This document shows positions 1 through 50,970 of a DNA stretch of 50,970 nucleotides, one piece after another. The notes beneath the pieces were generated by a model. That model did no database searches, had not been told where the DNA came from, and saw only the letters and a program-made list of their open reading frames with translations. Origin of the DNA: Thiotrichaceae bacterium (GTDB lineage Bacteria; Pseudomonadota; Gammaproteobacteria; Thiotrichales; Thiotrichaceae); contig JALSJU010000077.1 of assembly GCA_026989145.1 (NCBI GenBank), positions 1-50,970 on the forward strand, written 5' to 3'. Position numbers and translations under genes: made by a program. Within the stretch, counting starts at the first letter, position 1. Every line of letters begins with the position of its first letter.

Positions 1-191
1 AAATTCTTTAACACTTTTAAAGCTCCATGTTAATCCTTCAGATATTTCATCTTTACCTTTCATATGGCATTAGGGTAGTGTGGATCAATAAATTCACACT
101 CATTATGAAAGAGGTTGATGATGGTCTTTTTATCCTTTACTTCAAGTGCTTTAAAAACCTCATCAACTAACTTCGATAAAAGCGTATTCAT
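1..191 (-). pseudogene. SnoaL/NTF2-like protein, frameshifted and cut by window edge
   Basis: An ATG at 191-189 opens a frame of about 42 residues ending in FIDPHYPNAI and a stop at 62-60. A second frame starting at the ATG at 63-61 continues with MKGKDEISEGLTW and runs off the window. Read together they resemble the small NTF2/SnoaL-like fold, in which a DPHYP-type stretch is followed by a short MxGxxxI segment. The frames differ by +2/-1, and the join reads ATAT, so removing one AT would give an unbroken protein. The start overlaps the regulator's TGA (ATGA), so the two genes were probably translationally coupled. The family call is from recalled sequence pattern. The break could be a real mutation or a sequencing error. 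Confidence 0.6.
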
Positions 192-1804
192 AGTGCTTGG
201 TTTGCTTTGGGTATACCTGCCGCATGGAGTGCTTGTATGAACCTTTCTCTAGGTGCTTCTTTGCACGAGAATAAGCGCTGACAAGAATCAGTCGTGCAAC
301 TGGGTAATAAACGTAATGTTTCAATCGCATATTGTTGTGCTTCGTTTTGATTTCCCGCGAGTTGATGAGTAGCAGTTGCAAGGGCAAAAACAAGAAAATA
401 TTTATTATTAAATGCTACTGCTTGATCAATCTGTGCAGCAGCAGCGCTGTATCGTTTTTGATTGATTAGGATCACAATACGAATCATGATTATGAGTAAC
501 TTATCAAAATGAGAGTAGGGCGTTATACGATCATATAAATCAAGATATTGATTGGCTAATTTATAATCATCACCTAAACGAGCAGTTATTTGGGCTTTCA
601 CTCTTAAGTTATACGGGTTATTAGGGGAAAGCTTTAGCGCATAATCAATTAGAGGTTCGGCATTTTTTACGCTGTGAAAATGGAGTGTAGCTCTGCCTAA
701 GCACATATAGCCTAACATTTCATTGGGATTAAAATCAATACAGTGTTCGGCATGGTTGATTGACTTTACCATGTCATAGTCAGTTTTTCTTATTTTACTA
801 TGATCGAGTAAACGACGGTTTGTATAAGTGTATGACAGCCATGCATGGGCACGCGCAAACCTACAGTCTTGTTTGATCGCTTGTTCAAAATAAACTTCTG
901 ATTTCGCATTATCACTTTGTGTTGGCCGATCTAAATACCATATGCCTCTATGATAATTTCCCCATGCGTTTAAATCTTCTGTGGGATTATTAAAGGCTCG
1001 TTCAATTTCTGCCTGCGTGATAGCTGAGTCTGTCGCCATTACAATAGCTTTTGTAATGTCATCTTGAAGTTGAAAAATATCATCAAATGAATAATCAAAA
1101 TGATCAGAGAATATTTCAGTATTTTGAATGGCTTCAACCACAGACAGCGTAGCTCTAATACGTGACGCAACTTGTTCAAGCTTTCCGTAGACTAAATAAC
1201 GTACCCCAAGCCGTTCTCCAACTTCTTTAGAGGATAAGTTAATATTCGATAATTGAGATGCTGAAGCTCTCGCAATAACAAGAAAATGAGGCATTTTAGC
1301 AAACGAAGCATTGATTTCAGACGTTAAGCCATAGGCTAATAAGGAGGCCTCTTGATTTTTGCTTACATCAATAAAATCCATGATTGCAATTGAAGGTTTG
1401 TCAGGGAGTAAAGGAAAGTTACTGGTTTTCTTGAGATGCTGAATGTTACTTTTATCTGCGTTATAAGCTTTTGATAATTCTAAAATATTTTTATCATGCT
1501 GATCAAAAGCTGCAATAAAACGGTAGCCAGAGCCTGATACCGTTTGGATACATTTTTGTTTTTTAGCATTATCACCAACTGCATGTCGAGCAACACTGAT
1601 ACTGGTGGTTAATGTTGCGTCAGAGATATAACGTGAACTCCAGACGTTCTGTAATAACTCATCACGTGTAATGACTCTATTTGGGTTTTCCAGCATATAG
1701 GTCAGTATTTTAAATGTTAAAGGCTCAACTTTTTGTGGGGTATCAGCGTATAGAAGCTCTTGCTTCTCTGTGTTTATTGTGTAAGTGCCAATACTATAAA
1801 TCAT
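188..1804 (-). CDS. CadC/ToxR-type winged-helix regulator with TolB-like and TPR domains
   Basis: 538 residues. Residues 1-100 form an OmpR-type winged helix (LTFKILTYMLENPNRVITRDELL, then VSGSGYRF). After a linker comes a DKPSIAIMDF segment and a FlgO/TolB-like alpha-beta domain (about 135-260), as found in adenylate-cyclase-associated CadC-like regulators. The remainder is helical TPR-type sequence. No membrane helix is visible, unlike true CadC or ToxR, so it is probably a cytoplasmic transcription factor. The ATG has a good upstream AAGGAG. The stop overlaps the next gene's start. It diverges from a surface-protein locus, and the shared spacer holds three phased direct repeats suited to OmpR-type binding, so it probably controls both sides. 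The effector is unknown. Confidence 0.85.
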   Translation of the reverse strand: MIYSIGTYTINTEKQELLYADTPQKVEPLTFKILTYMLENPNRVITRDELLQNVWSSRYISDATLTTSISVARHAVGDNAKKQKCIQTVSGSGYRFIAAFDQHDKNILELSKAYNADKSNIQHLKKTSNFPLLPDKPSIAIMDFIDVSKNQEASLLAYGLTSEINASFAKMPHFLVIARASASQLSNINLSSKEVGERLGVRYLVYGKLEQVASRIRATLSVVEAIQNTEIFSDHFDYSFDDIFQLQDDITKAIVMATDSAITQAEIERAFNNPTEDLNAWGNYHRGIWYLDRPTQSDNAKSEVYFEQAIKQDCRFARAHAWLSYTYTNRRLLDHSKIRKTDYDMVKSINHAEHCIDFNPNEMLGYMCLGRATLHFHSVKNAEPLIDYALKLSPNNPYNLRVKAQITARLGDDYKLANQYLDLYDRITPYSHFDKLLIIMIRIVILINQKRYSAAAAQIDQAVAFNNKYFLVFALATATHQLAGNQNEAQQYAIETLRLLPSCTTDSCQRLFSCKEAPRERFIQALHAAGIPKANQAL

Positions 1805-1850
1805 AAGTTCAAAGCTCCTTGTATTAGTAATATTTCGTCACTCTAAATAC

Positions 1851-1879
1851 CCCTAGGAAATCCCTAGGTTCTCCCTAAG
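1851..1879. promoter_or_regulatory. Three 11-bp-phased CCCTAGG boxes, candidate operator
   Basis: CCCTAGG occurs at 1851-1857 and 1862-1868, and CCCTAAG at 1873-1879. Each is exactly 11 bp from the last, so the boxes lie on one face of the helix. OmpR/CadC-type winged helices commonly bind direct repeats about one helical turn apart. The site is about 50 bp upstream of the regulator's start codon, between divergent genes. Binding by that regulator is inferred. Confidence 0.55.
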
Positions 1880-1931
1880 TTTAGTTGATATTTTGTCATA
1901 TGCTTATTTTAAGAATATATAGCGTATATCA

Positions 1932-1951
1932 ATTAATTACATGTAATTAAT
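1932..1951. repeat. Perfect 20-bp AT-rich palindrome
   Basis: Two self-complementary halves (ATTAATTACA and TGTAATTAAT) meet without a spacer, about 50 bp upstream of the small ORF at 2003. It could be an operator for a dimeric regulator or a promoter-proximal cruciform. No family can be assigned. Confidence 0.45.
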
Positions 1952-2002
1952 CTTTAAACGTTACTCTATTTTTATTTAGATAAGATCATTAAGGAGAAAG
2001 AA

Positions 2003-2077
2003 ATGAAAACGTTACAAGAAAAAATGCAAAAAAAATTAATGGCAAGTGCATTAGCAGTGGCAATAGAAAGCGGTTAG
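2003..2077 (+). CDS. Very short ORF, 24 residues, or remnant of a secreted protein
   Basis: An ATG at 2003 follows a strong AAGGAG (1991-1996) and encodes a lysine-rich start, then LMASALAVAIESG, then TAG. It resembles the beginning of a signal peptide cut short. Codons after the TAG show no convincing continuation. It may be a leader peptide, or the dead start of a former first gene in the surface-protein locus. I cannot decide between these. Confidence 0.35.
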   Translation: MKTLQEKMQKKLMASALAVAIESG

Positions 2078-2182
2078 TTCTTACATAGGAATAATGCAAA
2101 AAGACAATTTATAGAAATTCAATTCAAAATTATTGCTAGGCATTGCTGTTAAAAGTTTTTGTCTACTGATGGGAGATTAAAA

Positions 2183-2623
2183 ATGTACAAAAAAATTCAA
2201 CATGTAAGCATTGGACTACTCATGTCATTTTCATCCACAGTCTTATTTGCAGAGGGTATTGCAGAAGAGAAGGTTGATACAGGTGGTTTAACGCTATCCC
2301 CAGTGGTTAGTTATGACTTAGCTAATTTACGAGTTAGCAGTAATAGTTCGGAATTAACCACTAATTTTAAGGCGAACGAAAGTATCCGTGTTGACACAGG
2401 TAGTCTTGCAGATGGTATTTATTATTATGAGTTATTGCTAAGTACCGCCTCTGCCGACCGTGAAAATAATCCAAATAGTAGTGTTGCAACACAAAATGGT
2501 GGTTTTATTATAAAAGACGGCATCACCTCGAAAAATAACGATATAACACAAGCGAGTAAAGCGCAAGCTGAACGTATAGAAATGCTTAGTAGGCAGTCTC
2601 TTGTAGTAGATAGTGAAGAATAA
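2183..2623 (+). CDS. Small secreted protein of unknown function
   Basis: 146 residues. I chose the ATG at 2183 because GGGAGA (2171-2176) lies six bases upstream and a Sec signal peptide (LLMSFSSTVLFAEG) follows at once. A TTG at 2159 would only add eight unlikely residues. The mature part is polar and rich in Ser, Asn and Thr. The segment DTGSLADGIYYYELLLST followed by GGFIIKDG resembles the small beta-rich secreted proteins I associate with tail-fibre-like partners, but I know no named family. It is followed 34 bp later by the tail-fibre-like gene and probably shares its transcript. Confidence 0.6.
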   Translation: MYKKIQHVSIGLLMSFSSTVLFAEGIAEEKVDTGGLTLSPVVSYDLANLRVSSNSSELTTNFKANESIRVDTGSLADGIYYYELLLSTASADRENNPNSSVATQNGGFIIKDGITSKNNDITQASKAQAERIEMLSRQSLVVDSEE

Positions 2624-2657
2624 AGCCAAATATTTAAGATATTAAGGAGAAATTAAA

Positions 2658-4121
2658 ATGAACAAGCAAACAAAATTAGCAATGCCATTGGGTTCAATTA
2701 TGATGGCAATAACAGGCTTTGCCAATGCAGGTACCTGCATTAGTCCATGTAATGTGGAGGCTACTGGTGATGCTGAAATTTACCTTGATGATATAAGCGT
2801 GGGTGGATTAGCATGGGAAATTGAAACTAACTTAAATGGTGCACTTTTAGTTATGGGTGCATAAAACGGCGTCCTTGAGCCCTTTAAAATTGAACGAGCA
2901 GGATCTGCAAATACCCTATATATTGGAACAGGTGGTAATGTAGGTATAAATAACGATGTACCTGCGGCACCTATTGATATTAAATCAATGTTACCTAGAA
3001 TTTTTTTGAGAGATACTACTCCTACAACAGGGAAGTCTGCTCGAGTTACGGTAAATGAAGATAAGCTTTTATTAGAGGATAATTCAGGAACTGACCAGTT
3101 TGTTATGGAGCTTACAGGTAGCACTACAAATCAACTTTACTTAGACGATTCTGGTGCTGTTGGTATTAATAAAGCGAATCCTACCTCAGGTGCTGATTTA
3201 GAGGTGGGCGGAGGAGGTAATATTTTACTGGAGAATGGCACAGAAGACTGGGCTATAAAGACAAGCAGTGCTGAGCTTATCTTTAGAAATGGAAATAATA
3301 CTATATATGGTTCATATCCCTTTCGTATAGAAAACCAGACTCCCGATACCAATTTTATCATGAAAAACAATGGGAATATTGGTATGGGTGGAGTATTTAA
3401 TCCACAAGCTGCATTGCATCTAAAAAGAGTAGGTGGAGGGTTAATCGTTGAAGATAGTAACTCAACGACGGCTGTTCGAAATGTAGTTAAGCTTAGAAAT
3501 AATGGTGGTGTTGGTTTCCAGCTTGAAGATACTAGCAATACCAATAAATGGGAGTTTAGAACGGGCGGTTCTGGCGCATTCTTAATTAGTGATGTAAATG
3601 TTGGTGGCGCTAAAATGTTGATGAACTCTACAGGCCTTGTTAAAATGGGGAAAAATGTAGCAGCGGGTAGTAATGCATGGAACTTTGAGCTTGATGCTGA
3701 TGGCGACTTGCATATACTTGGCAATATGTTTGTTTCAGGAACACAGCTAACCGTACCTGATTATGTCTTTGCTGATGACTATAAATTGATGCCACTGGAT
3801 GAACTTCAGAGCTTTGTGCAAAAGGAAAAGCACTTGCCCAATATTGCCAGCGAATCTGATATTAAAAAATCTAAGACAGTTAATGTGGGTAAATCGTAGA
3901 TGAAGCATTTGGAAAAAATTGAAGAGCTAACTTTATATACCATTCAGCAACATCAGCAGATTAAAGATCAGCAACAACAAATTGAAGCTTTGCGTGAATC
4001 TGTAGCAGAAAATACCAAGATGAAGGAGCAACTAGCATCATTGGAAAAGCTGGTAACAAATCTTGCCTCGGCTAACGGGCATCTAAGTCTTTCAGGTGCA
4101 AAAGTAGCAGCAGCCAAATAA
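2658..4121 (+). pseudogene. Tail-fibre-like secreted protein interrupted by two in-frame stops
   Basis: One frame runs from an ATG preceded by AAGGAG (2645-2650) to TAA at 4119-4121. It is interrupted only by TAA at 2862-2864 and TAG at 3897-3899. It starts with a signal peptide (IMMAITGFANAG). Next come short beta repeats of the LYIGTGGNVGIN and VGINKANPTSGADLEVGG type, seen in tail-fibre and adhesin stalks. The end is the conserved block LMPLDELQSFVQKEKHLPNI, then (after the TAG) a KHLEKIEELTLY coiled coil. That block is normally continuous, so the TAG sits inside a conserved region and probably replaces Gln (CAG). The TAA could likewise derive from CAA. Most likely a decaying gene; programmed readthrough is less likely. 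Confidence 0.7.
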
Positions 4122-4137
4122 GAAAACTGCTATGCCG

Positions 4138-4176
4138 CCAAACAAAAACCCAACTATATGTTGGGTTTTTGTTTGG
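4138..4176. terminator. Bidirectional intrinsic terminator
   Basis: A 17-bp perfect stem (4138-4154 with 4160-4176) around loop TATAT, with T-rich arms in both directions. It lies between the tail-fibre-like gene and the converging rmlA. The remaining 139 bases up to rmlA show nothing recognisable. Confidence 0.85.
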
Positions 4177-4315
4177 GTAAGCTTATGTAACATTTAAAGA
4201 CTCTAGCACGCACACTTTTAAATATAGCCTATTATTTTTTAACAATGTTAGACTTTATTTCTGCAGGGAAGCATCATGTAAAAGCGGATGTTTCTTATTC
4301 TATATCTTACTGAAA

Positions 4316-5197
4316 TTAGTTTTTTTCGTTTGCGCGCTCTAAAAGATAGCGACCATAGTTATTTTTCTTTAAGGGTTGAGCTAACTCAATCAGTGTGTCC
4401 TTATTTATGTAACCCATTTCATAAGCAATTTCTTCAAGGCAAGCAACTTTTAACCCTTGCCTGTTTTCAATCGTTTGAATAAAACTAGATGCCTCCATTA
4501 AACTTTCATGAGTACCAGTATCTAGCCAAGCATAACCTCTGCCCATTATTTCTACTTTTAAGTTTTCTTGGTCTAGATAAACTTGGTTGACAGTAGTGAT
4601 TTCAAGCTCACCTCTTTCTGAGGGTTCTATTGTTTTAGCAATATCAATGACACTGTTAGGGTAAAAATATAATCCAACTACGGCATAATTACTTTTGGGG
4701 GTATCAGGCTTCTCTTCAATACTTAATACGTTACCTTCATCATCAAATTCAGCAACACCATATCGTTCAGGGTCTTTTACGTAATAACCAAAAACAGTCG
4801 CCTTGCTTTTATTTTTTACATTTTTAATAGATCGTTCGAGTAAGCTAGTAAACCCATGACCATGAAAAATATTATCACCCAATACTAGGCACACGTCATC
4901 ATTGCCTATAAAGTCTTCACCAATGATAAATGCTTGCGCAAGTCCATCAGGAGAAGGCTGTACTTTATAAGAAAAAGACATACCAATATCTTTTCCATCT
5001 CCTAATAAAGACTCAAACTGAGGTAAATCATGAGGTGTAGATATAATTAATACTTCGGTAATCCCTGCAAGCATAAGTACAGAGAGAGGATAATAAATCA
5101 TTGGTTTATCATAAATAGGTACAAGCTGTTTACTTATACCTTTTGTGATAGGGTAAAGGCGCGTGCCAGAACCACCTGCTAGAATAATACCTTTCAT
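4316..5197 (-). CDS. rmlA: Glucose-1-phosphate thymidylyltransferase
   Basis: 293 residues, the usual length. It makes dTDP-glucose from dTTP and glucose-1-phosphate in the cytoplasm, the first step to dTDP-L-rhamnose and related sugars. The nucleotidyltransferase signature [11 protein letters not shown] is at residues 8-18, followed by [24 protein letters not shown] and the [19 protein letters not shown] segment are typical. AGG lies upstream of the ATG. The gene is an orphan here, since rmlB, rmlC and rmlD are not adjacent. Its neighbours are secreted-protein genes, so it may serve glycosylation or a polysaccharide locus elsewhere. Confidence 0.95.
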
Positions 5198-5332
5198 AAA
5201 ATGGAGCCTAAATATGTAGTCTAAGAAATATATATAGTTAATACCACAGTAGCTTATTGTGTTAAAGGGTTATTTTACGTATAGCTTGATTTAGATAACT
5301 CTAAGCAAAACCAATAGATAATAAGTATGGAG

Positions 5333-7144
5333 CTATTCTGTCATTGCACAGTAGTCGATATTAAAGTGTCGTAATTGATTTTGACGGGCATTATACGCAA
5401 CCCCTTCACAATCTGCGCTGTATTGGTTCTCTGGCATTAGAGCATTAAAAACAGCATTGAATGTTGCCTTTTGTGTAATAGGAATTGAGGCGTAACCATT
5501 GTTTTCATTGTTAAAGGCATCAGATGTTAATGCTCCTAATTGATATAGAATATCTGTGCGCCCATTTAGTAGAGTGTTTAAATCTCCCTTTATATATGAA
5601 TGATCATTGTGGGGAAGTGTTAAGAACTTATTTTCGGTATTGCTACTGAGGTTCCAGATGCTTAGGTGGATACGCGGATCAGTTCCCGTGCCGATTAAAT
5701 CATTCATTTGTATAAATGCGATATTGCCATGAAGAGTCGCTAAATCTTCTTGGTTCATGGTAAATGAGAACCACCCATCGATGGATAAAACTAAACTTGC
5801 AATACTTCCTAAACCACCGTTTGCGGGATCTTGAAAATATCGCATAACGTAGAAGGCTTGCCCGCCACCTTGAGAGTGACCCATTACGGCAAGTTTTGAG
5901 AGAGTCAGGCCATGAGCACTTATTGATAGATCTATTGCGCTTTGAACAATGCTTCTTGCATAATCCGAATCATAACTTCCTCCAGATTCTGCCCCGATGA
6001 CATAATACCCCTGTGAGGCCAGAAACATCATTGTGCCTTGGTAGTCATCTATGGTTGGCGTGTTACCACCCCCTTCTAAAAATACTATGACAGGCATATC
6101 TGCTGTAATGGCATTTTGTGGGTAATAAATAACATAGTTATCATCTGTAAGTCCATTTTCAGGATACCTGAGAGGCTGGTATGGGCCAAGCTCACCATAG
6201 TTGGTGAGAGAGGTTGCGGCAGTGTAGGTATAGTCCTCTGCAGTTTTCCATATGCCATATTCTTTATACTGTAAGCGGACAAAGGTTTCTCTGCCATCGG
6301 TTGGTAAGTTATTAATAGTGATACTTGTTGATGTATTGGCCGCAAACCGGTTTGCAATATCATTTGCGCCAAGACTACTACCTACACTAAGGTACCAATT
6401 TGTTAGTGGGCGTCCATTGTTATCTAGTAGGAAATTTACTGTTGAGCTTGTTAACATGCTCCCAGAGCTGGGGTAAGTAATACTGGGAGATAATAAAGGC
6501 ATAGATGCGGTATAAATAAAGTCATTAGCTACCTTCCAAACACCATTTTCTTTATACTGTAAGCGTACAAAGATAGGGCTACTGTCGGTTGGGAGATCAG
6601 TCACAGAAATTTGAGTAGAAGAGCCTGCTGCAAAGCGATTTGCAAGGTCATAAGACCCAAGACTAATTCCTAGTCTGATGTTCCAGTTGGTTATTGTTAA
6701 GCCATTATTATCTAGCGTAAATATTTCTGATGAGCTTGTTAATGTGCTGCCTGAAACAGGGCTGGTTATTGTCGGTAGAGTAAGAGAGGGTGAGGCTGTA
6801 TAGGTATAATCATTGGCGATTTTCCAAATGCCATTTTCTTTGTATTGTAATCGCACAAAAATAGTAGTGCTGTCTGTGGGGAGGTGATGGACAGTAATAC
6901 TGCTTGATGAACCTGCCGCAGAACGGTTTGCAAGGTTATCAGCCCCGAAATTACTGCCTACTCTAAGGTTCCAGTTTGTGACTACTTGCCCATTGTTGTT
7001 TAAAATAAAAGGCACAGATGAGCTTGAAAATATGCTTCCTGAATTTGGACTAGATATTAGAGGTACGCCGGCCTCGGCAGTTAAAAAATTACTCGATATT
7101 ATTAGATATAAAGTAAAAAGTAGTTTCGTAATTATTTTATTCAT
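5333..7144 (-). CDS. Secreted alpha/beta-hydrolase with three ~95-residue N-terminal repeats
   Basis: 603 residues from the ATG at 7144, which directly begins a signal peptide (MNKIITKLLFTLYLIISS). An upstream TTG is less likely. Residues about 25-310 are three copies of the repeat seen in the neighbouring proteases (SGSxxSSSxxxFxLDNNG, TNWxLRVGSxLGAxDxANRF, FVRLQYKExGxWK). The rest is an alpha/beta-hydrolase: a strand VIVFLEGGGN, nucleophile elbow GHSQGG with Ser about 424, and a candidate catalytic His in LPHNDHSY. Relatives are secreted esterases, lipases and polyester hydrolases; the substrate cannot be read. It ends the secretome run, with 30 bp between it and the M4 protease gene upstream. 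Confidence 0.8.
   Translation of the reverse strand: MNKIITKLLFTLYLIISSNFLTAEAGVPLISSPNSGSIFSSSSVPFILNNNGQVVTNWNLRVGSNFGADNLANRSAAGSSSSITVHHLPTDSTTIFVRLQYKENGIWKIANDYTYTASPSLTLPTITSPVSGSTLTSSSEIFTLDNNGLTITNWNIRLGISLGSYDLANRFAAGSSTQISVTDLPTDSSPIFVRLQYKENGVWKVANDFIYTASMPLLSPSITYPSSGSMLTSSTVNFLLDNNGRPLTNWYLSVGSSLGANDIANRFAANTSTSITINNLPTDGRETFVRLQYKEYGIWKTAEDYTYTAATSLTNYGELGPYQPLRYPENGLTDDNYVIYYPQNAITADMPVIVFLEGGGNTPTIDDYQGTMMFLASQGYYVIGAESGGSYDSDYARSIVQSAIDLSISAHGLTLSKLAVMGHSQGGGQAFYVMRYFQDPANGGLGSIASLVLSIDGWFSFTMNQEDLATLHGNIAFIQMNDLIGTGTDPRIHLSIWNLSSNTENKFLTLPHNDHSYIKGDLNTLLNGRTDILYQLGALTSDAFNNENNGYASIPITQKATFNAVFNALMPENQYSADCEGVAYNARQNQLRHFNIDYCAMTE
6215..7075 (-). repeat. Three tandem ~290-bp repeats encoding the ~95-residue module
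   Basis: Copies break at about 6805 and 6510, each ending in codons for DYTYTA or DFIYTA. At protein level they match the modules at 7185-8320 and 12795-13940. The order here is repeats first and enzyme last, the reverse of the two proteases. Confidence 0.85.
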
Positions 7145-7174
7145 GATGTCGTTAAAATCCAAGTTGCTTGTTAC

Positions 7175-10100
7175 TTAGTTACTAGAAGTATAAGAGTAGT
7201 CTCCCGCTATTTTCCAAATACCGCCTTCTTTATACTGAAGGCGTACATATAGAGTGCTGCCGTTTGTAGGTAAGCCGCTAATAGTAATGCTACTAGACGA
7301 ACTACCTGCAAAACGGTTTGCAATATTGTTAGCGCCAATAGTAGTTCCTACGCGTAAGTTCCAGTTGGTTAGAGTTATTGCATTACTATCTAAAGCAAAT
7401 GTCTCTGTTGAGCTTGAAAAAGTTGAGCCAGAAACAGGGCTGGTTATTAGAGGTAGTGCTACTTGGGAAGATGCGGTATAAGTGTAGTCTCCCGCTATTT
7501 TCCAAAGACCTCCTTCTTTATACTGTAGACGTACATATAAAGTACTGCTATCGGTAGGTAGTCCGCTAATAGTAATACTATTAGACGTGCTACCTGCAAA
7601 ACGGTTTGCAATATCGTTAGCGCCAATTGTTGTTCCTACGCGTAGGTTCCAGTTGGTTAGAGCTATTGCATTACTATCTAATGTAAAGGTCTCTGTTGAT
7701 CCTGAAAGGGTTGAGCCAGAAACAGGACTGGTGACTAGGGGTAGTGCTATTTGGGGAGATGCAGTATAAGAGTAGTCTCCCGCTATTTTCCAAACTCCTC
7801 CTTCTTTATACTGAAGGCGTACATATAGAGTACTGCTGTCTGTAGGAAGGCCGTTAATAGTAATGCTATTAGACGTGCTACCTGCAAAACGGTTTGCAAT
7901 ATCGCTAGAACCGACGGTAGTACCTACGCGTAAGTTCCAGTTAGTTAGAGCGATTCCATTACTATCTAAAGCAAATGTCTCTGTTGAGCTTGAAAAGGTT
8001 GAGCCAGAAACAGGGCTGGTAATTAGAGGTAGTGCCACTTGTGAAAATGCGGTATACGAGTAGTCTCCCGCTATTTTCCAAATACCTCCTTCTTTATACT
8101 GAAGACGTACATATAGAGTACTGCCGTCTGTAGGTAGACCACTGATAGTCATACTATTAGAAGAGCTGCCTGCAAAACGGTTTGCAATATCGTTAGCACC
8201 AATCGTCGTTCCTACGCGCAAGTTCCAATTAGTTAGGGTTATACCGTTACTGTTTATAATGAATATTTCTGTAGAGCTGGAGAGAGTGCTTTCTGTTGCA
8301 GGAGAAGTTATTTCGGGGGAAGGAGGTAGGCAGGTATAAATATCAATATCATCAATATCCCAACCTGTGGCTCCTACTGAGTTATCAGTGCCTATTCTAA
8401 ATCTAAAATCAACCGTACTTCCTGCCAAGTTATTTAAGTCAATACGACTTGTTTTATAAGTTCCTGAAAAATCACCTGTAAACGCTTTTCTTCCAGCTAG
8501 TGGGTTGTTGAAGGCTGTATTTAGTATATCTGTATATCCGTTATGGCTGAAGAGGGTATCAGTGTCATTCCATGTAGTGCCATTATCAGTAGTATATTCG
8601 ACAACACCTCCATCATAGCCACTTTCGAACGCCCCGCTATGAGCAAAGCGCAGGTAAGCATTTGCAGGAATACTTAATGAAAAGTTTGACCTAATACTTG
8701 AGTCACTTATGTTACTGTCATTTTCTCCATGTATATGTTTTGTACCTGTGTTAGGGGAAGTGGAGCTTAGTGACCATGCATCTATACCTGTCGTTGTTGA
8801 GTGAGTCCAGCCATTTAAACCACCTTCAAAGCTTTCTTTAATTAAGTAGTTAGGCGTGAAATCTGATGGACAAATTGGTGCAGGTAATGGGCCAGTACAT
8901 GGGGTATGGTACATTTCAACAGCATCAAGTGCTTTTTTAACTTCCGTACAGTTTGCGGTAGTAATGTTAGCAGTAGTACCAACTAAGGTATTACACGCGG
9001 CATTCAGAGCATTATATAAGTCAGGATACGTACTGCCTGATGTTAAAATATTGGTTTGTGCTTCATAGTAAATTTTTGCAGTTTTTGTAATGCCGATACC
9101 ATTTACCGTAAAGCCATTGAAAGTATCACCATCAACTATTAAATAAGTTGCTTTATTATTCACTCCGCTGTTTGTATGTACTCCTCCTGAATCTCCTGTG
9201 CCACAATAATAATTAGGGCTGGTGACTTTGTCTGGATCAGTGAATAGCGTAGGATCTTTCATACTTCTAAAAGCACCAATATCTTCACCCATTTGCCACC
9301 TAACGGATGCAGTGTCATTGCCTGCATTATTGCTTAAATCTACAAACTCTCCCCAAACATCAGAGAAGGACTCATTGATAGCACCTGATTGATCTTGGTA
9401 AATTAGGTTTGAAGTACGTGAGGTAACACCATGTGTTATTTCATGGCTAGTAACATCATCAACGGTAAAACCTGCACCAAAAACCATTTGTGATAATGTA
9501 TCTACCCAAGCAGCGTTCGCGTAGGGGCATGTTTCTGTATTATCACAATAACGGACCGTTGCCTTTAGCGTCATTCCTGCCCCATCGATACTATCTCTAT
9601 TATGAGTAGATAAGTAAAAGTCGTAAGTGTCACCAAAAAAATCATAGGCATTGTTTACATCTGTTACTCCAGAGGAGGTTTGCCCTTCGGTTCTAGCTAT
9701 TGGCCCAGGAAGGTTAGATGGATATGTTCCTGTATTATCATTAGCTAAGTCATGAATGTTACGGTTTTTAGCTTCGTGAATATTACTAATACGGTTTAAT
9801 GGATTACCGGTTATAGCATCAATAAATATGTATTGATTACTTTTCATGCGACTAGTGTCAGAAACATCTACGCGCCATGCAAGCTTATTAATATTATTTT
9901 TTTTACCAAGTAATTTAGGATTATATATCCAAAGGGTAGGCTCATTTGCAGTTATAGCTAAGCGACCCAAACCATTTTTAAGGTTCGATTTTTGGACTGC
10001 AGTAATTGCATTTTCCTTCGCGATTTCTTTGTTAATCAATGGCTTTACAGATACGTTTAGCTTGGAGGCAATGACTCCATTTGCTCCTGTTACATCTAAG

Positions 10101-10516
10101 CTTGGATTTAGTCTAACAACCATTTCGCCTGCAAAAACGGGGATGCCGTTGTAGTTTTGTTGCAGTTTTATTGAATGTCTCGAACCCGTTATAGTATCTT
10201 TTATTAGCTTATATTCAGGTTCATAATCAGTACCAAATAAGACCTTGTATTCAGAAAGGAAGTTTATTGCGACTTTTGTAGGGTTTGAGCTAGCTACACC
10301 GTTAAAAGGCTGGTTTATCGTAGCCCCTTTTGGGATGGAAATAAATCTGATAGTTCCATCTTTAGCAATGCTAAATTTAGCATTTCCTTGCGTGAGGCTT
10401 TGCAGTTGTTTTAATAGTGTCGACTTTTGAGAAATAACAAGTTCTTCGGCGAAAGAAGGTACATTGAGGGTAAGGAAAATAGAGAGTAATAGTCCTATTA
10501 AATGTTTCTGTTGCAT
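7175..10516 (-). CDS. Secreted M4 (thermolysin-like) zinc metalloprotease with four C-terminal repeats
   Basis: 1113 residues with AAGGA upstream of the ATG. In order: signal peptide 1-23; FTP/PepSY-type inhibitory propeptide to about 250; M4 catalytic domain about 260-545; a jelly-roll-like domain (ESFEGGLNGW to WDIDDIDIYTC) about 555-725; four ~95-residue repeats to the end. Zinc and catalytic residues are clear: HEITH at 358-362, Glu382 in GAINES, and His447 in GVHTNSG. Their spacing (24 and 89) equals thermolysin's 142/166/231. It should be exported, self-processed, and degrade extracellular protein. The repeats probably serve binding or surface retention. Longer than typical M4 enzymes because of the C-terminal additions. 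Confidence 0.93.
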   Translation of the reverse strand: MQQKHLIGLLLSIFLTLNVPSFAEELVISQKSTLLKQLQSLTQGNAKFSIAKDGTIRFISIPKGATINQPFNGVASSNPTKVAINFLSEYKVLFGTDYEPEYKLIKDTITGSRHSIKLQQNYNGIPVFAGEMVVRLNPSLDVTGANGVIASKLNVSVKPLINKEIAKENAITAVQKSNLKNGLGRLAITANEPTLWIYNPKLLGKKNNINKLAWRVDVSDTSRMKSNQYIFIDAITGNPLNRISNIHEAKNRNIHDLANDNTGTYPSNLPGPIARTEGQTSSGVTDVNNAYDFFGDTYDFYLSTHNRDSIDGAGMTLKATVRYCDNTETCPYANAAWVDTLSQMVFGAGFTVDDVTSHEITHGVTSRTSNLIYQDQSGAINESFSDVWGEFVDLSNNAGNDTASVRWQMGEDIGAFRSMKDPTLFTDPDKVTSPNYYCGTGDSGGVHTNSGVNNKATYLIVDGDTFNGFTVNGIGITKTAKIYYEAQTNILTSGSTYPDLYNALNAACNTLVGTTANITTANCTEVKKALDAVEMYHTPCTGPLPAPICPSDFTPNYLIKESFEGGLNGWTHSTTTGIDAWSLSSTSPNTGTKHIHGENDSNISDSSIRSNFSLSIPANAYLRFAHSGAFESGYDGGVVEYTTDNGTTWNDTDTLFSHNGYTDILNTAFNNPLAGRKAFTGDFSGTYKTSRIDLNNLAGSTVDFRFRIGTDNSVGATGWDIDDIDIYTCLPPSPEITSPATESTLSSSTEIFIINSNGITLTNWNLRVGTTIGANDIANRFAGSSSNSMTISGLPTDGSTLYVRLQYKEGGIWKIAGDYSYTAFSQVALPLITSPVSGSTFSSSTETFALDSNGIALTNWNLRVGTTVGSSDIANRFAGSTSNSITINGLPTDSSTLYVRLQYKEGGVWKIAGDYSYTASPQIALPLVTSPVSGSTLSGSTETFTLDSNAIALTNWNLRVGTTIGANDIANRFAGSTSNSITISGLPTDSSTLYVRLQYKEGGLWKIAGDYTYTASSQVALPLITSPVSGSTFSSSTETFALDSNAITLTNWNLRVGTTIGANNIANRFAGSSSSSITISGLPTNGSTLYVRLQYKEGGIWKIAGDYSYTSSN
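7185..8320 (-). repeat. Four tandem ~290-bp repeats in the M4 protease gene
   Basis: Copy boundaries fall near 7475, 7765 and 8055. The copies share long near-identical DNA stretches (for example the TTTCCAAA and CTTCTTTATACTG segments recur at the same offset), so recombination or gene conversion between them is likely. Each encodes a module with TNWNLRVGTT, ANRFAGS and LYVRLQYKEGGxWKIAGDY. Confidence 0.9.
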
Positions 10517-10574
10517 ATTTTTCCTTAAATTGTTGATAATCGAATTTATGTTCTCATTAGTAGTATGTAATATT

Positions 10575-12209
10575 TTATGATGCTGTTTTGATTTGTCCAG
10601 TACCTTGTGTAGTTAAAATTTCGCTTACTCCATTTGCATGTGAGAGTTGGAGGCTGGTAGCATTGTTGTCTTTAAAAATGATCTTTACAGTTAGATTGCA
10701 GATATTCGGACAACGTTGTTGCATCAGTTGATCATTAATATCAAATAATAGCTCAGGAGATTTTCGTGCATATAGCTCATAGAAGGTGTTATTTCCCCTA
10801 TCGGCTATCAAGTTGAGTCCCCAATTTTTTTCTGAGTTTGGCATGTCTTTACGCAGGTGAGGGTCTCCGTCTGTTGCACTAACAACTGAAAGCCAGCGAC
10901 CAAATTCATTTACTGTTGTGTAGCCACGATTACTTCCAGCTATTAAGCAAGGCTCTGAAGTGTGAGGTGTTTTATATTCTTTTGGATAGAGGCCTGAATT
11001 GGTGCTAAGGGTTCTTTCCCCTAGTACAACAAAAGCATCAGGGGTATCTTCGCGAGTCCTACCAAGTACTTTTGATAGGTAAGTTATAAAGTTGTTTGTA
11101 TTAAATTCGTCATTGAAGTTTCTTAAGAAATTTAGTTGCGTAGAACCTACAGAAAAGTAGTTTCTACGTAATTGTAAGGCCCGTAATGAACTCATGTAAA
11201 AGCGGTAACTTTGGTTGCTTGTAGGGCCGCTCGTATCTTCTAATCCAGGGCCATAAAATTCATTTTCATCACCCCAGTATCGGCCTACGATGGTATCAGC
11301 AAAGTTTTCATCAAATGTCATTGAACAACTGCCATCAGTGTTGCTACCGGTGATAAAATCAACACCATAAACGTTATCGGTATAGCGCATCCATGCTTCT
11401 ATTTCACCACCCCGATTTCCTATACCTTGGTCAATTGCATATTTGGCAATTGTTTTCATCTTATCTTGTATGTCGGGGTAACCAATATCACTACCATCAA
11501 ACACATCAAAACTAGTTAGCGCGAGTTTGTGTTTATATTTGGGGCCGAATGCATTAACATAGAGATCAATTATTTGTTTGGTTTTAGTTTCAAAAACTGA
11601 TGCCGTTAACCCACCTTGTTGAGTGGCCTCAGTCATTTCAGCATCGTTTAACCAAAACTCTCCCCAGCCATCTCTTCCAAAATTATAAACAAGTTGGTCA
11701 AATATTAAGTTATTGTCATCAATGTTGTTAGGGTCAAGCGCGCTAACATCAGGGCAGCTGTTTGTTTTATATTTTCCATCAGCAATTCCTAGTTGTACGC
11801 CTACAATTCTTGGGTTGTGCGCATAATCTTCTGCAAACTTATTGATAAAACCACTGACTTGATCTAAATATTCATTTTTCCAGAATTGTAGAGTACGACT
11901 ATTTAAAAATGGTATGGTTGTCCAAGAGGGAGTATGACATTGAGAGTTAACTTCAAGCCTTACTAAAACATCGCCAGTTGAATTGGCTAATCTATTAGCA
12001 AAATGATTAAAGGTGAAGACACCTTCCTCAAGTTCACTATGGTACCAAAGTACTTCAAGAAAACCCCCAGCAACCTCTATATCATCTGCTGCATCTTCAG
12101 CAAGCATACCCCCGTTTTTATTTTGTAATGCATCTGCATAAGAGGGTAGTGACCAGTCAAATCCGTTTGTTATATTTGGGATTTCAGTAGAGAAAGTTAT
12201 AGTTTTCAT
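10575..12209 (-). CDS. Putative glycoside-hydrolase-like TIM-barrel protein, probably missing its export half
   Basis: 544 residues. Patterns such as GGFLEVLWYHSELEEGVF, FINKFAEDYAHNPRIVGVQLG and GRYWGDENEFYGPG recall beta-galactosidase-like and other clan-A glycoside hydrolases, but I cannot name a family or assign catalytic glutamates with confidence. It starts without a signal peptide and without a visible Shine-Dalgarno site, although all its neighbours are exported. The frame is open upstream of the ATG and overlaps the end of the preceding ORF, giving LDIVNNTYPINS before the Met. This suggests a one-base frameshift has split one secreted protein. If intact it would act outside the cell on carbohydrate. 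Confidence 0.55.
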   Translation of the reverse strand: MKTITFSTEIPNITNGFDWSLPSYADALQNKNGGMLAEDAADDIEVAGGFLEVLWYHSELEEGVFTFNHFANRLANSTGDVLVRLEVNSQCHTPSWTTIPFLNSRTLQFWKNEYLDQVSGFINKFAEDYAHNPRIVGVQLGIADGKYKTNSCPDVSALDPNNIDDNNLIFDQLVYNFGRDGWGEFWLNDAEMTEATQQGGLTASVFETKTKQIIDLYVNAFGPKYKHKLALTSFDVFDGSDIGYPDIQDKMKTIAKYAIDQGIGNRGGEIEAWMRYTDNVYGVDFITGSNTDGSCSMTFDENFADTIVGRYWGDENEFYGPGLEDTSGPTSNQSYRFYMSSLRALQLRRNYFSVGSTQLNFLRNFNDEFNTNNFITYLSKVLGRTREDTPDAFVVLGERTLSTNSGLYPKEYKTPHTSEPCLIAGSNRGYTTVNEFGRWLSVVSATDGDPHLRKDMPNSEKNWGLNLIADRGNNTFYELYARKSPELLFDINDQLMQQRCPNICNLTVKIIFKDNNATSLQLSHANGVSEILTTQGTGQIKTAS

Positions 12210-12232
12210 GCTATTAATGGGGTATGTGTTGT

Positions 12233-12652
12233 TTACAATGTCCAGTTAGTATCACGCATTTGTACGGCAACTCTGATAACTGACTCAATGCCTGTTAATG
12301 CATTTAAAGCTAATTGAGCTTCAGAGGAGTATGTTGTATGGGTAAGATTGACCGTGGTTGATAGATCAGCCCAGTTTGACCAATCAGAGCCGGTTCCTCC
12401 CGCTGGCTGAAATACCATCAGAGTTTGATCTTCGATAAGATAATCAGCCCCCGTTATTCCGTTATTATCGAAATAACCTGTATTTGGGTTATTATCTATA
12501 TCAAGATAAAACTGAATATGCGCACTTGTATTTACATTTCCAATACTTACTTTAAACTGGGTATTGTTTGTTGTTTTTTGCGCTTCTATGTTTTCTGCGC
12601 TTAGATTAGATAGCAATAATAGGGAAATGATAGTGATTATTTTTTTTAACAT
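12233..12652 (-). CDS. Secreted beta-domain protein, likely N-terminal half of the downstream gene
   Basis: 139 residues: signal peptide (MLKKIITIISLLLLSNLSAE), then one beta domain with FYLDIDNNPNTGYFDNNG and GADYLIEDQTLMVF. This kind of domain is often found at the front of multi-domain secreted proteins. AGGA precedes the ATG. The protein ends abruptly in NWTL, and the next gene begins only 23 bp on, with its frame open across the junction. Read as a free-standing protein it would be an orphan domain. I favour the split-gene view. Confidence 0.6.
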   Translation of the reverse strand: MLKKIITIISLLLLSNLSAENIEAQKTTNNTQFKVSIGNVNTSAHIQFYLDIDNNPNTGYFDNNGITGADYLIEDQTLMVFQPAGGTGSDWSNWADLSTTVNLTHTTYSSEAQLALNALTGIESVIRVAVQMRDTNWTL

Positions 12653-12784
12653 AGTTATTCCTAATTAGATGTCTAATTTTTGGCGATAAATATTAGTTTC
12701 AATCCAAAAGTATCACCGAAGGGTTGCTTTTAGAGTGAGGCCACAACCATGCTCTAAGAACATGGTTCCCCTACCTGAGTTAAT

Positions 12785-15568
12785 TTAATTACTGGCCGTA
12801 TAGGAATAATCCCCGGCTAATTTCCATACACCATTTTCTTTGTACTGTAAGCGTACATAAACCGTACTGCTATTTGTCGGTAAGCCATTAACAGTAATAC
12901 TGTTAGAAGAGCTGCCGGCAAAGCGGTTTGCAATGTCATTACCACCTAGTGTGCTCCCTATGCGTAGGTACCAATTGGTTAGGGGTATGCCATTATTGTT
13001 TAATGTAAAAGTCTCTGTTGATCCTGAAAGGGTTGAGCCAGACACTGGGCTGGTGATTAAGGGTAAAGTTAATGGAGAGGAGGCTGTGTAGGTGTAATCA
13101 CCTGCAAGTTTCCAGATGCCACCTTCTTTGTACTGTAAGCGCGCATAAACGGTACTGCTATCCGTAGGTATATTGTTAATCGTGATGCTATTGGAAGAGC
13201 TTGTAGCAAAGCGATTTGCAATATTATTAGCTCCAACGGTGCTCCCTACGCGTAAATACCAGTTGGTTAAAGAGACTCCATTATTACTTAATGCGAATAT
13301 TTCTGTTGAGCCTGATAGGGTGGAGCTAGAAGTAGGGCTTGTGATTAAAGGTAGTGATACTGGGGAAGATGCAGTGTAGGTGTAATCCCCAGCGAGTTTC
13401 CATACACCATTTTCTTTGTACTGTAAGCGTGCATAAACCGTACTGCTATTTGTCGGCAAGCCATTGACAGTAATACTATTAGAGGAACTGTTAGCAAATC
13501 GGTTTGCAATGTCATTACCACCTTGAGTACTCCCTATGCGTAGGTACCAATTAGTTAGGGGTATGCCATTATTGTTTAATGCAAAAGTCTCTGTTGGTCC
13601 TGAAAGGGTTGATCCAGACACGGGGCTGGTGATTAAGGGTAAAGTTAATGGAGAGGAGGCTGTGTAGGTGTAATCACCTGCAAGTTTCCAGATTCCGCCT
13701 TCTTTATATTGTAAACGTACAAAAATTGTACTGCTGTCGGTGGGTAGATTATTGACAGTAATGCTATTGGATGAACCGCCAGCAAAACGATTTGCTATAT
13801 TGTTAGCTCCTATGGTACTACCTACGCGTAAATACCAGTTTGTAACAGTGATGCCGTTAGTGGCTAATGTGAAAGTTTCGGATGAGCCAGAGAATGTACT
13901 ACCAGAAACTGGGCTAGTTATTGATGGGCCAGGATAAGTTAGTGAAATTTGGTAACTACTTATAGGGTCATTTCCTCCATATTCTACGATTTTTGCATAA
14001 TAGGTTCCTGCAGTTAAGTTTTGTGCTATTTTAGAAAATAGGTCTGTGCCACCATCATCATCTGAAGCTATTTGAACTAATGTAGAGTTATAAAGGGTCA
14101 TGATAGTGTCGCCACTGACACCACTCGTTTCCAGTACGGTATCAGCAGTTATAGGAAGTGTAAATTTAATCCAGTCGATATCACTGCCTATGTGGATACT
14201 GTGATTCTGCGAGTTTCCATTGGTGATTAAAGAGGCTGTGGTATTCGCATTGTCAGGTTCGAAAGCATCACCTGCTGGTGGGGTAGATGAACGAAAGTTA
14301 GACACACTAAGAGCGCTGTCATTTAAGGTTTTTCTGTTGTCAGCTGGATGGTAAGATCCTACGGGGACTCCTGTAGGGTCGCCATTGTGTGTTTTATCAG
14401 GGTTGGACCAAAAGTTTTGTCTGGTACAATTCCCTCCTGCACAGTTAGCTGTATCATTATAGGCCATAATAGTGCGCCAGCTATTAACAGTGTTGACGTA
14501 ACCGTGTTTATGCGAGTTATCTTGATCGACGCGCCAATCATGCCGAGCGCCTTGATTGTGGCCAAACTCGTGGGCAAAAGAATAGTAACCTGTAGCACAA
14601 CCGTGATGAACTACTGTAAATGCGGTTGCGGCAGAAGAATTAAGATAACCTAAACCACAAGAGCTAGAATTATTAATAATGAGAGAAACAAGATCCGCAT
14701 GATATGTATCTCGTAAGGTGTGGACATTATCCATATTACCGTCTGAGGTTAATCTTAGTTTATCTAAAGCGTCATTAAAGGTTGTTTCGGAGAAAGTGAC
14801 TTCCTGTTTATGAACTAAATTAACTGTTGGGTTAATGCCTGAGGCAGAATAACCAGTATTTGTTTCAGTTACAGCAAGGTCTATTAAAGTATTCATAGCA
14901 GCTGTTCCACCCACCGCATTTTTTGCGCTTTGTGTATATACAACCATCACATCAATGACTGTACCATTATCACTTTGGGGGGCATTATCGGCTTGGGTTT
15001 CTATTGAGTTATTTATTTTATTAAGAATTACCCCATTAGAAAATCCAGCAGGATGATCATCAGGGCGTTTTGTAGGATCTAATTGCTTTAATAGATGAAT
15101 TGAACTTTGGAGTCCTGTTTGTTGTTTGGTCAGAGCACTGTACTCAACCTTATAAATTTTTCCTTGGTTATGTATGGTTCCCATGATAATTTGGGCATTT
15201 TTATTGATTGCTAGTATGACCTGGTCATCATTGTAACCCTTAATATGTCCAACCCATGAAATGCTGTCTTTGGAAACATTTTTAATGCTGTCTAAAAGCG
15301 CGGTTACAGATTTCCCATTAAACAACTCAATAGTTATTGTTTTAGGCATATTTTTTTCGGATTCTATGAGTTTGGTAAATAAGTTTTTATTTATTGAAAT
15401 TACACGCTGTTTTTTTACATTAACTGCACGTGGGACGGATATATAATTCAAGTCTTCATTAGAAAATAAGTCAATAGCAGATGCCATGAATGGGGTCGTC
15501 ATAAGGATTAGCAGGATTAGCTGGAATCCTACTAGTTTTTTAAGTAGAGGTTGGGGATGGGTATTCAT
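12785..15568 (-). CDS. Secreted metzincin (M12-type) metalloprotease with PPC domain and four repeats
   Basis: 927 residues from the ATG at 15568, chosen because GGAGA lies five bases upstream and a signal peptide follows. A start at 15616 adds residues with no such site. In order: signal peptide; propeptide-like region to about 195; metzincin catalytic domain with HEFGHNQGARHD at 333-344 and a Met-turn in TIMAYND; a pre-peptidase C-terminal (PPC) domain beginning near DAFEPDNANTTAS with a SDIDWIKF strand; four ~95-residue repeats. The elongated zinc site and Met-turn place it with reprolysin-like enzymes. Expected to be exported and to degrade protein outside the cell. It is the first gene of the leftward secretome run. 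Confidence 0.93.
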   Translation of the reverse strand: MNTHPQPLLKKLVGFQLILLILMTTPFMASAIDLFSNEDLNYISVPRAVNVKKQRVISINKNLFTKLIESEKNMPKTITIELFNGKSVTALLDSIKNVSKDSISWVGHIKGYNDDQVILAINKNAQIIMGTIHNQGKIYKVEYSALTKQQTGLQSSIHLLKQLDPTKRPDDHPAGFSNGVILNKINNSIETQADNAPQSDNGTVIDVMVVYTQSAKNAVGGTAAMNTLIDLAVTETNTGYSASGINPTVNLVHKQEVTFSETTFNDALDKLRLTSDGNMDNVHTLRDTYHADLVSLIINNSSSCGLGYLNSSAATAFTVVHHGCATGYYSFAHEFGHNQGARHDWRVDQDNSHKHGYVNTVNSWRTIMAYNDTANCAGGNCTRQNFWSNPDKTHNGDPTGVPVGSYHPADNRKTLNDSALSVSNFRSSTPPAGDAFEPDNANTTASLITNGNSQNHSIHIGSDIDWIKFTLPITADTVLETSGVSGDTIMTLYNSTLVQIASDDDGGTDLFSKIAQNLTAGTYYAKIVEYGGNDPISSYQISLTYPGPSITSPVSGSTFSGSSETFTLATNGITVTNWYLRVGSTIGANNIANRFAGGSSNSITVNNLPTDSSTIFVRLQYKEGGIWKLAGDYTYTASSPLTLPLITSPVSGSTLSGPTETFALNNNGIPLTNWYLRIGSTQGGNDIANRFANSSSNSITVNGLPTNSSTVYARLQYKENGVWKLAGDYTYTASSPVSLPLITSPTSSSTLSGSTEIFALSNNGVSLTNWYLRVGSTVGANNIANRFATSSSNSITINNIPTDSSTVYARLQYKEGGIWKLAGDYTYTASSPLTLPLITSPVSGSTLSGSTETFTLNNNGIPLTNWYLRIGSTLGGNDIANRFAGSSSNSITVNGLPTNSSTVYVRLQYKENGVWKLAGDYSYTASN
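12795..13940 (-). repeat. Four tandem ~290-bp repeats in the metzincin gene
   Basis: Boundaries lie near 13090, 13380 and 13670. The first and third copies, counted from the gene's 3' end, are nearly identical over long stretches, as are the joins around them, which suggests a two-copy unit was duplicated. Modules read TNWYLRVGST, ANRFA, VRLQYKEGGIWKLAGDYTYTA. Confidence 0.9.
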
Positions 15569-15616
15569 GGTGTTCTCCGCAATGATGTTAGATATCAGTT
15601 TTTTTAAATATAGCAC

Positions 15617-15951
15617 ATTATTATATTAATGCTTGGAACATATAAAAAATATTTACTTTTGATTAGAGGGAGTAATGAGCATGCGGGAAGCACTATAAAG
15701 TTGATACTTTGGAAGCAGTTTATATTGATATATCTGAGAACCCGTTAGTTTTTTAACTAGTAGTAACGATGTGTAAAAAGGTGGAAAGAAATAAGCTAAA
15801 CTGGTTCCTAGTAGGCTGTTGATATTCTCTCAATAGTAAGTGTGACTTAGGACAAACTGTCCTAAAAACCAGTTTTCAGGGGGGGGGGGCAAACTTTATA
15901 ACAAAATATTTTAATATCCCTGAATTTGGTTGTTAGTTTGCTACTTATGAT
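15617..15951. other. 335-bp spacer with 11-G tract and perfect hairpin
   Basis: No gene is seen here. It holds a run of 11 G at 15879-15889 and, just before it, an 8-bp perfect inverted repeat TTAGGACA/TGTCCTAA around AAC (15847-15865). The hairpin is about 87 bp past the stop of cysC and could act in its 3' end, but it has no good T-run. The spacer is also the promoter region of the metzincin gene, so tract-length changes could matter there. Confidence 0.6.
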
Positions 15952-16575
15952 TCAGCAGTGTTCAGCTTTAACTAAACTTTTTTTCTGTAATCTGTTAATT
16001 ATTTCTCTCACTTCTTCTTCAACAGATAAACTACTTGTATTAACAACCATGTCAGGCTTGATAGGTTCTTCGTAAGGTGCAGAGACTCCTGTAAAGTTTG
16101 GAATCTCGCCCGCGCGGGCTTTTTTATAAAGTCCTTTTGGGTCACGATCTTCACAGACTTCTAAATCACATTTACAATACACTTCATAAAAGTCTCCGTG
16201 AGGTAAGCGACTTCTAACTTTCTCTCGATCTTCTCTGTAGGGGGATACAAAAGCAGCTAGAACGATAGTTCCTGACTCGACAAAGAGCTTGGCGACTTCT
16301 CCAATTCTTCTTAAATTTTCATGTCGGTCTTCTTCTGTAAACCCTAGATCAGAACACAATCCATGCCTAACATTATCACCATCTAAAACAGTGACGTTAT
16401 AATCCATTTCAAATAACTTTTTTTCAACCGCATTTGCTAAGGTTGATTTTCCAGAGCCAGATAGCCCTGTGAACCAAAGTACAAAGCTTTTATGCTGATT
16501 TTTTTCTTGGCGATGTTGGCGAGTTATATTGCTTGAATGCCAGTAAACTTCATCTGTCATGATTATGTTCTTCAT
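15952..16575 (-). CDS. cysC: Adenylylsulfate kinase
   Basis: 207 residues, usual size. It phosphorylates adenosine-5'-phosphosulfate to PAPS, for sulfate assimilation or sulfation. The P-loop GLSGSGKSTLA is at about 37-47, followed by LDGDNVRHGL, SPYREDRE and the FTGVSAPYEEP lid segment, all typical of CysC. The first ATG is at 16575, but an ATG at 16560 (MTDEVYW) is equally plausible and has a slightly better upstream purine stretch. cysD and cysN are not beside it. Confidence 0.95.
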   Translation of the reverse strand: MKNIIMTDEVYWHSSNITRQHRQEKNQHKSFVLWFTGLSGSGKSTLANAVEKKLFEMDYNVTVLDGDNVRHGLCSDLGFTEEDRHENLRRIGEVAKLFVESGTIVLAAFVSPYREDREKVRSRLPHGDFYEVYCKCDLEVCEDRDPKGLYKKARAGEIPNFTGVSAPYEEPIKPDMVVNTSSLSVEEEVREIINRLQKKSLVKAEHC

Positions 16576-16640
16576 TGATAAGTAATAACAAGAATTATAT
16601 TACAGCAGGGCAACTGAGTGTTAGCTGAATAAGCTTGAAT

Positions 16641-17603
16641 CTATAAGAGATAAGTTTCATTAAATAAGCTTATAAAAGCGTCAACTTGGCCATCAGGTAA
16701 TTGATTAATCCCTGCTGCACCCTTGCGCCCACCTCCAGTTGGGAATTTTGAACATAGCTCTCCAGCATGGTTCAAGTTGTTAATCGGTGCCCGAACACTA
16801 ACGGTAAATCCACCTTCAGGGTGATCTGTTAAAATGGCGTGGGCTCTATCAGGGTATTGGTTGGCAAGTTGGTTTCCAAATACTCCGCTGACTCTTCTTG
16901 CCCATAACTCGTTGGGTAGCTTATAGATTGCTGTGTTTTTTGTGCTTGTTTCAGGATTTAGGGTATTTGTTAGGGCGATATCATTATCGTAACCTGTTTG
17001 GAGTTTTTTATACGCTGATTGGCTATCTTTAATAAAGTCGAAGGGTGATGTGTATTTTACCATTTCAAGGTAAAGCTGATCAGGTTTGAAATGGAGATCA
17101 TCAAGGTTGCTACCGTAGCCATTGTAATTGATGCTGATGCCTAGTTGTTTAAGTTGTTCTATATGGGATGTTGATAGTAATAGTTTTTTTGCAGTCGATA
17201 GAGCGCTTTTTCTCATATTGTCACCAAAGGCAGCGACGATTGCCCATTCGCGGTATTTTCCTTTGAGGTACTTATCGACCAATAAGCTAGTACAAGTTGT
17301 CGGTGAGGTATCAATAATTACTTCGAGGTTGATATGTTTAGGTATCTCACCAGGAATATGATGATCGACATAAAAAACTGAGACTCCGGCTGCTAAGAGA
17401 TTGTGTAGCTCATTGGTATTTTTTTCCATTGATATATCTAGGACGGTTACTTTATCTCCTTTTTTTGCTGAAACTTTTTTTAATAATTGAATATCTCTTT
17501 TGACGCCTGTTATAAGAGTTGAATCCGTTGGGTGAGCTAGCCTCAACTGGATTAAGGCACAGATACCATCTGCATCACCATTAAATACATCAATATTTTT
17601 CAT
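16641..17603 (-). CDS. DHH-family phosphoesterase
   Basis: 320 residues. Motifs of the DHH superfamily are present: DVFNGDADGICA near the N-terminus, VLDISMEKN, the DHH motif in FYVDHHIPG (about residue 97), and the DHHA1-type glycine cluster GGGRKGAAGIN near the C-terminus. Members hydrolyse phosphodiester or phosphoanhydride bonds (RecJ, NrnA and c-di-AMP enzymes are relatives); the substrate cannot be told. The start lies one base past the upstream lipoprotein gene's stop, so the two genes are almost certainly one transcript. Confidence 0.85.
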   Translation of the reverse strand: MKNIDVFNGDADGICALIQLRLAHPTDSTLITGVKRDIQLLKKVSAKKGDKVTVLDISMEKNTNELHNLLAAGVSVFYVDHHIPGEIPKHINLEVIIDTSPTTCTSLLVDKYLKGKYREWAIVAAFGDNMRKSALSTAKKLLLSTSHIEQLKQLGISINYNGYGSNLDDLHFKPDQLYLEMVKYTSPFDFIKDSQSAYKKLQTGYDNDIALTNTLNPETSTKNTAIYKLPNELWARRVSGVFGNQLANQYPDRAHAILTDHPEGGFTVSVRAPINNLNHAGELCSKFPTGGGRKGAAGINQLPDGQVDAFISLFNETYLL

Positions 17604-17604
17604 A

Positions 17605-18633
17605 TTATTTCATCTCAAACAAAACAAATAAGGTTTCTTGTAATGGATTTTTATTATTATCAGATACGGCGAGGTATTGATTGCCTTTTATGTGGGTAAG
17701 TCCTTCGAAGTTATCTAACCTCCAGCCGTTAGCACTGCTAAAGCGGGCTATTTTTTCTATTTTGCAGTTTCTTTTTTGATCGCATTGTTTTAGTTTTAAG
17801 CGGCTTAGGTTCATCACAATGGGGGTGAATGGGTTGCTGAAGGCACGTTCCATGATTAATAAATCACCATTTGGTAATACTTCTATTTCTGTGATGGCGC
17901 TGTTGTCTGCTTTTGAGGCTGGAAAGCGCCAAACTTTTTGTGGTGAAAATTTTGAGACGGAGTAGATTGTTTGTGCTTTCATATCGTCTTTTTTAAGGGG
18001 GAACTCGGCGGCGGTGAGGATGCCGAACTCTGGGTGGTTGGCAACACTTTCTAACGCTTTGTTGGCTTCACGGTAGTTTTTCTTTTTGCTTAATAACTTG
18101 GGGATGCTAATTTTAGCAAGCTTGAAACCTTTAGTGGTAAAGCGGGCTATGCGGGGTTTTCCCTCAAATGAAATAATCAGCTTTGTATCACCTTTAACAC
18201 CGTTATTGGCATTGGTAAGGCTGAGTCCTTCAGAGTCGCTTTTGCTGCCTTTTAGTGCTTTTCCGTGTTTATTTTTTAGTTTAGTTGCGTAGATGACTTT
18301 GAGCTTTTGTAGCTTGTTCTTTTTTATCGTGAGTTTGATATGGTAGAGCATGCCTTCATCAGAGACGGCGTAGAGCAGATTCTCATCGGTGTCAAAGGCA
18401 ATGCCTGAAAGTTCGACAATAGGTAATCCATTAACCGTGGTTGATAGTAAAGCTAGGGTGTTAAGTATTTTTATTTTTGTGTTTGTATTATCGAATTCTT
18501 TTGGTGTGATATCGTAAGGAATCGTATCGTTATCTGGGCTGGCTTGGGTTTGGCCGCAAGCGTTTAGCAGTAAAGCACTGGATATAATAATCGAAAGTAG
18601 GGAAGTCGTTTTTAATAGTGGTGTTCTAAGCAT
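17605..18633 (-). CDS. Lipoprotein with phytase-like esterase domain
   Basis: 342 residues. The signal peptide ends in a lipobox (LLLNACG, Cys about 26), so it is a membrane-anchored periplasmic or outer-membrane lipoprotein. The rest resembles the 'esterase-like activity of phytase' beta-propeller family: ELSGIAFDTDENLLYAVSDEG, DSEGLSL, LPNGDLLIMERAF, NFEGLTHIKGNQYLAVSDNN. Its actual substrate is unknown. It is coupled to the DHH gene. About 140 bp separates it from the anti-sigma gene upstream; nothing obvious lies in that gap. Confidence 0.82.
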   Translation of the reverse strand: MLRTPLLKTTSLLSIIISSALLLNACGQTQASPDNDTIPYDITPKEFDNTNTKIKILNTLALLSTTVNGLPIVELSGIAFDTDENLLYAVSDEGMLYHIKLTIKKNKLQKLKVIYATKLKNKHGKALKGSKSDSEGLSLTNANNGVKGDTKLIISFEGKPRIARFTTKGFKLAKISIPKLLSKKKNYREANKALESVANHPEFGILTAAEFPLKKDDMKAQTIYSVSKFSPQKVWRFPASKADNSAITEIEVLPNGDLLIMERAFSNPFTPIVMNLSRLKLKQCDQKRNCKIEKIARFSSANGWRLDNFEGLTHIKGNQYLAVSDNNKNPLQETLFVLFEMK

Positions 18634-18771
18634 GGTTTCTCTATTTGAAATTTAAAGAAGCCACTGTCTTTATGACAAAGTGGCTTCAAGTATGACAGTG
18701 TAGTGTATCAATAGTTTGGATTCGGTGCTTATTTTTATTTGAGGTTATGGTATAGCGTGGTGTTAGCCTTT

Positions 18772-19533
18772 TTAGGATTTAACATGTTCGATATGTAGCA
18801 ACCCTTTGAGGATGATTTTTCCTTTAGGTTCGCGTACGCTAGTATCGCCTTTGTGCTCAATACTTACCGCTAGCATGCCGACATCTTTCATATTTTTCCA
18901 TTCTGCTTTGCTGATTTTTATATCTGTTTTTCCTTTGCTGGATACGGTTCCCATTTTCATTGGCATACCGCCATTTTTAGGATGGCACCAGAGTGTTAGT
19001 TGCATATTATCATCAATTTTCATGGGCTTCATAATGTCGATAGAGAGTTTCATATCAGACTGTACAACTTTAGTGACTGCCATGGTTTCATTATTTTCAG
19101 ATTCCATCACCGCGCTATAAGCTGTGGCAACGGGGCCACCGGTCATTGGGTTTAAAAAAAGTGCGCCAGCGACGACTAAGGCCATAAATGCGATGCCAAA
19201 ACCTTGGTTGAATAAGCTTGTTTTCCACCAAGGTGTTGCTTGTGGTTGATTTAGCTGGTGAGTAGCTTCAGTAGGGTTGGCACTTATATGCGCTTCTATG
19301 TTTTGCCACACTTTATCTGATGGCTTTTCTTCAGGGAGTAGCTCTACTAAGTTGGCAAATTTATGTTCATAAGCATCAACCACGGCTTGTAGATAAAAAT
19401 GGGTATCCATTAATACTTCAAAGCGTTTTCTGGCGCGTCCGTGGAGTGAGCCAACCGCATATTCAATGGCTAGTTGCTCAAAAACCTCAGGGTTTTGGTA
19501 GCGTGTTAGACTGTTCTTTTCTATGTTAGACAT
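18772..19533 (-). CDS. Anti-sigma factor, RskA-like
   Basis: 253 residues. The cytoplasmic N-terminus (AIEYAVGSLHGRARKRFEVLM) matches the zinc-less anti-sigma-K helical domain. One membrane helix follows at about 118-135 (FGIAFMALVVAGALFLNP), then a periplasmic RskA C-terminal domain. It should hold the adjacent ECF sigma at the membrane until an envelope signal releases it. Its start overlaps the sigma gene's end by 13 bases, as expected for coupled partners. Confidence 0.88.
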   Translation of the reverse strand: MSNIEKNSLTRYQNPEVFEQLAIEYAVGSLHGRARKRFEVLMDTHFYLQAVVDAYEHKFANLVELLPEEKPSDKVWQNIEAHISANPTEATHQLNQPQATPWWKTSLFNQGFGIAFMALVVAGALFLNPMTGGPVATAYSAVMESENNETMAVTKVVQSDMKLSIDIMKPMKIDDNMQLTLWCHPKNGGMPMKMGTVSSKGKTDIKISKAEWKNMKDVGMLAVSIEHKGDTSVREPKGKIILKGLLHIEHVKS

Positions 19534-20063
19534 GGGCGTAAGTCCTCCAATCCTCTTCTAATCCAGGCTTTTATCGTGCCTAGTGGTTTGCCTAATTTAT
19601 CGGCAAGTTCTTGATGGGTATGGCCGTAATAATACGACAGTAAAATACATTCACGTTGGGCGGGTTTGAGTTGATCCAAACAAGCCATTAAACCTTTAAC
19701 ATCTTGACTAAGATTTTCCAGTTTATCGGGTTCTAAGTCGGATGATGCAAACTCCAGTCCTTCGTATTCAATTTCAGTCTCAGGTGCTTTGGTTTTTAAA
19801 CTTCTTAGTTTGTCCAATCCTTTATTGCGCACTACGGTCGACATCCAAGTTATTGCACGACCTTTTCCTGGGGTGAAGCTATCTGCCTTGTCCCAGATTT
19901 TTATAAAACCTTCTTGCAACACATCTTCAGCCAGCGTTTCGCTGCGCATTAAACGTAGGCATAAGCTCATTAACTTTGGGGAGCATTCTTCGTAGAGCTT
20001 TTTGAAGGCGAGCTGATCTCCCTGTGCTGTTTTTTGTAATAACTCAGCGTAAATATCTTCCAT
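19521..20063 (-). CDS. ECF RNA polymerase sigma factor, SigK-like
   Basis: 180 residues, with region 2 (AEDVLQEGFIKIWDKA and GRAITWMSTVVRNKGLD) and region 4 (ECILLSYYYGHTHQELADKL, GTIKAWIRRGL). This is the sigma-70 family ECF group that pairs with RskA anti-sigma factors. It directs transcription of a small regulon, commonly its own operon. The genes it controls cannot be read from this window. Confidence 0.92.
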   Translation of the reverse strand: MEDIYAELLQKTAQGDQLAFKKLYEECSPKLMSLCLRLMRSETLAEDVLQEGFIKIWDKADSFTPGKGRAITWMSTVVRNKGLDKLRSLKTKAPETEIEYEGLEFASSDLEPDKLENLSQDVKGLMACLDQLKPAQRECILLSYYYGHTHQELADKLGKPLGTIKAWIRRGLEDLRPCLT

Positions 20064-20166
20064 CGTTTATATCCGATTGTTTTGTTGGAGGCTTTTGTAG
20101 ACTCCTTAATTAATAGTTGTTTATCTAATATACGCTGAATTGCCTTTTTAGATGCATTGCAATAGA

Positions 20167-20194
20167 AAAAGGCTTCCGATTAGGGAAGCCTTTT
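20167..20194 (-). terminator. Terminator of pnp
   Basis: An 11-bp stem AAAAGGCTTCC/GGAAGCCTTTT with a six-base loop, followed leftwards by a T-run on the minus strand. It is 28 bp past the pnp stop codon. Confidence 0.9.
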
Positions 20195-20221
20195 GATAAA
20201 CGGACTATTTTTACGAGCGTT

Positions 20222-22303
20222 TTATACTTCTTTCATGCTTAAGCGCATCCGACCTTGGCGGTCAATTTCAAGTAGCTTAACTTTCACTTCGTCGCCTTCA
20301 CTTAAATGGTCGGTGACTTTTTCAACGCGTTCATCGCTGATTTGTGAAATATGCACTAAACCATCCTTACCCGGTAGGATATTGACGAAGGCGCCGAACT
20401 CCATGATTTTCATGACCTTGCCATCGTAGACTTTGCCTACTTCGGCTTCAGCGGTAATGTCTTCAATCATTTTTTTAGCTGCGTTAGCTGCTTCGCCGTT
20501 AACAGCTGAAATTTTGATGGCACCGGTGTCGTCAATATCAACTTGTGCGCCAGTTTTTTCTGCGATGCCACGAATCGTTTCGCCACCTTTACCGATAACT
20601 TCACGAATTTTGTCGGGGTTGATTTTCATCGTAGTGTAGCGCGGTGCAAAATCCGATACTTCTGTGTTGGCTGTGCTAATGACTTTATTCATTTCATCAA
20701 GGATATGTAGTCGTGCAACTTGTGCTTGCTCCAACGCCTGTTCCATGATTTCTTTTGTGATGCCTTGGATTTTGATGTCCATTTGTAGTGCGTTGATGCC
20801 GTCTTTAGTGCCTGCAACTTTAAAGTCCATATCACCTAAGTGATCTTCATCGCCCAAAATATCGGTCAAAACGGTGAATTTATCACCTTCTTTGACGAGG
20901 CCCATAGCAATTCCGGCAACCGGTGCTTTAATCGGTACACCTGCATCCATTAGTGATAGCGACGTACCACAAACAGAAGCCATTGAACTTGAACCGTTGG
21001 ATTCGGTAATCTCAGAAACCACTCGAACGGTATATGGGAAGTCTTCTTGGGAGGGCATTACCGCAAGTACGCCGCGTTTTGCTAAGCGACCATGACCAAT
21101 TTCGCGTCGCCCAGGTGTACCTGTACGGCCTGTTTCACCCACCGAATAAGGGGGGAAGTTGTAGTGAAGTAAAAACGGGTCTTTGTAAGAGCCTTGTAGT
21201 GCATCTATAATCTGTGCATCGCGTTGTGTGCCAAGCGTAGTGACTACGAGAGCTTGTGTTTCACCACGGGTAAACAGCGCAGAACCATGTGTTCGTGGAA
21301 GTACGCCAACACGAGATTCAATTGCGCGTACTGTGGTATTATCACGTCCATCAATACGTGGCTCGCCAGCTATAATACGACTACGAACGATGTTCTTTTC
21401 TAAGTCTTGAAATGCCTTTGATACATCATTTTCATCGGCAGAATCAGCACTGTCGGTAACCAATGCTTCCATTACCTTTGCTTTAGCAGCGGCTACTTTA
21501 TCTTGGCGGTCCATTTTATCTGCTGTTGAAAAGGCATCTTTAAGATCAGCTTCACACACATCGGCAACTTGTTTAGCTAAAGCTTGGTCTTTTTCTTCTG
21601 CTGACCATTCCCAAGTTTCATTGCCGACTTCTTTGGCAAAGTCATTGATCGCAGAAATGGCAACTTGCATTTGTTCGTGGCCAAACATGACAGCGCCAAG
21701 CATGACTTCTTCAGAAAGCTCTTTGGCTTCTGACTCGACCATGAGCACAGCATCGGTTGTACCTGCAACCATAAGGTCAAGGTCTGAGTCTTCCATTTCT
21801 GAAACGCTCGGGTTAAGGATGTATTTTCCTTCTTTGTAACCAACTTGTGCAGCGCCGATAGGTCCAGAAAATGGAATTCCCGATGCGGCTAGTGCTGCGG
21901 ATGTGCCGAGCATCGCGGGTACGTCAGGCAGAACATCGGGGTTTAATGAAACAACATAAATGATTACTTGTACTTCATTCATGTAGCCTTCTGGGAATAG
22001 TGGGCGAATAGGGCGGTCAATCAAGCGTGATAATAAGGTCTCGCCTTCACTGGGGCGTGCTTCACGACGAAAAAAACCACCGGGTATTTTGCCTGCGGCA
22101 TATGTTTTCTCACGGTAGTCAACGGTCAAGGGGAAAAAGTCTTGCCCTTCTCGGGCTGTTTTTTGCCCTACCACTGATACAAATACCACCGTGCCATCCA
22201 TGTCGACTTTTACAGCGGCGTGTGCTTGGCGAGCGATTTCGCCCATTTCGAGTTCTACGGTATTGTCACCGTATTGGAAAGTTGTAGTTACAACATCAAA
22301 CAT
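20222..22303 (-). CDS. pnp: Polynucleotide phosphorylase
   Basis: 693 residues. A trimeric 3'-5' phosphorolytic exoribonuclease, core of the RNA degradosome. Two RNase PH domains (about 10-230 and 310-540) flank a helical PNPase domain, and KH ([21 protein letters not shown]) and S1 ([19 protein letters not shown]) RNA-binding domains follow. [14 protein letters not shown] and [12 protein letters not shown] are hallmark catalytic segments. It lies downstream of rpsO as in Escherichia coli. Confidence 0.98.
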
Positions 22304-22415
22304 AGTAAATTCCTTTTTGATTGCTCAGTTTTTTAGATCACTCGATACAATTAGATCACTCGTTGATTAGAGGAAATAGCTAGAGCATCGAATCAAATTT
22401 TAGTCTCACGAAGGA

Positions 22416-22470
22416 TGTTTATAAAAATAAGCTGGGCTTGCTGGGGGAAAGTAGTTTATTTATATAAACA
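22416..22470 (-). promoter_or_regulatory. Long stem-loop in the pnp leader
   Basis: Arms 22416-22430 and 22456-22470 pair at 14 of 15 positions around a 25-base loop, between the rpsO terminator and the pnp start. In Escherichia coli the pnp leader folds into a hairpin that RNase III cuts, starting PNPase-dependent repression of its own mRNA. This hairpin is in the right place for the same role, which is inferred from position and shape only. Confidence 0.6.
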
Positions 22471-22508
22471 GCCTTAATACGTGATGGGTTTGTATGTACT
22501 CATACAAA

Positions 22509-22530
22509 AACACCGCACAAGTGCGGTGTT
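22509..22530 (-). terminator. Terminator of rpsO
   Basis: Stem AACACCGCAC/GTGCGGTGTT (22509-22518 with 22521-22530), followed by TTTTTG in the minus direction, 12 bp after the rpsO stop codon. Partial readthrough to pnp would be expected from known operons. Confidence 0.88.
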
Positions 22531-22542
22531 AGTTTCAAACGA

Positions 22543-22812
22543 TTATCGACGTAGGCCGAGGCGTTTGATTAAGTCTTGATAGCGCGCTAGCTCGGTGCGC
22601 TTTAGGTAATCAAGCAGCTTACGACGCTGGTTAACCATTCTTAATAGACCACGGCGTGAGTGGTGATCATGAATGTGTGTTTTAAAGTGCTCCGTAAGAT
22701 GCTTGATGTTGGCTGTTAATAGCGCAACTTGCACCTCCGAAGACCCGGTGTCAGTGTCTGACAAGCGATATTCGGCTACGATTTTCGCTTTAGTTTCTGC
22801 GTTCAGAGACAT
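22543..22812 (-). CDS. rpsO: Ribosomal protein S15
   Basis: 89 residues from the ATG at 22812 ([15 protein letters not shown]), the exact family length. A start three codons earlier is unlikely. It binds 16S rRNA early in 30S assembly. Diagnostic segments are [29 protein letters not shown] and [19 protein letters not shown]. It sits between truB and pnp in the conserved order. Confidence 0.98.
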
Positions 22813-22973
22813 ATATTCCAAAGTTCCAGATAAGTGTAATAAAAATGTAATCAGTAAAGAGTGATTACGACTAAGGGCGCGAATTGTAGCATGACATACT
22901 GGGAAAGCTAAGCAGTCTTTTTGCTTAATGTGTAAGTTTTTGACCTAGTTAAATTCTTCAGGTTTATAAGGTC

Positions 22974-23885
22974 TCAATTTGTACGCATTAAACGTCGCGC
23001 CGTTAATTGTTGGTCACTCGATAAGCGACCAATGCCGATAAAGGTATTAAGCTTATCGTAAAGGCGAATGATTTGACTGTCTGGTAATTCTCTGCGACTG
23101 ACTTTTAAGCCATTTTTAATTCGCTTTAGCTCGTCATCCGATAATGTTAATGAAGGGTGTGAGGGTAGTGCAGCATCAATGGGTAATAATAACTTCTCTG
23201 GATTGTTGCCTTCTTTAATTAGGCGTTCTAGCATTTCAATGGTGATGAGGTTTTCACAATTAAATGGCTCGACGTTTGTGCGCCTTAGCATACTCAAATG
23301 AGCGCCACTGCCGAGTGCTTCGCCAATATCTTGTGCTAAGGTGCGAATATATGTGCCTTTACTGCATTTTATATGCAGGGAAAGGGTATCGGTTGTTTGC
23401 TCTAATACGTCAAGTTCGAAAATAGTCACCGCACGCTCTTTTCGTTTGATTTCTATGCCTTGTCGAGCAAGTTTGTATAGCGGTTGACCATTGTGTTTAA
23501 GCGCAGAATACATGGGGGGGACTTGGGTGATATCTCCGCGGAACTTGTCCAGTACAGATTCTAAATCTTTGCGAGTAAAAGGTTTGATTTCACGGCTTTG
23601 TAAAACTTCCCCTTCTTTGTCGCCTGTGGTTGTGGTTTCGCCGAGTTGCGCGGTGCAGGTGTAGCTTTTATTCGAGTCAAGTAAAAATGGAGTGACTTTG
23701 CTAGCTTCGCCAAAGCAGAGCGGTAAAACGCCGGTGGCGAGTGGGTCTAAACTGCCGGTATGACCTGCTTTTTTTGCTTGAAATAAGTAACGTGCTTTTT
23801 GTAATGCGCTGTTCGAGCTGAGGCCGAAAGGCTTATCCAGCAGTAAGATGCCGTTAACATCGTTGCCTTTTCGTCTTCTTGCCAT
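22974..23885 (-). CDS. truB: tRNA pseudouridine-55 synthase
   Basis: 303 residues. It converts U55 of the T-loop of tRNAs to pseudouridine. Visible motifs are GILLLDKPFGLSSN, AGHTGSLDPLATGVLPLCFGEA with the catalytic Asp in GSLDPLA, and CSKGTYIRTLAQDIG. It starts eight bp past rbfA and is followed by rpsO after about 160 bp that hold no gene. Confidence 0.97.
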   Translation of the reverse strand: MARRRKGNDVNGILLLDKPFGLSSNSALQKARYLFQAKKAGHTGSLDPLATGVLPLCFGEASKVTPFLLDSNKSYTCTAQLGETTTTGDKEGEVLQSREIKPFTRKDLESVLDKFRGDITQVPPMYSALKHNGQPLYKLARQGIEIKRKERAVTIFELDVLEQTTDTLSLHIKCSKGTYIRTLAQDIGEALGSGAHLSMLRRTNVEPFNCENLITIEMLERLIKEGNNPEKLLLPIDAALPSHPSLTLSDDELKRIKNGLKVSRRELPDSQIIRLYDKLNTFIGIGRLSSDQQLTARRLMRTN

Positions 23886-23893
23886 TGGATCTA

Positions 23894-24250
23894 TTATTTT
23901 TGGTCAGACTTTACCGCTTGATCAATCACATGGGATAAATCATTGGCGCGCTGTTCGGTATCATCATAAATAAACGTAAGAGAAGGGGTGTTGCGCAGTT
24001 TGATTGCGCGACCGAGCTCACGACGTAAAAATCCTGCGGCGCTGTTTAAGCCTTTTTCACATGCTTCGTGTTCATCTTGATTCAGCGCATCAAAAAACAC
24101 TTTTGCTTGAGATAAGTCTTTGGTGACGGTGACATCAAGAATACTCACCATGCTTACACGCGGGTCTTTAATTTCATTGCGTATGAGCATGGCAAGCTCA
24201 CGTTTGATTTGTTCACCAATGCGGTCGGTGCGGGAGTAATCGTAAGGCAT
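23894..24250 (-). CDS. rbfA: Ribosome-binding factor A
   Basis: 118 residues, single KH-like domain. It assists late 16S rRNA maturation, especially in the cold. RIGEQIKRELAMLI, KDPRVSMVSILDVTVTKDLS and a terminal LRNTPSLTFIYDD are family hallmarks. It lies 53 bp after infB. Confidence 0.96.
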   Translation of the reverse strand: MPYDYSRTDRIGEQIKRELAMLIRNEIKDPRVSMVSILDVTVTKDLSQAKVFFDALNQDEHEACEKGLNSAAGFLRRELGRAIKLRNTPSLTFIYDDTEQRANDLSHVIDQAVKSDQK

Positions 24251-24303
24251 TGTTACAACCGTATGATTGTTAAAAGTAAGTCAGCGGTTAAATAGTTCAT
24301 AAC

Positions 24304-27009
24304 TTACTTGCTTAAAGAGCGCTGTATTTCAGTGCGCGTAAAGACTTCAATTTGATCGCCTGGCTGTACATCGTCGTAGTTTTTAACGCCGATGCCACAT
24401 TCAGTTCCCATAACCACTTCTTTAACATCATCTTGATGGCGACGTAGAGATTCTAATACACCTTCATAGACAACCACTTCTTTGCGTAATACACGAATAG
24501 GTTCGTCTTTTTTGATCTTACCTTCAATCACTAAGCAACCTGCAATGTTTCCAAAGCCGGAGCCGGTAAACACATCTTTAACTTCGGCGATACCGATAAG
24601 CTCTTCACGAAGTTCAGGTTTAAGCATACCACTCATGGCATCGCGTACATCGTCGATTAGCTCGTATATGATGCTGTAGTAGCGAATTTCAGTATCAGAT
24701 TCTTGCGCTAAGCGTCTTGCAGAAGCATCGGCGCGTACATTAAAGCCAATGATTACCGCCTCAGCACCTTGCGCCATGCTGATGTCTGTTTCACTTAAGC
24801 CACCCACACCCGATGAGATTATTTCTACGGCAACTTCCGATGTGGATAATGCGGTTAAAGAGGCTTTGATTGCTTCGAGCGATCCTTGTACGTCAGCTTT
24901 TAGTAATATAGATAGTGTTGATTTATCGGCATTTTGCATTTTCTCAAACATTGCATCAAGCTTAGCTGCTTGTTGTGCGGCAAAGCGGTTCTCACGTGCT
25001 TTTTCATGACGTTGTTCTGCTAGTTCACGGGCGCGGCGCTCGTTTTTCATGACGATAACATCATCGCCTGCAAATGGTGTGCCAGAGAGGCCAATAATTT
25101 CAACCGGGGTTGAAGGACCTGCTTCAGTAATCATTTTCCCTAAGTCATCCATAATCGCACGAACACGACCAAATTCAGCGCCAGCAAGTACAATATCGCC
25201 TTTTTTTAGAGTACCGTTTTGTACTAACACGGTTGCTACAGCACCACGACCTTTTTCTACCCGTGATTCAATAACAGAACCAACGGCAGGGCCTTTAGTG
25301 CGTGCTTTAAGTTCTAATACTTCAGAAACAAGAAGTATAGAGTCGAGAAGATCGTTAATGCCTGTACCTTCTTTGGCAGAGACGTTAACGAACACGTCAT
25401 TTCCACCCCAGTCTTCAGGGATAACTTCAAACTTTGAAAGCTCACTTTTGACGCGTTCTGGATCTGCAGACTCTTTATCGATTTTATTAATCGCTACTAT
25501 TAACGGTACTTCTGCTTTACGTGCATGCCTTATTGCTTCTTCTGTTTGTGGCATAACACCGTCATCAGCTGCTACCACTAATATAATTACATCCGTGGTT
25601 TTTGCGCCACGTTCACGCATTTGTGAGAATGCTGCATGGCCCGGAGTATCTAAAAATGAAATGACGCCATTTTCTGTAGAGACTTGATAAGCACCGATGT
25701 GCTGGGTGATTCCACCCGCTTCGCCTGAGGTTACACGACTCTCACGAATGTAATCGAGTAAGGAGGTTTTGCCGTGGTCAACATGGCCCATAATAGTTAC
25801 AACGGGTGGGCGAGTAGTTTCTTCGAACTCGCTCATGTCATCCAGTAAGGATTCTACTGACGTCACCTCTTCTTCGGTCTTGCCAGCGGTGGCTTTATGG
25901 CCCATTTCTTCAACGATTAAAATCGCTGTGTCTTGATCAATAACTTGATTGATAGTTGCCATCACACCCATGCCCATCATGGCTTTAATAACATCGGCAC
26001 CTTTTACTTTTAGTTTGAGTGCTAACTCAGACACAATAATGGTTTCTGGAACTTCAATCTCTTGAACAATGTCTTCTGTCGGCATCTCAAAGGCATGCTC
26101 TGTCGATTGCTCAATTTTGACGTTTCTGGTGCGTTTCCCCTTCTTTTTACGGCGGCCTTGACCATTTTTTATATGAAGTTGACCACCAGGTCCGCCACGC
26201 CCTTGGAAGGGTTTTTTCTTGCCTTTATTAGCATTCGCATTGGGTGAGGCAGGTGCGGCCCCATCCGATTTGATGCCAGTTGTTTTTGAGGGTGCAGGAT
26301 CAGGGCGTTTGCGAGAGGGACGCTTCTTAAACATTGCAGAGGCTTCTGCACGCGCTTTTTGGGCGAGGTATTCGCGCCTTTCTTTAGGGTCAGTTGGAAG
26401 TACTTCTTTAGCTTGTTCTGTAGCTTCTTCGGTATTAGGTTCGTCCGTTTTAGTAGCGTCACTCTCAGCGGCGGCCTTAGCGGCTTCTTTTTCTGCAATA
26501 GTCGCTGCTTTCTCTGCTTCTCTTTTTGCTCTAGCGGTTGCTTTATCTTCGCTGAGCTTTTCGCGATCTGCTTTGGATTTGTCGACTGCAGCCTCACGCG
26601 CTTTACGCTCATTTGATAGTTGTTCAGATAACTCGTTTGCACGATTACTTGATGCCGCAAGCTCTTCAATATTGTTGGTGTCAACAGGCGTTGTATTAGC
26701 GGTAGGGCGGGAGAAGCTCTTTTTACGCCGTACTTCTACGTTAACCTTTGATTTGCTGGCAGTACCAGAAACACTACTAGTAGTACGCTTTTTTAGCGAA
26801 ATTTTACTAGCAGGTTTTGCTGCGGTAGTATTTGCTGAAGCAGAGCTTGCTCCAGCACGAATAATTTCTAGCAGTTTGAGTTTTTCTTTGTCGCTAATGG
26901 TTGAGTTGGCATCGGTGGCTTCTATGCCTGCCGCTTGTAGCTTTTCGACCAGCGCATCGACAGGAGAGCCCATCATTTCGGCTAATTGGCTTACGGTTAT
27001 TTCTGACAT
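24304..27009 (-). CDS. infB: Translation initiation factor IF-2
   Basis: 901 residues. A GTPase that brings initiator fMet-tRNA to the 30S subunit. In order: an IF2_N domain (1-55), a long charged Ala/Lys/Glu-rich linker, a second IF2_N-type domain (about 320-370), the G domain with [22 protein letters not shown] and NKIDK, then domains II, III and C2. It fits the operon, whose first gene encodes the initiator tRNA. The Lys/Arg-rich linker creates long open frames on the other strand that are not genes. Confidence 0.98.
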
Positions 27010-27038
27010 TTGTATTTCTCCTGTTGCTACAGCTAGGT

Positions 27039-28583
27039 TTATGCTTTCGAGGTGCTTGCTTCAGCACTCTTGTTAGCAGCTTCTTTTTCTTGCTGTTTGG
27101 CTTCAGCAAACCATGGTTCACGTGCTGTCATGATTAGTTTTGCTGCTTGTTCTTCATCATCAATACCGTCGATATCAATAAGTTCATCGGTTGATTGTTC
27201 TGCAAGGTCTTCCATGCTGCATATGCCTTTGCTGGCAAGAAGCTGGGCAAGGGCATTGTTCATGCCCTTCATTTCGAGCAAGTCATCAGCAGGTTTCCCG
27301 CCTTCCCCCGTTAGGGCAAGTGCGAGTAGTGCATTTTGCGCGCGACTTTTTAGCTCTTCGACTAACTCTTCTTCAAATTCTTCAATTTTGAGGAATTCTT
27401 CACTCGGTACATAAGCAACTTCATCAAGACTTGCAAAGCCTTCTTCTACGAGAATACTGGCAACTTCAGTGTCAACATCAAGCTTTTCGGCAAATAATGT
27501 GACTAACATGTTTTGTTCGCTTTGGCCCTTTTTCTCGGCTTCGTCTTCACTCATAACATTAAGCGTCCAACCGGTTAGTTGGCTTGCGAGGCGCACATTT
27601 TGACCACCTTTACCGATAGCTTGTGCGAGCATCTCTTCATCAACACCGATGTCCATGCTGCGTTTGTCTTCATCAATTACGATAGAAAGTACTTCAGCGG
27701 GTTGCATGGCATTAATAACAAATGTAGCAATATCTTCTTCCCATGGAATGATGTCGACACGTTCATTGTTTAATTCATTGGTTACTGTTTGAATACGCGA
27801 ACCACGCATACCTACACAGGCCCCAACAGGGTCGATATTTGGAATATTGGCACGTACTGCAATCTTTGAACGTGACCCTGGGTCGCGTGCTGCTCCCATA
27901 ATATCGATGAGCTCTTGACCGATTTCTGGCACTTCAAGTTTTACGAGCTCGACAAGGAAGTTATCGTCAATACGTGAGACGATCATTTGGGGGCCTTTGT
28001 TGCCGTCGTCTTTAATTTCTTGCAAAATACCGCGCATACGTTCACCGGTACGAGCGATTTCACGAGGAATCATCATGTCACGTGGGATGAGTGCGTCACT
28101 GTTTTCGCCCAGATCAATAGTGATGCCACGACGATCTACGCGTTTAACTGTGCCGAGTACTAATTGTCCAACTTGATCAGCAAAGGCATCGGCTATTTTT
28201 CTGCGTTCTGCATTGCGTACTTTTTGCATGATGACTTGTTTAGCAATCTGTGCAGTGATCCGGCCAAAGGTGATGGATTCGATTTCTTCTTCGAAGGTGT
28301 CGCCAACTTCCAGACCAAGTTTTCGTTCATCGGCGTAGCTTTTTAGAATTTGTCTTTCGGGTGATTCAAACTCTGGATCTTCATCATCTAATATTGTCCA
28401 GCGACGAAAGGTGTCGTAGTCACCTGTTTCACGATCAATGTCGACGCGAATATCCCATTCCATATTATATTTTTTACGTGATGCGGTGGCGATGGCAATT
28501 TCTACCGCTTCAAATATTTCTTCAGGCTCGAGGTTTTTCTCGTTCGATACTGCATCTACAACGTATAAGATTTCTTTGCTCAT
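27039..28583 (-). CDS. nusA: Transcription termination/antitermination factor NusA
   Basis: 514 residues. It binds RNA polymerase and nascent RNA to control pausing, termination and antitermination. It has an N-terminal polymerase-binding domain (1-125), S1 (about 135-200), two KH domains ([15 protein letters not shown] and [15 protein letters not shown]), and two C-terminal acidic helix-hairpin repeats ([32 protein letters not shown]). The two acidic repeats are typical of gammaproteobacterial NusA. It is nine bp from rimP and 29 bp from infB. Confidence 0.98.
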
Positions 28584-28592
28584 GTTATACCT

Positions 28593-29036
28593 TTAGTCCA
28601 GAACCAATCTGGCTCTATCAATGGATTCATATGGAATTTCAAATTCCTGATTGTCTACTTTTATTGTTACTACAGACTCGCTGGCACTCACTAACGAGCC
28701 TTTAAAATTTCTTCTATCATCAAGACGAATTCGGGTACGTATTTTAAGTGTTTGACCAAGATAACCTTGGTATTGCTCAGACTTAAATAATACGCGATCC
28801 ATGCCAGGTGATGATACTTCTAAAATATAGGCGACAGGAATGATATTTTCAACATCTAATACAGCACCGATTTGGCGGCTTACGGATGCGCAATCATCGA
28901 CATTTATACCTTGTTCTTTTTCAATAAAAATACGCAAAAGGGCACTTTCACTATGCGGTCGATATTCGTACCCCCAAAGTTCAAAGCCTAGACCTTCAAC
29001 GGTATTTTTTACGATGTCGTCTAATCTGTTTTGCAC
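28593..29036 (-). CDS. rimP: Ribosome maturation factor RimP
   Basis: 147 residues from the GTG at 29036 (read MQNRLDDIVKNTVEGLGFEL). It has an AGG six bases upstream and gives the usual family N-terminus. A TTG at 29054 would add six residues and has a poorer site. It helps 30S maturation. GINVDDCASVSRQI and LEVSSPGMDRVLF are signature stretches. It is the first protein gene after the initiator tRNA and its terminator, as in metY-rimP-nusA. Confidence 0.95.
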   Translation of the reverse strand: MQNRLDDIVKNTVEGLGFELWGYEYRPHSESALLRIFIEKEQGINVDDCASVSRQIGAVLDVENIIPVAYILEVSSPGMDRVLFKSEQYQGYLGQTLKIRTRIRLDDRRNFKGSLVSASESVVTIKVDNQEFEIPYESIDRARLVLD

Positions 29037-29090
29037 TGCACGCCTATTCGTCAATAATTGCTTACTAAATAAGCAATTTACTTTTGCTAG

Positions 29091-29130
29091 ATAATAAAAA
29101 AGCCCCGTTAAAACGGGGCTTTTTTATTAT
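29091..29130. terminator. Strong bidirectional terminator between tRNA-fMet and rimP
   Basis: A perfect 19-bp inverted repeat (29091-29109 with 29112-29130), GC-rich in the centre (GCCCCG) and A/T-rich outside. It lies 35 bp after the tRNA 3' end. In related operons such terminators leave partial readthrough into rimP-nusA-infB, or rimP has its own promoter. The AT-rich 29055-29090 stretch could hold a start site, but no clear promoter is seen. Confidence 0.92.
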
Positions 29131-29164
29131 GAAAGTATTGATTCCCTAATACATTCTTGAAACT

Positions 29165-29241
<77 letters not shown>

Positions 29242-29296
29242 TCAGAGGAGGCACATTATAGGGGGGTAATTACTTAAGAGCAAGCTTATTTGTTTA

Positions 29297-29827
29297 TTAT
29301 TTTGATAGATGCTTCTCGAGCATTTTCTTTAGCTTTTCCTCGCTTAAAAAACCTGAAAATACAGATAATATTTTTTGTTCGGGGCTAATAAGAACCGTGT
29401 AAGGCAAACCGCCATTTGGATTTCCGTATGCGCTTGCCACATCATGTACCGTTTCAATGCCGTGGCCAATGGGGTAATTAATGCCAATCTCTTTTGCGTA
29501 ACGTAAAGCATCTGCCTTATTTTCAAGGGCGAGGCCAATGATAGTGAAGTTTTTATCGTTGTATTCTTTTTGGGTGTTTATAAACCCCGGGATTTCTGCG
29601 CGGCAAGGTGGACACCATGATGCCCAGAAGTTAAGTAATACCAACTTACCTTTATAGTCAGATAATTTAATTTTTGTTTCATCTAGTACCGACGGTAAAG
29701 AGAATTCGGAGGCGTTTTTATTAATTGTACTCGTTGGTGAGGTTGCTTGCTTTTTGTCGCAGGAACTTAAAGTAAGTAACGAAAGGCTGATAATAATTAG
29801 TGATACGATTTTCATGTTTGATTTCAT
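29297..29827 (-). CDS. TlpA/ResA-like thioredoxin lipoprotein
   Basis: 176 residues. The signal peptide has lipobox LLTLSSC (Cys about 24). A thioredoxin fold of the TlpA/ResA type follows, with LLNFWASWCPPCRAEIP (WCPPC motif) and a cis-Pro segment GGLPYTVLIS. It would be anchored outside the inner membrane and probably reduces disulfides in apocytochromes or other periplasmic proteins, taking electrons from DsbD encoded two genes upstream. It lies nine bp after the related gene. The start codon lacks a clear Shine-Dalgarno, so translation may depend on the upstream gene. Confidence 0.88.
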   Translation of the reverse strand: MKSNMKIVSLIIISLSLLTLSSCDKKQATSPTSTINKNASEFSLPSVLDETKIKLSDYKGKLVLLNFWASWCPPCRAEIPGFINTQKEYNDKNFTIIGLALENKADALRYAKEIGINYPIGHGIETVHDVASAYGNPNGGLPYTVLISPEQKILSVFSGFLSEEKLKKMLEKHLSK

Positions 29828-29836
29828 AATTGGAGA

Positions 29837-30367
29837 CTAGTTAGTTGTAAGGTGTTTTTCGATATCAGAAGAAAGTCGGGCTTCATTGAGTGTTTGGTAG
29901 CTAGGATAAATCGCAATTATTTTTTGGTTTTTGTTGATTAAAATAGAATAGGGGATTCCTATCATGCCGTATTTGTTACCTATTTCTATACCTTTTTCTT
30001 CGTCATAAAAAACTGGGAAATTAATACCTGCTTTTTTAGCATAAGCCTGAGTGAGTTCTTTGTTTTCAATTGAGATGCCTAGAATCGTAAAACCTTTGTT
30101 TTGGTATTTATTTTGTACCTTTATAAAGTCTGGGATTTCTTTTCGACAAGGAGGGCACCATGATGCCCAAAAATTGAGTAAAATTAGTTTGCCTTTGTGG
30201 TCTGATAATTTTCCGCTTCCAGCGGCTAAGGAGGGTAGTGTGAAATCATTAACTAACTGTCCTGCTCGGCTGGTATCGGGGGTGTAATATTTTAAATATC
30301 TCTTTATTGCGTATGCGGAGCCAAGAACTAAAGCAGTAAAGAACAGCAGAAAAAAAGTTTTTTTCAT
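29837..30367 (-). CDS. TlpA-like thioredoxin protein, membrane-anchored
   Basis: 176 residues. An N-terminal hydrophobic segment (FFLLFFTALVLGSAYA) acts as signal or anchor, with no lipobox Cys. The thioredoxin fold contains LLNFWASWCPPCRKEIP and cis-Pro segment MIGIPYSILIN. It is a paralogue of its neighbour and about as long, so a tandem duplication that has diverged is likely. It lies 11 bp after dsbD, fitting a DsbD-fed periplasmic reduction route. Confidence 0.88.
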   Translation of the reverse strand: MKKTFFLLFFTALVLGSAYAIKRYLKYYTPDTSRAGQLVNDFTLPSLAAGSGKLSDHKGKLILLNFWASWCPPCRKEIPDFIKVQNKYQNKGFTILGISIENKELTQAYAKKAGINFPVFYDEEKGIEIGNKYGMIGIPYSILINKNQKIIAIYPSYQTLNEARLSSDIEKHLTTN

Positions 30368-30378
30368 TTGGTTGCTAT

Positions 30379-32814
30379 CTATTTAACTGTTTTTAAAAAC
30401 ATCTGAACATGGTGATCGAAAGGTTCTGGTTTCATTTCGCCGACTATCCGAAAAGGTAAGTTTTCTTGAGAGTTTTTATCAAAAAACAATATGCCCGGTG
30501 GGCCAAATAAGCCAAACTTTTTGAGCAGTGCTTTATCTAAATCATCATTTGGCGTGACATCGGCTTGTAATAGAATGGTACCTTTCAGCGTAGCGATGAC
30601 ATTTTTATCGGCAAAGGTAATGTGCTCCATTTCCTTGCAAGAAATACACCAGTCGGCATAAAAATCTAGCATCACTGTTTTGCCTTGTTGTTTGGCATTT
30701 GCAAGTGCTTGGTTTAAGCCTTCAATTCCCTTGATTTGTTGAAAAACTAAGCCTTGCTCTATATTGGCTTGGGAGCTGTTTGTGCTAGATCCTGAGAAGT
30801 TTCCTTTAAGAGGCTGAATGAGACTACTGCTACCGCTGGCTGCGCCAAATAACAGCATGGCACCGTACAGTAATACGACTAAACCAGATGCTTTGAAGAA
30901 GCGTTTCCAGCCGGTACTTGTTTCATTTAACGCATCTAATGCGCCCATGTATATGCCGGTAAAAATAGCAAGAATTCCAGATAGTAGAACAATGATAGGC
31001 ATTGGTAAGATACGTTCTAGCATCCAAATAGCTAATGCTAACATCATAATACCAAAGCCTGCTTTGACATTATCCATCCATGCGCCTGCTTTGGGTAAGA
31101 ACTTACCTGCAGATGTGCCGACTATCATCAGTGGTACGCCCATGCCAAGCCCGAGTGCAAAAAGAGATAGGCCGCCGATTAATACATCATTAGTTTGTGA
31201 TATGTAAATAAGCGCGCCAATTAAGGGTGCTGTTACGCAAGGGCCGACGATTAGTGCAGATAATAAACCCATTACGGCGGCATTGATCATACTGCCACCA
31301 GATTGGCTGTTACTGATGCTTGCTAGCTTGTTTTGAATGCCAGAAGGCATTTGTAACTCATAAAAGCCAAACATAGCCAGTGATAGTAAAACAAAAAGCC
31401 CTGCAAATGCACCAATCACCCACGGATTTTGTAAGGCAACCTGTAAATTCTCGCCGCTCAATGCTGCAATGACACCAACAACCGCATAGGTAAATGCCAT
31501 TGCAAGGACATAAGATAAAGATAAGAAAAATGATTTACGGGTTGAGTTGTCACTGCCTTGCCCGGCAATAATACCCGATAGAATGGGAATCATTGGGAAT
31601 ACGCAAGGTGTAAAAGTAAGTGCGATACCGGCTAAAAAGAAGAAGAAAATAACAGTGAAAAAACCACTGTCTTTCATTTTATTAACGATGCTATCTTGCT
31701 CAGAAATTTTAGTTGGGGCTATTTTTTGTGCTGAATTTGTATTATTTGTTTCTTTAATTAAATTGGTGCTTGCAAGTGTTTTTGCAGTGGTAGTCTCTGG
31801 CGAAGGTATTTCTGTGTTGCTAGATGTTCTAGATGTTGTAGTTGAAGAATTCGGCGTAACATTTGAAGCAGCAGCTGCTATATTTACTTTCTGAATCTTT
31901 GTTTGTGGTGGGTAACAAATTCCTGTTAGTTTTGAACAGCCTTGGTAGGTGGCTTTTACGGTTAATTGTTTCGCGTTACTGGCACCAGTTACGGGTACTT
32001 TAACATCAAAACTTTTGTTATAAATAACAATATCCCCAAAGTATTGATCATGCTCTTTCTTGCCTTTTGGGAGTACAGGTTTTCCTAGTGATACGCCTGC
32101 AGGAGGGTCGATTAATTTAAAATCAATTTTATGCTGATAAAGGTAGTGCCCCTTAGTAACATCCCAGCGTGCATTTAAGGTTTGTTTATCCGTGGCAATC
32201 ACATCGTAAGCAAACGCTTTATCAGGGTGTAAAGGTGCATTGGTATCAGTTAAGCCAGTAATCCCTAAAGAAGCTGCAAGACTACTGGTATTATTGATAG
32301 CCTGCGGGCTTGATGCGGGCGTAGGATCGGTAGTATTTTTTTTGGTTTCATTGGTTGGTGCTTCAAGGTTTAATGCAGCGAGTTGAATATCTAAGGTTTT
32401 CTTTTGTGGTGGGTAGCACACGCCAATATCGGCACAGCCTTGTGATTTGGTTTTTAGTTTAAATAGTGTGCTAGCAGAAGCTGAAGTGTCACGAATAACA
32501 GGAATTTCTACCGACATTTGTTTGCGGTAGGTTTCTACCAACCCAAAACCTGGGTCTTCCTTCATTTTGCCTTTAGTAAAAACCGGATTGCCTAATGTTA
32601 CGCCAGCAGTATCGCTTTCAAACTTGAAACGCTTGCGGTACATATAATAACCATCTGCAATATCCCATGTAACTTTTAGCTTGTTGGGGCTAGTTAGTGA
32701 TAACGATGCTTTAAATGCAACATCGGGTTTTAATAAGTCATTAGGGCTAGCCGCAAAGCTATTGAGTGATAGAAGTAATAAGCACCAAGAAAGAAGTATT
32801 TTTTTAATCATCAT
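30379..32814 (-). CDS. dsbD: Thiol:disulfide interchange protein DsbD with duplicated N-terminal domain
   Basis: 811 residues against about 565 in Escherichia coli. It moves electrons from cytoplasmic thioredoxin to the periplasm. In order: signal peptide; first nDsbD-type domain with Cys127/Cys133 (GCADIGVCYPP); second with Cys293/Cys300 (GCSKLTGICYPP); a Thr/Ser linker; eight-helix transmembrane domain with LTFTPCVFPMIPI and VGPCVTAPLIG, the two redox cysteines; C-terminal thioredoxin domain with YADWCISCKEME. The second N-terminal domain explains the extra length. It heads an operon with two TlpA-like genes and diverges from groES. Confidence 0.95.
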   Translation of the reverse strand: MMIKKILLSWCLLLLSLNSFAASPNDLLKPDVAFKASLSLTSPNKLKVTWDIADGYYMYRKRFKFESDTAGVTLGNPVFTKGKMKEDPGFGLVETYRKQMSVEIPVIRDTSASASTLFKLKTKSQGCADIGVCYPPQKKTLDIQLAALNLEAPTNETKKNTTDPTPASSPQAINNTSSLAASLGITGLTDTNAPLHPDKAFAYDVIATDKQTLNARWDVTKGHYLYQHKIDFKLIDPPAGVSLGKPVLPKGKKEHDQYFGDIVIYNKSFDVKVPVTGASNAKQLTVKATYQGCSKLTGICYPPQTKIQKVNIAAAASNVTPNSSTTTSRTSSNTEIPSPETTTAKTLASTNLIKETNNTNSAQKIAPTKISEQDSIVNKMKDSGFFTVIFFFFLAGIALTFTPCVFPMIPILSGIIAGQGSDNSTRKSFFLSLSYVLAMAFTYAVVGVIAALSGENLQVALQNPWVIGAFAGLFVLLSLAMFGFYELQMPSGIQNKLASISNSQSGGSMINAAVMGLLSALIVGPCVTAPLIGALIYISQTNDVLIGGLSLFALGLGMGVPLMIVGTSAGKFLPKAGAWMDNVKAGFGIMMLALAIWMLERILPMPIIVLLSGILAIFTGIYMGALDALNETSTGWKRFFKASGLVVLLYGAMLLFGAASGSSSLIQPLKGNFSGSSTNSSQANIEQGLVFQQIKGIEGLNQALANAKQQGKTVMLDFYADWCISCKEMEHITFADKNVIATLKGTILLQADVTPNDDLDKALLKKFGLFGPPGILFFDKNSQENLPFRIVGEMKPEPFDHHVQMFLKTVK

Positions 32815-33018
32815 TTTTATATCACTAGTAGGATGTATGAGCAGTTACGTTTTTTAACCATTGCTAGATGCATCATTAGACGAACGGCATAGCCGAGTAT
32901 AAGGGACAAGTGCTTTGAATCAAAACGCTCAATCTCATCAACTTCAAAAAAACAGGCAGGGGTCATAAAAAGACATTTAATTAGGGTTCATTTTTTGTAA
33001 AAAAAACTTAATTTACAG
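32815..33018. other. Divergent spacer between dsbD and groES
   Basis: The dsbD-groES gap is 319 bp. The groES-proximal part holds the heat-shock promoter and CIRCE, listed separately. In this dsbD-proximal part I see no gene, only AT-rich sequence with A-tracts near 32993-33007. The dsbD promoter must lie here but is not obvious. Confidence 0.6.
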
Positions 33019-33044
33019 CTTGAAATGTTGAATCACGCCCTTAT
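33019..33044 (+). promoter_or_regulatory. Sigma-32-like heat-shock promoter of groESL
   Basis: CTTGAAA at 33019-33025 matches the sigma-32 -35 element. CCCTTAT at 33038-33044 is a fair match to the CCCCAT-type -10, with 12 bp between. Together with the CIRCE element just after it this predicts dual control: activation by RpoH and repression by HrcA. Confidence 0.65.
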
Positions 33045-33047
33045 CAT

Positions 33048-33074
33048 TTAGCAGTCCCTGAGTGAGAGTGCTAA
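33048..33074 (+). promoter_or_regulatory. CIRCE operator (HrcA site)
   Basis: TTAGCAGTC, nine bases, then GAGTGCTAA. The consensus is TTAGCACTC-N9-GAGTGCTAA, so there is a single mismatch and the spacer is exact. It lies directly after the -10 element, 60 bp before the groES start, where HrcA binding would block transcription. Confidence 0.92.
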
Positions 33075-33133
33075 TTTAGCGTCTCATTGAGCCAAATTTC
33101 AAATTAATTATAGATAAATTTAAGGAGTTACAC

Positions 33134-33427
33134 ATGAATATTCGTCCTTTACACGATCGTGTTTTAGTTCGTCCAGCGGAAGAAGAAAAAACCAGTGCCG
33201 GTGGCATCATCATCCCTGATAGCGCAAGTGGTGAGAAGCCAACCAATGGTGAAATCATTGCAGCAGGTAACGGTAAAATTACAGATTCTGGAGACGTTCG
33301 CGCTATGGATGTAAAAGTTGGCGATAAAATTCTTTACGGTCAGTACGCAGGTTCTGCAGTAAATGTTAATGGTGAAGATTTATTAATGATGAAAGAAGAA
33401 GATATCTTAGCGGTTATTGAAGGCTAA
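33134..33427 (+). CDS. groES: Co-chaperonin GroES
   Basis: 97 residues, standard length. It caps the GroEL ring during protein folding. [18 protein letters not shown], the mobile loop [12 protein letters not shown], and [11 protein letters not shown] are visible. AAGGAG lies upstream of the ATG. It is 56 bp before groEL in the same operon. Confidence 0.98.
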
Positions 33428-33480
33428 GGCTTTCCTAAATCGAAACTTTCATTTTAAAAACAAAGAATATAGAGGTATAA

Positions 33481-35124
<1,644 letters not shown>

Positions 35125-35128
35125 ATTA

Positions 35129-35244
35129 ATCGCCTTTTCCCCGAAGTCTTTACAACTTAAGGCATTGGGCTTTGAATCTCAGACTCTCACGTACTACAGT
35201 ACGCTTCGATCCTGAGGTTCAAACCCGCCTTGATCTTCGGCGAT
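35129..35244 (+). repeat. Large nested imperfect hairpin after groEL
   Basis: Nested arms pair inward: ATCGCC/GGCGAT, CCGAAG/CTTCGG, AAGGC/GCCTT, GGG-TTTGAA/TTCAAA-CCC, CTCAG/CTGAG, and a core GTACT-AC-AGTAC at 35191-35202. The whole element is about 116 bp with small internal loops. It begins about 5 bp past the groEL stop and ends before the true terminator. It could be a MITE/REP-like intergenic element or a structured RNA that protects the groEL 3' end. Confidence 0.75.
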
Positions 35245-35282
35245 AATTCGATCAATTTATATTGTCGGATACATTTTTACTT

Positions 35283-35312
35283 AAAAGGGACGCATTTGCG
35301 TCCCTTTTTTTA
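35283..35312 (+). terminator. Terminator of groESL
   Basis: A 12-bp stem AAAAGGGACGCA/TGCGTCCCTTTT with a two-base centre, followed by more T (35309-35311). Confidence 0.92.
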
Positions 35313-35358
35313 TGTCTTTTTTTAGAGAGGTAAAACTAAGCAACTGTCCTATAATAAA

Positions 35359-36221
35359 ATGATGAACAAAGGAATAATTTTAGTTTTAGCAGGCTATATT
35401 GGTTGGGGTTTATTTCCGCTTTATTGGGTGCTACTCAAGCATGTCTCAGCTACTGAGGTGTTGGCGCATCGTATGCTTTGGTCAGCCTTGGTACTTTTAG
35501 TTTTTATTGGTTTTGTTCGCGCTTGGAGGGTTGAGTTCTTTTTAGCTCTAAGCAATAAAAAAGAGTTGGTTTGGTTATTTGTTACCGCTGTTTTGATTAC
35601 GATTAACTGGGGCGTTTATATTATTGCGGTGAATAATGACCGTGTCGTTGAAGCAAGTATGGGTTATTTTTTAAGTCCACTAATCCATATGCTAGGTGGC
35701 ATTATTATTTTTAAAGAGCGTATTGGCAGCTTAAAAAAGTTGGCTATTGCCTTTGCTACCACAGGGGTATTTTATTATATTTTTAGTGTGGATACCTTTC
35801 CGTGGGTTGGCTTGGCTGTAGGTTTCAGTTTTGCTAGTTACGGTATACTTCGAAAGATGATTGCGACACCCGCAGTCCCCGGTTTATTGGTTGAGACTTT
35901 ATTGTTGATTCCGCTATCGCTAGGCTTTGTACTCTATTTGGCGATTAACCAGCAAGCGGCATTTTTAAATACGAATACATCAACGGATGTTTGGTTGATA
36001 TTGGCAGGCTTAGTTACCGTGATACCCTTGGTGCTTTTTACGGCAGGAAGTCGTCTAATACCGAGACCACCAGTGGTATTTTATTCTATATAACACCCAC
36101 TATGCAGTTTTTTGTTGGTGTCATGCTGTTTAACGAGCCAATAAATTCAAATCAATTATTCGGTTTTATGGGTATTTGGATCGGTTTGGCGCTTTATACT
36201 TATTCGCTATTTACTGATTAA
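35359..36221 (+). pseudogene. rarD: RarD-like EamA transporter, frameshifted near the C-terminus
   Basis: The first frame (35359-36093) encodes a multi-helix membrane protein typical of RarD: YIGWGLFPLYW, EVLAHRMLWSAL, NWGVYIIAVNNDRVVEASMGYF. It loses the family pattern after FTAGSRLIP. The family C-terminus (TTSGILFYITPTMQFFVGV, GIWIGLALYTYSLF) is in another frame, ending at 36221. Deleting one GA from GAGA near 36063-36066 would restore SRLIPTTSGILFYI, which aligns with RarD without a gap, so a 2-bp tandem duplication is the likely lesion. Without the last helices the transporter is probably dead, unless this is a sequencing error. No clear Shine-Dalgarno is seen. Confidence 0.85.
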
Positions 36222-36261
36222 GCTCATCAAAATTAATAGAAGAATATTGGAGGAAATTTCA

Positions 36262-36453
36262 TTGAAAATTCAATTTATTATAGTATTTATAATGTCCACT
36301 TTTGTTATTGCTTGTGGTGGTAGTCAAGAAAACCCCAATTTCTTAAATGAAGAATTAGTCATAACACCTTTAAAATCAGGCTTAAATAATGCCATTATAA
36401 ACAGTAAGTCGAGAGGAAGGGTTAAGCTTGAAGTGTATTTGCCCCCAAGGTAG
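36262..36453 (+). CDS. Small lipoprotein of unknown function, possibly frameshifted
   Basis: 63 residues from a TTG at 36262, chosen because GGAGGA (36249-36254) lies just upstream and a lipoprotein signal follows (IIVFIMSTFVIACGG, Cys in the lipobox). After the lipobox it is Asn/Ser-rich with no known domain. The frame ends at TAG 36451-36453. An overlapping frame continues as CPQGSEAYVEILKEMQMMKA and ends at TAA 36545-36547, so the natural protein may be about 95 residues long and interrupted by a 1-base shift near 36400-36445. Confidence 0.5.
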   Translation: MKIQFIIVFIMSTFVIACGGSQENPNFLNEELVITPLKSGLNNAIINSKSRGRVKLEVYLPPR

Positions 36454-36613
36454 TGAGGCGTATGTGGAAATATTAAAAGAAATGCAAATGATGAAAGCAT
36501 TACTGCAGATGACAAAAATCACTAACCAGCACAGAATAAGACGTTAAGCTTAAAGTGAAAAGTTAAGAATCTTACATAATCACAACAAAACAAACTCATA
36601 AAGGAGAACTAAG

Positions 36614-37144
36614 ATGTCACTAGAAACACGCTTTACAGAAGAAGAAATCTTTTTATTATCCACAACGCCGATGCAAGTAGGCACGGTCATGGCTTTCTCA
36701 GAAGGAAGTGGGCTAGGCACAGTGAAGGAGATGTTTGCCAGTTCGAAGACCTTTATTAATGGTGTAAAGGAATACCCAAATAATGAAATTATAACGGGTG
36801 TATTGCCAACAGTTTCTGATCTTAAAGAGGCGATGAGTCAGTCTAAAGAGATGCGTCAAAAAGCGCTAGCGCGCCTAAAGGAGCAAGGAATAGATTCGAG
36901 TGAAAAATTGCGCCAACAACTGATTGAAGACAGCCAATCGGTAGCTGTAATTTTGGCTGATAAAGCAACAGATGAAGAAGCCAGTGAATATAAAGCGTGG
37001 GCAATGAGCATCGCTACAAATGTCGCTAACGCTGCTAAAGAGGATGGGTTTTTAGGCATAGGCGGAACACGTGTCAGTGATGGAGAAAAACAAGCCTTTG
37101 AAGAAATTGCGAATGCGTTAGGTGCTTCTGGAAGCCTTACTTAG
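36614..37144 (+). CDS. Conserved-looking soluble protein of unknown function
   Basis: 176 residues with AAGGAG upstream. No signal peptide or membrane helix. It is largely helical and charged, with a central coiled-coil-like region (MSQSKEMRQKALARLKEQ) and a distinct C-terminal block KEDGFLGIGGTRVSDGEKQA followed by a hydrophobic helix. I recall such GFLGxGGxxVSxxEK ends in small cytoplasmic proteins, but I can assign no function. Probably monocistronic: 155 bp without a gene follow. Confidence 0.65.
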   Translation: MSLETRFTEEEIFLLSTTPMQVGTVMAFSEGSGLGTVKEMFASSKTFINGVKEYPNNEIITGVLPTVSDLKEAMSQSKEMRQKALARLKEQGIDSSEKLRQQLIEDSQSVAVILADKATDEEASEYKAWAMSIATNVANAAKEDGFLGIGGTRVSDGEKQAFEEIANALGASGSLT

Positions 37145-37299
37145 TCGGCGTTCCTTAATTCAGTTTTTGTGCTTTAGGGAACCATTTGCTTGTGTCATCA
37201 TCATATTTCTATAGATAAAGAAAGTTAGCATAATAGCCTGTTTTCTTTTGCAAGCTGGTGACGTAATATACCGTTTAAATTTAACGTAGAGGCTTTGAA

Positions 37300-37644
37300 A
37301 TGAAAAAAAGTTGGGTTGGAAGTTTGTTGCTTATACTCGTTGGTGCTTTGGTTTTTGGTTGTCGGGTTAGCCCTGTAAATAAAGAGAAACAAGCACAAAA
37401 AAACACAGCTAAAAAGATAGCCATCAGCTCAATTAAAACGATGCATAGCTGTAAAGAGCCACGTTCACAAATGTGTACAAAAGAATATCGTCCAGTATGT
37501 GCTGAAATTGATACGGGTATTCGTTGTTATAAGGCGCCTTGTCCTTCAACTAAACCAGTCACGAAATCGAATGCGTGTGTTGCTTGCGCTGATACAAACG
37601 TATTATCTTTTGTGGAAGGTGCTTGTGATGCAAAAGGTAAATAA
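37300..37644 (+). CDS. Cys-rich lipoprotein with Kazal-like segment
   Basis: 114 residues. The lipobox is in LVGALVFGCR (Cys about 21). The exported part has nine further Cys, with CTKEYRPVCAEIDTGIRC and NACVACADTNVLSFVEGAC. This spacing resembles Kazal-type inhibitor domains (C...PVC...NAC..C...C) as found in bacterial lipoproteins, with an inserted YKAPCPSTKP. It might inhibit serine proteases at the cell surface, but this is inferred from the cysteine pattern alone. Both flanks are non-coding. Confidence 0.65.
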   Translation: MKKSWVGSLLLILVGALVFGCRVSPVNKEKQAQKNTAKKIAISSIKTMHSCKEPRSQMCTKEYRPVCAEIDTGIRCYKAPCPSTKPVTKSNACVACADTNVLSFVEGACDAKGK

Positions 37645-37799
37645 CGGTAGCTAGCCAGAGAGAACTTTTAATAGCTTTTATTGATAAAGGATTGTAAATA
37701 AAGGCTTTAGTTATCATTTTTACATCTGTAGTATATATTGTCGTTGCTTAGCTGTTATCGCTTAGCGCAAAATCTTATATAAATAATAATAGGGGAAGT

Positions 37800-38627
37800 A
37801 TGCGTTTATTCAAAAGTAATAAAAACATCTTAAGAAGGATCTATAATCGTTACGCAGTTTTTTTACCGTTTATAGCCGTTTTTTCATTGGGCATATTTGG
37901 CACAAGTATTTATTATAAAAATCAACCCAGTATCACTGCAAGTCAGCAAAGCTCTAGCCTCTCCAAAGTAGAAGCGATTACGAACCAGCTTAATACCGAA
38001 AAGGATATTTCAGAAAGTCTTAGTAGTAAAAATGTTGAACTAAAGCAACGCTTAAAAGAAGCACTTAGTCAATCCGGTAATAGTATAAACGAGACGAAAG
38101 TTACCAAATTAAACAGTGACTTAGATCAAGAAAAACAAACAAATCAAAAACTTAATGATGAGAATGCTCGTTTAAAGGTTCGAATCAATAATATGCTCGC
38201 AAAAATTGAAGCAATAAAAAATAAACCTAAAATTAGCATCGCCGACTCTGAACTTGCTACACCGGTTGAGGGGGGGAGAAAAATGGCTCAAGATAATGAT
38301 ATAGGGGATGCTGAAAGTAAAAACTTTAATAAAGTTAAAATGAGCACATCAGAAAATAATGAAACTAAGGATAGTGTAAAGTCGTTAACGAATCGTAATA
38401 AAGCCGAAAAAATGCTTAACAAAGGAGAAGTTGTTAAGAAGAAAGTAGTAAAAGGTAGTAGGAAACGCACCATGAGATTAAAAAAAGGTGAGTCACTCTG
38501 GAATTTATCAAAACGTGCTTATGGTAAAGGAATTTATTATAAAAAAATTATTAAAGCCAACCCTTCATTAACCGAAAAAAGCTTTAAGCGACTCCGTCCT
38601 GGAGCGAGAATTAATGTACCACGTTGA
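37800..38627 (+). CDS. Membrane-anchored LysM protein with coiled coil
   Basis: 275 residues with AGGGGAAG upstream of the ATG. One N-terminal membrane helix (about 15-37: VFLPFIAVFSLGIFGTSIYY) after a basic cytoplasmic tail. A long coiled coil follows (about 55-145, Lys/Glu/Gln/Asn-rich), then a basic linker, and a C-terminal LysM domain (about 223-275: LKKGESLWNLSKRAYGKG, then LRPGARINVP). LysM binds peptidoglycan, so the protein should tie inner membrane to cell wall. It faces the motor-like operon, its stop 140 bp from the Omp85 gene's stop, and could be a functional partner. Confidence 0.82.
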   Translation: MRLFKSNKNILRRIYNRYAVFLPFIAVFSLGIFGTSIYYKNQPSITASQQSSSLSKVEAITNQLNTEKDISESLSSKNVELKQRLKEALSQSGNSINETKVTKLNSDLDQEKQTNQKLNDENARLKVRINNMLAKIEAIKNKPKISIADSELATPVEGGRKMAQDNDIGDAESKNFNKVKMSTSENNETKDSVKSLTNRNKAEKMLNKGEVVKKKVVKGSRKRTMRLKKGESLWNLSKRAYGKGIYYKKIIKANPSLTEKSFKRLRPGARINVPR

Positions 38628-38766
38628 GTTCTTATTCAGATTCCTTAAGGCAGTTTCTGACCAAGTCCAATTTATTTAGATTGCCGAATCTGCCGTTAAA
38701 TACTAATCAACTTGATAAGAATTTTATTAGGCTGTTCAGAACTTAAGCGCTTTAGTCCTTTAGTTT

Positions 38767-40398
38767 CTAAAAAGATTTCGCAGTACTGATAGATATTTGA
38801 AATTTATCAACCGTTTGACGTTGGGTTAAGGGGATTGCTAAATTGAGATGCATCGTTTTAGAGGAGCTAGCACGGGTTGGTATCATGCGTAGCCCTATGC
38901 CGATATTGGCTGATAGTTTTGGATCTTTACTCCCTCCCCATGCGCTACCAATATCAGAGAAGGCTACAGCCCCGAACTTCACGAGGTGTAATGGGTACCA
39001 TTCGAAGTGGAGTCTTTTTTCTGCTTGTAAAAGGAATGATTTATCGCCTGTTTGGAAAGCTTTCGGAAATCCTCTCATTCCAGTATCACCTCCTAAATAT
39101 ATTCGCTCACTGGGGGTTAAGTGATCCGATGCTCTGAAAATTGCTTTTATGCGAATATCGTTTCCTGTTGATCTGAAGTGGTTTAACTCGCCTTTTAGCT
39201 GGTAATCACTGCCTTTTTTGGCTCCATTGCCTAAGTAATTATCCGTTTTTAATTCAATAAAACTTAATAGGGATTGAGTTAACTGAAAACCCTTTGAATA
39301 ATGGGTAGTTAATTTAAGTGTATTATCGGTAGATCCAAATTCTTTTAATAAAAGTCCAATGCCAAGGGTGATATTTTTAGCTAGAGCAATATCTTCGACC
39401 TTTCCCATGGTGTTGAAGTTAGTTTTTTTAATAAAATTCGTACCAAAATAATTAGTTTCAAACCACGGGTAGGATTCAATATGTCTAGTTGGTTTAAATA
39501 CTTGCGTCATACTCTTATAATTATTTTGTTTGTATGACCAGCCCACTTTAAAGCGTTGTTTCAGGTTGCTAGTGTGTTTTCCCGCCCAGCCATAATAAAG
39601 TGAATGAAGTTGTTTTTTTTCATTAATTTCTTGATCAACTTTGGCACTTTCATAAAGGGGGGTTGTTTGGGTTAAATGTGATGACTTTATTCCCCACGAA
39701 TAGCGACTATCAGATTTATAAAAAGGTAGCCCTAAATCAATATCATAACCTTTACCATCGGAGTTTTTTAGGAGATTGATCCTAAGTTTATAATGACTTC
39801 CCAATAAGTGATTATCCCGGTACGAAAGTTTAGTGGATGTTCTTTCAGATTGCTTGCTATAACCCAGCCTTAAATCTTTACCATGACCTAAAATATTTTG
39901 CTCTTGAACTTTAAAGCCGAACTTATTATTACCGCCACTTCGCCCAAAACTAATATCAGGGGTTAAAGTCCAGTTGTCACGTGTTTTCACGTTAAGGCTT
40001 ACTTGATTACCATTACATAATTCTGTTGGGATGATAGCTGCATCTTTTATATATGTTTGAGCCCGTAAATAGCGTTCTGTTTCTTTTATTTTATCTATAT
40101 TTAAAAGCTCTCCTGTTTTAAAGAGGAGTTGGCTTTGTATGGTTGTTACCTTTGTTTTGATATGAAGTTTGTTAATGATGTGGTGAACTTTTGTCGATTC
40201 ATTATCTAAGTTCAGATCAAAAATATCTAACGGAGAAATTTTGATGCGACCAACCTGGAGATTGGTTTTGTTTATAAAATGTGCTTTCCAGGGTGTGCAA
40301 TTATCTAATGAGCCCGCCTTTAATGGTGTGGATAAGGAGGCGAACAAAAAGCTACTGAGGATGAGTGTTATAACAAGCTTAAGAATGATTTTTTGCAT
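38767..40398 (-). CDS. Omp85-family outer-membrane protein with a short POTRA region
   Basis: 543 residues. Signal peptide 1-29, then a periplasmic region to about 150 with one or two POTRA-like units (LLFKTGELLNIDKIKETERYLRAQTYIKDAA), then a 16-strand-type barrel. The signature lid-loop motif is in ERIYLGGDTGMRGFP (RGF), followed by FGAVAFSDIGSAWGG, as in BamA, TamA and TpsB relatives. It is shorter than BamA (about 800), and skp, lpxD and tamB are not adjacent, so it is not BamA or TamA. It is the last gene of a six-gene operon, six bp after the metallopeptidase-like gene, and would supply the outer-membrane part of that machine. Confidence 0.85.
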   Translation of the reverse strand: MQKIILKLVITLILSSFLFASLSTPLKAGSLDNCTPWKAHFINKTNLQVGRIKISPLDIFDLNLDNESTKVHHIINKLHIKTKVTTIQSQLLFKTGELLNIDKIKETERYLRAQTYIKDAAIIPTELCNGNQVSLNVKTRDNWTLTPDISFGRSGGNNKFGFKVQEQNILGHGKDLRLGYSKQSERTSTKLSYRDNHLLGSHYKLRINLLKNSDGKGYDIDLGLPFYKSDSRYSWGIKSSHLTQTTPLYESAKVDQEINEKKQLHSLYYGWAGKHTSNLKQRFKVGWSYKQNNYKSMTQVFKPTRHIESYPWFETNYFGTNFIKKTNFNTMGKVEDIALAKNITLGIGLLLKEFGSTDNTLKLTTHYSKGFQLTQSLLSFIELKTDNYLGNGAKKGSDYQLKGELNHFRSTGNDIRIKAIFRASDHLTPSERIYLGGDTGMRGFPKAFQTGDKSFLLQAEKRLHFEWYPLHLVKFGAVAFSDIGSAWGGSKDPKLSANIGIGLRMIPTRASSSKTMHLNLAIPLTQRQTVDKFQISISTAKSF

Positions 40399-40404
40399 AG
40401 ACTG

Positions 40405-42282
40405 TTAAATAGAAAAACGTAAATCAGGCACTTCACGCTCAAACAATGCTTCAAAGGCGCGCTTTGCAAGCTCACGAATTTGCGGTGTTTTAAGGTCTAT
40501 AAGTGATTTGTAAATCGCCGTTTTTTTATCAATACTCAATGTATAAGTAGGCTGTTTGATAGCGACACCTAAACGTAGAGACTCCATCGTGTCTAAAATT
40601 AAACTGGAGGCATAGTATTCGGCTTGTCCCTTAGTCATTGGGTTGAGCGAGAAAATTAATAATTTACTGAGCCAAATATTATGTGCCTGCTCAGTATTGG
40701 CAAGTTGTGAAAGGTAGGCGCCGAGCTCTTCCATCGTATGCTCAGTGCCACTTTCGGTCAGCTCATCGTTAAAGGTTTTGGCCAGCCAAGCTGGTGTTTT
40801 CCAGTGTTTTTTATCAATTTGGTGATAGGCTTCGTGGAGTTCGATGCTGGGCAACAATACCGTATTGAGTTTATTGAGGAGCGCATATTCATCATTACTA
40901 ATTTTGTTTCTTTCTGCTAGGGAAGCATTTTTTTTATCTTTATTGGCTTTATTGAGTAAGACACTAATAGCATCCAAACCACCACCAAAAATATTTTCTT
41001 CATTGACGCTACTGTTTTGTTCCAGTGTTTGTTTCATCTTGGCATTTTGTAAGCGTTTTTTATTTTTGATTAGTTTTTTAATGGCTTTTTTTACTCGACG
41101 ACGTTCTGATTTATTGGCATAGATAGCATCCAAGTCTTGTTTGTAACCTTTGCTTATTGCCTCTTCAATTTCGTAATAACCTTGCATCCAATACGGGATG
41201 ATGTAGTTTCTGCCTTGAAAGGTGAGAGCAGGGAGTATTGACTCATCGGAAAAGTTTTTAATCCGCTCCATGAGTAAAATTGAGCCGAGTCCTTTGCCTT
41301 TAAAGGTAAGCCCTAGCGCGCTATCTACTGCCGGTACTTTATCAACACGACTGACTTGGAATAGTGGTAGCTCCGTTTCGAGAGTTTTACCTTTGGCATC
41401 AGCATGTTTATAAAATAGTGCATTACGTTTAGCTACTTTGTACACCGTCATCATGGTGGTGCGGCATAATTCTGGTTTACCATCACTCATCAGCTCTTCC
41501 ATTTTTTTCAGCATCATCATTTGTTCAACAGGTGCATCGATTAATGATGAGCAGGGCATAGAGAATGACTTTGGGGTTAAATAATAGGGTAAGCCTTTTT
41601 TATCAAATAAAGTATTGACCGATTTAAAGCCAAGCATTATGTCGCCACCTGATACATGCCGGTCGCTTAGTTTGTCTAATTGCTTAGCGATGTTATCGCG
41701 TATTCCGTCTTTTTCAGGTAGGTCTGCGAGAATTTTTTGTCGTGTTTTTCTGAGAGTTTCATCAAGGTTTGTTTGTAGTTTGGTATTGCCATTATTATGT
41801 TTTAATAATAGTTTCCGGTGTAATAAGTCGGAATAATAGGGTAAGTAATTAGCCAAAACATTTTCTATTTTACGTTGTTGATACCATTGATTAAGGGTAT
41901 AGCTGCCGAAAATTAGGCTGGCAATTAACGCGGGGTAGATTAAATATGCTTTAAAGCCGAGACTAAACAGGTTTAAAAACGGGGTTTTAACGGCTGGTGT
42001 TTCACGCTTAGCATGAGCAGCTTTGCTTGATTGTTTACTTCCCAAAAGTTGTTGAATTAAGGATTCTTTAAAATCTATATAAGTGACTGGGTAGATTCTT
42101 TTTTTACGAAAACGGGCTAATACCGTTTGTTTTTGCTTTAAGTAGCGTAATGATAGCAAGTAACGTATTGGATAAATCCAGCCTTTGTAGGTGCTGGCCT
42201 TTTCAAAGTCATCACTCGTCATTGCTCTTACAGCAGGGGTGTCGCCTTTTAGTAGCTCTTTTAACAATAACTTATTCAACAT
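40405..42282 (-). CDS. Membrane-anchored putative metallopeptidase (HEXXH) of the motor operon
   Basis: 625 residues from the ATG at 42282, two bp past the upstream stop, with AGGA upstream. A GTG at 42303 would overlap the previous gene. A basic cytoplasmic N-terminus (1-109) and one membrane helix (about 110-130) leave some 490 residues in the periplasm. These include HEAYHQID (residues 483-490) and, about 30 residues on, EELGAYLSQLA (Glu518/519). HEXXH with a downstream Glu is the gluzincin zinc-site pattern, so I infer a periplasmic zinc peptidase. I recognise no named family. A Lys/Arg-rich stretch lies near 395-425. Whether the site is active is unknown. Confidence 0.6.
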   Translation of the reverse strand: MLNKLLLKELLKGDTPAVRAMTSDDFEKASTYKGWIYPIRYLLSLRYLKQKQTVLARFRKKRIYPVTYIDFKESLIQQLLGSKQSSKAAHAKRETPAVKTPFLNLFSLGFKAYLIYPALIASLIFGSYTLNQWYQQRKIENVLANYLPYYSDLLHRKLLLKHNNGNTKLQTNLDETLRKTRQKILADLPEKDGIRDNIAKQLDKLSDRHVSGGDIMLGFKSVNTLFDKKGLPYYLTPKSFSMPCSSLIDAPVEQMMMLKKMEELMSDGKPELCRTTMMTVYKVAKRNALFYKHADAKGKTLETELPLFQVSRVDKVPAVDSALGLTFKGKGLGSILLMERIKNFSDESILPALTFQGRNYIIPYWMQGYYEIEEAISKGYKQDLDAIYANKSERRRVKKAIKKLIKNKKRLQNAKMKQTLEQNSSVNEENIFGGGLDAISVLLNKANKDKKNASLAERNKISNDEYALLNKLNTVLLPSIELHEAYHQIDKKHWKTPAWLAKTFNDELTESGTEHTMEELGAYLSQLANTEQAHNIWLSKLLIFSLNPMTKGQAEYYASSLILDTMESLRLGVAIKQPTYTLSIDKKTAIYKSLIDLKTPQIRELAKRAFEALFEREVPDLRFSI

Positions 42283-42284
42283 AA

Positions 42285-43919
42285 TTATTTTTCCTGTAAC
42301 CACTTTTTAACGATTTTAGTCCGTGAGATACGGTCATTGTTTGGTATTTCGACGTAACAATCAGCAAGGTCGACCATTTTTATTGCTTGTTGACGAATAT
42401 CAGGGTCATTGATTGAGTCGTCCAGTCCACGCTTAAAGCCGCTCCAATCCCAGCCACAAATATATTCTGGCATTAGTTTAAAACGACTGGCGATATTATT
42501 TAAAGTGATTTTAGCCTTATTAAATTGCTTGTTTTGTAAGTAATAAATCGTCACAAGAGTATCTTTTATTTGCTTATAACCATCGGTTAAACGCCCGCTA
42601 GAGTTAATGTCTTGGAGTAGTGACTCAAAAGTCTCGTTATCAATATTGGCGGTGACGTAGGTTTCTAACAGGTCGAGATCAATTTCACCGGCAACTTCTA
42701 GCACAGTTGGTGTTTTCTTTTTGATACGTTTCAATATGTTACGGGCTTTTTCTAATTCGTTTGTAGCGGTTGCTAAATCATTAAAATACAGCCATGCCAA
42801 CGCGCCAGACTCACGGTGACGAGAAGCGACATAGGCGGGGCTGAAATCGTTATTTTTTTCAATGTAGTTGGTGGCTTCTTGAAAACATTGGTAAGACGTT
42901 TCAGCCTTATTAGTGTCACCCGCATGATGGTTGATGGCAGTAAGATACCAGTACACGCTATTGATGTAGCCTGCGTCACCGGTACATTGTAGTTTACGTG
43001 CATGTTCTATAGTTTTTTCTACGTTTTTGGTGCGATAAAAACACTCAACCGCAAAATCTTCTAAATCGGCTTTAATACGGCTTTCTGATTCTCGCCATTG
43101 TAGCTGTTCGCCGATACTTCTAATTGATGATTCAATTTTCTCGCAATCTTGCTCATTTTCTAAAATGGAGCGATACGCTTCCATCAGTAATACGACTTCT
43201 TTACGACGTTCGCCCGGCGCATTGGGGATGTCTTTCGCCGGGCAACTAATCGCAGCTTCTTTGGAGCACTGGAACAGCGGTTGGCCGTTTTTGTTTTTTG
43301 CATCCTTATTGTTTTTAGCATTTTGCTGGTCACGCTTCATTTTTTGAATCGCATCTTCGCGCATTAACGATTGCATAAACTCCATTGGTGACTGTTTGTT
43401 GCTGGCTTGACGGCTAAAGTCAAAAGACAATTCAGGGTTTTGTTTTTGCAAGGTGGTAATAATTTGTACCATTTGCTGTTTGGCTAACCATTCGGTAAAG
43501 GCAAATTTTTCAGGGTTGGCTTCTTCAGGAATAGGTTCAGGCTCTGCTAAAGTGTTCCATAAAGCTGTGGCGATTAGTGCCATCGCTAACAAGGGTAACA
43601 GGGTGACTAACAATAACTTTTTGCGGGTATGGCTACGGGCTTTTTTGAGTCGATTTTCTAAAGCGAGTGAGCGTTGTTCGGTTTTAGCATGGGTCGCTTG
43701 TACCACATCTTTATAACTGCTATTTGCGGCATCTAGTTCACCTAAATGGCGCTGAATTTCTGCAATATTATAAATTAGTTCTGGGTTTTCAGGATCATTG
43801 TTTAGCTTGTTTTGCGCATGGCTTAACAAGTCTTCTAAAGATGTATTCGGTGCGAGATTCCAGTTGGCCTTTAATAAGCGAAAAGGGGCTTTTACATTGT
43901 TTTTCTTGTTGTTTGGCAT
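42285..43919 (-). CDS. TPR-containing single-pass membrane protein of the motor operon
   Basis: 544 residues. Residues 1-98 are cytoplasmic with a TPR-like pair (NPELIYNIAEIQRHLGELDAA). A membrane helix follows at 101-121 (KLLLVTLLPLLAMALIATAL). The periplasmic remainder is helical with TPR-like spacing and several Cys (FQCSKEAAISCPAKD, ENEQDCEK). I recognise no enzyme motif. It lies four bp after the ExbD-like gene and three bp before the metallopeptidase-like gene, so it is probably a structural scaffold bridging the membrane complex to periplasmic partners. Confidence 0.7.
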   Translation of the reverse strand: MPNNKKNNVKAPFRLLKANWNLAPNTSLEDLLSHAQNKLNNDPENPELIYNIAEIQRHLGELDAANSSYKDVVQATHAKTEQRSLALENRLKKARSHTRKKLLLVTLLPLLAMALIATALWNTLAEPEPIPEEANPEKFAFTEWLAKQQMVQIITTLQKQNPELSFDFSRQASNKQSPMEFMQSLMREDAIQKMKRDQQNAKNNKDAKNKNGQPLFQCSKEAAISCPAKDIPNAPGERRKEVVLLMEAYRSILENEQDCEKIESSIRSIGEQLQWRESESRIKADLEDFAVECFYRTKNVEKTIEHARKLQCTGDAGYINSVYWYLTAINHHAGDTNKAETSYQCFQEATNYIEKNNDFSPAYVASRHRESGALAWLYFNDLATATNELEKARNILKRIKKKTPTVLEVAGEIDLDLLETYVTANIDNETFESLLQDINSSGRLTDGYKQIKDTLVTIYYLQNKQFNKAKITLNNIASRFKLMPEYICGWDWSGFKRGLDDSINDPDIRQQAIKMVDLADCYVEIPNNDRISRTKIVKKWLQEK

Positions 43920-43923
43920 ATGC

Positions 43924-44553
43924 TTATTGGCTCCCTAAATAGGAGGGTAAATAGGCACAGCGTGGGCTAAAGCTTCGGTCGCAAATATGTGTCGGTGCTT
44001 CGCTGTTCACGGGTTGCCAGCCGGTTTTTATGGCGCGCGTTTTAAGGTATTCTCGGGCCTTGCGAAATGCTTCAAAACCACTCCCAATGGCAGCGCCGTT
44101 TTCACTACTATCATAGACAAAAAAGTAAGCAAAATGTGTTTTAGGGTTGATGCTATCAAGTTTTTGACGAAGTTTAGATTGGCGTTTGTCTATGTCTTGA
44201 AATGGGTCCCATTCGGTGGTGTCACGGGCGTAAAATGAAATGCCATTGTCTTGATCAATTTTGCCGAGCAAACCAGAGTAATCTAATGGAAACAGGCGTT
44301 TATTGGCGGCAGCTCCATTGGTTGCTTGCAACGTGGCATTGGCAAACAATTTATCTGTGTCCATTTGCAATAAGTGATCATCTTTACTGATAAAAAATAC
44401 TGGGCTTAATTCCGTCGCATGTTCAATGGGGATCTCGAGTTGATAGGTCTTGTTGTCATCGTGAATCAGGTTAATCACGGCAAAAATAATTAGAATACCA
44501 ACAGAATTCGATACGATATCAGTTAATGAGTCTAGGCTGATGAGGTCTTTCAT
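43924..44553 (-). CDS. ExbD-like one-helix protein keeping the membrane Asp
   Basis: 209 residues. The only membrane helix is at the extreme N-terminus (about 8-30: SLDSLTDIVSNSVGILIIFA). Aligned with ExbD/TolR (xxTPFIDVMLVLLIIFM), Asp12 falls on the proton-carrying Asp. The rest is periplasmic and lacks an OmpA peptidoglycan-binding domain. A Cys pair (HICDRSFSPRC) ends the protein. It overlaps the preceding ExbD-like gene by four bases, so the two are translationally coupled and probably form a hetero-oligomer in the channel. Confidence 0.7.
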   Translation of the reverse strand: MKDLISLDSLTDIVSNSVGILIIFAVINLIHDDNKTYQLEIPIEHATELSPVFFISKDDHLLQMDTDKLFANATLQATNGAAANKRLFPLDYSGLLGKIDQDNGISFYARDTTEWDPFQDIDKRQSKLRQKLDSINPKTHFAYFFVYDSSENGAAIGSGFEAFRKAREYLKTRAIKTGWQPVNSEAPTHICDRSFSPRCAYLPSYLGSQ

Positions 44554-45176
44554 TGGCTTGCCTTGTTAAGCTTGTTTAAGTTTAACGTCCAGTTGGAATC
44601 TAAGGGCTCTAGCCCTACGCTAATCGCGCGTGAATCTTCGGTTAAGGTCATTACATCACGTACTTTTTGATATGCTTGGCCACCGTTGGGGTAAATACCA
44701 AATAATAAAAACTCTTCGTAAAGATAATTCGCGCGTAAAGCAATTTCATTAAGTGAACGTATATTTCGCATAATATTCAGCACGTTATCAATATCAGGGT
44801 CTTTGGCAAGTGCCATTACAGTACCCGTATGATTTTCCAGTTTTTTTAGCTGGCTTTCGCGTTGTAGAATAATAGTCTCAATGGTGTCTTTATCATCATC
44901 GTTGTTTGTCGCTGTTTGTAGCTTTCGCAGGTATTTTGTTGGCGGTACGCTAATAATGCCATCGGGTAGGTTAAAAATTTGGTAGGCAACTTTGTAACCA
45001 GTTTCGAGTTGCGCCGTTAGCTCTATTTTTTGTGGCGCACTAAAACTGCTGAGTACATTGATAAACGACAGTACCCCCATGACACACAGAAAAATACTCA
45101 AAAACGGGAATAGGCTAATCTCTAGCTTATCTTGCTGGTTGTATAAAGCGTATCGTTTTGCGCGGGAAAGAGCCAT
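44550..45176 (-). CDS. ExbD-like one-helix protein with Ser in place of the membrane Asp
   Basis: 208 residues. A short basic cytoplasmic start, then one helix (about 19-42: EISLFPFLSIFLCVMGVLSF). The segment EISLFPFLS lines up with ExbD's DINVTPFID, but Ser27 stands where the catalytic Asp would be. The periplasmic part has a coiled-coil-like stretch and a helical end. It is the first of two coupled ExbD-like genes after the channel gene. The Asp-less subunit may be structural or set stoichiometry, with proton transfer left to its partner. 106 bp without a gene separate it from the channel gene. Confidence 0.68.
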   Translation of the reverse strand: MALSRAKRYALYNQQDKLEISLFPFLSIFLCVMGVLSFINVLSSFSAPQKIELTAQLETGYKVAYQIFNLPDGIISVPPTKYLRKLQTATNNDDDKDTIETIILQRESQLKKLENHTGTVMALAKDPDIDNVLNIMRNIRSLNEIALRANYLYEEFLLFGIYPNGGQAYQKVRDVMTLTEDSRAISVGLEPLDSNWTLNLNKLNKASQ

Positions 45177-45282
45177 TTATTGAGCCAACTTTATTACACA
45201 GAGAGAGCAAAAACTTACACCGAGGGTTGTAGAGAAAAACGTATTAATAGGGGAGTATTTAATCATTTTTCTTCACTTTGCT

Positions 45283-46293
45283 TTACTTGGTGAATGACTT
45301 TTTGTTTTCAATTTTTGCGGTAAACACTGTTTCATACAAGTCTTCCATGGTTTCTTGCAGTGCTTTGACTTGGGTACCGAGTTGCTTGATTTCAATTGCT
45401 ACTTGTTTTGAGCTATCAGCTGTTACGTTATTATTGCTCGTACCTGATGTTAATACCCCTGATGTCGCTGTTGTAGCGTGCGCTACAAAGCCTTTTTCTT
45501 GCAATGCAGGTTTGATTTCATGAAACCAGCGTTCATCCAAGTCAATTAAATAGGCTTCTTCAGATTTCTCAAGCGTAAGCATTAACATCATTAAGGGAAT
45601 GCTCAATAAAAGTGCTAATAAAGTTGTATCAAATGCAGTAGCAAGTGAGTTAGTTACTAACGGTAAGTTTTCTTTTAGCATGGTAGATACGTCGGTAACG
45701 GATCCTGTGTTAGTCATGGCGTCGGAGAAGTGTGCGATACCGTTACTGATGCCCCAAACGGTGCCGATAAAACCTAAAATTGGGATTGCCCAAATCATAA
45801 AGCGGGGCAGGGCGAATGAGCCTTTTAATTGCTCTTTTTCCTTTATTCCAAAGCCATCATCAACTTCGCTGTCATTGTGGTTTAAAAATAGAAATAGACG
45901 GGTAATGAGTAAATTATTATCAGCAACACCTTCCGATTCTGCCTTTGTTAAAAGGTTCTTATTGAGCTCAATTTTGTCATCTGTAGCTTCAGCTATGAGT
46001 GATGGAAAGATGGTTTTTGATAGATTTTGACTTTGCGCTTGTTCTTTTATTAGTTTGCCTTTTTTAAGCCACAAATGAAAAAAACTGGCACAAAAAAACC
46101 ATAGAATAATGGGTGAGATCCAATTGCCAAAAAATAACTTAAATGCGCGTGGCATATTGGTTGAATCACCCATAAACCAATATAAGGCTAAGGAAGGCAA
46201 TAAAACCAACAGTGCGGTAATGATTAAAGGGGACTTAAACGCTTGTTCAACTGGGTAAATTGTCGTTGGCGTGGTGTTTAGTGGTTGGGTCAC
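45283..46293 (-). CDS. MotA/TolQ/ExbB-type proton-channel protein
   Basis: 336 residues with four membrane helices: about 18-40, 55-75, 165-190 and 215-240. The last two carry the family signature: FMIWAIPILGFIGTVWGISNGI and LATAFDTTLLALLLSIPLMM, matching the proton-path helices of ExbB, TolQ and MotA. The cytoplasmic loop between helices 2 and 3 is about 85 residues. A C-terminal coiled coil (IEIKQLGTQVKALQETMEDL) follows. It would form the pentameric channel around the ExbD-like helices and turn the proton motive force into movement. First gene of the operon. Confidence 0.88.
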   Translation of the reverse strand: MTQPLNTTPTTIYPVEQAFKSPLIITALLVLLPSLALYWFMGDSTNMPRAFKLFFGNWISPIILWFFCASFFHLWLKKGKLIKEQAQSQNLSKTIFPSLIAEATDDKIELNKNLLTKAESEGVADNNLLITRLFLFLNHNDSEVDDGFGIKEKEQLKGSFALPRFMIWAIPILGFIGTVWGISNGIAHFSDAMTNTGSVTDVSTMLKENLPLVTNSLATAFDTTLLALLLSIPLMMLMLTLEKSEEAYLIDLDERWFHEIKPALQEKGFVAHATTATSGVLTSGTSNNNVTADSSKQVAIEIKQLGTQVKALQETMEDLYETVFTAKIENKKSFTK

Positions 46294-46325
46294 GCAATGC
46301 TCCGCTAAGTTATTTCTGAATGAGC

Positions 46326-46364
46326 GTTAATCTAACATATTTGGCTTCTAAAGGTTACCGTAAC
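46326..46364. promoter_or_regulatory. Two GTTA-N3-TAAC boxes between channel gene and LysR-like gene
   Basis: GTTA-ATC-TAAC at 46326-46336 and GTTA-CCG-TAAC at 46354-46364, with centres 28 bp apart, lie in the 144-bp divergent spacer. LysR-type regulators often bind dyads of this kind in such positions. Control by the neighbouring regulator is inferred. Confidence 0.5.
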
Positions 46365-46437
46365 ATCGTGCTTGAAACTGACTTTTTTAATAAAATTAAA
46401 TTATAGTGATAGCTACTTAATAAACAAGGTGAAAAAC

Positions 46438-46710
46438 ATGTCAGATAGAAGGTTAGAAGTCTTTAGCGAAGTTGCAAAGTTTCTTAGTTTTACAAAAGCC
46501 GCGCAGTCGTTAGAAATGACGCAACCTGCCGTTACCTTTCAGATACGCCGTTTGGAAGAGCGTTTAAATACACAACTATTTAATCGTTCTCATAACAGAG
46601 TTTCGTTAACGGCCGAGGGGGATGTGGTTTTAGAATGCGCCCAGGCTATTTTTAAAAAGTATAATGAAATGGAAAGTCGCGTAAAGCAACTTCAGGAAAA
46701 AGAATCATAA
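46438..46710 (+). CDS. Stand-alone LysR-type DNA-binding domain
   Basis: 90 residues from the ATG at 46438, which has AAGGTGA about seven bases upstream. Residues 1-62 are a complete LysR winged helix-turn-helix (LEVFSEVAKFLSFTKAAQSL, TQPAVTFQIRRLEERLNTQL). Residues 63-90 are the usual linker helix, then a stop. The ~200-residue effector domain is absent, and the sequence after the stop shows no continuation of it. It may be a natural one-domain regulator or a truncated remnant. Its position diverging from the motor operon suggests it regulates that operon. Confidence 0.8.
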   Translation: MSDRRLEVFSEVAKFLSFTKAAQSLEMTQPAVTFQIRRLEERLNTQLFNRSHNRVSLTAEGDVVLECAQAIFKKYNEMESRVKQLQEKES

Positions 46711-46775
46711 AATATATGAGTCGTCATATTTGAGAGGAATGTTGAGACTCGTGTTTTGTTCGATGCAGCTGTTAA

Positions 46776-47237
46776 TCAGTTTCCTTTAGCGACGGGCATT
46801 CCCGCATCACGCCAACCGAGAAATCCTGCGGAGTAATTTTTAACATTGGTATAACCCATTTTTTGTAAGGTATCTGCTGCTAAGGGTGTTCTAATACCTG
46901 CGCCACAATAAACAACAATGGGTGTGTCTTTGCTAAGTGCTACGCTAGTTACACGGTATTCAAGCCATCCACGCGGAATATTACGGTTTTGTGCAGCTTT
47001 AATCGCACCGCCCATCGCTTTGATTTCTGAAGGCAATCGAACATCTATCAGCACCATATCTAAGTCTTCGTCCAGTGCTTTTTTTAACTCTGCCGTACTG
47101 ATAATTTTGGTACGTTTTTCAGCGGATGCTTGGAGCTGTTCACCCGTAGTAATGCCCGGTACTTTAGCGTAGAGCGTTGAAGTTGTTAAGCTGGCTAATA
47201 GTAAGCTTGATAAGGCAAGTAATTGTTTCATTGTCAT
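46776..47237 (-). CDS. Periplasmic rhodanese-domain protein
   Basis: 153 residues. A signal peptide (LLALSSLLLASLTTSTLYA) is followed by a single rhodanese domain: LIDVRLPSEIKAMGGAIKAA, then the active-site loop VVYCGAGIRTPLAA with Cys about 109, and NYSAGFLGWRDAGMPV. Rhodaneses handle persulfide sulfur, and exported ones occur in sulfur metabolism or redox homeostasis. It appears monocistronic. The 5' side has the terminator of the glycine-zipper gene. Confidence 0.88.
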   Translation of the reverse strand: MTMKQLLALSSLLLASLTTSTLYAKVPGITTGEQLQASAEKRTKIISTAELKKALDEDLDMVLIDVRLPSEIKAMGGAIKAAQNRNIPRGWLEYRVTSVALSKDTPIVVYCGAGIRTPLAADTLQKMGYTNVKNYSAGFLGWRDAGMPVAKGN

Positions 47238-47303
47238 GGGTACACCAGTAGTGAGTAAGTGATTTAGTAAGTAGTTTATACGGGTAATAAACCAGATTGG
47301 ATG

Positions 47304-47339
47304 CTAAATAAAAAGGAGCAAAAGCTCCTTTTTATTTAG
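47304..47339. terminator. Bidirectional terminator
   Basis: A 16-bp perfect stem (47304-47319 with 47324-47339) around AAAA, T-rich outward in both directions. It ends the glycine-zipper lipoprotein gene on the minus strand. Confidence 0.92.
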
Positions 47340-47367
47340 GTTTATTTACAGTATTTAATAAAGGTTT

Positions 47368-47856
47368 CTATGTAGCATTAATCCATTGACCTTGGGTGTT
47401 TTTACAAGCTCTTCCTCGGACTTGTTGCATACGACCATCAATCCAAGCATCCATGACATAGTCACGACAAACAGTGCGTGATCCATTGACTTTTCCCTCA
47501 TAACGGTTGACCGGGGTGAACTTGTACTGTGTGTTGGTATTTGGGTTGTTCCACGCGACTTTTTGGTAGTTTGGCGCTCTTTCTAGTGTTTGACTGACTT
47601 TACGTTGGTCTTCACGATCTAATTCACGGCCAACCTTGCCGCCAATCATGCCACCTGCAATGGCGCCAATAATGGTCATTGCATCACGTCCATCGCCCTT
47701 ACCAAACTGACGACCGATTGCGCCACCTACAATTGTGCCCGCGATAGTGTGATCTTGCTCGCGACTTACATTGCTACAGCCACTCATAAGTACTGACGAT
47801 GAAAGTGTTAAGGCGATAAGTCCACTGGTGAAAATGGCTTTTGAACGTAATTTCAT
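47368..47856 (-). CDS. Glycine-zipper lipoprotein (17-kDa surface-antigen-like)
   Basis: 162 residues. Lipobox SSSVLMSGC (Cys about 27). A glycine-zipper pair follows (AGTIVGGAIGRQFGKGDG and IIGAIAGGMIGGKVG), as in SlyB and rickettsial 17-kDa antigen relatives. The C-terminal domain (TVCRDYVMDAWIDGRMQQVRGRAC) is the usual surface-antigen end. It probably inserts in the outer membrane; in relatives it supports envelope integrity. No partner gene is adjacent. Confidence 0.88.
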   Translation of the reverse strand: MKLRSKAIFTSGLIALTLSSSVLMSGCSNVSREQDHTIAGTIVGGAIGRQFGKGDGRDAMTIIGAIAGGMIGGKVGRELDREDQRKVSQTLERAPNYQKVAWNNPNTNTQYKFTPVNRYEGKVNGSRTVCRDYVMDAWIDGRMQQVRGRACKNTQGQWINAT

Positions 47857-47987
47857 AATTTCTTCTCCTAATTCTGAAGATAATATATTGTTGTCACAAT
47901 AGTTGTAACACTCGGGTTTAAGAGTTTATTTTTTTATTTTAGTTCCCAAAATGTCTCAAAGTAAGTTGTTCTAATGAATAGAAATGA

Positions 47988-49076
47988 CTAGAAACTATGG
48001 TGTGAGCAAAGATTTCCAGCGTTACACAGCAGTTCATAGCTGATCGTTTCGGCATTTTGTGCAACTGAATCGATGCTGATATTTTCACCCCATAATTCTG
48101 CAATATCACCGGTTTGAATATTGTTTTCTTTTAAGTGATCAATGTCTACCACAATCATATCCATAGACACTCGACCAATAAGTGGCGCCTCTTCACCGTG
48201 AATAAACACGGGCGTGCCTGATTTTGCATGACGCGGATAGCCATCGGCATAGCCACAGGCAATAACCGCCACGCTCATATCACTTGGGCATTTCCACGTT
48301 GCGCCATAACCGATTGAGTCCCCTTTTTTCAGTGTGTGAACAGCAATCACTGGGGCGTTGAAAGTCATGCAGGCTTTTAGGTTTAAATCATCTCGGTGTT
48401 TATGTGAAAAAGGAGAGCTGCCGTAAAGCATTATTCCTGGGCGAATCCAATTAGCATGGCTTTCTTTATGAGCCAAAATACCCGCAGAATTTGCAATTGA
48501 TTTTGGTATGTTAATTGCTTTGCTTGCTTCATTAAACGTGCGAAGCTGTTGCGTAGTGTAAGTCGTATCGACGTCATCAGCACAAGCTAAATGAGTCATC
48601 AGGATGAGGGTATCAGGGTTCACGCAACGGTGTGTTTTTAGCGTATTGTAAACAGGCTGTGTTTGCTCAAGGTGAAAGCCTAAGCGGTGCATGCCGGTAT
48701 CAATTTTAATATTTAAATCAAAACGGTAGTGGTGCGTGTATTGATCTAGCAAACTGAGTTGGCGCGTATCGTGCACCGTTAAACGCAGTTGGTATTGTTG
48801 CGCAATGCGTAAATCATCAATACTTTGGTGGCCTTGTAAAACGGTAATGGGTAAATCAATATGAGCCTGGCGTAGTTCAATGGCCTCGGCAATACAAGAT
48901 ACCGCAAAGCCGTCGGTGTATGGATAAAGAATACCAGCGGTAGCAACAGCACCATGCCCATATGCATTGGCTTTAATGACAGCGTTAACCTTTGAATTAA
49001 CCGCGGTGTTTTTAGCGACTTGCAAGTTGTGTTGTAGTGCTGAAGGGTTAACCGTTACGCGTGATGATCTTTTCAT
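47988..49076 (-). CDS. alr: Alanine racemase
   Basis: 362 residues. A PLP enzyme that makes D-alanine for peptidoglycan. The PLP lysine is in VIKANAYGHGA (Lys about 34), and the catalytic Tyr in SIGYGATWKCP. RVSMDMIVVD and the ELWGEN segment match the family. It lies 22 bp after dnaB, the same pair as in Escherichia coli. Confidence 0.97.
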   Translation of the reverse strand: MKRSSRVTVNPSALQHNLQVAKNTAVNSKVNAVIKANAYGHGAVATAGILYPYTDGFAVSCIAEAIELRQAHIDLPITVLQGHQSIDDLRIAQQYQLRLTVHDTRQLSLLDQYTHHYRFDLNIKIDTGMHRLGFHLEQTQPVYNTLKTHRCVNPDTLILMTHLACADDVDTTYTTQQLRTFNEASKAINIPKSIANSAGILAHKESHANWIRPGIMLYGSSPFSHKHRDDLNLKACMTFNAPVIAVHTLKKGDSIGYGATWKCPSDMSVAVIACGYADGYPRHAKSGTPVFIHGEEAPLIGRVSMDMIVVDIDHLKENNIQTGDIAELWGENISIDSVAQNAETISYELLCNAGNLCSHHSF

Positions 49077-49098
49077 AATTTACTAGATAACTTGCTAG

Positions 49099-50511
49099 CT
49101 AATGTTCAGGTGCATAAACATCCGGCATGAAATTATCAAAGCGGGTGTACTTTCCAGTAAAGGTTAGGCGTACCGTGCCAATCGCACCGTTTCTTTGTTT
49201 ACCTATAATCACTTCTGCCATGCCTTTGTCGGGTGTGTCTTCGTTATAAACTTCATCTCGGTAGATAAACATAATAATATCCGCGTCTTGCTCAATAGCG
49301 CCTGATTCACGTAAATCTGACATGATAGGGCGTTTATTGGGGCGCTGCTCAAGTGAGCGGTTGAGCTGAGAAAGCGCAATAACAGGACAGTTCATTTCTT
49401 TGGCGAGTTGCTTTAAACCACGTGATATTTCAGAAATTTCAGCCGCGCGGTTATCTGATGCGCTACCTGATTGCATTAACTGAATATAGTCAATGACGAT
49501 TAAGCCTAGCTCACCATGCTCGCGCGCAAGACGCCGACATTTTGCGCGAATTTCAGTGGGGGATAGAGCGGCTGTATCATCAATAAATAACTTGGTTTCA
49601 CCGAAGGTTTTAACTGCCATGCCGATACGGGGCCAATCATCTTCACGGATTTTACCAGAGCGAATATCATTTAAAGGGACGCGCCCGATCGAAGCAAACA
49701 TACGCAAAATAAGTTGTTCAGCAGGCATTTCCATACTAAAAATGGCAACCGGTTTTTTATCATTAATCGCGATAAATTCGGCAAGGTTCATTGAAAAAGT
49801 CGTTTTACCCATCGCAGGACGACCAGCAACAATGATTAAATCACTTTTTTGTAAGCCCGAAGTTTTCTCATCCAAATCAGCATAACCAGTAGATGCCCCA
49901 GTGAGTGCATCGCCTGATTTACCACGTTCTTCAATCGTTTGTAAGGTGGTTTTTAAGAGTGTTTTGATGTTTTGAAAATCTTGCTGGCGGTTACCTTGCT
50001 CGGCAATTTCAAAGATTTTCTTTTCTGCCTCATCGAGCAACTCTTTACTAGCACGATCACCCGCATTAAAGCCATCATCAGTGATTTCAGTGCCGATACT
50101 AATCAGCTGACGTAAAACAGATTTTTCACGAACGATTTCACCATAAGCACGAATATTAGCCGCACTAGGTGTATCTTTAGCTAACGTGCCTAAATAGGCA
50201 AGCCCGCCCGCATTCTCAAGCTCATCACGACTTTTAAGCCATTCTGACAAGGTGATAATATCCAGCGGTTTATCCGCCTCCGCGAGTACGGCAATCGAGC
50301 GAAAAATAAGGCGGTGATCATGGCGATAAAAATCATGTTCATCCAGCACATCTGCAACCTTATCCCAGGCACGGTTATCAAGTAGCAAGCCACCCAATAC
50401 AGATTGCTCTGCCTCAATAGAATGTGGCGGCACTTTAAGCTGTTGAAGCTCACTGAGATCATCAACAAGATTATTATACGGTTCGTTTTGGGGTTCTAGG
50501 ATAGCTGACAT
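49099..50511 (-). CDS. dnaB: Replicative DNA helicase DnaB
   Basis: 470 residues. The hexameric 5'-3' helicase of the replication fork. It has an N-terminal helical domain (VPPHSIEAEQSVLGGLLLD), then a RecA-like ATPase with Walker A GRPAMGKTTFSMNLA, VIDYIQLMQS (Walker B), and SQLNRSLEQRPNKRPIMSDL with the arginine finger region. No intein is present. Upstream of it the window ends in a tandem repeat array. Confidence 0.98.
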   Translation of the reverse strand: MSAILEPQNEPYNNLVDDLSELQQLKVPPHSIEAEQSVLGGLLLDNRAWDKVADVLDEHDFYRHDHRLIFRSIAVLAEADKPLDIITLSEWLKSRDELENAGGLAYLGTLAKDTPSAANIRAYGEIVREKSVLRQLISIGTEITDDGFNAGDRASKELLDEAEKKIFEIAEQGNRQQDFQNIKTLLKTTLQTIEERGKSGDALTGASTGYADLDEKTSGLQKSDLIIVAGRPAMGKTTFSMNLAEFIAINDKKPVAIFSMEMPAEQLILRMFASIGRVPLNDIRSGKIREDDWPRIGMAVKTFGETKLFIDDTAALSPTEIRAKCRRLAREHGELGLIVIDYIQLMQSGSASDNRAAEISEISRGLKQLAKEMNCPVIALSQLNRSLEQRPNKRPIMSDLRESGAIEQDADIIMFIYRDEVYNEDTPDKGMAEVIIGKQRNGAIGTVRLTFTGKYTRFDNFMPDVYAPEH

Positions 50512-50619
50512 GTGTGTAGTTTAACTGCTTTGCATAAGAACAGTAAGGGGAAGATACTGTTAATTAGTTGTGGATAAGTTGCTTTCCAGAGCGCCCTAGG
50601 CGCTGGAAAGTACATCGTT
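50512..50619. other. Upstream region of dnaB with GC-rich inverted repeat
   Basis: Between dnaB and the repeat array lies an imperfect hairpin at 50582-50610: CTTTCCAG-AGCGCC against GGCGC-TGGAAAG around CTA. It could end a transcript coming from the right or mark the border of the repeat array. No gene is seen. Confidence 0.55.
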
Positions 50620-50970
50620 GCACCTTCCGAAGGAAGTGCCGATGTTGGTAGTAGCAACGGACACAGCCACTACGAAGTGATCTGATAACTGTTTTAGCAA
50701 GGTCACTAATAACTTTCGAAGATAAAGCACCTTCCGAAGGAAGTGCCGATGTTGGTAGTAGCAACGGACACAGCCACTACGAAGTGATCTGATAACCGTT
50801 TTAGCGAAGCCATCAATCTCTTTCGAAAGAATAAGCACTTCCGAAGGAAGTGCCGATGTTGGTTGCAGCAACGGACACAGTCAATACGAAGTGATCTGAT
50901 AACCGTTGTAGCAAAGTCATCAATACCTTTCGAAGAATAAGCACCTTCCGAAGGAAGTGCCGATGTTGGT
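50620..50970. repeat. Tandem array of ~107-bp repeats, open at window edge
   Basis: Units start at 50620, 50727, 50835 and 50941 (spacings 107, 108, 106), so three full units and the start of a fourth. Each begins GCACCTTCCGAAGGAAGTGC, itself palindromic around TTCCGAAGGAA, and contains a small hairpin CACTACGAAGTG (CAATACGAAGTG in the third) followed by ATCTGATAAC. Divergence is concentrated in the last ~30 bases of each unit (GTTTTAG to AAGATAAA). Open frames across it on the minus strand only reflect the periodicity. Confidence 0.9.

Follow-up and report, generated by a model that had tools for sequence, protein, structure and literature searches.

Among the closest described systems are the ExbB-ExbD and TolQ-TolR energisers, with which the locus analysed here shares an ExbB-family channel, a one-TM partner with a membrane Asp and a weakly TolR-like predicted head. 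It differs from them in its pair of dissimilar ExbD-like subunits, of which one has Ser in place of the Asp, and in being joined, without a TonB or TolA match, to a TPR protein and a protein of predicted DPP-III fold. A further point of comparison is AglRQS, the gliding system of Myxococcus, for which we know of no metalloenzyme partner. According to published accounts, AglRQS likewise combines a single homologue of ExbB/MotA with two of ExbD/MotB; there, in contrast, the Asp is predicted in AglQ as well as in AglS. In PMC9389320 the heterodimer status of AglRQS is left open, and models of 5:2 motors place an Asp on both helices of the central dimer. On the side of the metalloenzyme, excerpts of the literature describe the DPP III proteins of Caldithrix and Corallococcus as carrying a pentapeptide HEXXH followed by EExxA. 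They also describe PolE, a DUF6421 protein, as an Fe/pterin amino-acid oxidase of antibiotic biosynthesis that has structural homology to DPP III and lacks the DPP III catalytic His; the motif spacing given for DUF6421 is HE/DxxH-X21-23-E. A literature search of open-licence PMC papers returned no described system with the present gene set, in agreement with the initial annotation, and no paper linking the DPP-III fold to an ion-driven machine.

The locus lies in a 50,970-nucleotide stretch of a Thiotrichaceae contig (the window), where all six reading frames of the initial annotation were confirmed at 38767-46293 on the - strand. Together with a neighbouring gene they are:

exbB, 45283..46293, - strand: ExbB/TolQ/MotA-type channel of 336 aa with about 4 hydrophobic segments (Pfam MotA_ExbB)
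exbD1, 44550..45176, - strand: ExbD-like protein with one TM and a predicted periplasmic C-terminal part
exbD2, 43924..44553, - strand: ExbD-like protein with one TM and probably a TolR-like periplasmic head
tpr, 42285..43919, - strand: protein with an N-terminal TPR part (predicted cytoplasmic), one TM and a predicted periplasmic part of ~420 residues
hexxh, 40405..42282, - strand: predicted membrane-anchored, metalloenzyme-like protein of DPP-III fold, 625 aa when started at the ATG at 42282
omp85, 38767..40398, - strand: Omp85/BamA-TamA-type outer-membrane protein of 543 aa (Pfam Omp85, 43.2 bits)
LysM gene, 37800..38627, + strand: convergent neighbour on the opposite strand (Pfam LysM, 25.3 bits)

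A gap of 106 bp separates exbB from exbD1, exbD1 and exbD2 overlap by 4 bp, and exbD2 and tpr are 4 bp apart, hexxh and omp85 6 bp. The start of hexxh was placed at the ATG at 42282, where the relatives align, rather than at the GTG at 42303; with this start, the gap between tpr and hexxh is 2 bp.

The conserved unit comprises five genes, not six. The order exbB-exbD1-exbD2-tpr-hexxh is kept in 9 of 11 carriers from the genera g1 and g224, though most of the flanks change; in the remaining two carriers (G276 and G281) the contigs end at the join. This bears out the expectation that the relatives of the middle genes are linked to ExbB genes and that the ExbB-type channel, the two ExbD-like subunits, the TPR protein and the HEXXH protein are conserved and inherited together; only Omp85, originally counted as a member, has to be removed from the set. 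A six-gene machine with Omp85 as its outer-membrane pore would fit the 6-bp spacing of hexxh and omp85 in the window, but is hardly credible in the light of other genomes. Linkage of omp85 to the five genes is seen in one of seven genomes with both, namely the window itself, and in 6/6 of the others the orthologue lies on another contig; the presence of omp85 and that of the five genes are uncorrelated (Fisher p = 1.0). At 11 omp85 loci of relatives no gene of window positions 30001-50970 is found alongside, and other neighbours recur among them. Four BamA-like matches (E 4e-4 to 8.5e-4) were dropped from the count, including the only one of G277, so that the orthologue is taken to be present in 15 of 57 genomes, not 16. 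Being unlinked, uncorrelated in presence and placed among different neighbours elsewhere, omp85 is judged not to belong to the system, and without Omp85 the earlier idea of a machine for movement across the outer membrane has lost its chief support. For the LysM gene, suggested to encode a wall anchor, a search limited to the compared loci of relatives gave no match, and the LysM protein was rejected as a component for want of a counterpart there. Both Omp85 and LysM are judged to be bystanders.

The five genes fall into two modules, and in two of the four genera these are not linked. In g227 and g228 the exbB-exbD1-exbD2 triplet and the tpr-hexxh pair lie apart, on separate contigs in 10 of 11 genomes. 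Both ExbD2 and HEXXH are nevertheless present in 11 of the 16 genomes of these genera, and the five with ExbD2 and no HEXXH are all fragmented drafts (56-93% complete). The modules are jointly present in 10 and jointly absent in two of the 12 g1 genomes, and jointly present in one and jointly absent in five of the six g224 genomes. Among 63 genomes of the order ExbD2 occurs in 27 and HEXXH in 22, and none of these 22 has HEXXH without ExbD2. The TPR protein was counted in 17 genomes, not 18, after a generic TPR match in G295 (E 4.9e-4) had been dropped. Over 36 genomes of the family the co-occurrence of ExbD2 and HEXXH corresponds to a Fisher p = 2e-8, a value uncorrected for relatedness. That triplet and pair lie apart in two genera, yet co-occur, favours a functional coupling. 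Alternatively, they could be two independent systems within a common lineage, adjacent by chance in two of its genera. Their separation in g227 and g228 is consistent with this, and all carriers found belong to one family, within which co-occurrence could partly reflect shared ancestry. Independence is nonetheless improbable, given that HEXXH is never seen without ExbD2 and that the five genes keep their order in changing surroundings. The joint presence and absence inside g1 and g224 also speaks against it, though a single deletion could there remove both modules. A second copy is found on contig C7 of the same genome as the window and may be a paralogue or a binning contaminant.

ExbB matches Pfam MotA_ExbB with 29.2 bits (cut-off 22.9). 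Its segments ILGFIGTVWGISNGI and LATAFDTTLLALLLSIP match up by eye with TolQ segments of the same genome, and the pore segments G-x-x-GTVWGI and a TM ending in S/A-I-P are present, most of the residues being invariant across 17 rows. The two ExbD-like proteins form an asymmetric pair: ExbD2 has the proton-carrying Asp (Asp12, codon 44518-44520), invariant in 16/16 rows, whereas Ser27 of ExbD1 (codon 45096-45098) sits at this place in 17/17 rows, in a register set by eye against the genome's own TolR. Both the own TolR and the own ExbD of the genome have Asp at that TM site. Two adjacent one-TM proteins whose ExbD-like TM has an Asp seven residues before a Gly ('SFLDAICC.FG') are also encoded in genome G017, but there both partners keep the Asp and the heads look like vWA domains by eye.

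Neither ExbD1 nor ExbD2 matches any family of Pfam or of NCBIfam at E<=0.01. At E<=1 the window ExbD2 has no Pfam match and ExbD1 none to an ExbD model, and a Pfam rescan of 16 ExbD2 members gave no match to an ExbD/TolR model. We read both as ExbD-like because of the gene order, the TM motif seen beside that of the own TolR and ExbD, and a weak match to the TolR fold. The latter was obtained with the ExbD2 model m75fe95aa893b, for which the best VIA match is E. coli TolR (5by4, Z 5.4, 92 of 105 residues aligned), a score only 0.6 above unrelated VIA rows and accompanied by Foldseek E-values that are not significant. The TM of this model is mostly below a pLDDT of 50, and the pLDDT values of the HEXXH and ExbD2 models are moderate (71.6 and 73.6). 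The periplasmic head of ExbD2 is probably TolR-like, and the protein has two invariant Cys, both predicted to be periplasmic. A sequence search of solved structures gave no meaningful match for ExbD2, ExbB or HEXXH.

The TPR protein has a Pfam TPR match and a TM at about residues 102-120, with 7 K/R before the hydrophobic segment. Its Cys residues 218, 226, 259, 293, 312, 345, 488 and 521 are invariant in 13/13 rows and are all predicted to be periplasmic. Among solved structures its profile matched TPR and other repeat proteins, almost all of them designed, and nothing else. In g227 exbB is preceded at 21-36 bp by a DacB-like gene, and hexxh is followed at 14-38 bp by a gene for an OmpA-like lipoprotein (each in 4/4, named by eye and seen in this one genus only), which hints at the cell wall.

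The OmpA-like gene beside hexxh would also suit a Ton- or Tol-like energiser of outer-membrane transport or constriction, in which the TPR or HEXXH protein replaces TonB/TolA, as would the membership of ExbB in its family and the weakly TolR-like head of ExbD2. We regard this as very improbable, since the genome also encodes a TolQ-TolR-TolA-like set, on contig C23, and a second ExbB-ExbD (TolR, TolA and ExbD named by eye), neither the TPR nor the HEXXH protein matches TonB/TolA in Pfam, and the loci compared hold no conserved outer-membrane partner gene. No tolA, tolB or pal was recognised beside the five genes. A surface motility or adhesion motor like AglRQS or GldLM would account for two ExbD-like subunits per ExbB, which AglRQ/S has according to published excerpts, and for the PilT/PilU-like ATPase genes (named by eye) upstream of tpr in g227. 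The nearest PilT-like gene, however, is 416-427 bp away from tpr and in one genus only, and no gliding or adhesin gene was recognised among the conserved neighbours, which makes such a motor highly improbable.

The metal motif of the HEXXH protein is invariant. H483EAYH487 (codons 40822-40836) and E518-E519 (codons 40726-40731) are present in 13/13 rows, which read HEAYH and EELGAY; EExxA is kept, and Y replaces the following D/E of the M49 motif. The protein is predicted to be anchored in the membrane and to have, from about residue 137, a periplasmic domain of DPP-III fold; it has two invariant Cys on the predicted periplasmic side. For the model m5124e6769e10 each of the 15 best VIA rows has the DPP III/DUF6421 fold, at Z 6.1-9.3 against 4.8 for the row that follows, although Foldseek gives E-values of 0.2 or worse, which are not significant. 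They include the pentapeptide-type DPP III of Caldithrix abyssi and Corallococcus (Z 8.6 and 9.3), which according to the literature have the HEXXH pentapeptide and EExxA at a similar spacing, and PolE (Z 8.8-9.2). The distance from the first His to the first Glu of the EE pair is 34-35 in the HEXXH family compared to 29-33 in 15 M49 rows. In a profile comparison with these 15 M49 proteins no full-length homology was found, and the motif region aligns in register but weakly (P 0.037, probability 1.4%).

Differences from M49 concern the predicted cytoplasmic N-terminal part and anchor, the family match and the catalytic His. None of 13 HEXXH members matches Pfam Peptidase_M49 at E<=0.5, and the own genome has no M49 match. 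The M49 His follows the Glu motif by 48-50 residues in 13 of 15 M49 rows and by 55-56 in the other two, and only L045 of the 13 HEXXH rows has a His at 49. Because there is neither a Pfam M49 match nor a conserved catalytic His, the case for peptidase activity is weakened; the original assignment as a putative peptidase is backed by the predicted DPP-III-like fold and the metal motif, and not by the catalytic His. Weak matches of HEXXH members to Pfam (DsrD best, E 0.003, 4/13) and PHROG (E 0.02-0.07) were set aside as chance.

It is possible, if somewhat unlikely, that the modules are coupled and that the DPP-III-fold protein is no peptidase but a clamp with a structural or sensing role, hence a pseudo-enzyme, or performs other metal chemistry, like PolE of DUF6421 with its identical fold. 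The missing His agrees with this, PolE rows score as high as those of DPP III, and PolE itself, in the excerpts available, is an Fe/pterin oxidase of homologous structure without that His. The invariance of the metal motif in all 13 rows argues in the other direction, as does the His-Glu distance, which is nearer to that of M49 than to the shorter spacing of DUF6421; in the window protein E518 and E519 are separated from the second His by 30 and 31 residues, outside the DUF6421 pattern. A supply of pterin in the periplasm would not, to our knowledge, be expected, which speaks against PolE-like chemistry.

Neither ExbD2 nor HEXXH has a convincing occurrence outside the order in the class and phylum genome samples. 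A search with ExbD1 in 274 class genomes (E<=0.05) yielded only four stray matches beyond the own genome (E 0.013-0.041), of which three look spurious and the fourth is the vWA-looking protein of G017. With HEXXH, 398 phylum genomes gave three stray matches at E<=0.05 (E 0.006-0.042), taken as chance, two being stop-interrupted and the third covering only profile positions 55-134. Relatives of HEXXH are absent from the viral contigs, and relatives of HEXXH and ExbD2 from the plasmids. A role in anti-phage defence, Zorya-like or other, would draw on the best defence-library matches of ExbB, which are weak ones to ZorA models (24.9 and 21.1 bits), and on a weak match of a DndG model to HEXXH residues 458-541 (17 bits, E 0.0007), which we read as chance. 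Defence is scarcely plausible, as a PADLOC scan of 8 proteins gives no ZorB, ZorC, ZorD or ZorE partner, the flanks look like housekeeping genes rather than the defence island considered at the outset, viral-contig and plasmid relatives are lacking as described, and the spread is confined to one family.

With slightly less than even confidence, we propose for Thiotrichaceae a five-protein inner-membrane machine of two co-inherited modules, in which a motor drives or gates a metalloenzyme. The first module would be an ExbB-type ring around the unequal ExbD-like pair, with protons crossing via the single Asp12 of ExbD2 and with ExbD1 (Ser) as the non-protonatable partner. The second would consist of the TPR protein and the membrane-anchored DPP-III-fold metalloenzyme, both with predicted cytoplasmic N-terminal and large periplasmic C-terminal parts. 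Proton flow would move the ExbD heads, and these may act via the putatively disulfide-rich TPR protein to drive or gate the clam-like metalloenzyme, which would then process or release periplasmic or peptidoglycan-linked peptides. The analysis shows the set of genes with its order and co-inheritance, the asymmetry of Asp and Ser and the invariance of the metal motif; topology, DPP III fold and TolR-like head are predicted here, and we infer the ring stoichiometry, the physical contact of the modules, the substrate and the coupling. The most likely overall reading is an envelope machine of the ExbBD/MotAB kind, driven by pmf and acting on peptides of the periplasm or wall. In its most specific form, which we consider unlikely, a half-armed ExbB ring, with the Asp in one of its two ExbD subunits and not in the other, would step with one proton site and open and close the periplasmic DPP-III-fold metalloenzyme via the TPR linker, as a pmf-driven peptide processor.

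Models of the known 5:2 proton motors give both helices of the central dimer an Asp. If the motor proposed here is real, its fixed Asp helix and fixed Ser helix would allow a direct test of whether stepping needs two proton sites. Coupling of this motor to a DPP-III-fold protein would link a fold known for large opening and closing movements to an ion-driven machine, and two uncharacterised protein families would belong together.

As the initial annotation described, six tightly packed reading frames occupy window 38767-46293, spaced by 2-6 bp or overlapping apart from one gap of 106 bp. They lie on the minus strand. The window genome (G000) is a 2.63 Mb assembly of 133 contigs, of which the window is contig C77. 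On the same strand, window 29297-30367 holds a tandem pair of TlpA-like thioredoxin genes (named by eye), each encoding 176 aa.

Junctions between the six genes, in 5' to 3' order
exbB/exbD1, minus strand: gap of 106 bp
exbD1/exbD2, minus strand: overlap of 4 bp
exbD2/tpr, minus strand: gap of 4 bp
tpr/hexxh, minus strand: gap of 2 bp, with hexxh from the ATG at 42282, the start of the relatives
hexxh/omp85, minus strand: gap of 6 bp

The first five genes keep their order and orientation in relatives recovered with the HEXXH protein. All five are joined in 9 of the 11 carriers in the genera g1 (that of the window genome) and g224, a contig end truncating hexxh in one of these nine loci (G282). 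In genomes G276 and G281 the exbB-exbD1-exbD2 triplet reaches one contig end and hexxh begins at another, with a scrap of tpr beside hexxh in G276. The flanks of the five-gene loci vary, except that a few relatives have a common cytochrome-maturation or ileS-like region. Close to the locus of genome G286, a caspase-like protein (by eye) is encoded at L014 12968-14896. The unit comprises five genes and excludes omp85. From the proposed six-gene operon, the ordered recurrence of five genes stands but omp85 is linked in the window only; the claimed linkage of the middle genes to an ExbB-type gene holds, as exbD1, exbD2, tpr and hexxh recur with exbB in relatives.

An Omp85 orthologue is present in 15 of 57 related genomes, a count that leaves out four weak BamA-like matches. 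Seven genomes have both hexxh and the orthologue, together only in the window and on separate contigs in the other six. Omp85 being usually unlinked had been named beforehand as the observation that would speak against the grouping, and this is what we find for omp85. Across 36 family genomes the presence of the two genes is independent (7 with both, 10 with hexxh alone, 8 with Omp85 alone and 11 with neither; p = 1.0). In 11 Omp85 loci compared, from the 14 relatives with an orthologue, no gene of window 30001-50970 recurs besides omp85. These loci have other recurring neighbours, namely a small membrane protein, 168-215 aa long, in 6/11 (L121, L122, L124, L125, L126, L127) and a cytochrome-b561-like gene in 3/11, indicating that Omp85 normally sits in another setting; the small membrane protein neighbourhood is possibly the true context of that orthologue. 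Window gene 10575-12209 has a 41% relative near the orthologue in genome G275. The unlinked position in 6/6 other genomes with both genes and the independent presence argue against an Omp85 pore as part of the machine. The suggested wall anchor, the convergent LysM gene, fares no better, with no match at any of the relatives' loci compared.

The five genes appear to be two modules of one system, the triplet and the tpr-hexxh pair. Six genomes read from the genera g227 and g228 carry the pair without an adjoining triplet, and the triplet is present elsewhere in g227/g228 genomes whose pair stands alone; of the 11 genomes in these genera with both ExbD2 and HEXXH, 10 have them on separate contigs, and in the other, G294, about 9 kb separates them. 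At the order level (63 genomes) ExbD2 is found in 27 and HEXXH in 22, and HEXXH never without ExbD2 (0/22). The five ExbD2-only genomes (G295, G306, G312, G313, G316) are all drafts, ranging from 56% to 93% in completeness, and in G306 tpr is truncated by a contig end. Both proteins occur in 10/12 genomes of g1 and neither in 2/12, the corresponding numbers for g224 being 1/6 and 5/6. Within 36 family genomes the hexxh versus exbD2 counts are 17/0/2/17 (both, hexxh only, exbD2 only, neither; Fisher p 2e-8, uncorrected for relatedness). Searches with HEXXH matched one of 274 class genomes, the window's own, and one of 398 phylum genomes, leaving aside three stray matches; ExbD2 matched one of 299 phylum genomes and ExbD1 one of 274 class genomes, leaving aside four stray matches. 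No relative was found in viral contigs searched with HEXXH or in plasmids searched with HEXXH and ExbD2.

The assembly of the window genome contains a second exbB-exbD1-exbD2-tpr copy, truncated at the contig end (L006, G000:C7:1-6480, at 3444-6480), with a 131-aa GxxExxY-like ORF (by eye) between exbB and exbD1. With support of 81/90 this copy falls in one group with the window and G279, and it is either a paralogue or a binning contaminant. Downstream of exbD2, four g228 loci (L109, L110, L111, L115) have one small gene or two (~190 and ~180 aa) whose products look coiled-coil and have a single TM, the contig of L111 stopping after the first. Upstream of tpr in g227 (L047-L050), three PilT/PilU-like ATPase genes (named by eye) are found in 3/4 loci and one is visible near the contig end in the fourth.

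ExbB has a Pfam match above the cut-off and its pore segments resemble those of the own-genome TolQ, while neither ExbD1 nor ExbD2 matches a family model (Pfam, NCBIfam). The TM motifs of the genome's own TolR ('EMNVVPYIDVML') and ExbD ('VNLTPLIDVVF') were lined up by eye with those of ExbD1 ('EISLFPFLSIFL') and ExbD2 ('ISLDSLTDIVSN'). In this register the TolR/ExbD aspartate corresponds to Ser27 in ExbD1 and Asp12 in ExbD2, invariant in 17/17 and 16/16 rows, respectively, each set including the second copy from C7. For AglRQ/S, by contrast, the relevant passages of PMC9389320 predict Asp in both MotB-like subunits and leave their pairing open. The predicted ExbD2 structure (pLDDT 73.6, TM mostly <50) best matches E. 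coli TolR in VIA-align (Z 5.4, rmsd 4.2, 92 of 105 residues aligned), the sole chain with Z of at least 5 among 997, unrelated folds following at 4.8; Foldseek gave no significant match. The ExbD2 head is thus likely TolR-like, as judged from the model. Elsewhere in the genome, another ExbB-like gene of 348 aa (L007 5667-8302, G000:C116) precedes a 530-aa protein with the MotB-like TM 'FWPSFTDIMMVIVMVFLL', both coming after NRPS-like and phosphopantetheinyl-transferase-like genes (named by eye). In genome G017 (L131 661-2779) two adjoining vWA-looking proteins have an ExbD-like TM 'SFLDAICC.FG' with Asp in both, so that pairs of ExbD-like proteins may be a more general theme.

Seven K/R ahead of the sole hydrophobic segment of the TPR protein predict that its N-terminus lies inside. 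All invariant cysteines (TPR 8, HEXXH 2, ExbD2 2) lie C-terminal to the TM segments, as expected if disulfides form in the periplasm. In the HEXXH protein ~100 residues precede a moderately hydrophobic segment, present in 13/13 rows, and a large C-terminal part follows it. The HEXXH model (pLDDT 71.6) gave nothing significant in Foldseek (best E 0.23), where the top ranks went to one M1 aminopeptidase and to DPP III (two entries). VIA-align rows 1-15, spanning residues ~130-616, are 10 DPP III and 5 PolE entries (Z 9.3 to 6.1, then 4.8), which we take as one fold because PolE (DUF6421) is described as structurally homologous to DPP III in the pertinent part of PMC12614342. In short bacterial DPP III enzymes the motifs are HEISH or HELMH, followed by EECKAD or EEAKAD, and in the Caldithrix enzyme the second Glu of the EE pair is a zinc ligand, according to sections of PMC5805324 and PMC9820243; the HEXXH protein instead has HEAYH and EELGAY. 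The first His to first Glu distance is 34-35 residues in HEXXH rows versus 29-33 in 15 M49 proteins drawn from Pseudomonadota. The M49 His stands 48-50 residues beyond the Glu motif in 13 of these 15 and 55-56 in the other two; 1/13 HEXXH rows has a His at this place. Since this His is not conserved, Pfam M49 does not match and a HEXXH profile finds no overall homology to the 15 proteins, we name it only DPP-III-fold metalloenzyme-like, a reading based on the predicted structure, and M49 membership is disfavoured by sequence. The proposed periplasmic peptidase accordingly keeps the predicted fold and HEAYH but not the M49 catalytic His or a Pfam M49 match. A DndG model (defence library) touches residues 458-541 (E 0.0007, 17 bits), probably by chance.

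The claim that the set lacks a known counterpart holds for the core genes in open-licence papers: none was found joining ExbB and ExbD with HEXXH and tetratricopeptide or with dipeptidyl peptidase III, and none describing an ExbD/TolR paralogue without the conserved aspartate. Two that name ExbB and ExbD together with metallopeptidase, gene cluster and uncharacterized appear, from title and abstract, to concern other matters.

We propose that protons may pass ExbB by the single Asp12 of ExbD2, which would move the ExbD1/ExbD2 heads. The TPR protein could relay this motion to HEXXH, a clam-like protein whose predicted fold opens and closes on substrate in its known members. HEXXH would then trim peptides of the periplasm or the wall, or release them. 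In g227, exbB is preceded in 4/4 genomes (L112, L113, L114, L116) by a gene for a DacB-like D-Ala-D-Ala carboxypeptidase, 21-36 bp away, and hexxh is followed in 4/4 (L047-L050) by one for an OmpA-like lipoprotein, 14-38 bp away as measured to its first possible start (both named by eye). These neighbours hint at a role in the cell wall.

Follow-up and report, generated by a model that had tools for sequence, protein, structure and literature searches.

Short bacterial dipeptidyl peptidases III (DPP III, peptidase family M49) are, in predicted fold, among the described proteins closest to the one reported here. The enzyme of Caldithrix has the motif HEISH and binds zinc through H379, H383 and the second Glu of EECKAD, and that of Corallococcus, with HELMH and EEAKAD, binds zinc as well (PMC5805324, PMC9820243). 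PolE and the DUF6421 proteins show structural homology with DPP III and are Fe/pterin-dependent oxidases; PolE is without the HExxGH motif and the catalytic His of DPP III, and the metal motif of DUF6421 is HE/DxxH-x(21-23)-E (PMC12614342). The DPP III fold has so far been found in soluble dipeptidyl peptidases and, recently, in these oxidases. The locus described below also contains genes related to the proton-driven motors of Tol, ExbBD, Zorya and Agl type, a family whose outputs are a live question.

We analysed a window of 50,970 nucleotides from a Thiotrichaceae bacterium. A minus-strand gene at 40405..42282, running from an ATG at 42282 to a stop at 40405, encodes a protein of 625 aa, here called the HExxH protein, and an alternative GTG start at 42303 would give 7 aa more. 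Scans of this protein against Pfam and NCBIfam, and of all 21 homologues against Pfam, returned scattered chance matches only, and PDB sequence searches with the protein and its profile matched no sequence family. A PADLOC match to DndG (E 0.0007) was rejected, as only one of the 21 members had it.

Each full-length homologue has one hydrophobic segment, near residues 108-130 in window numbering and roughly 90-130 residues into the protein. For the window protein the score of this segment, 1.58, is borderline; every other full-length row scores higher. In most rows the 30 residues that precede the segment are more basic than the ones that follow, and alignment of the homologues showed that C244 and C273, which lie beyond it, are invariant. 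This combination of span, charge bias and invariant Cys fits a cytoplasmic N-terminus (1 to ~107), a membrane span (~108-130) and a predicted periplasmic DPP III-like domain (~131-625), in agreement with the sequence-only reading, which had already placed the domain in the periplasm.

The same reading had pointed to HEAYHQID and a downstream Glu of EELGAYL in the ORF 40405-42282, and both were confirmed. HEAYHQID begins at residue 483, with HEAYH at residues 483-487 (40822..40836, minus strand); EELGAYL occupies residues 518-524, and its E518-E519 (40726..40731, minus strand) is proposed to provide the third metal ligand, E519 being the candidate in view of the role of the second EECKAD Glu in Caldithrix DPP III. 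Since 0.01 HExxH motifs are expected by composition per protein of this kind, the motif alone is weak evidence genome-wide and conservation decides. H483, E484, H487, E518 and E519 were identical in 21 of 21 homologues, in an alignment that goes down to 40% identity, so the proposed His and Glu residues passed the conservation check; H483, E484 and H487 are thus invariant throughout. Among the ten His of the window protein, only H483, H487 and H155 (20 of 20 rows) are fully conserved. Counted from the second His, E518 is at +31 and E519 at +32 in the window protein, and in some homologues the distance to E519 is 31. The Asp three residues past the second His (D490), once taken as a mark of a real site, is not conserved, with E, N or V replacing it in some homologues.

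Two models were made: one with AlphaFold2 for the window protein from 21 sequences (mean pLDDT 74.8, pTM 0.66), and one with AlphaFold for the periplasmic domain of the Leucothrix arctica homologue (pLDDT 81.0, pTM 0.79, with ~90-96 in the site region); they have most of their alignment in common and are not fully independent. In the first model helix 463-488 ends with HExxH and the EE pair is on helix 510-529. In the second, H346-H350 is at the end of helix 329-351, E380-E381 is on helix 372-391, and five strands precede the site helices. The HExxH and the Glu pair are thus predicted on successive helices, consistently in the two models. The suspected gluzincin site is supported by its conserved His and Glu residues and consistent with their modelled helix placement; its Asp is not upheld.

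Through structural comparison with VIA-align, the top match of the window model was Corallococcus DPP III, 5zum_B (Z 10.8, rmsd 5.6, 297 aligned, range 129..617). The same chain was the top match of the L. arctica model (Z 10.7, rmsd 5.5, 295 aligned), for which DPP III and PolE entries filled ranks 1-14 and the first unrelated chain came next, at Z 6.5. With both models these two groups formed the leading block of matches: PolE scored Z 8.8-10.6 and Caldithrix DPP III 6eom Z 9.3-9.7, and other DPP III entries went down to Z ~6. Unrelated chains scored ~6. The rmsd was 5-5.6, and by the tool's own warning a Z of ~10 for a mostly helical model may reflect a common arrangement. Foldseek returned DPP III at E 0.06 for the first model, with no match below E 0.06, and DPP III was not among the best 50 matches listed for the second. 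A two-lobed fold with a five-stranded barrel in the lower lobe may be indicated by the Z scores of 10.8 and 10.7 and by the five strands of the second model, with rmsd above 5 and weak Foldseek matches. On these models, a DPP III/PolE-like fold of the periplasmic domain is likely. The sequence had brought no named peptidase family to mind; by predicted fold, DPP III/M49 and the related PolE/DUF6421 emerge.

The HExxH gene is the last of five, in the order MotA/ExbB-like, ExbD-like 1, ExbD-like 2, TPR protein and HExxH protein, all on the minus strand. The first (45283..46293) encodes a proton channel subunit of the MotA/TolQ/ExbB family (PF01618, E 8.4e-7). ExbD-like protein 1 (ExbD1, 44550..45176) and ExbD-like protein 2 (ExbD2, 43924..44553) have one N-terminal span each, with invariant Ser27 in the former and invariant Asp12 in the latter, and profile alignments, which are not significant, place both residues at the position of the ExbD/TolR channel Asp. 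Should the two proteins pair, the pair would be asymmetric. The TPR partner (42285..43919) has a cytoplasmic TPR part, a span at 102-120 and a Cys-rich periplasmic domain with invariant Cys, and wherever a locus extends far enough to tell, its gene adjoins the HExxH gene. The genome also has canonical TolR- and ExbD-type genes apart from these. Directly downstream of the HExxH gene, 38767-40398 encodes an Omp85-family protein with one weak POTRA match. It was considered as a member of the set and rejected, as relatives keep Omp85 elsewhere, and it probably does not belong there; genomes G010 and G015 have the Omp85 gene and no HExxH gene. Beyond it, on the opposite strand, 37800-38627 encodes a LysM-domain protein (LysM match E 1.5e-5).

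The MotA-like protein matched ZorA models in six of eight members, and among the operon proteins there was no consistent match to the Zorya partners ZorB, ZorC or ZorD; a Zorya anti-phage system was rejected on this pattern. A gliding role by analogy with AglRQS was considered as well, and a literature search found nothing specific to it.

Homologues of the HExxH protein were found in the genus of the window and in other, related genera of its family, with Cocleimonas, Leucothrix and Thiotrichaceae MAGs as named hosts. Among the remaining 368 genomes sampled from the class there was no HExxH homologue, and among the remaining 397 sampled from the phylum no ExbD2. One weak match (L020 in G013) was rejected, since it lacks HExxH and its alignment is partial and coiled-coil-like. 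The HExxH gene is present in 17 of 57 genomes, and all 17 carry ExbD1 and ExbD2, a co-occurrence confounded by phylogeny; because the genomes are related, we do not take the Fisher test on it as proof. Two more genomes, both fragmented assemblies, have ExbD1 and ExbD2 without the HExxH gene. In G004 and G010 the HExxH, ExbD1 and ExbD2 genes are all absent, and in one genus (g3) only one of four sampled genomes has them, so that presence and absence coincide in at least two parts of the family.

The Cocleimonas group has all five genes side by side. In Leucothrix the TPR-HExxH pair stands apart from the three motor genes, and in one complete Leucothrix genome it is ~9 kb from them and convergent. 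One complete genome of the Leucothrix group has, beside the motor genes, a gene judged by eye to encode a putative D-Ala-D-Ala carboxypeptidase (L113, 18295-19776). The assembly of the window contains a second MotA-ExbD1-ExbD2 set (L112, G000:C7:1-6480), whose contig ends inside the TPR gene; its ExbD1 and ExbD2 are 75% and 73% identical to those of the window, and it may be a second copy or contamination. A MAG labelled Aquificaceae has Thiotrichaceae-like TPR and HExxH genes (L033), probably by a binning error.

Genomes with the HExxH gene always carry ExbB/ExbD-type motor genes, which suggests a motor-coupled envelope enzyme. Our main reading, to which we give a probability of about one half, is a periplasmic gluzincin-type peptidase of sulfur bacteria, anchored in the inner membrane and of DPP III-like two-lobed fold, that would be the effector of a complex of the TPR protein with the MotA/ExbB-ExbD1-ExbD2 motor. 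H483, H487 and E519 would bind a metal, most likely zinc, E484 would be the general base, and the enzyme would cleave a peptide or protein of the envelope. The motor, driven by the proton motive force, and its TPR partner might load, position or gate the enzyme. Five-residue conservation, the predicted fold class (of moderate strength), the topology signature, gene linkage and co-occurrence were computed; we infer the metal, the substrate, that the chemistry is that of a peptidase, and that enzyme and motor are physically coupled. We might speculate further on a five-protein envelope machine, found only in the Cocleimonas/Leucothrix group, whose proton-driven motor, with its asymmetric ExbD pair, would power through the TPR adaptor a periplasmic metalloenzyme of DPP III fold acting as a peptidase; this is a tentative proposal, and we know of no described system with motor-peptidase coupling.

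HEAYH agrees with the M49 zinc motif HExxGH/HExxH, in which the pentapeptide form is accepted, and four gammaproteobacterial M49 proteins have HEVAH and EEGKAD. The distance from the second His to the second Glu is 29 in Caldithrix, 30 in Corallococcus and 31-32 in the HExxH protein and its homologues. In the second M49 motif, EE.[RK]A[DE], EELGAY retains EExxA, without the basic residue and the final acid. With E values up to 1 allowed, the window protein had no match to Pfam Peptidase_M49, which was also absent from the families matched by the 21 members. Comparison of the HExxH family with M49 profiles by hhalign gave a probability below 1%; the best sub-domain alignment, not significant at E 0.4, placed HEAYH on HEVAH and EE on EE. 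N332-L333-P334-N335 and H469 are invariant in six M49 proteins. Looking by eye at the sequences of the 21 HExxH homologues, where coordinates do not anchor the register, we saw neither an NxPN-type segment nor, past E519, a fully conserved His that could be the catalytic one. Because the NLPN motif and the catalytic His were not seen, we regard the HExxH protein as DPP III-like in fold and not as a member of M49; that it acts like a DPP III-type gluzincin is plausible.

The missing NLPN motif and M49 catalytic His could also mean that the protein serves the motor complex as a scaffold, catalytically dead or non-proteolytic, that binds metal for structure or sensing; the other proteins of the set are non-enzymatic membrane proteins. 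Catalytically dead members usually lose the general-base Glu, however, and here the proposed base E484 is invariant along with the ligands, so we consider a scaffold rather unlikely.

The absence of sequence support for M49 would likewise suit some other gluzincin peptidase of clan MA, whose helices merely resemble those of DPP III and which is neither specially related to M49 nor functionally tied to the motor; M1 aminopeptidases aligned over the catalytic part at Z 4.0-4.7 (VIA-align). Against such a lineage, the DPP III and PolE matches span the whole domain and are clear of the rest in two models, and the motor genes co-occur, and we think it unlikely.

A site that binds iron and catalyses oxidation, as in the Fe/pterin-dependent DUF6421 enzymes, must be weighed too, since PolE structures, at Z 8.8-10.6, are tied with DPP III and the matches cover about three quarters of the PolE chain. 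However, we know of no periplasmic supply of reduced pterin, and the EExxA doublet matches M49. The fold score does not tell DPP III and PolE apart, but the spacing argues against PolE-like chemistry: there are 30-31 residues between the second His and E519, and 29-30 to E518, against 21-23 in DUF6421 (PMC12614342). PolE, too, lacks HExxGH and the DPP III catalytic His (PMC12614342), but on balance we hold oxidase chemistry to be improbable. A chance HExxH in an uncharacterised structural protein, a motif common enough across a proteome at 0.01 per protein, is very improbable and largely refuted by the conservation of five residues in 21 homologues down to 40% identity.

We return to the motor-linked gluzincin peptidase as the preferred reading. 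If it is true, the DPP III fold extends to a membrane-anchored envelope protein and is joined to the proton-driven motor family. The HExxH gene is carried by cultured hosts, Cocleimonas flava and Leucothrix, in which its removal is possible in principle. The HExxH protein is probably a variant of a known fold class, restricted to one lineage, and we found no description of the motor-linked gene set to which it belongs.

Compared with known motors, the gene set resembles TolQ/TolR, ExbB/ExbD, ZorA/ZorB and AglRQS; its one MotA/ExbB-family subunit with two single-span ExbD-like proteins is matched by AglR with AglQ and AglS. It differs from them in that no TonB, TolA, ZorC or ZorD was found in it, in the Ser that one ExbD-like protein has for the channel Asp, and in its partners, a TPR protein and a DPP III-like protein. 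With PolE/DUF6421 the HExxH protein probably shares its predicted fold (Z 8.8-10.6), and like them it has an HExxH...E site and lacks the DPP III catalytic His; it differs in its membrane anchor and predicted periplasmic domain and has no Pfam-level sequence similarity to them, and in EExxA and spacing it is like HExxH-type M49 and unlike PolE. With the DPP III of Caldithrix abyssi (6eom) and Corallococcus (5zum) it probably has in common a fold that, as predicted, takes in all of the periplasmic domain (Z 9.3-10.8), and with short bacterial M49 in general it shares the HExxH pentapeptide, the EExxA doublet and a similar spacing. Unlike those enzymes it shows no detectable M49 sequence similarity, no NLPN motif and no catalytic His that we could find, has EELGAY in place of EE.[RK]A[DE], and adds a membrane anchor, an N-terminal cytoplasmic part and an operon with TPR and motor genes.
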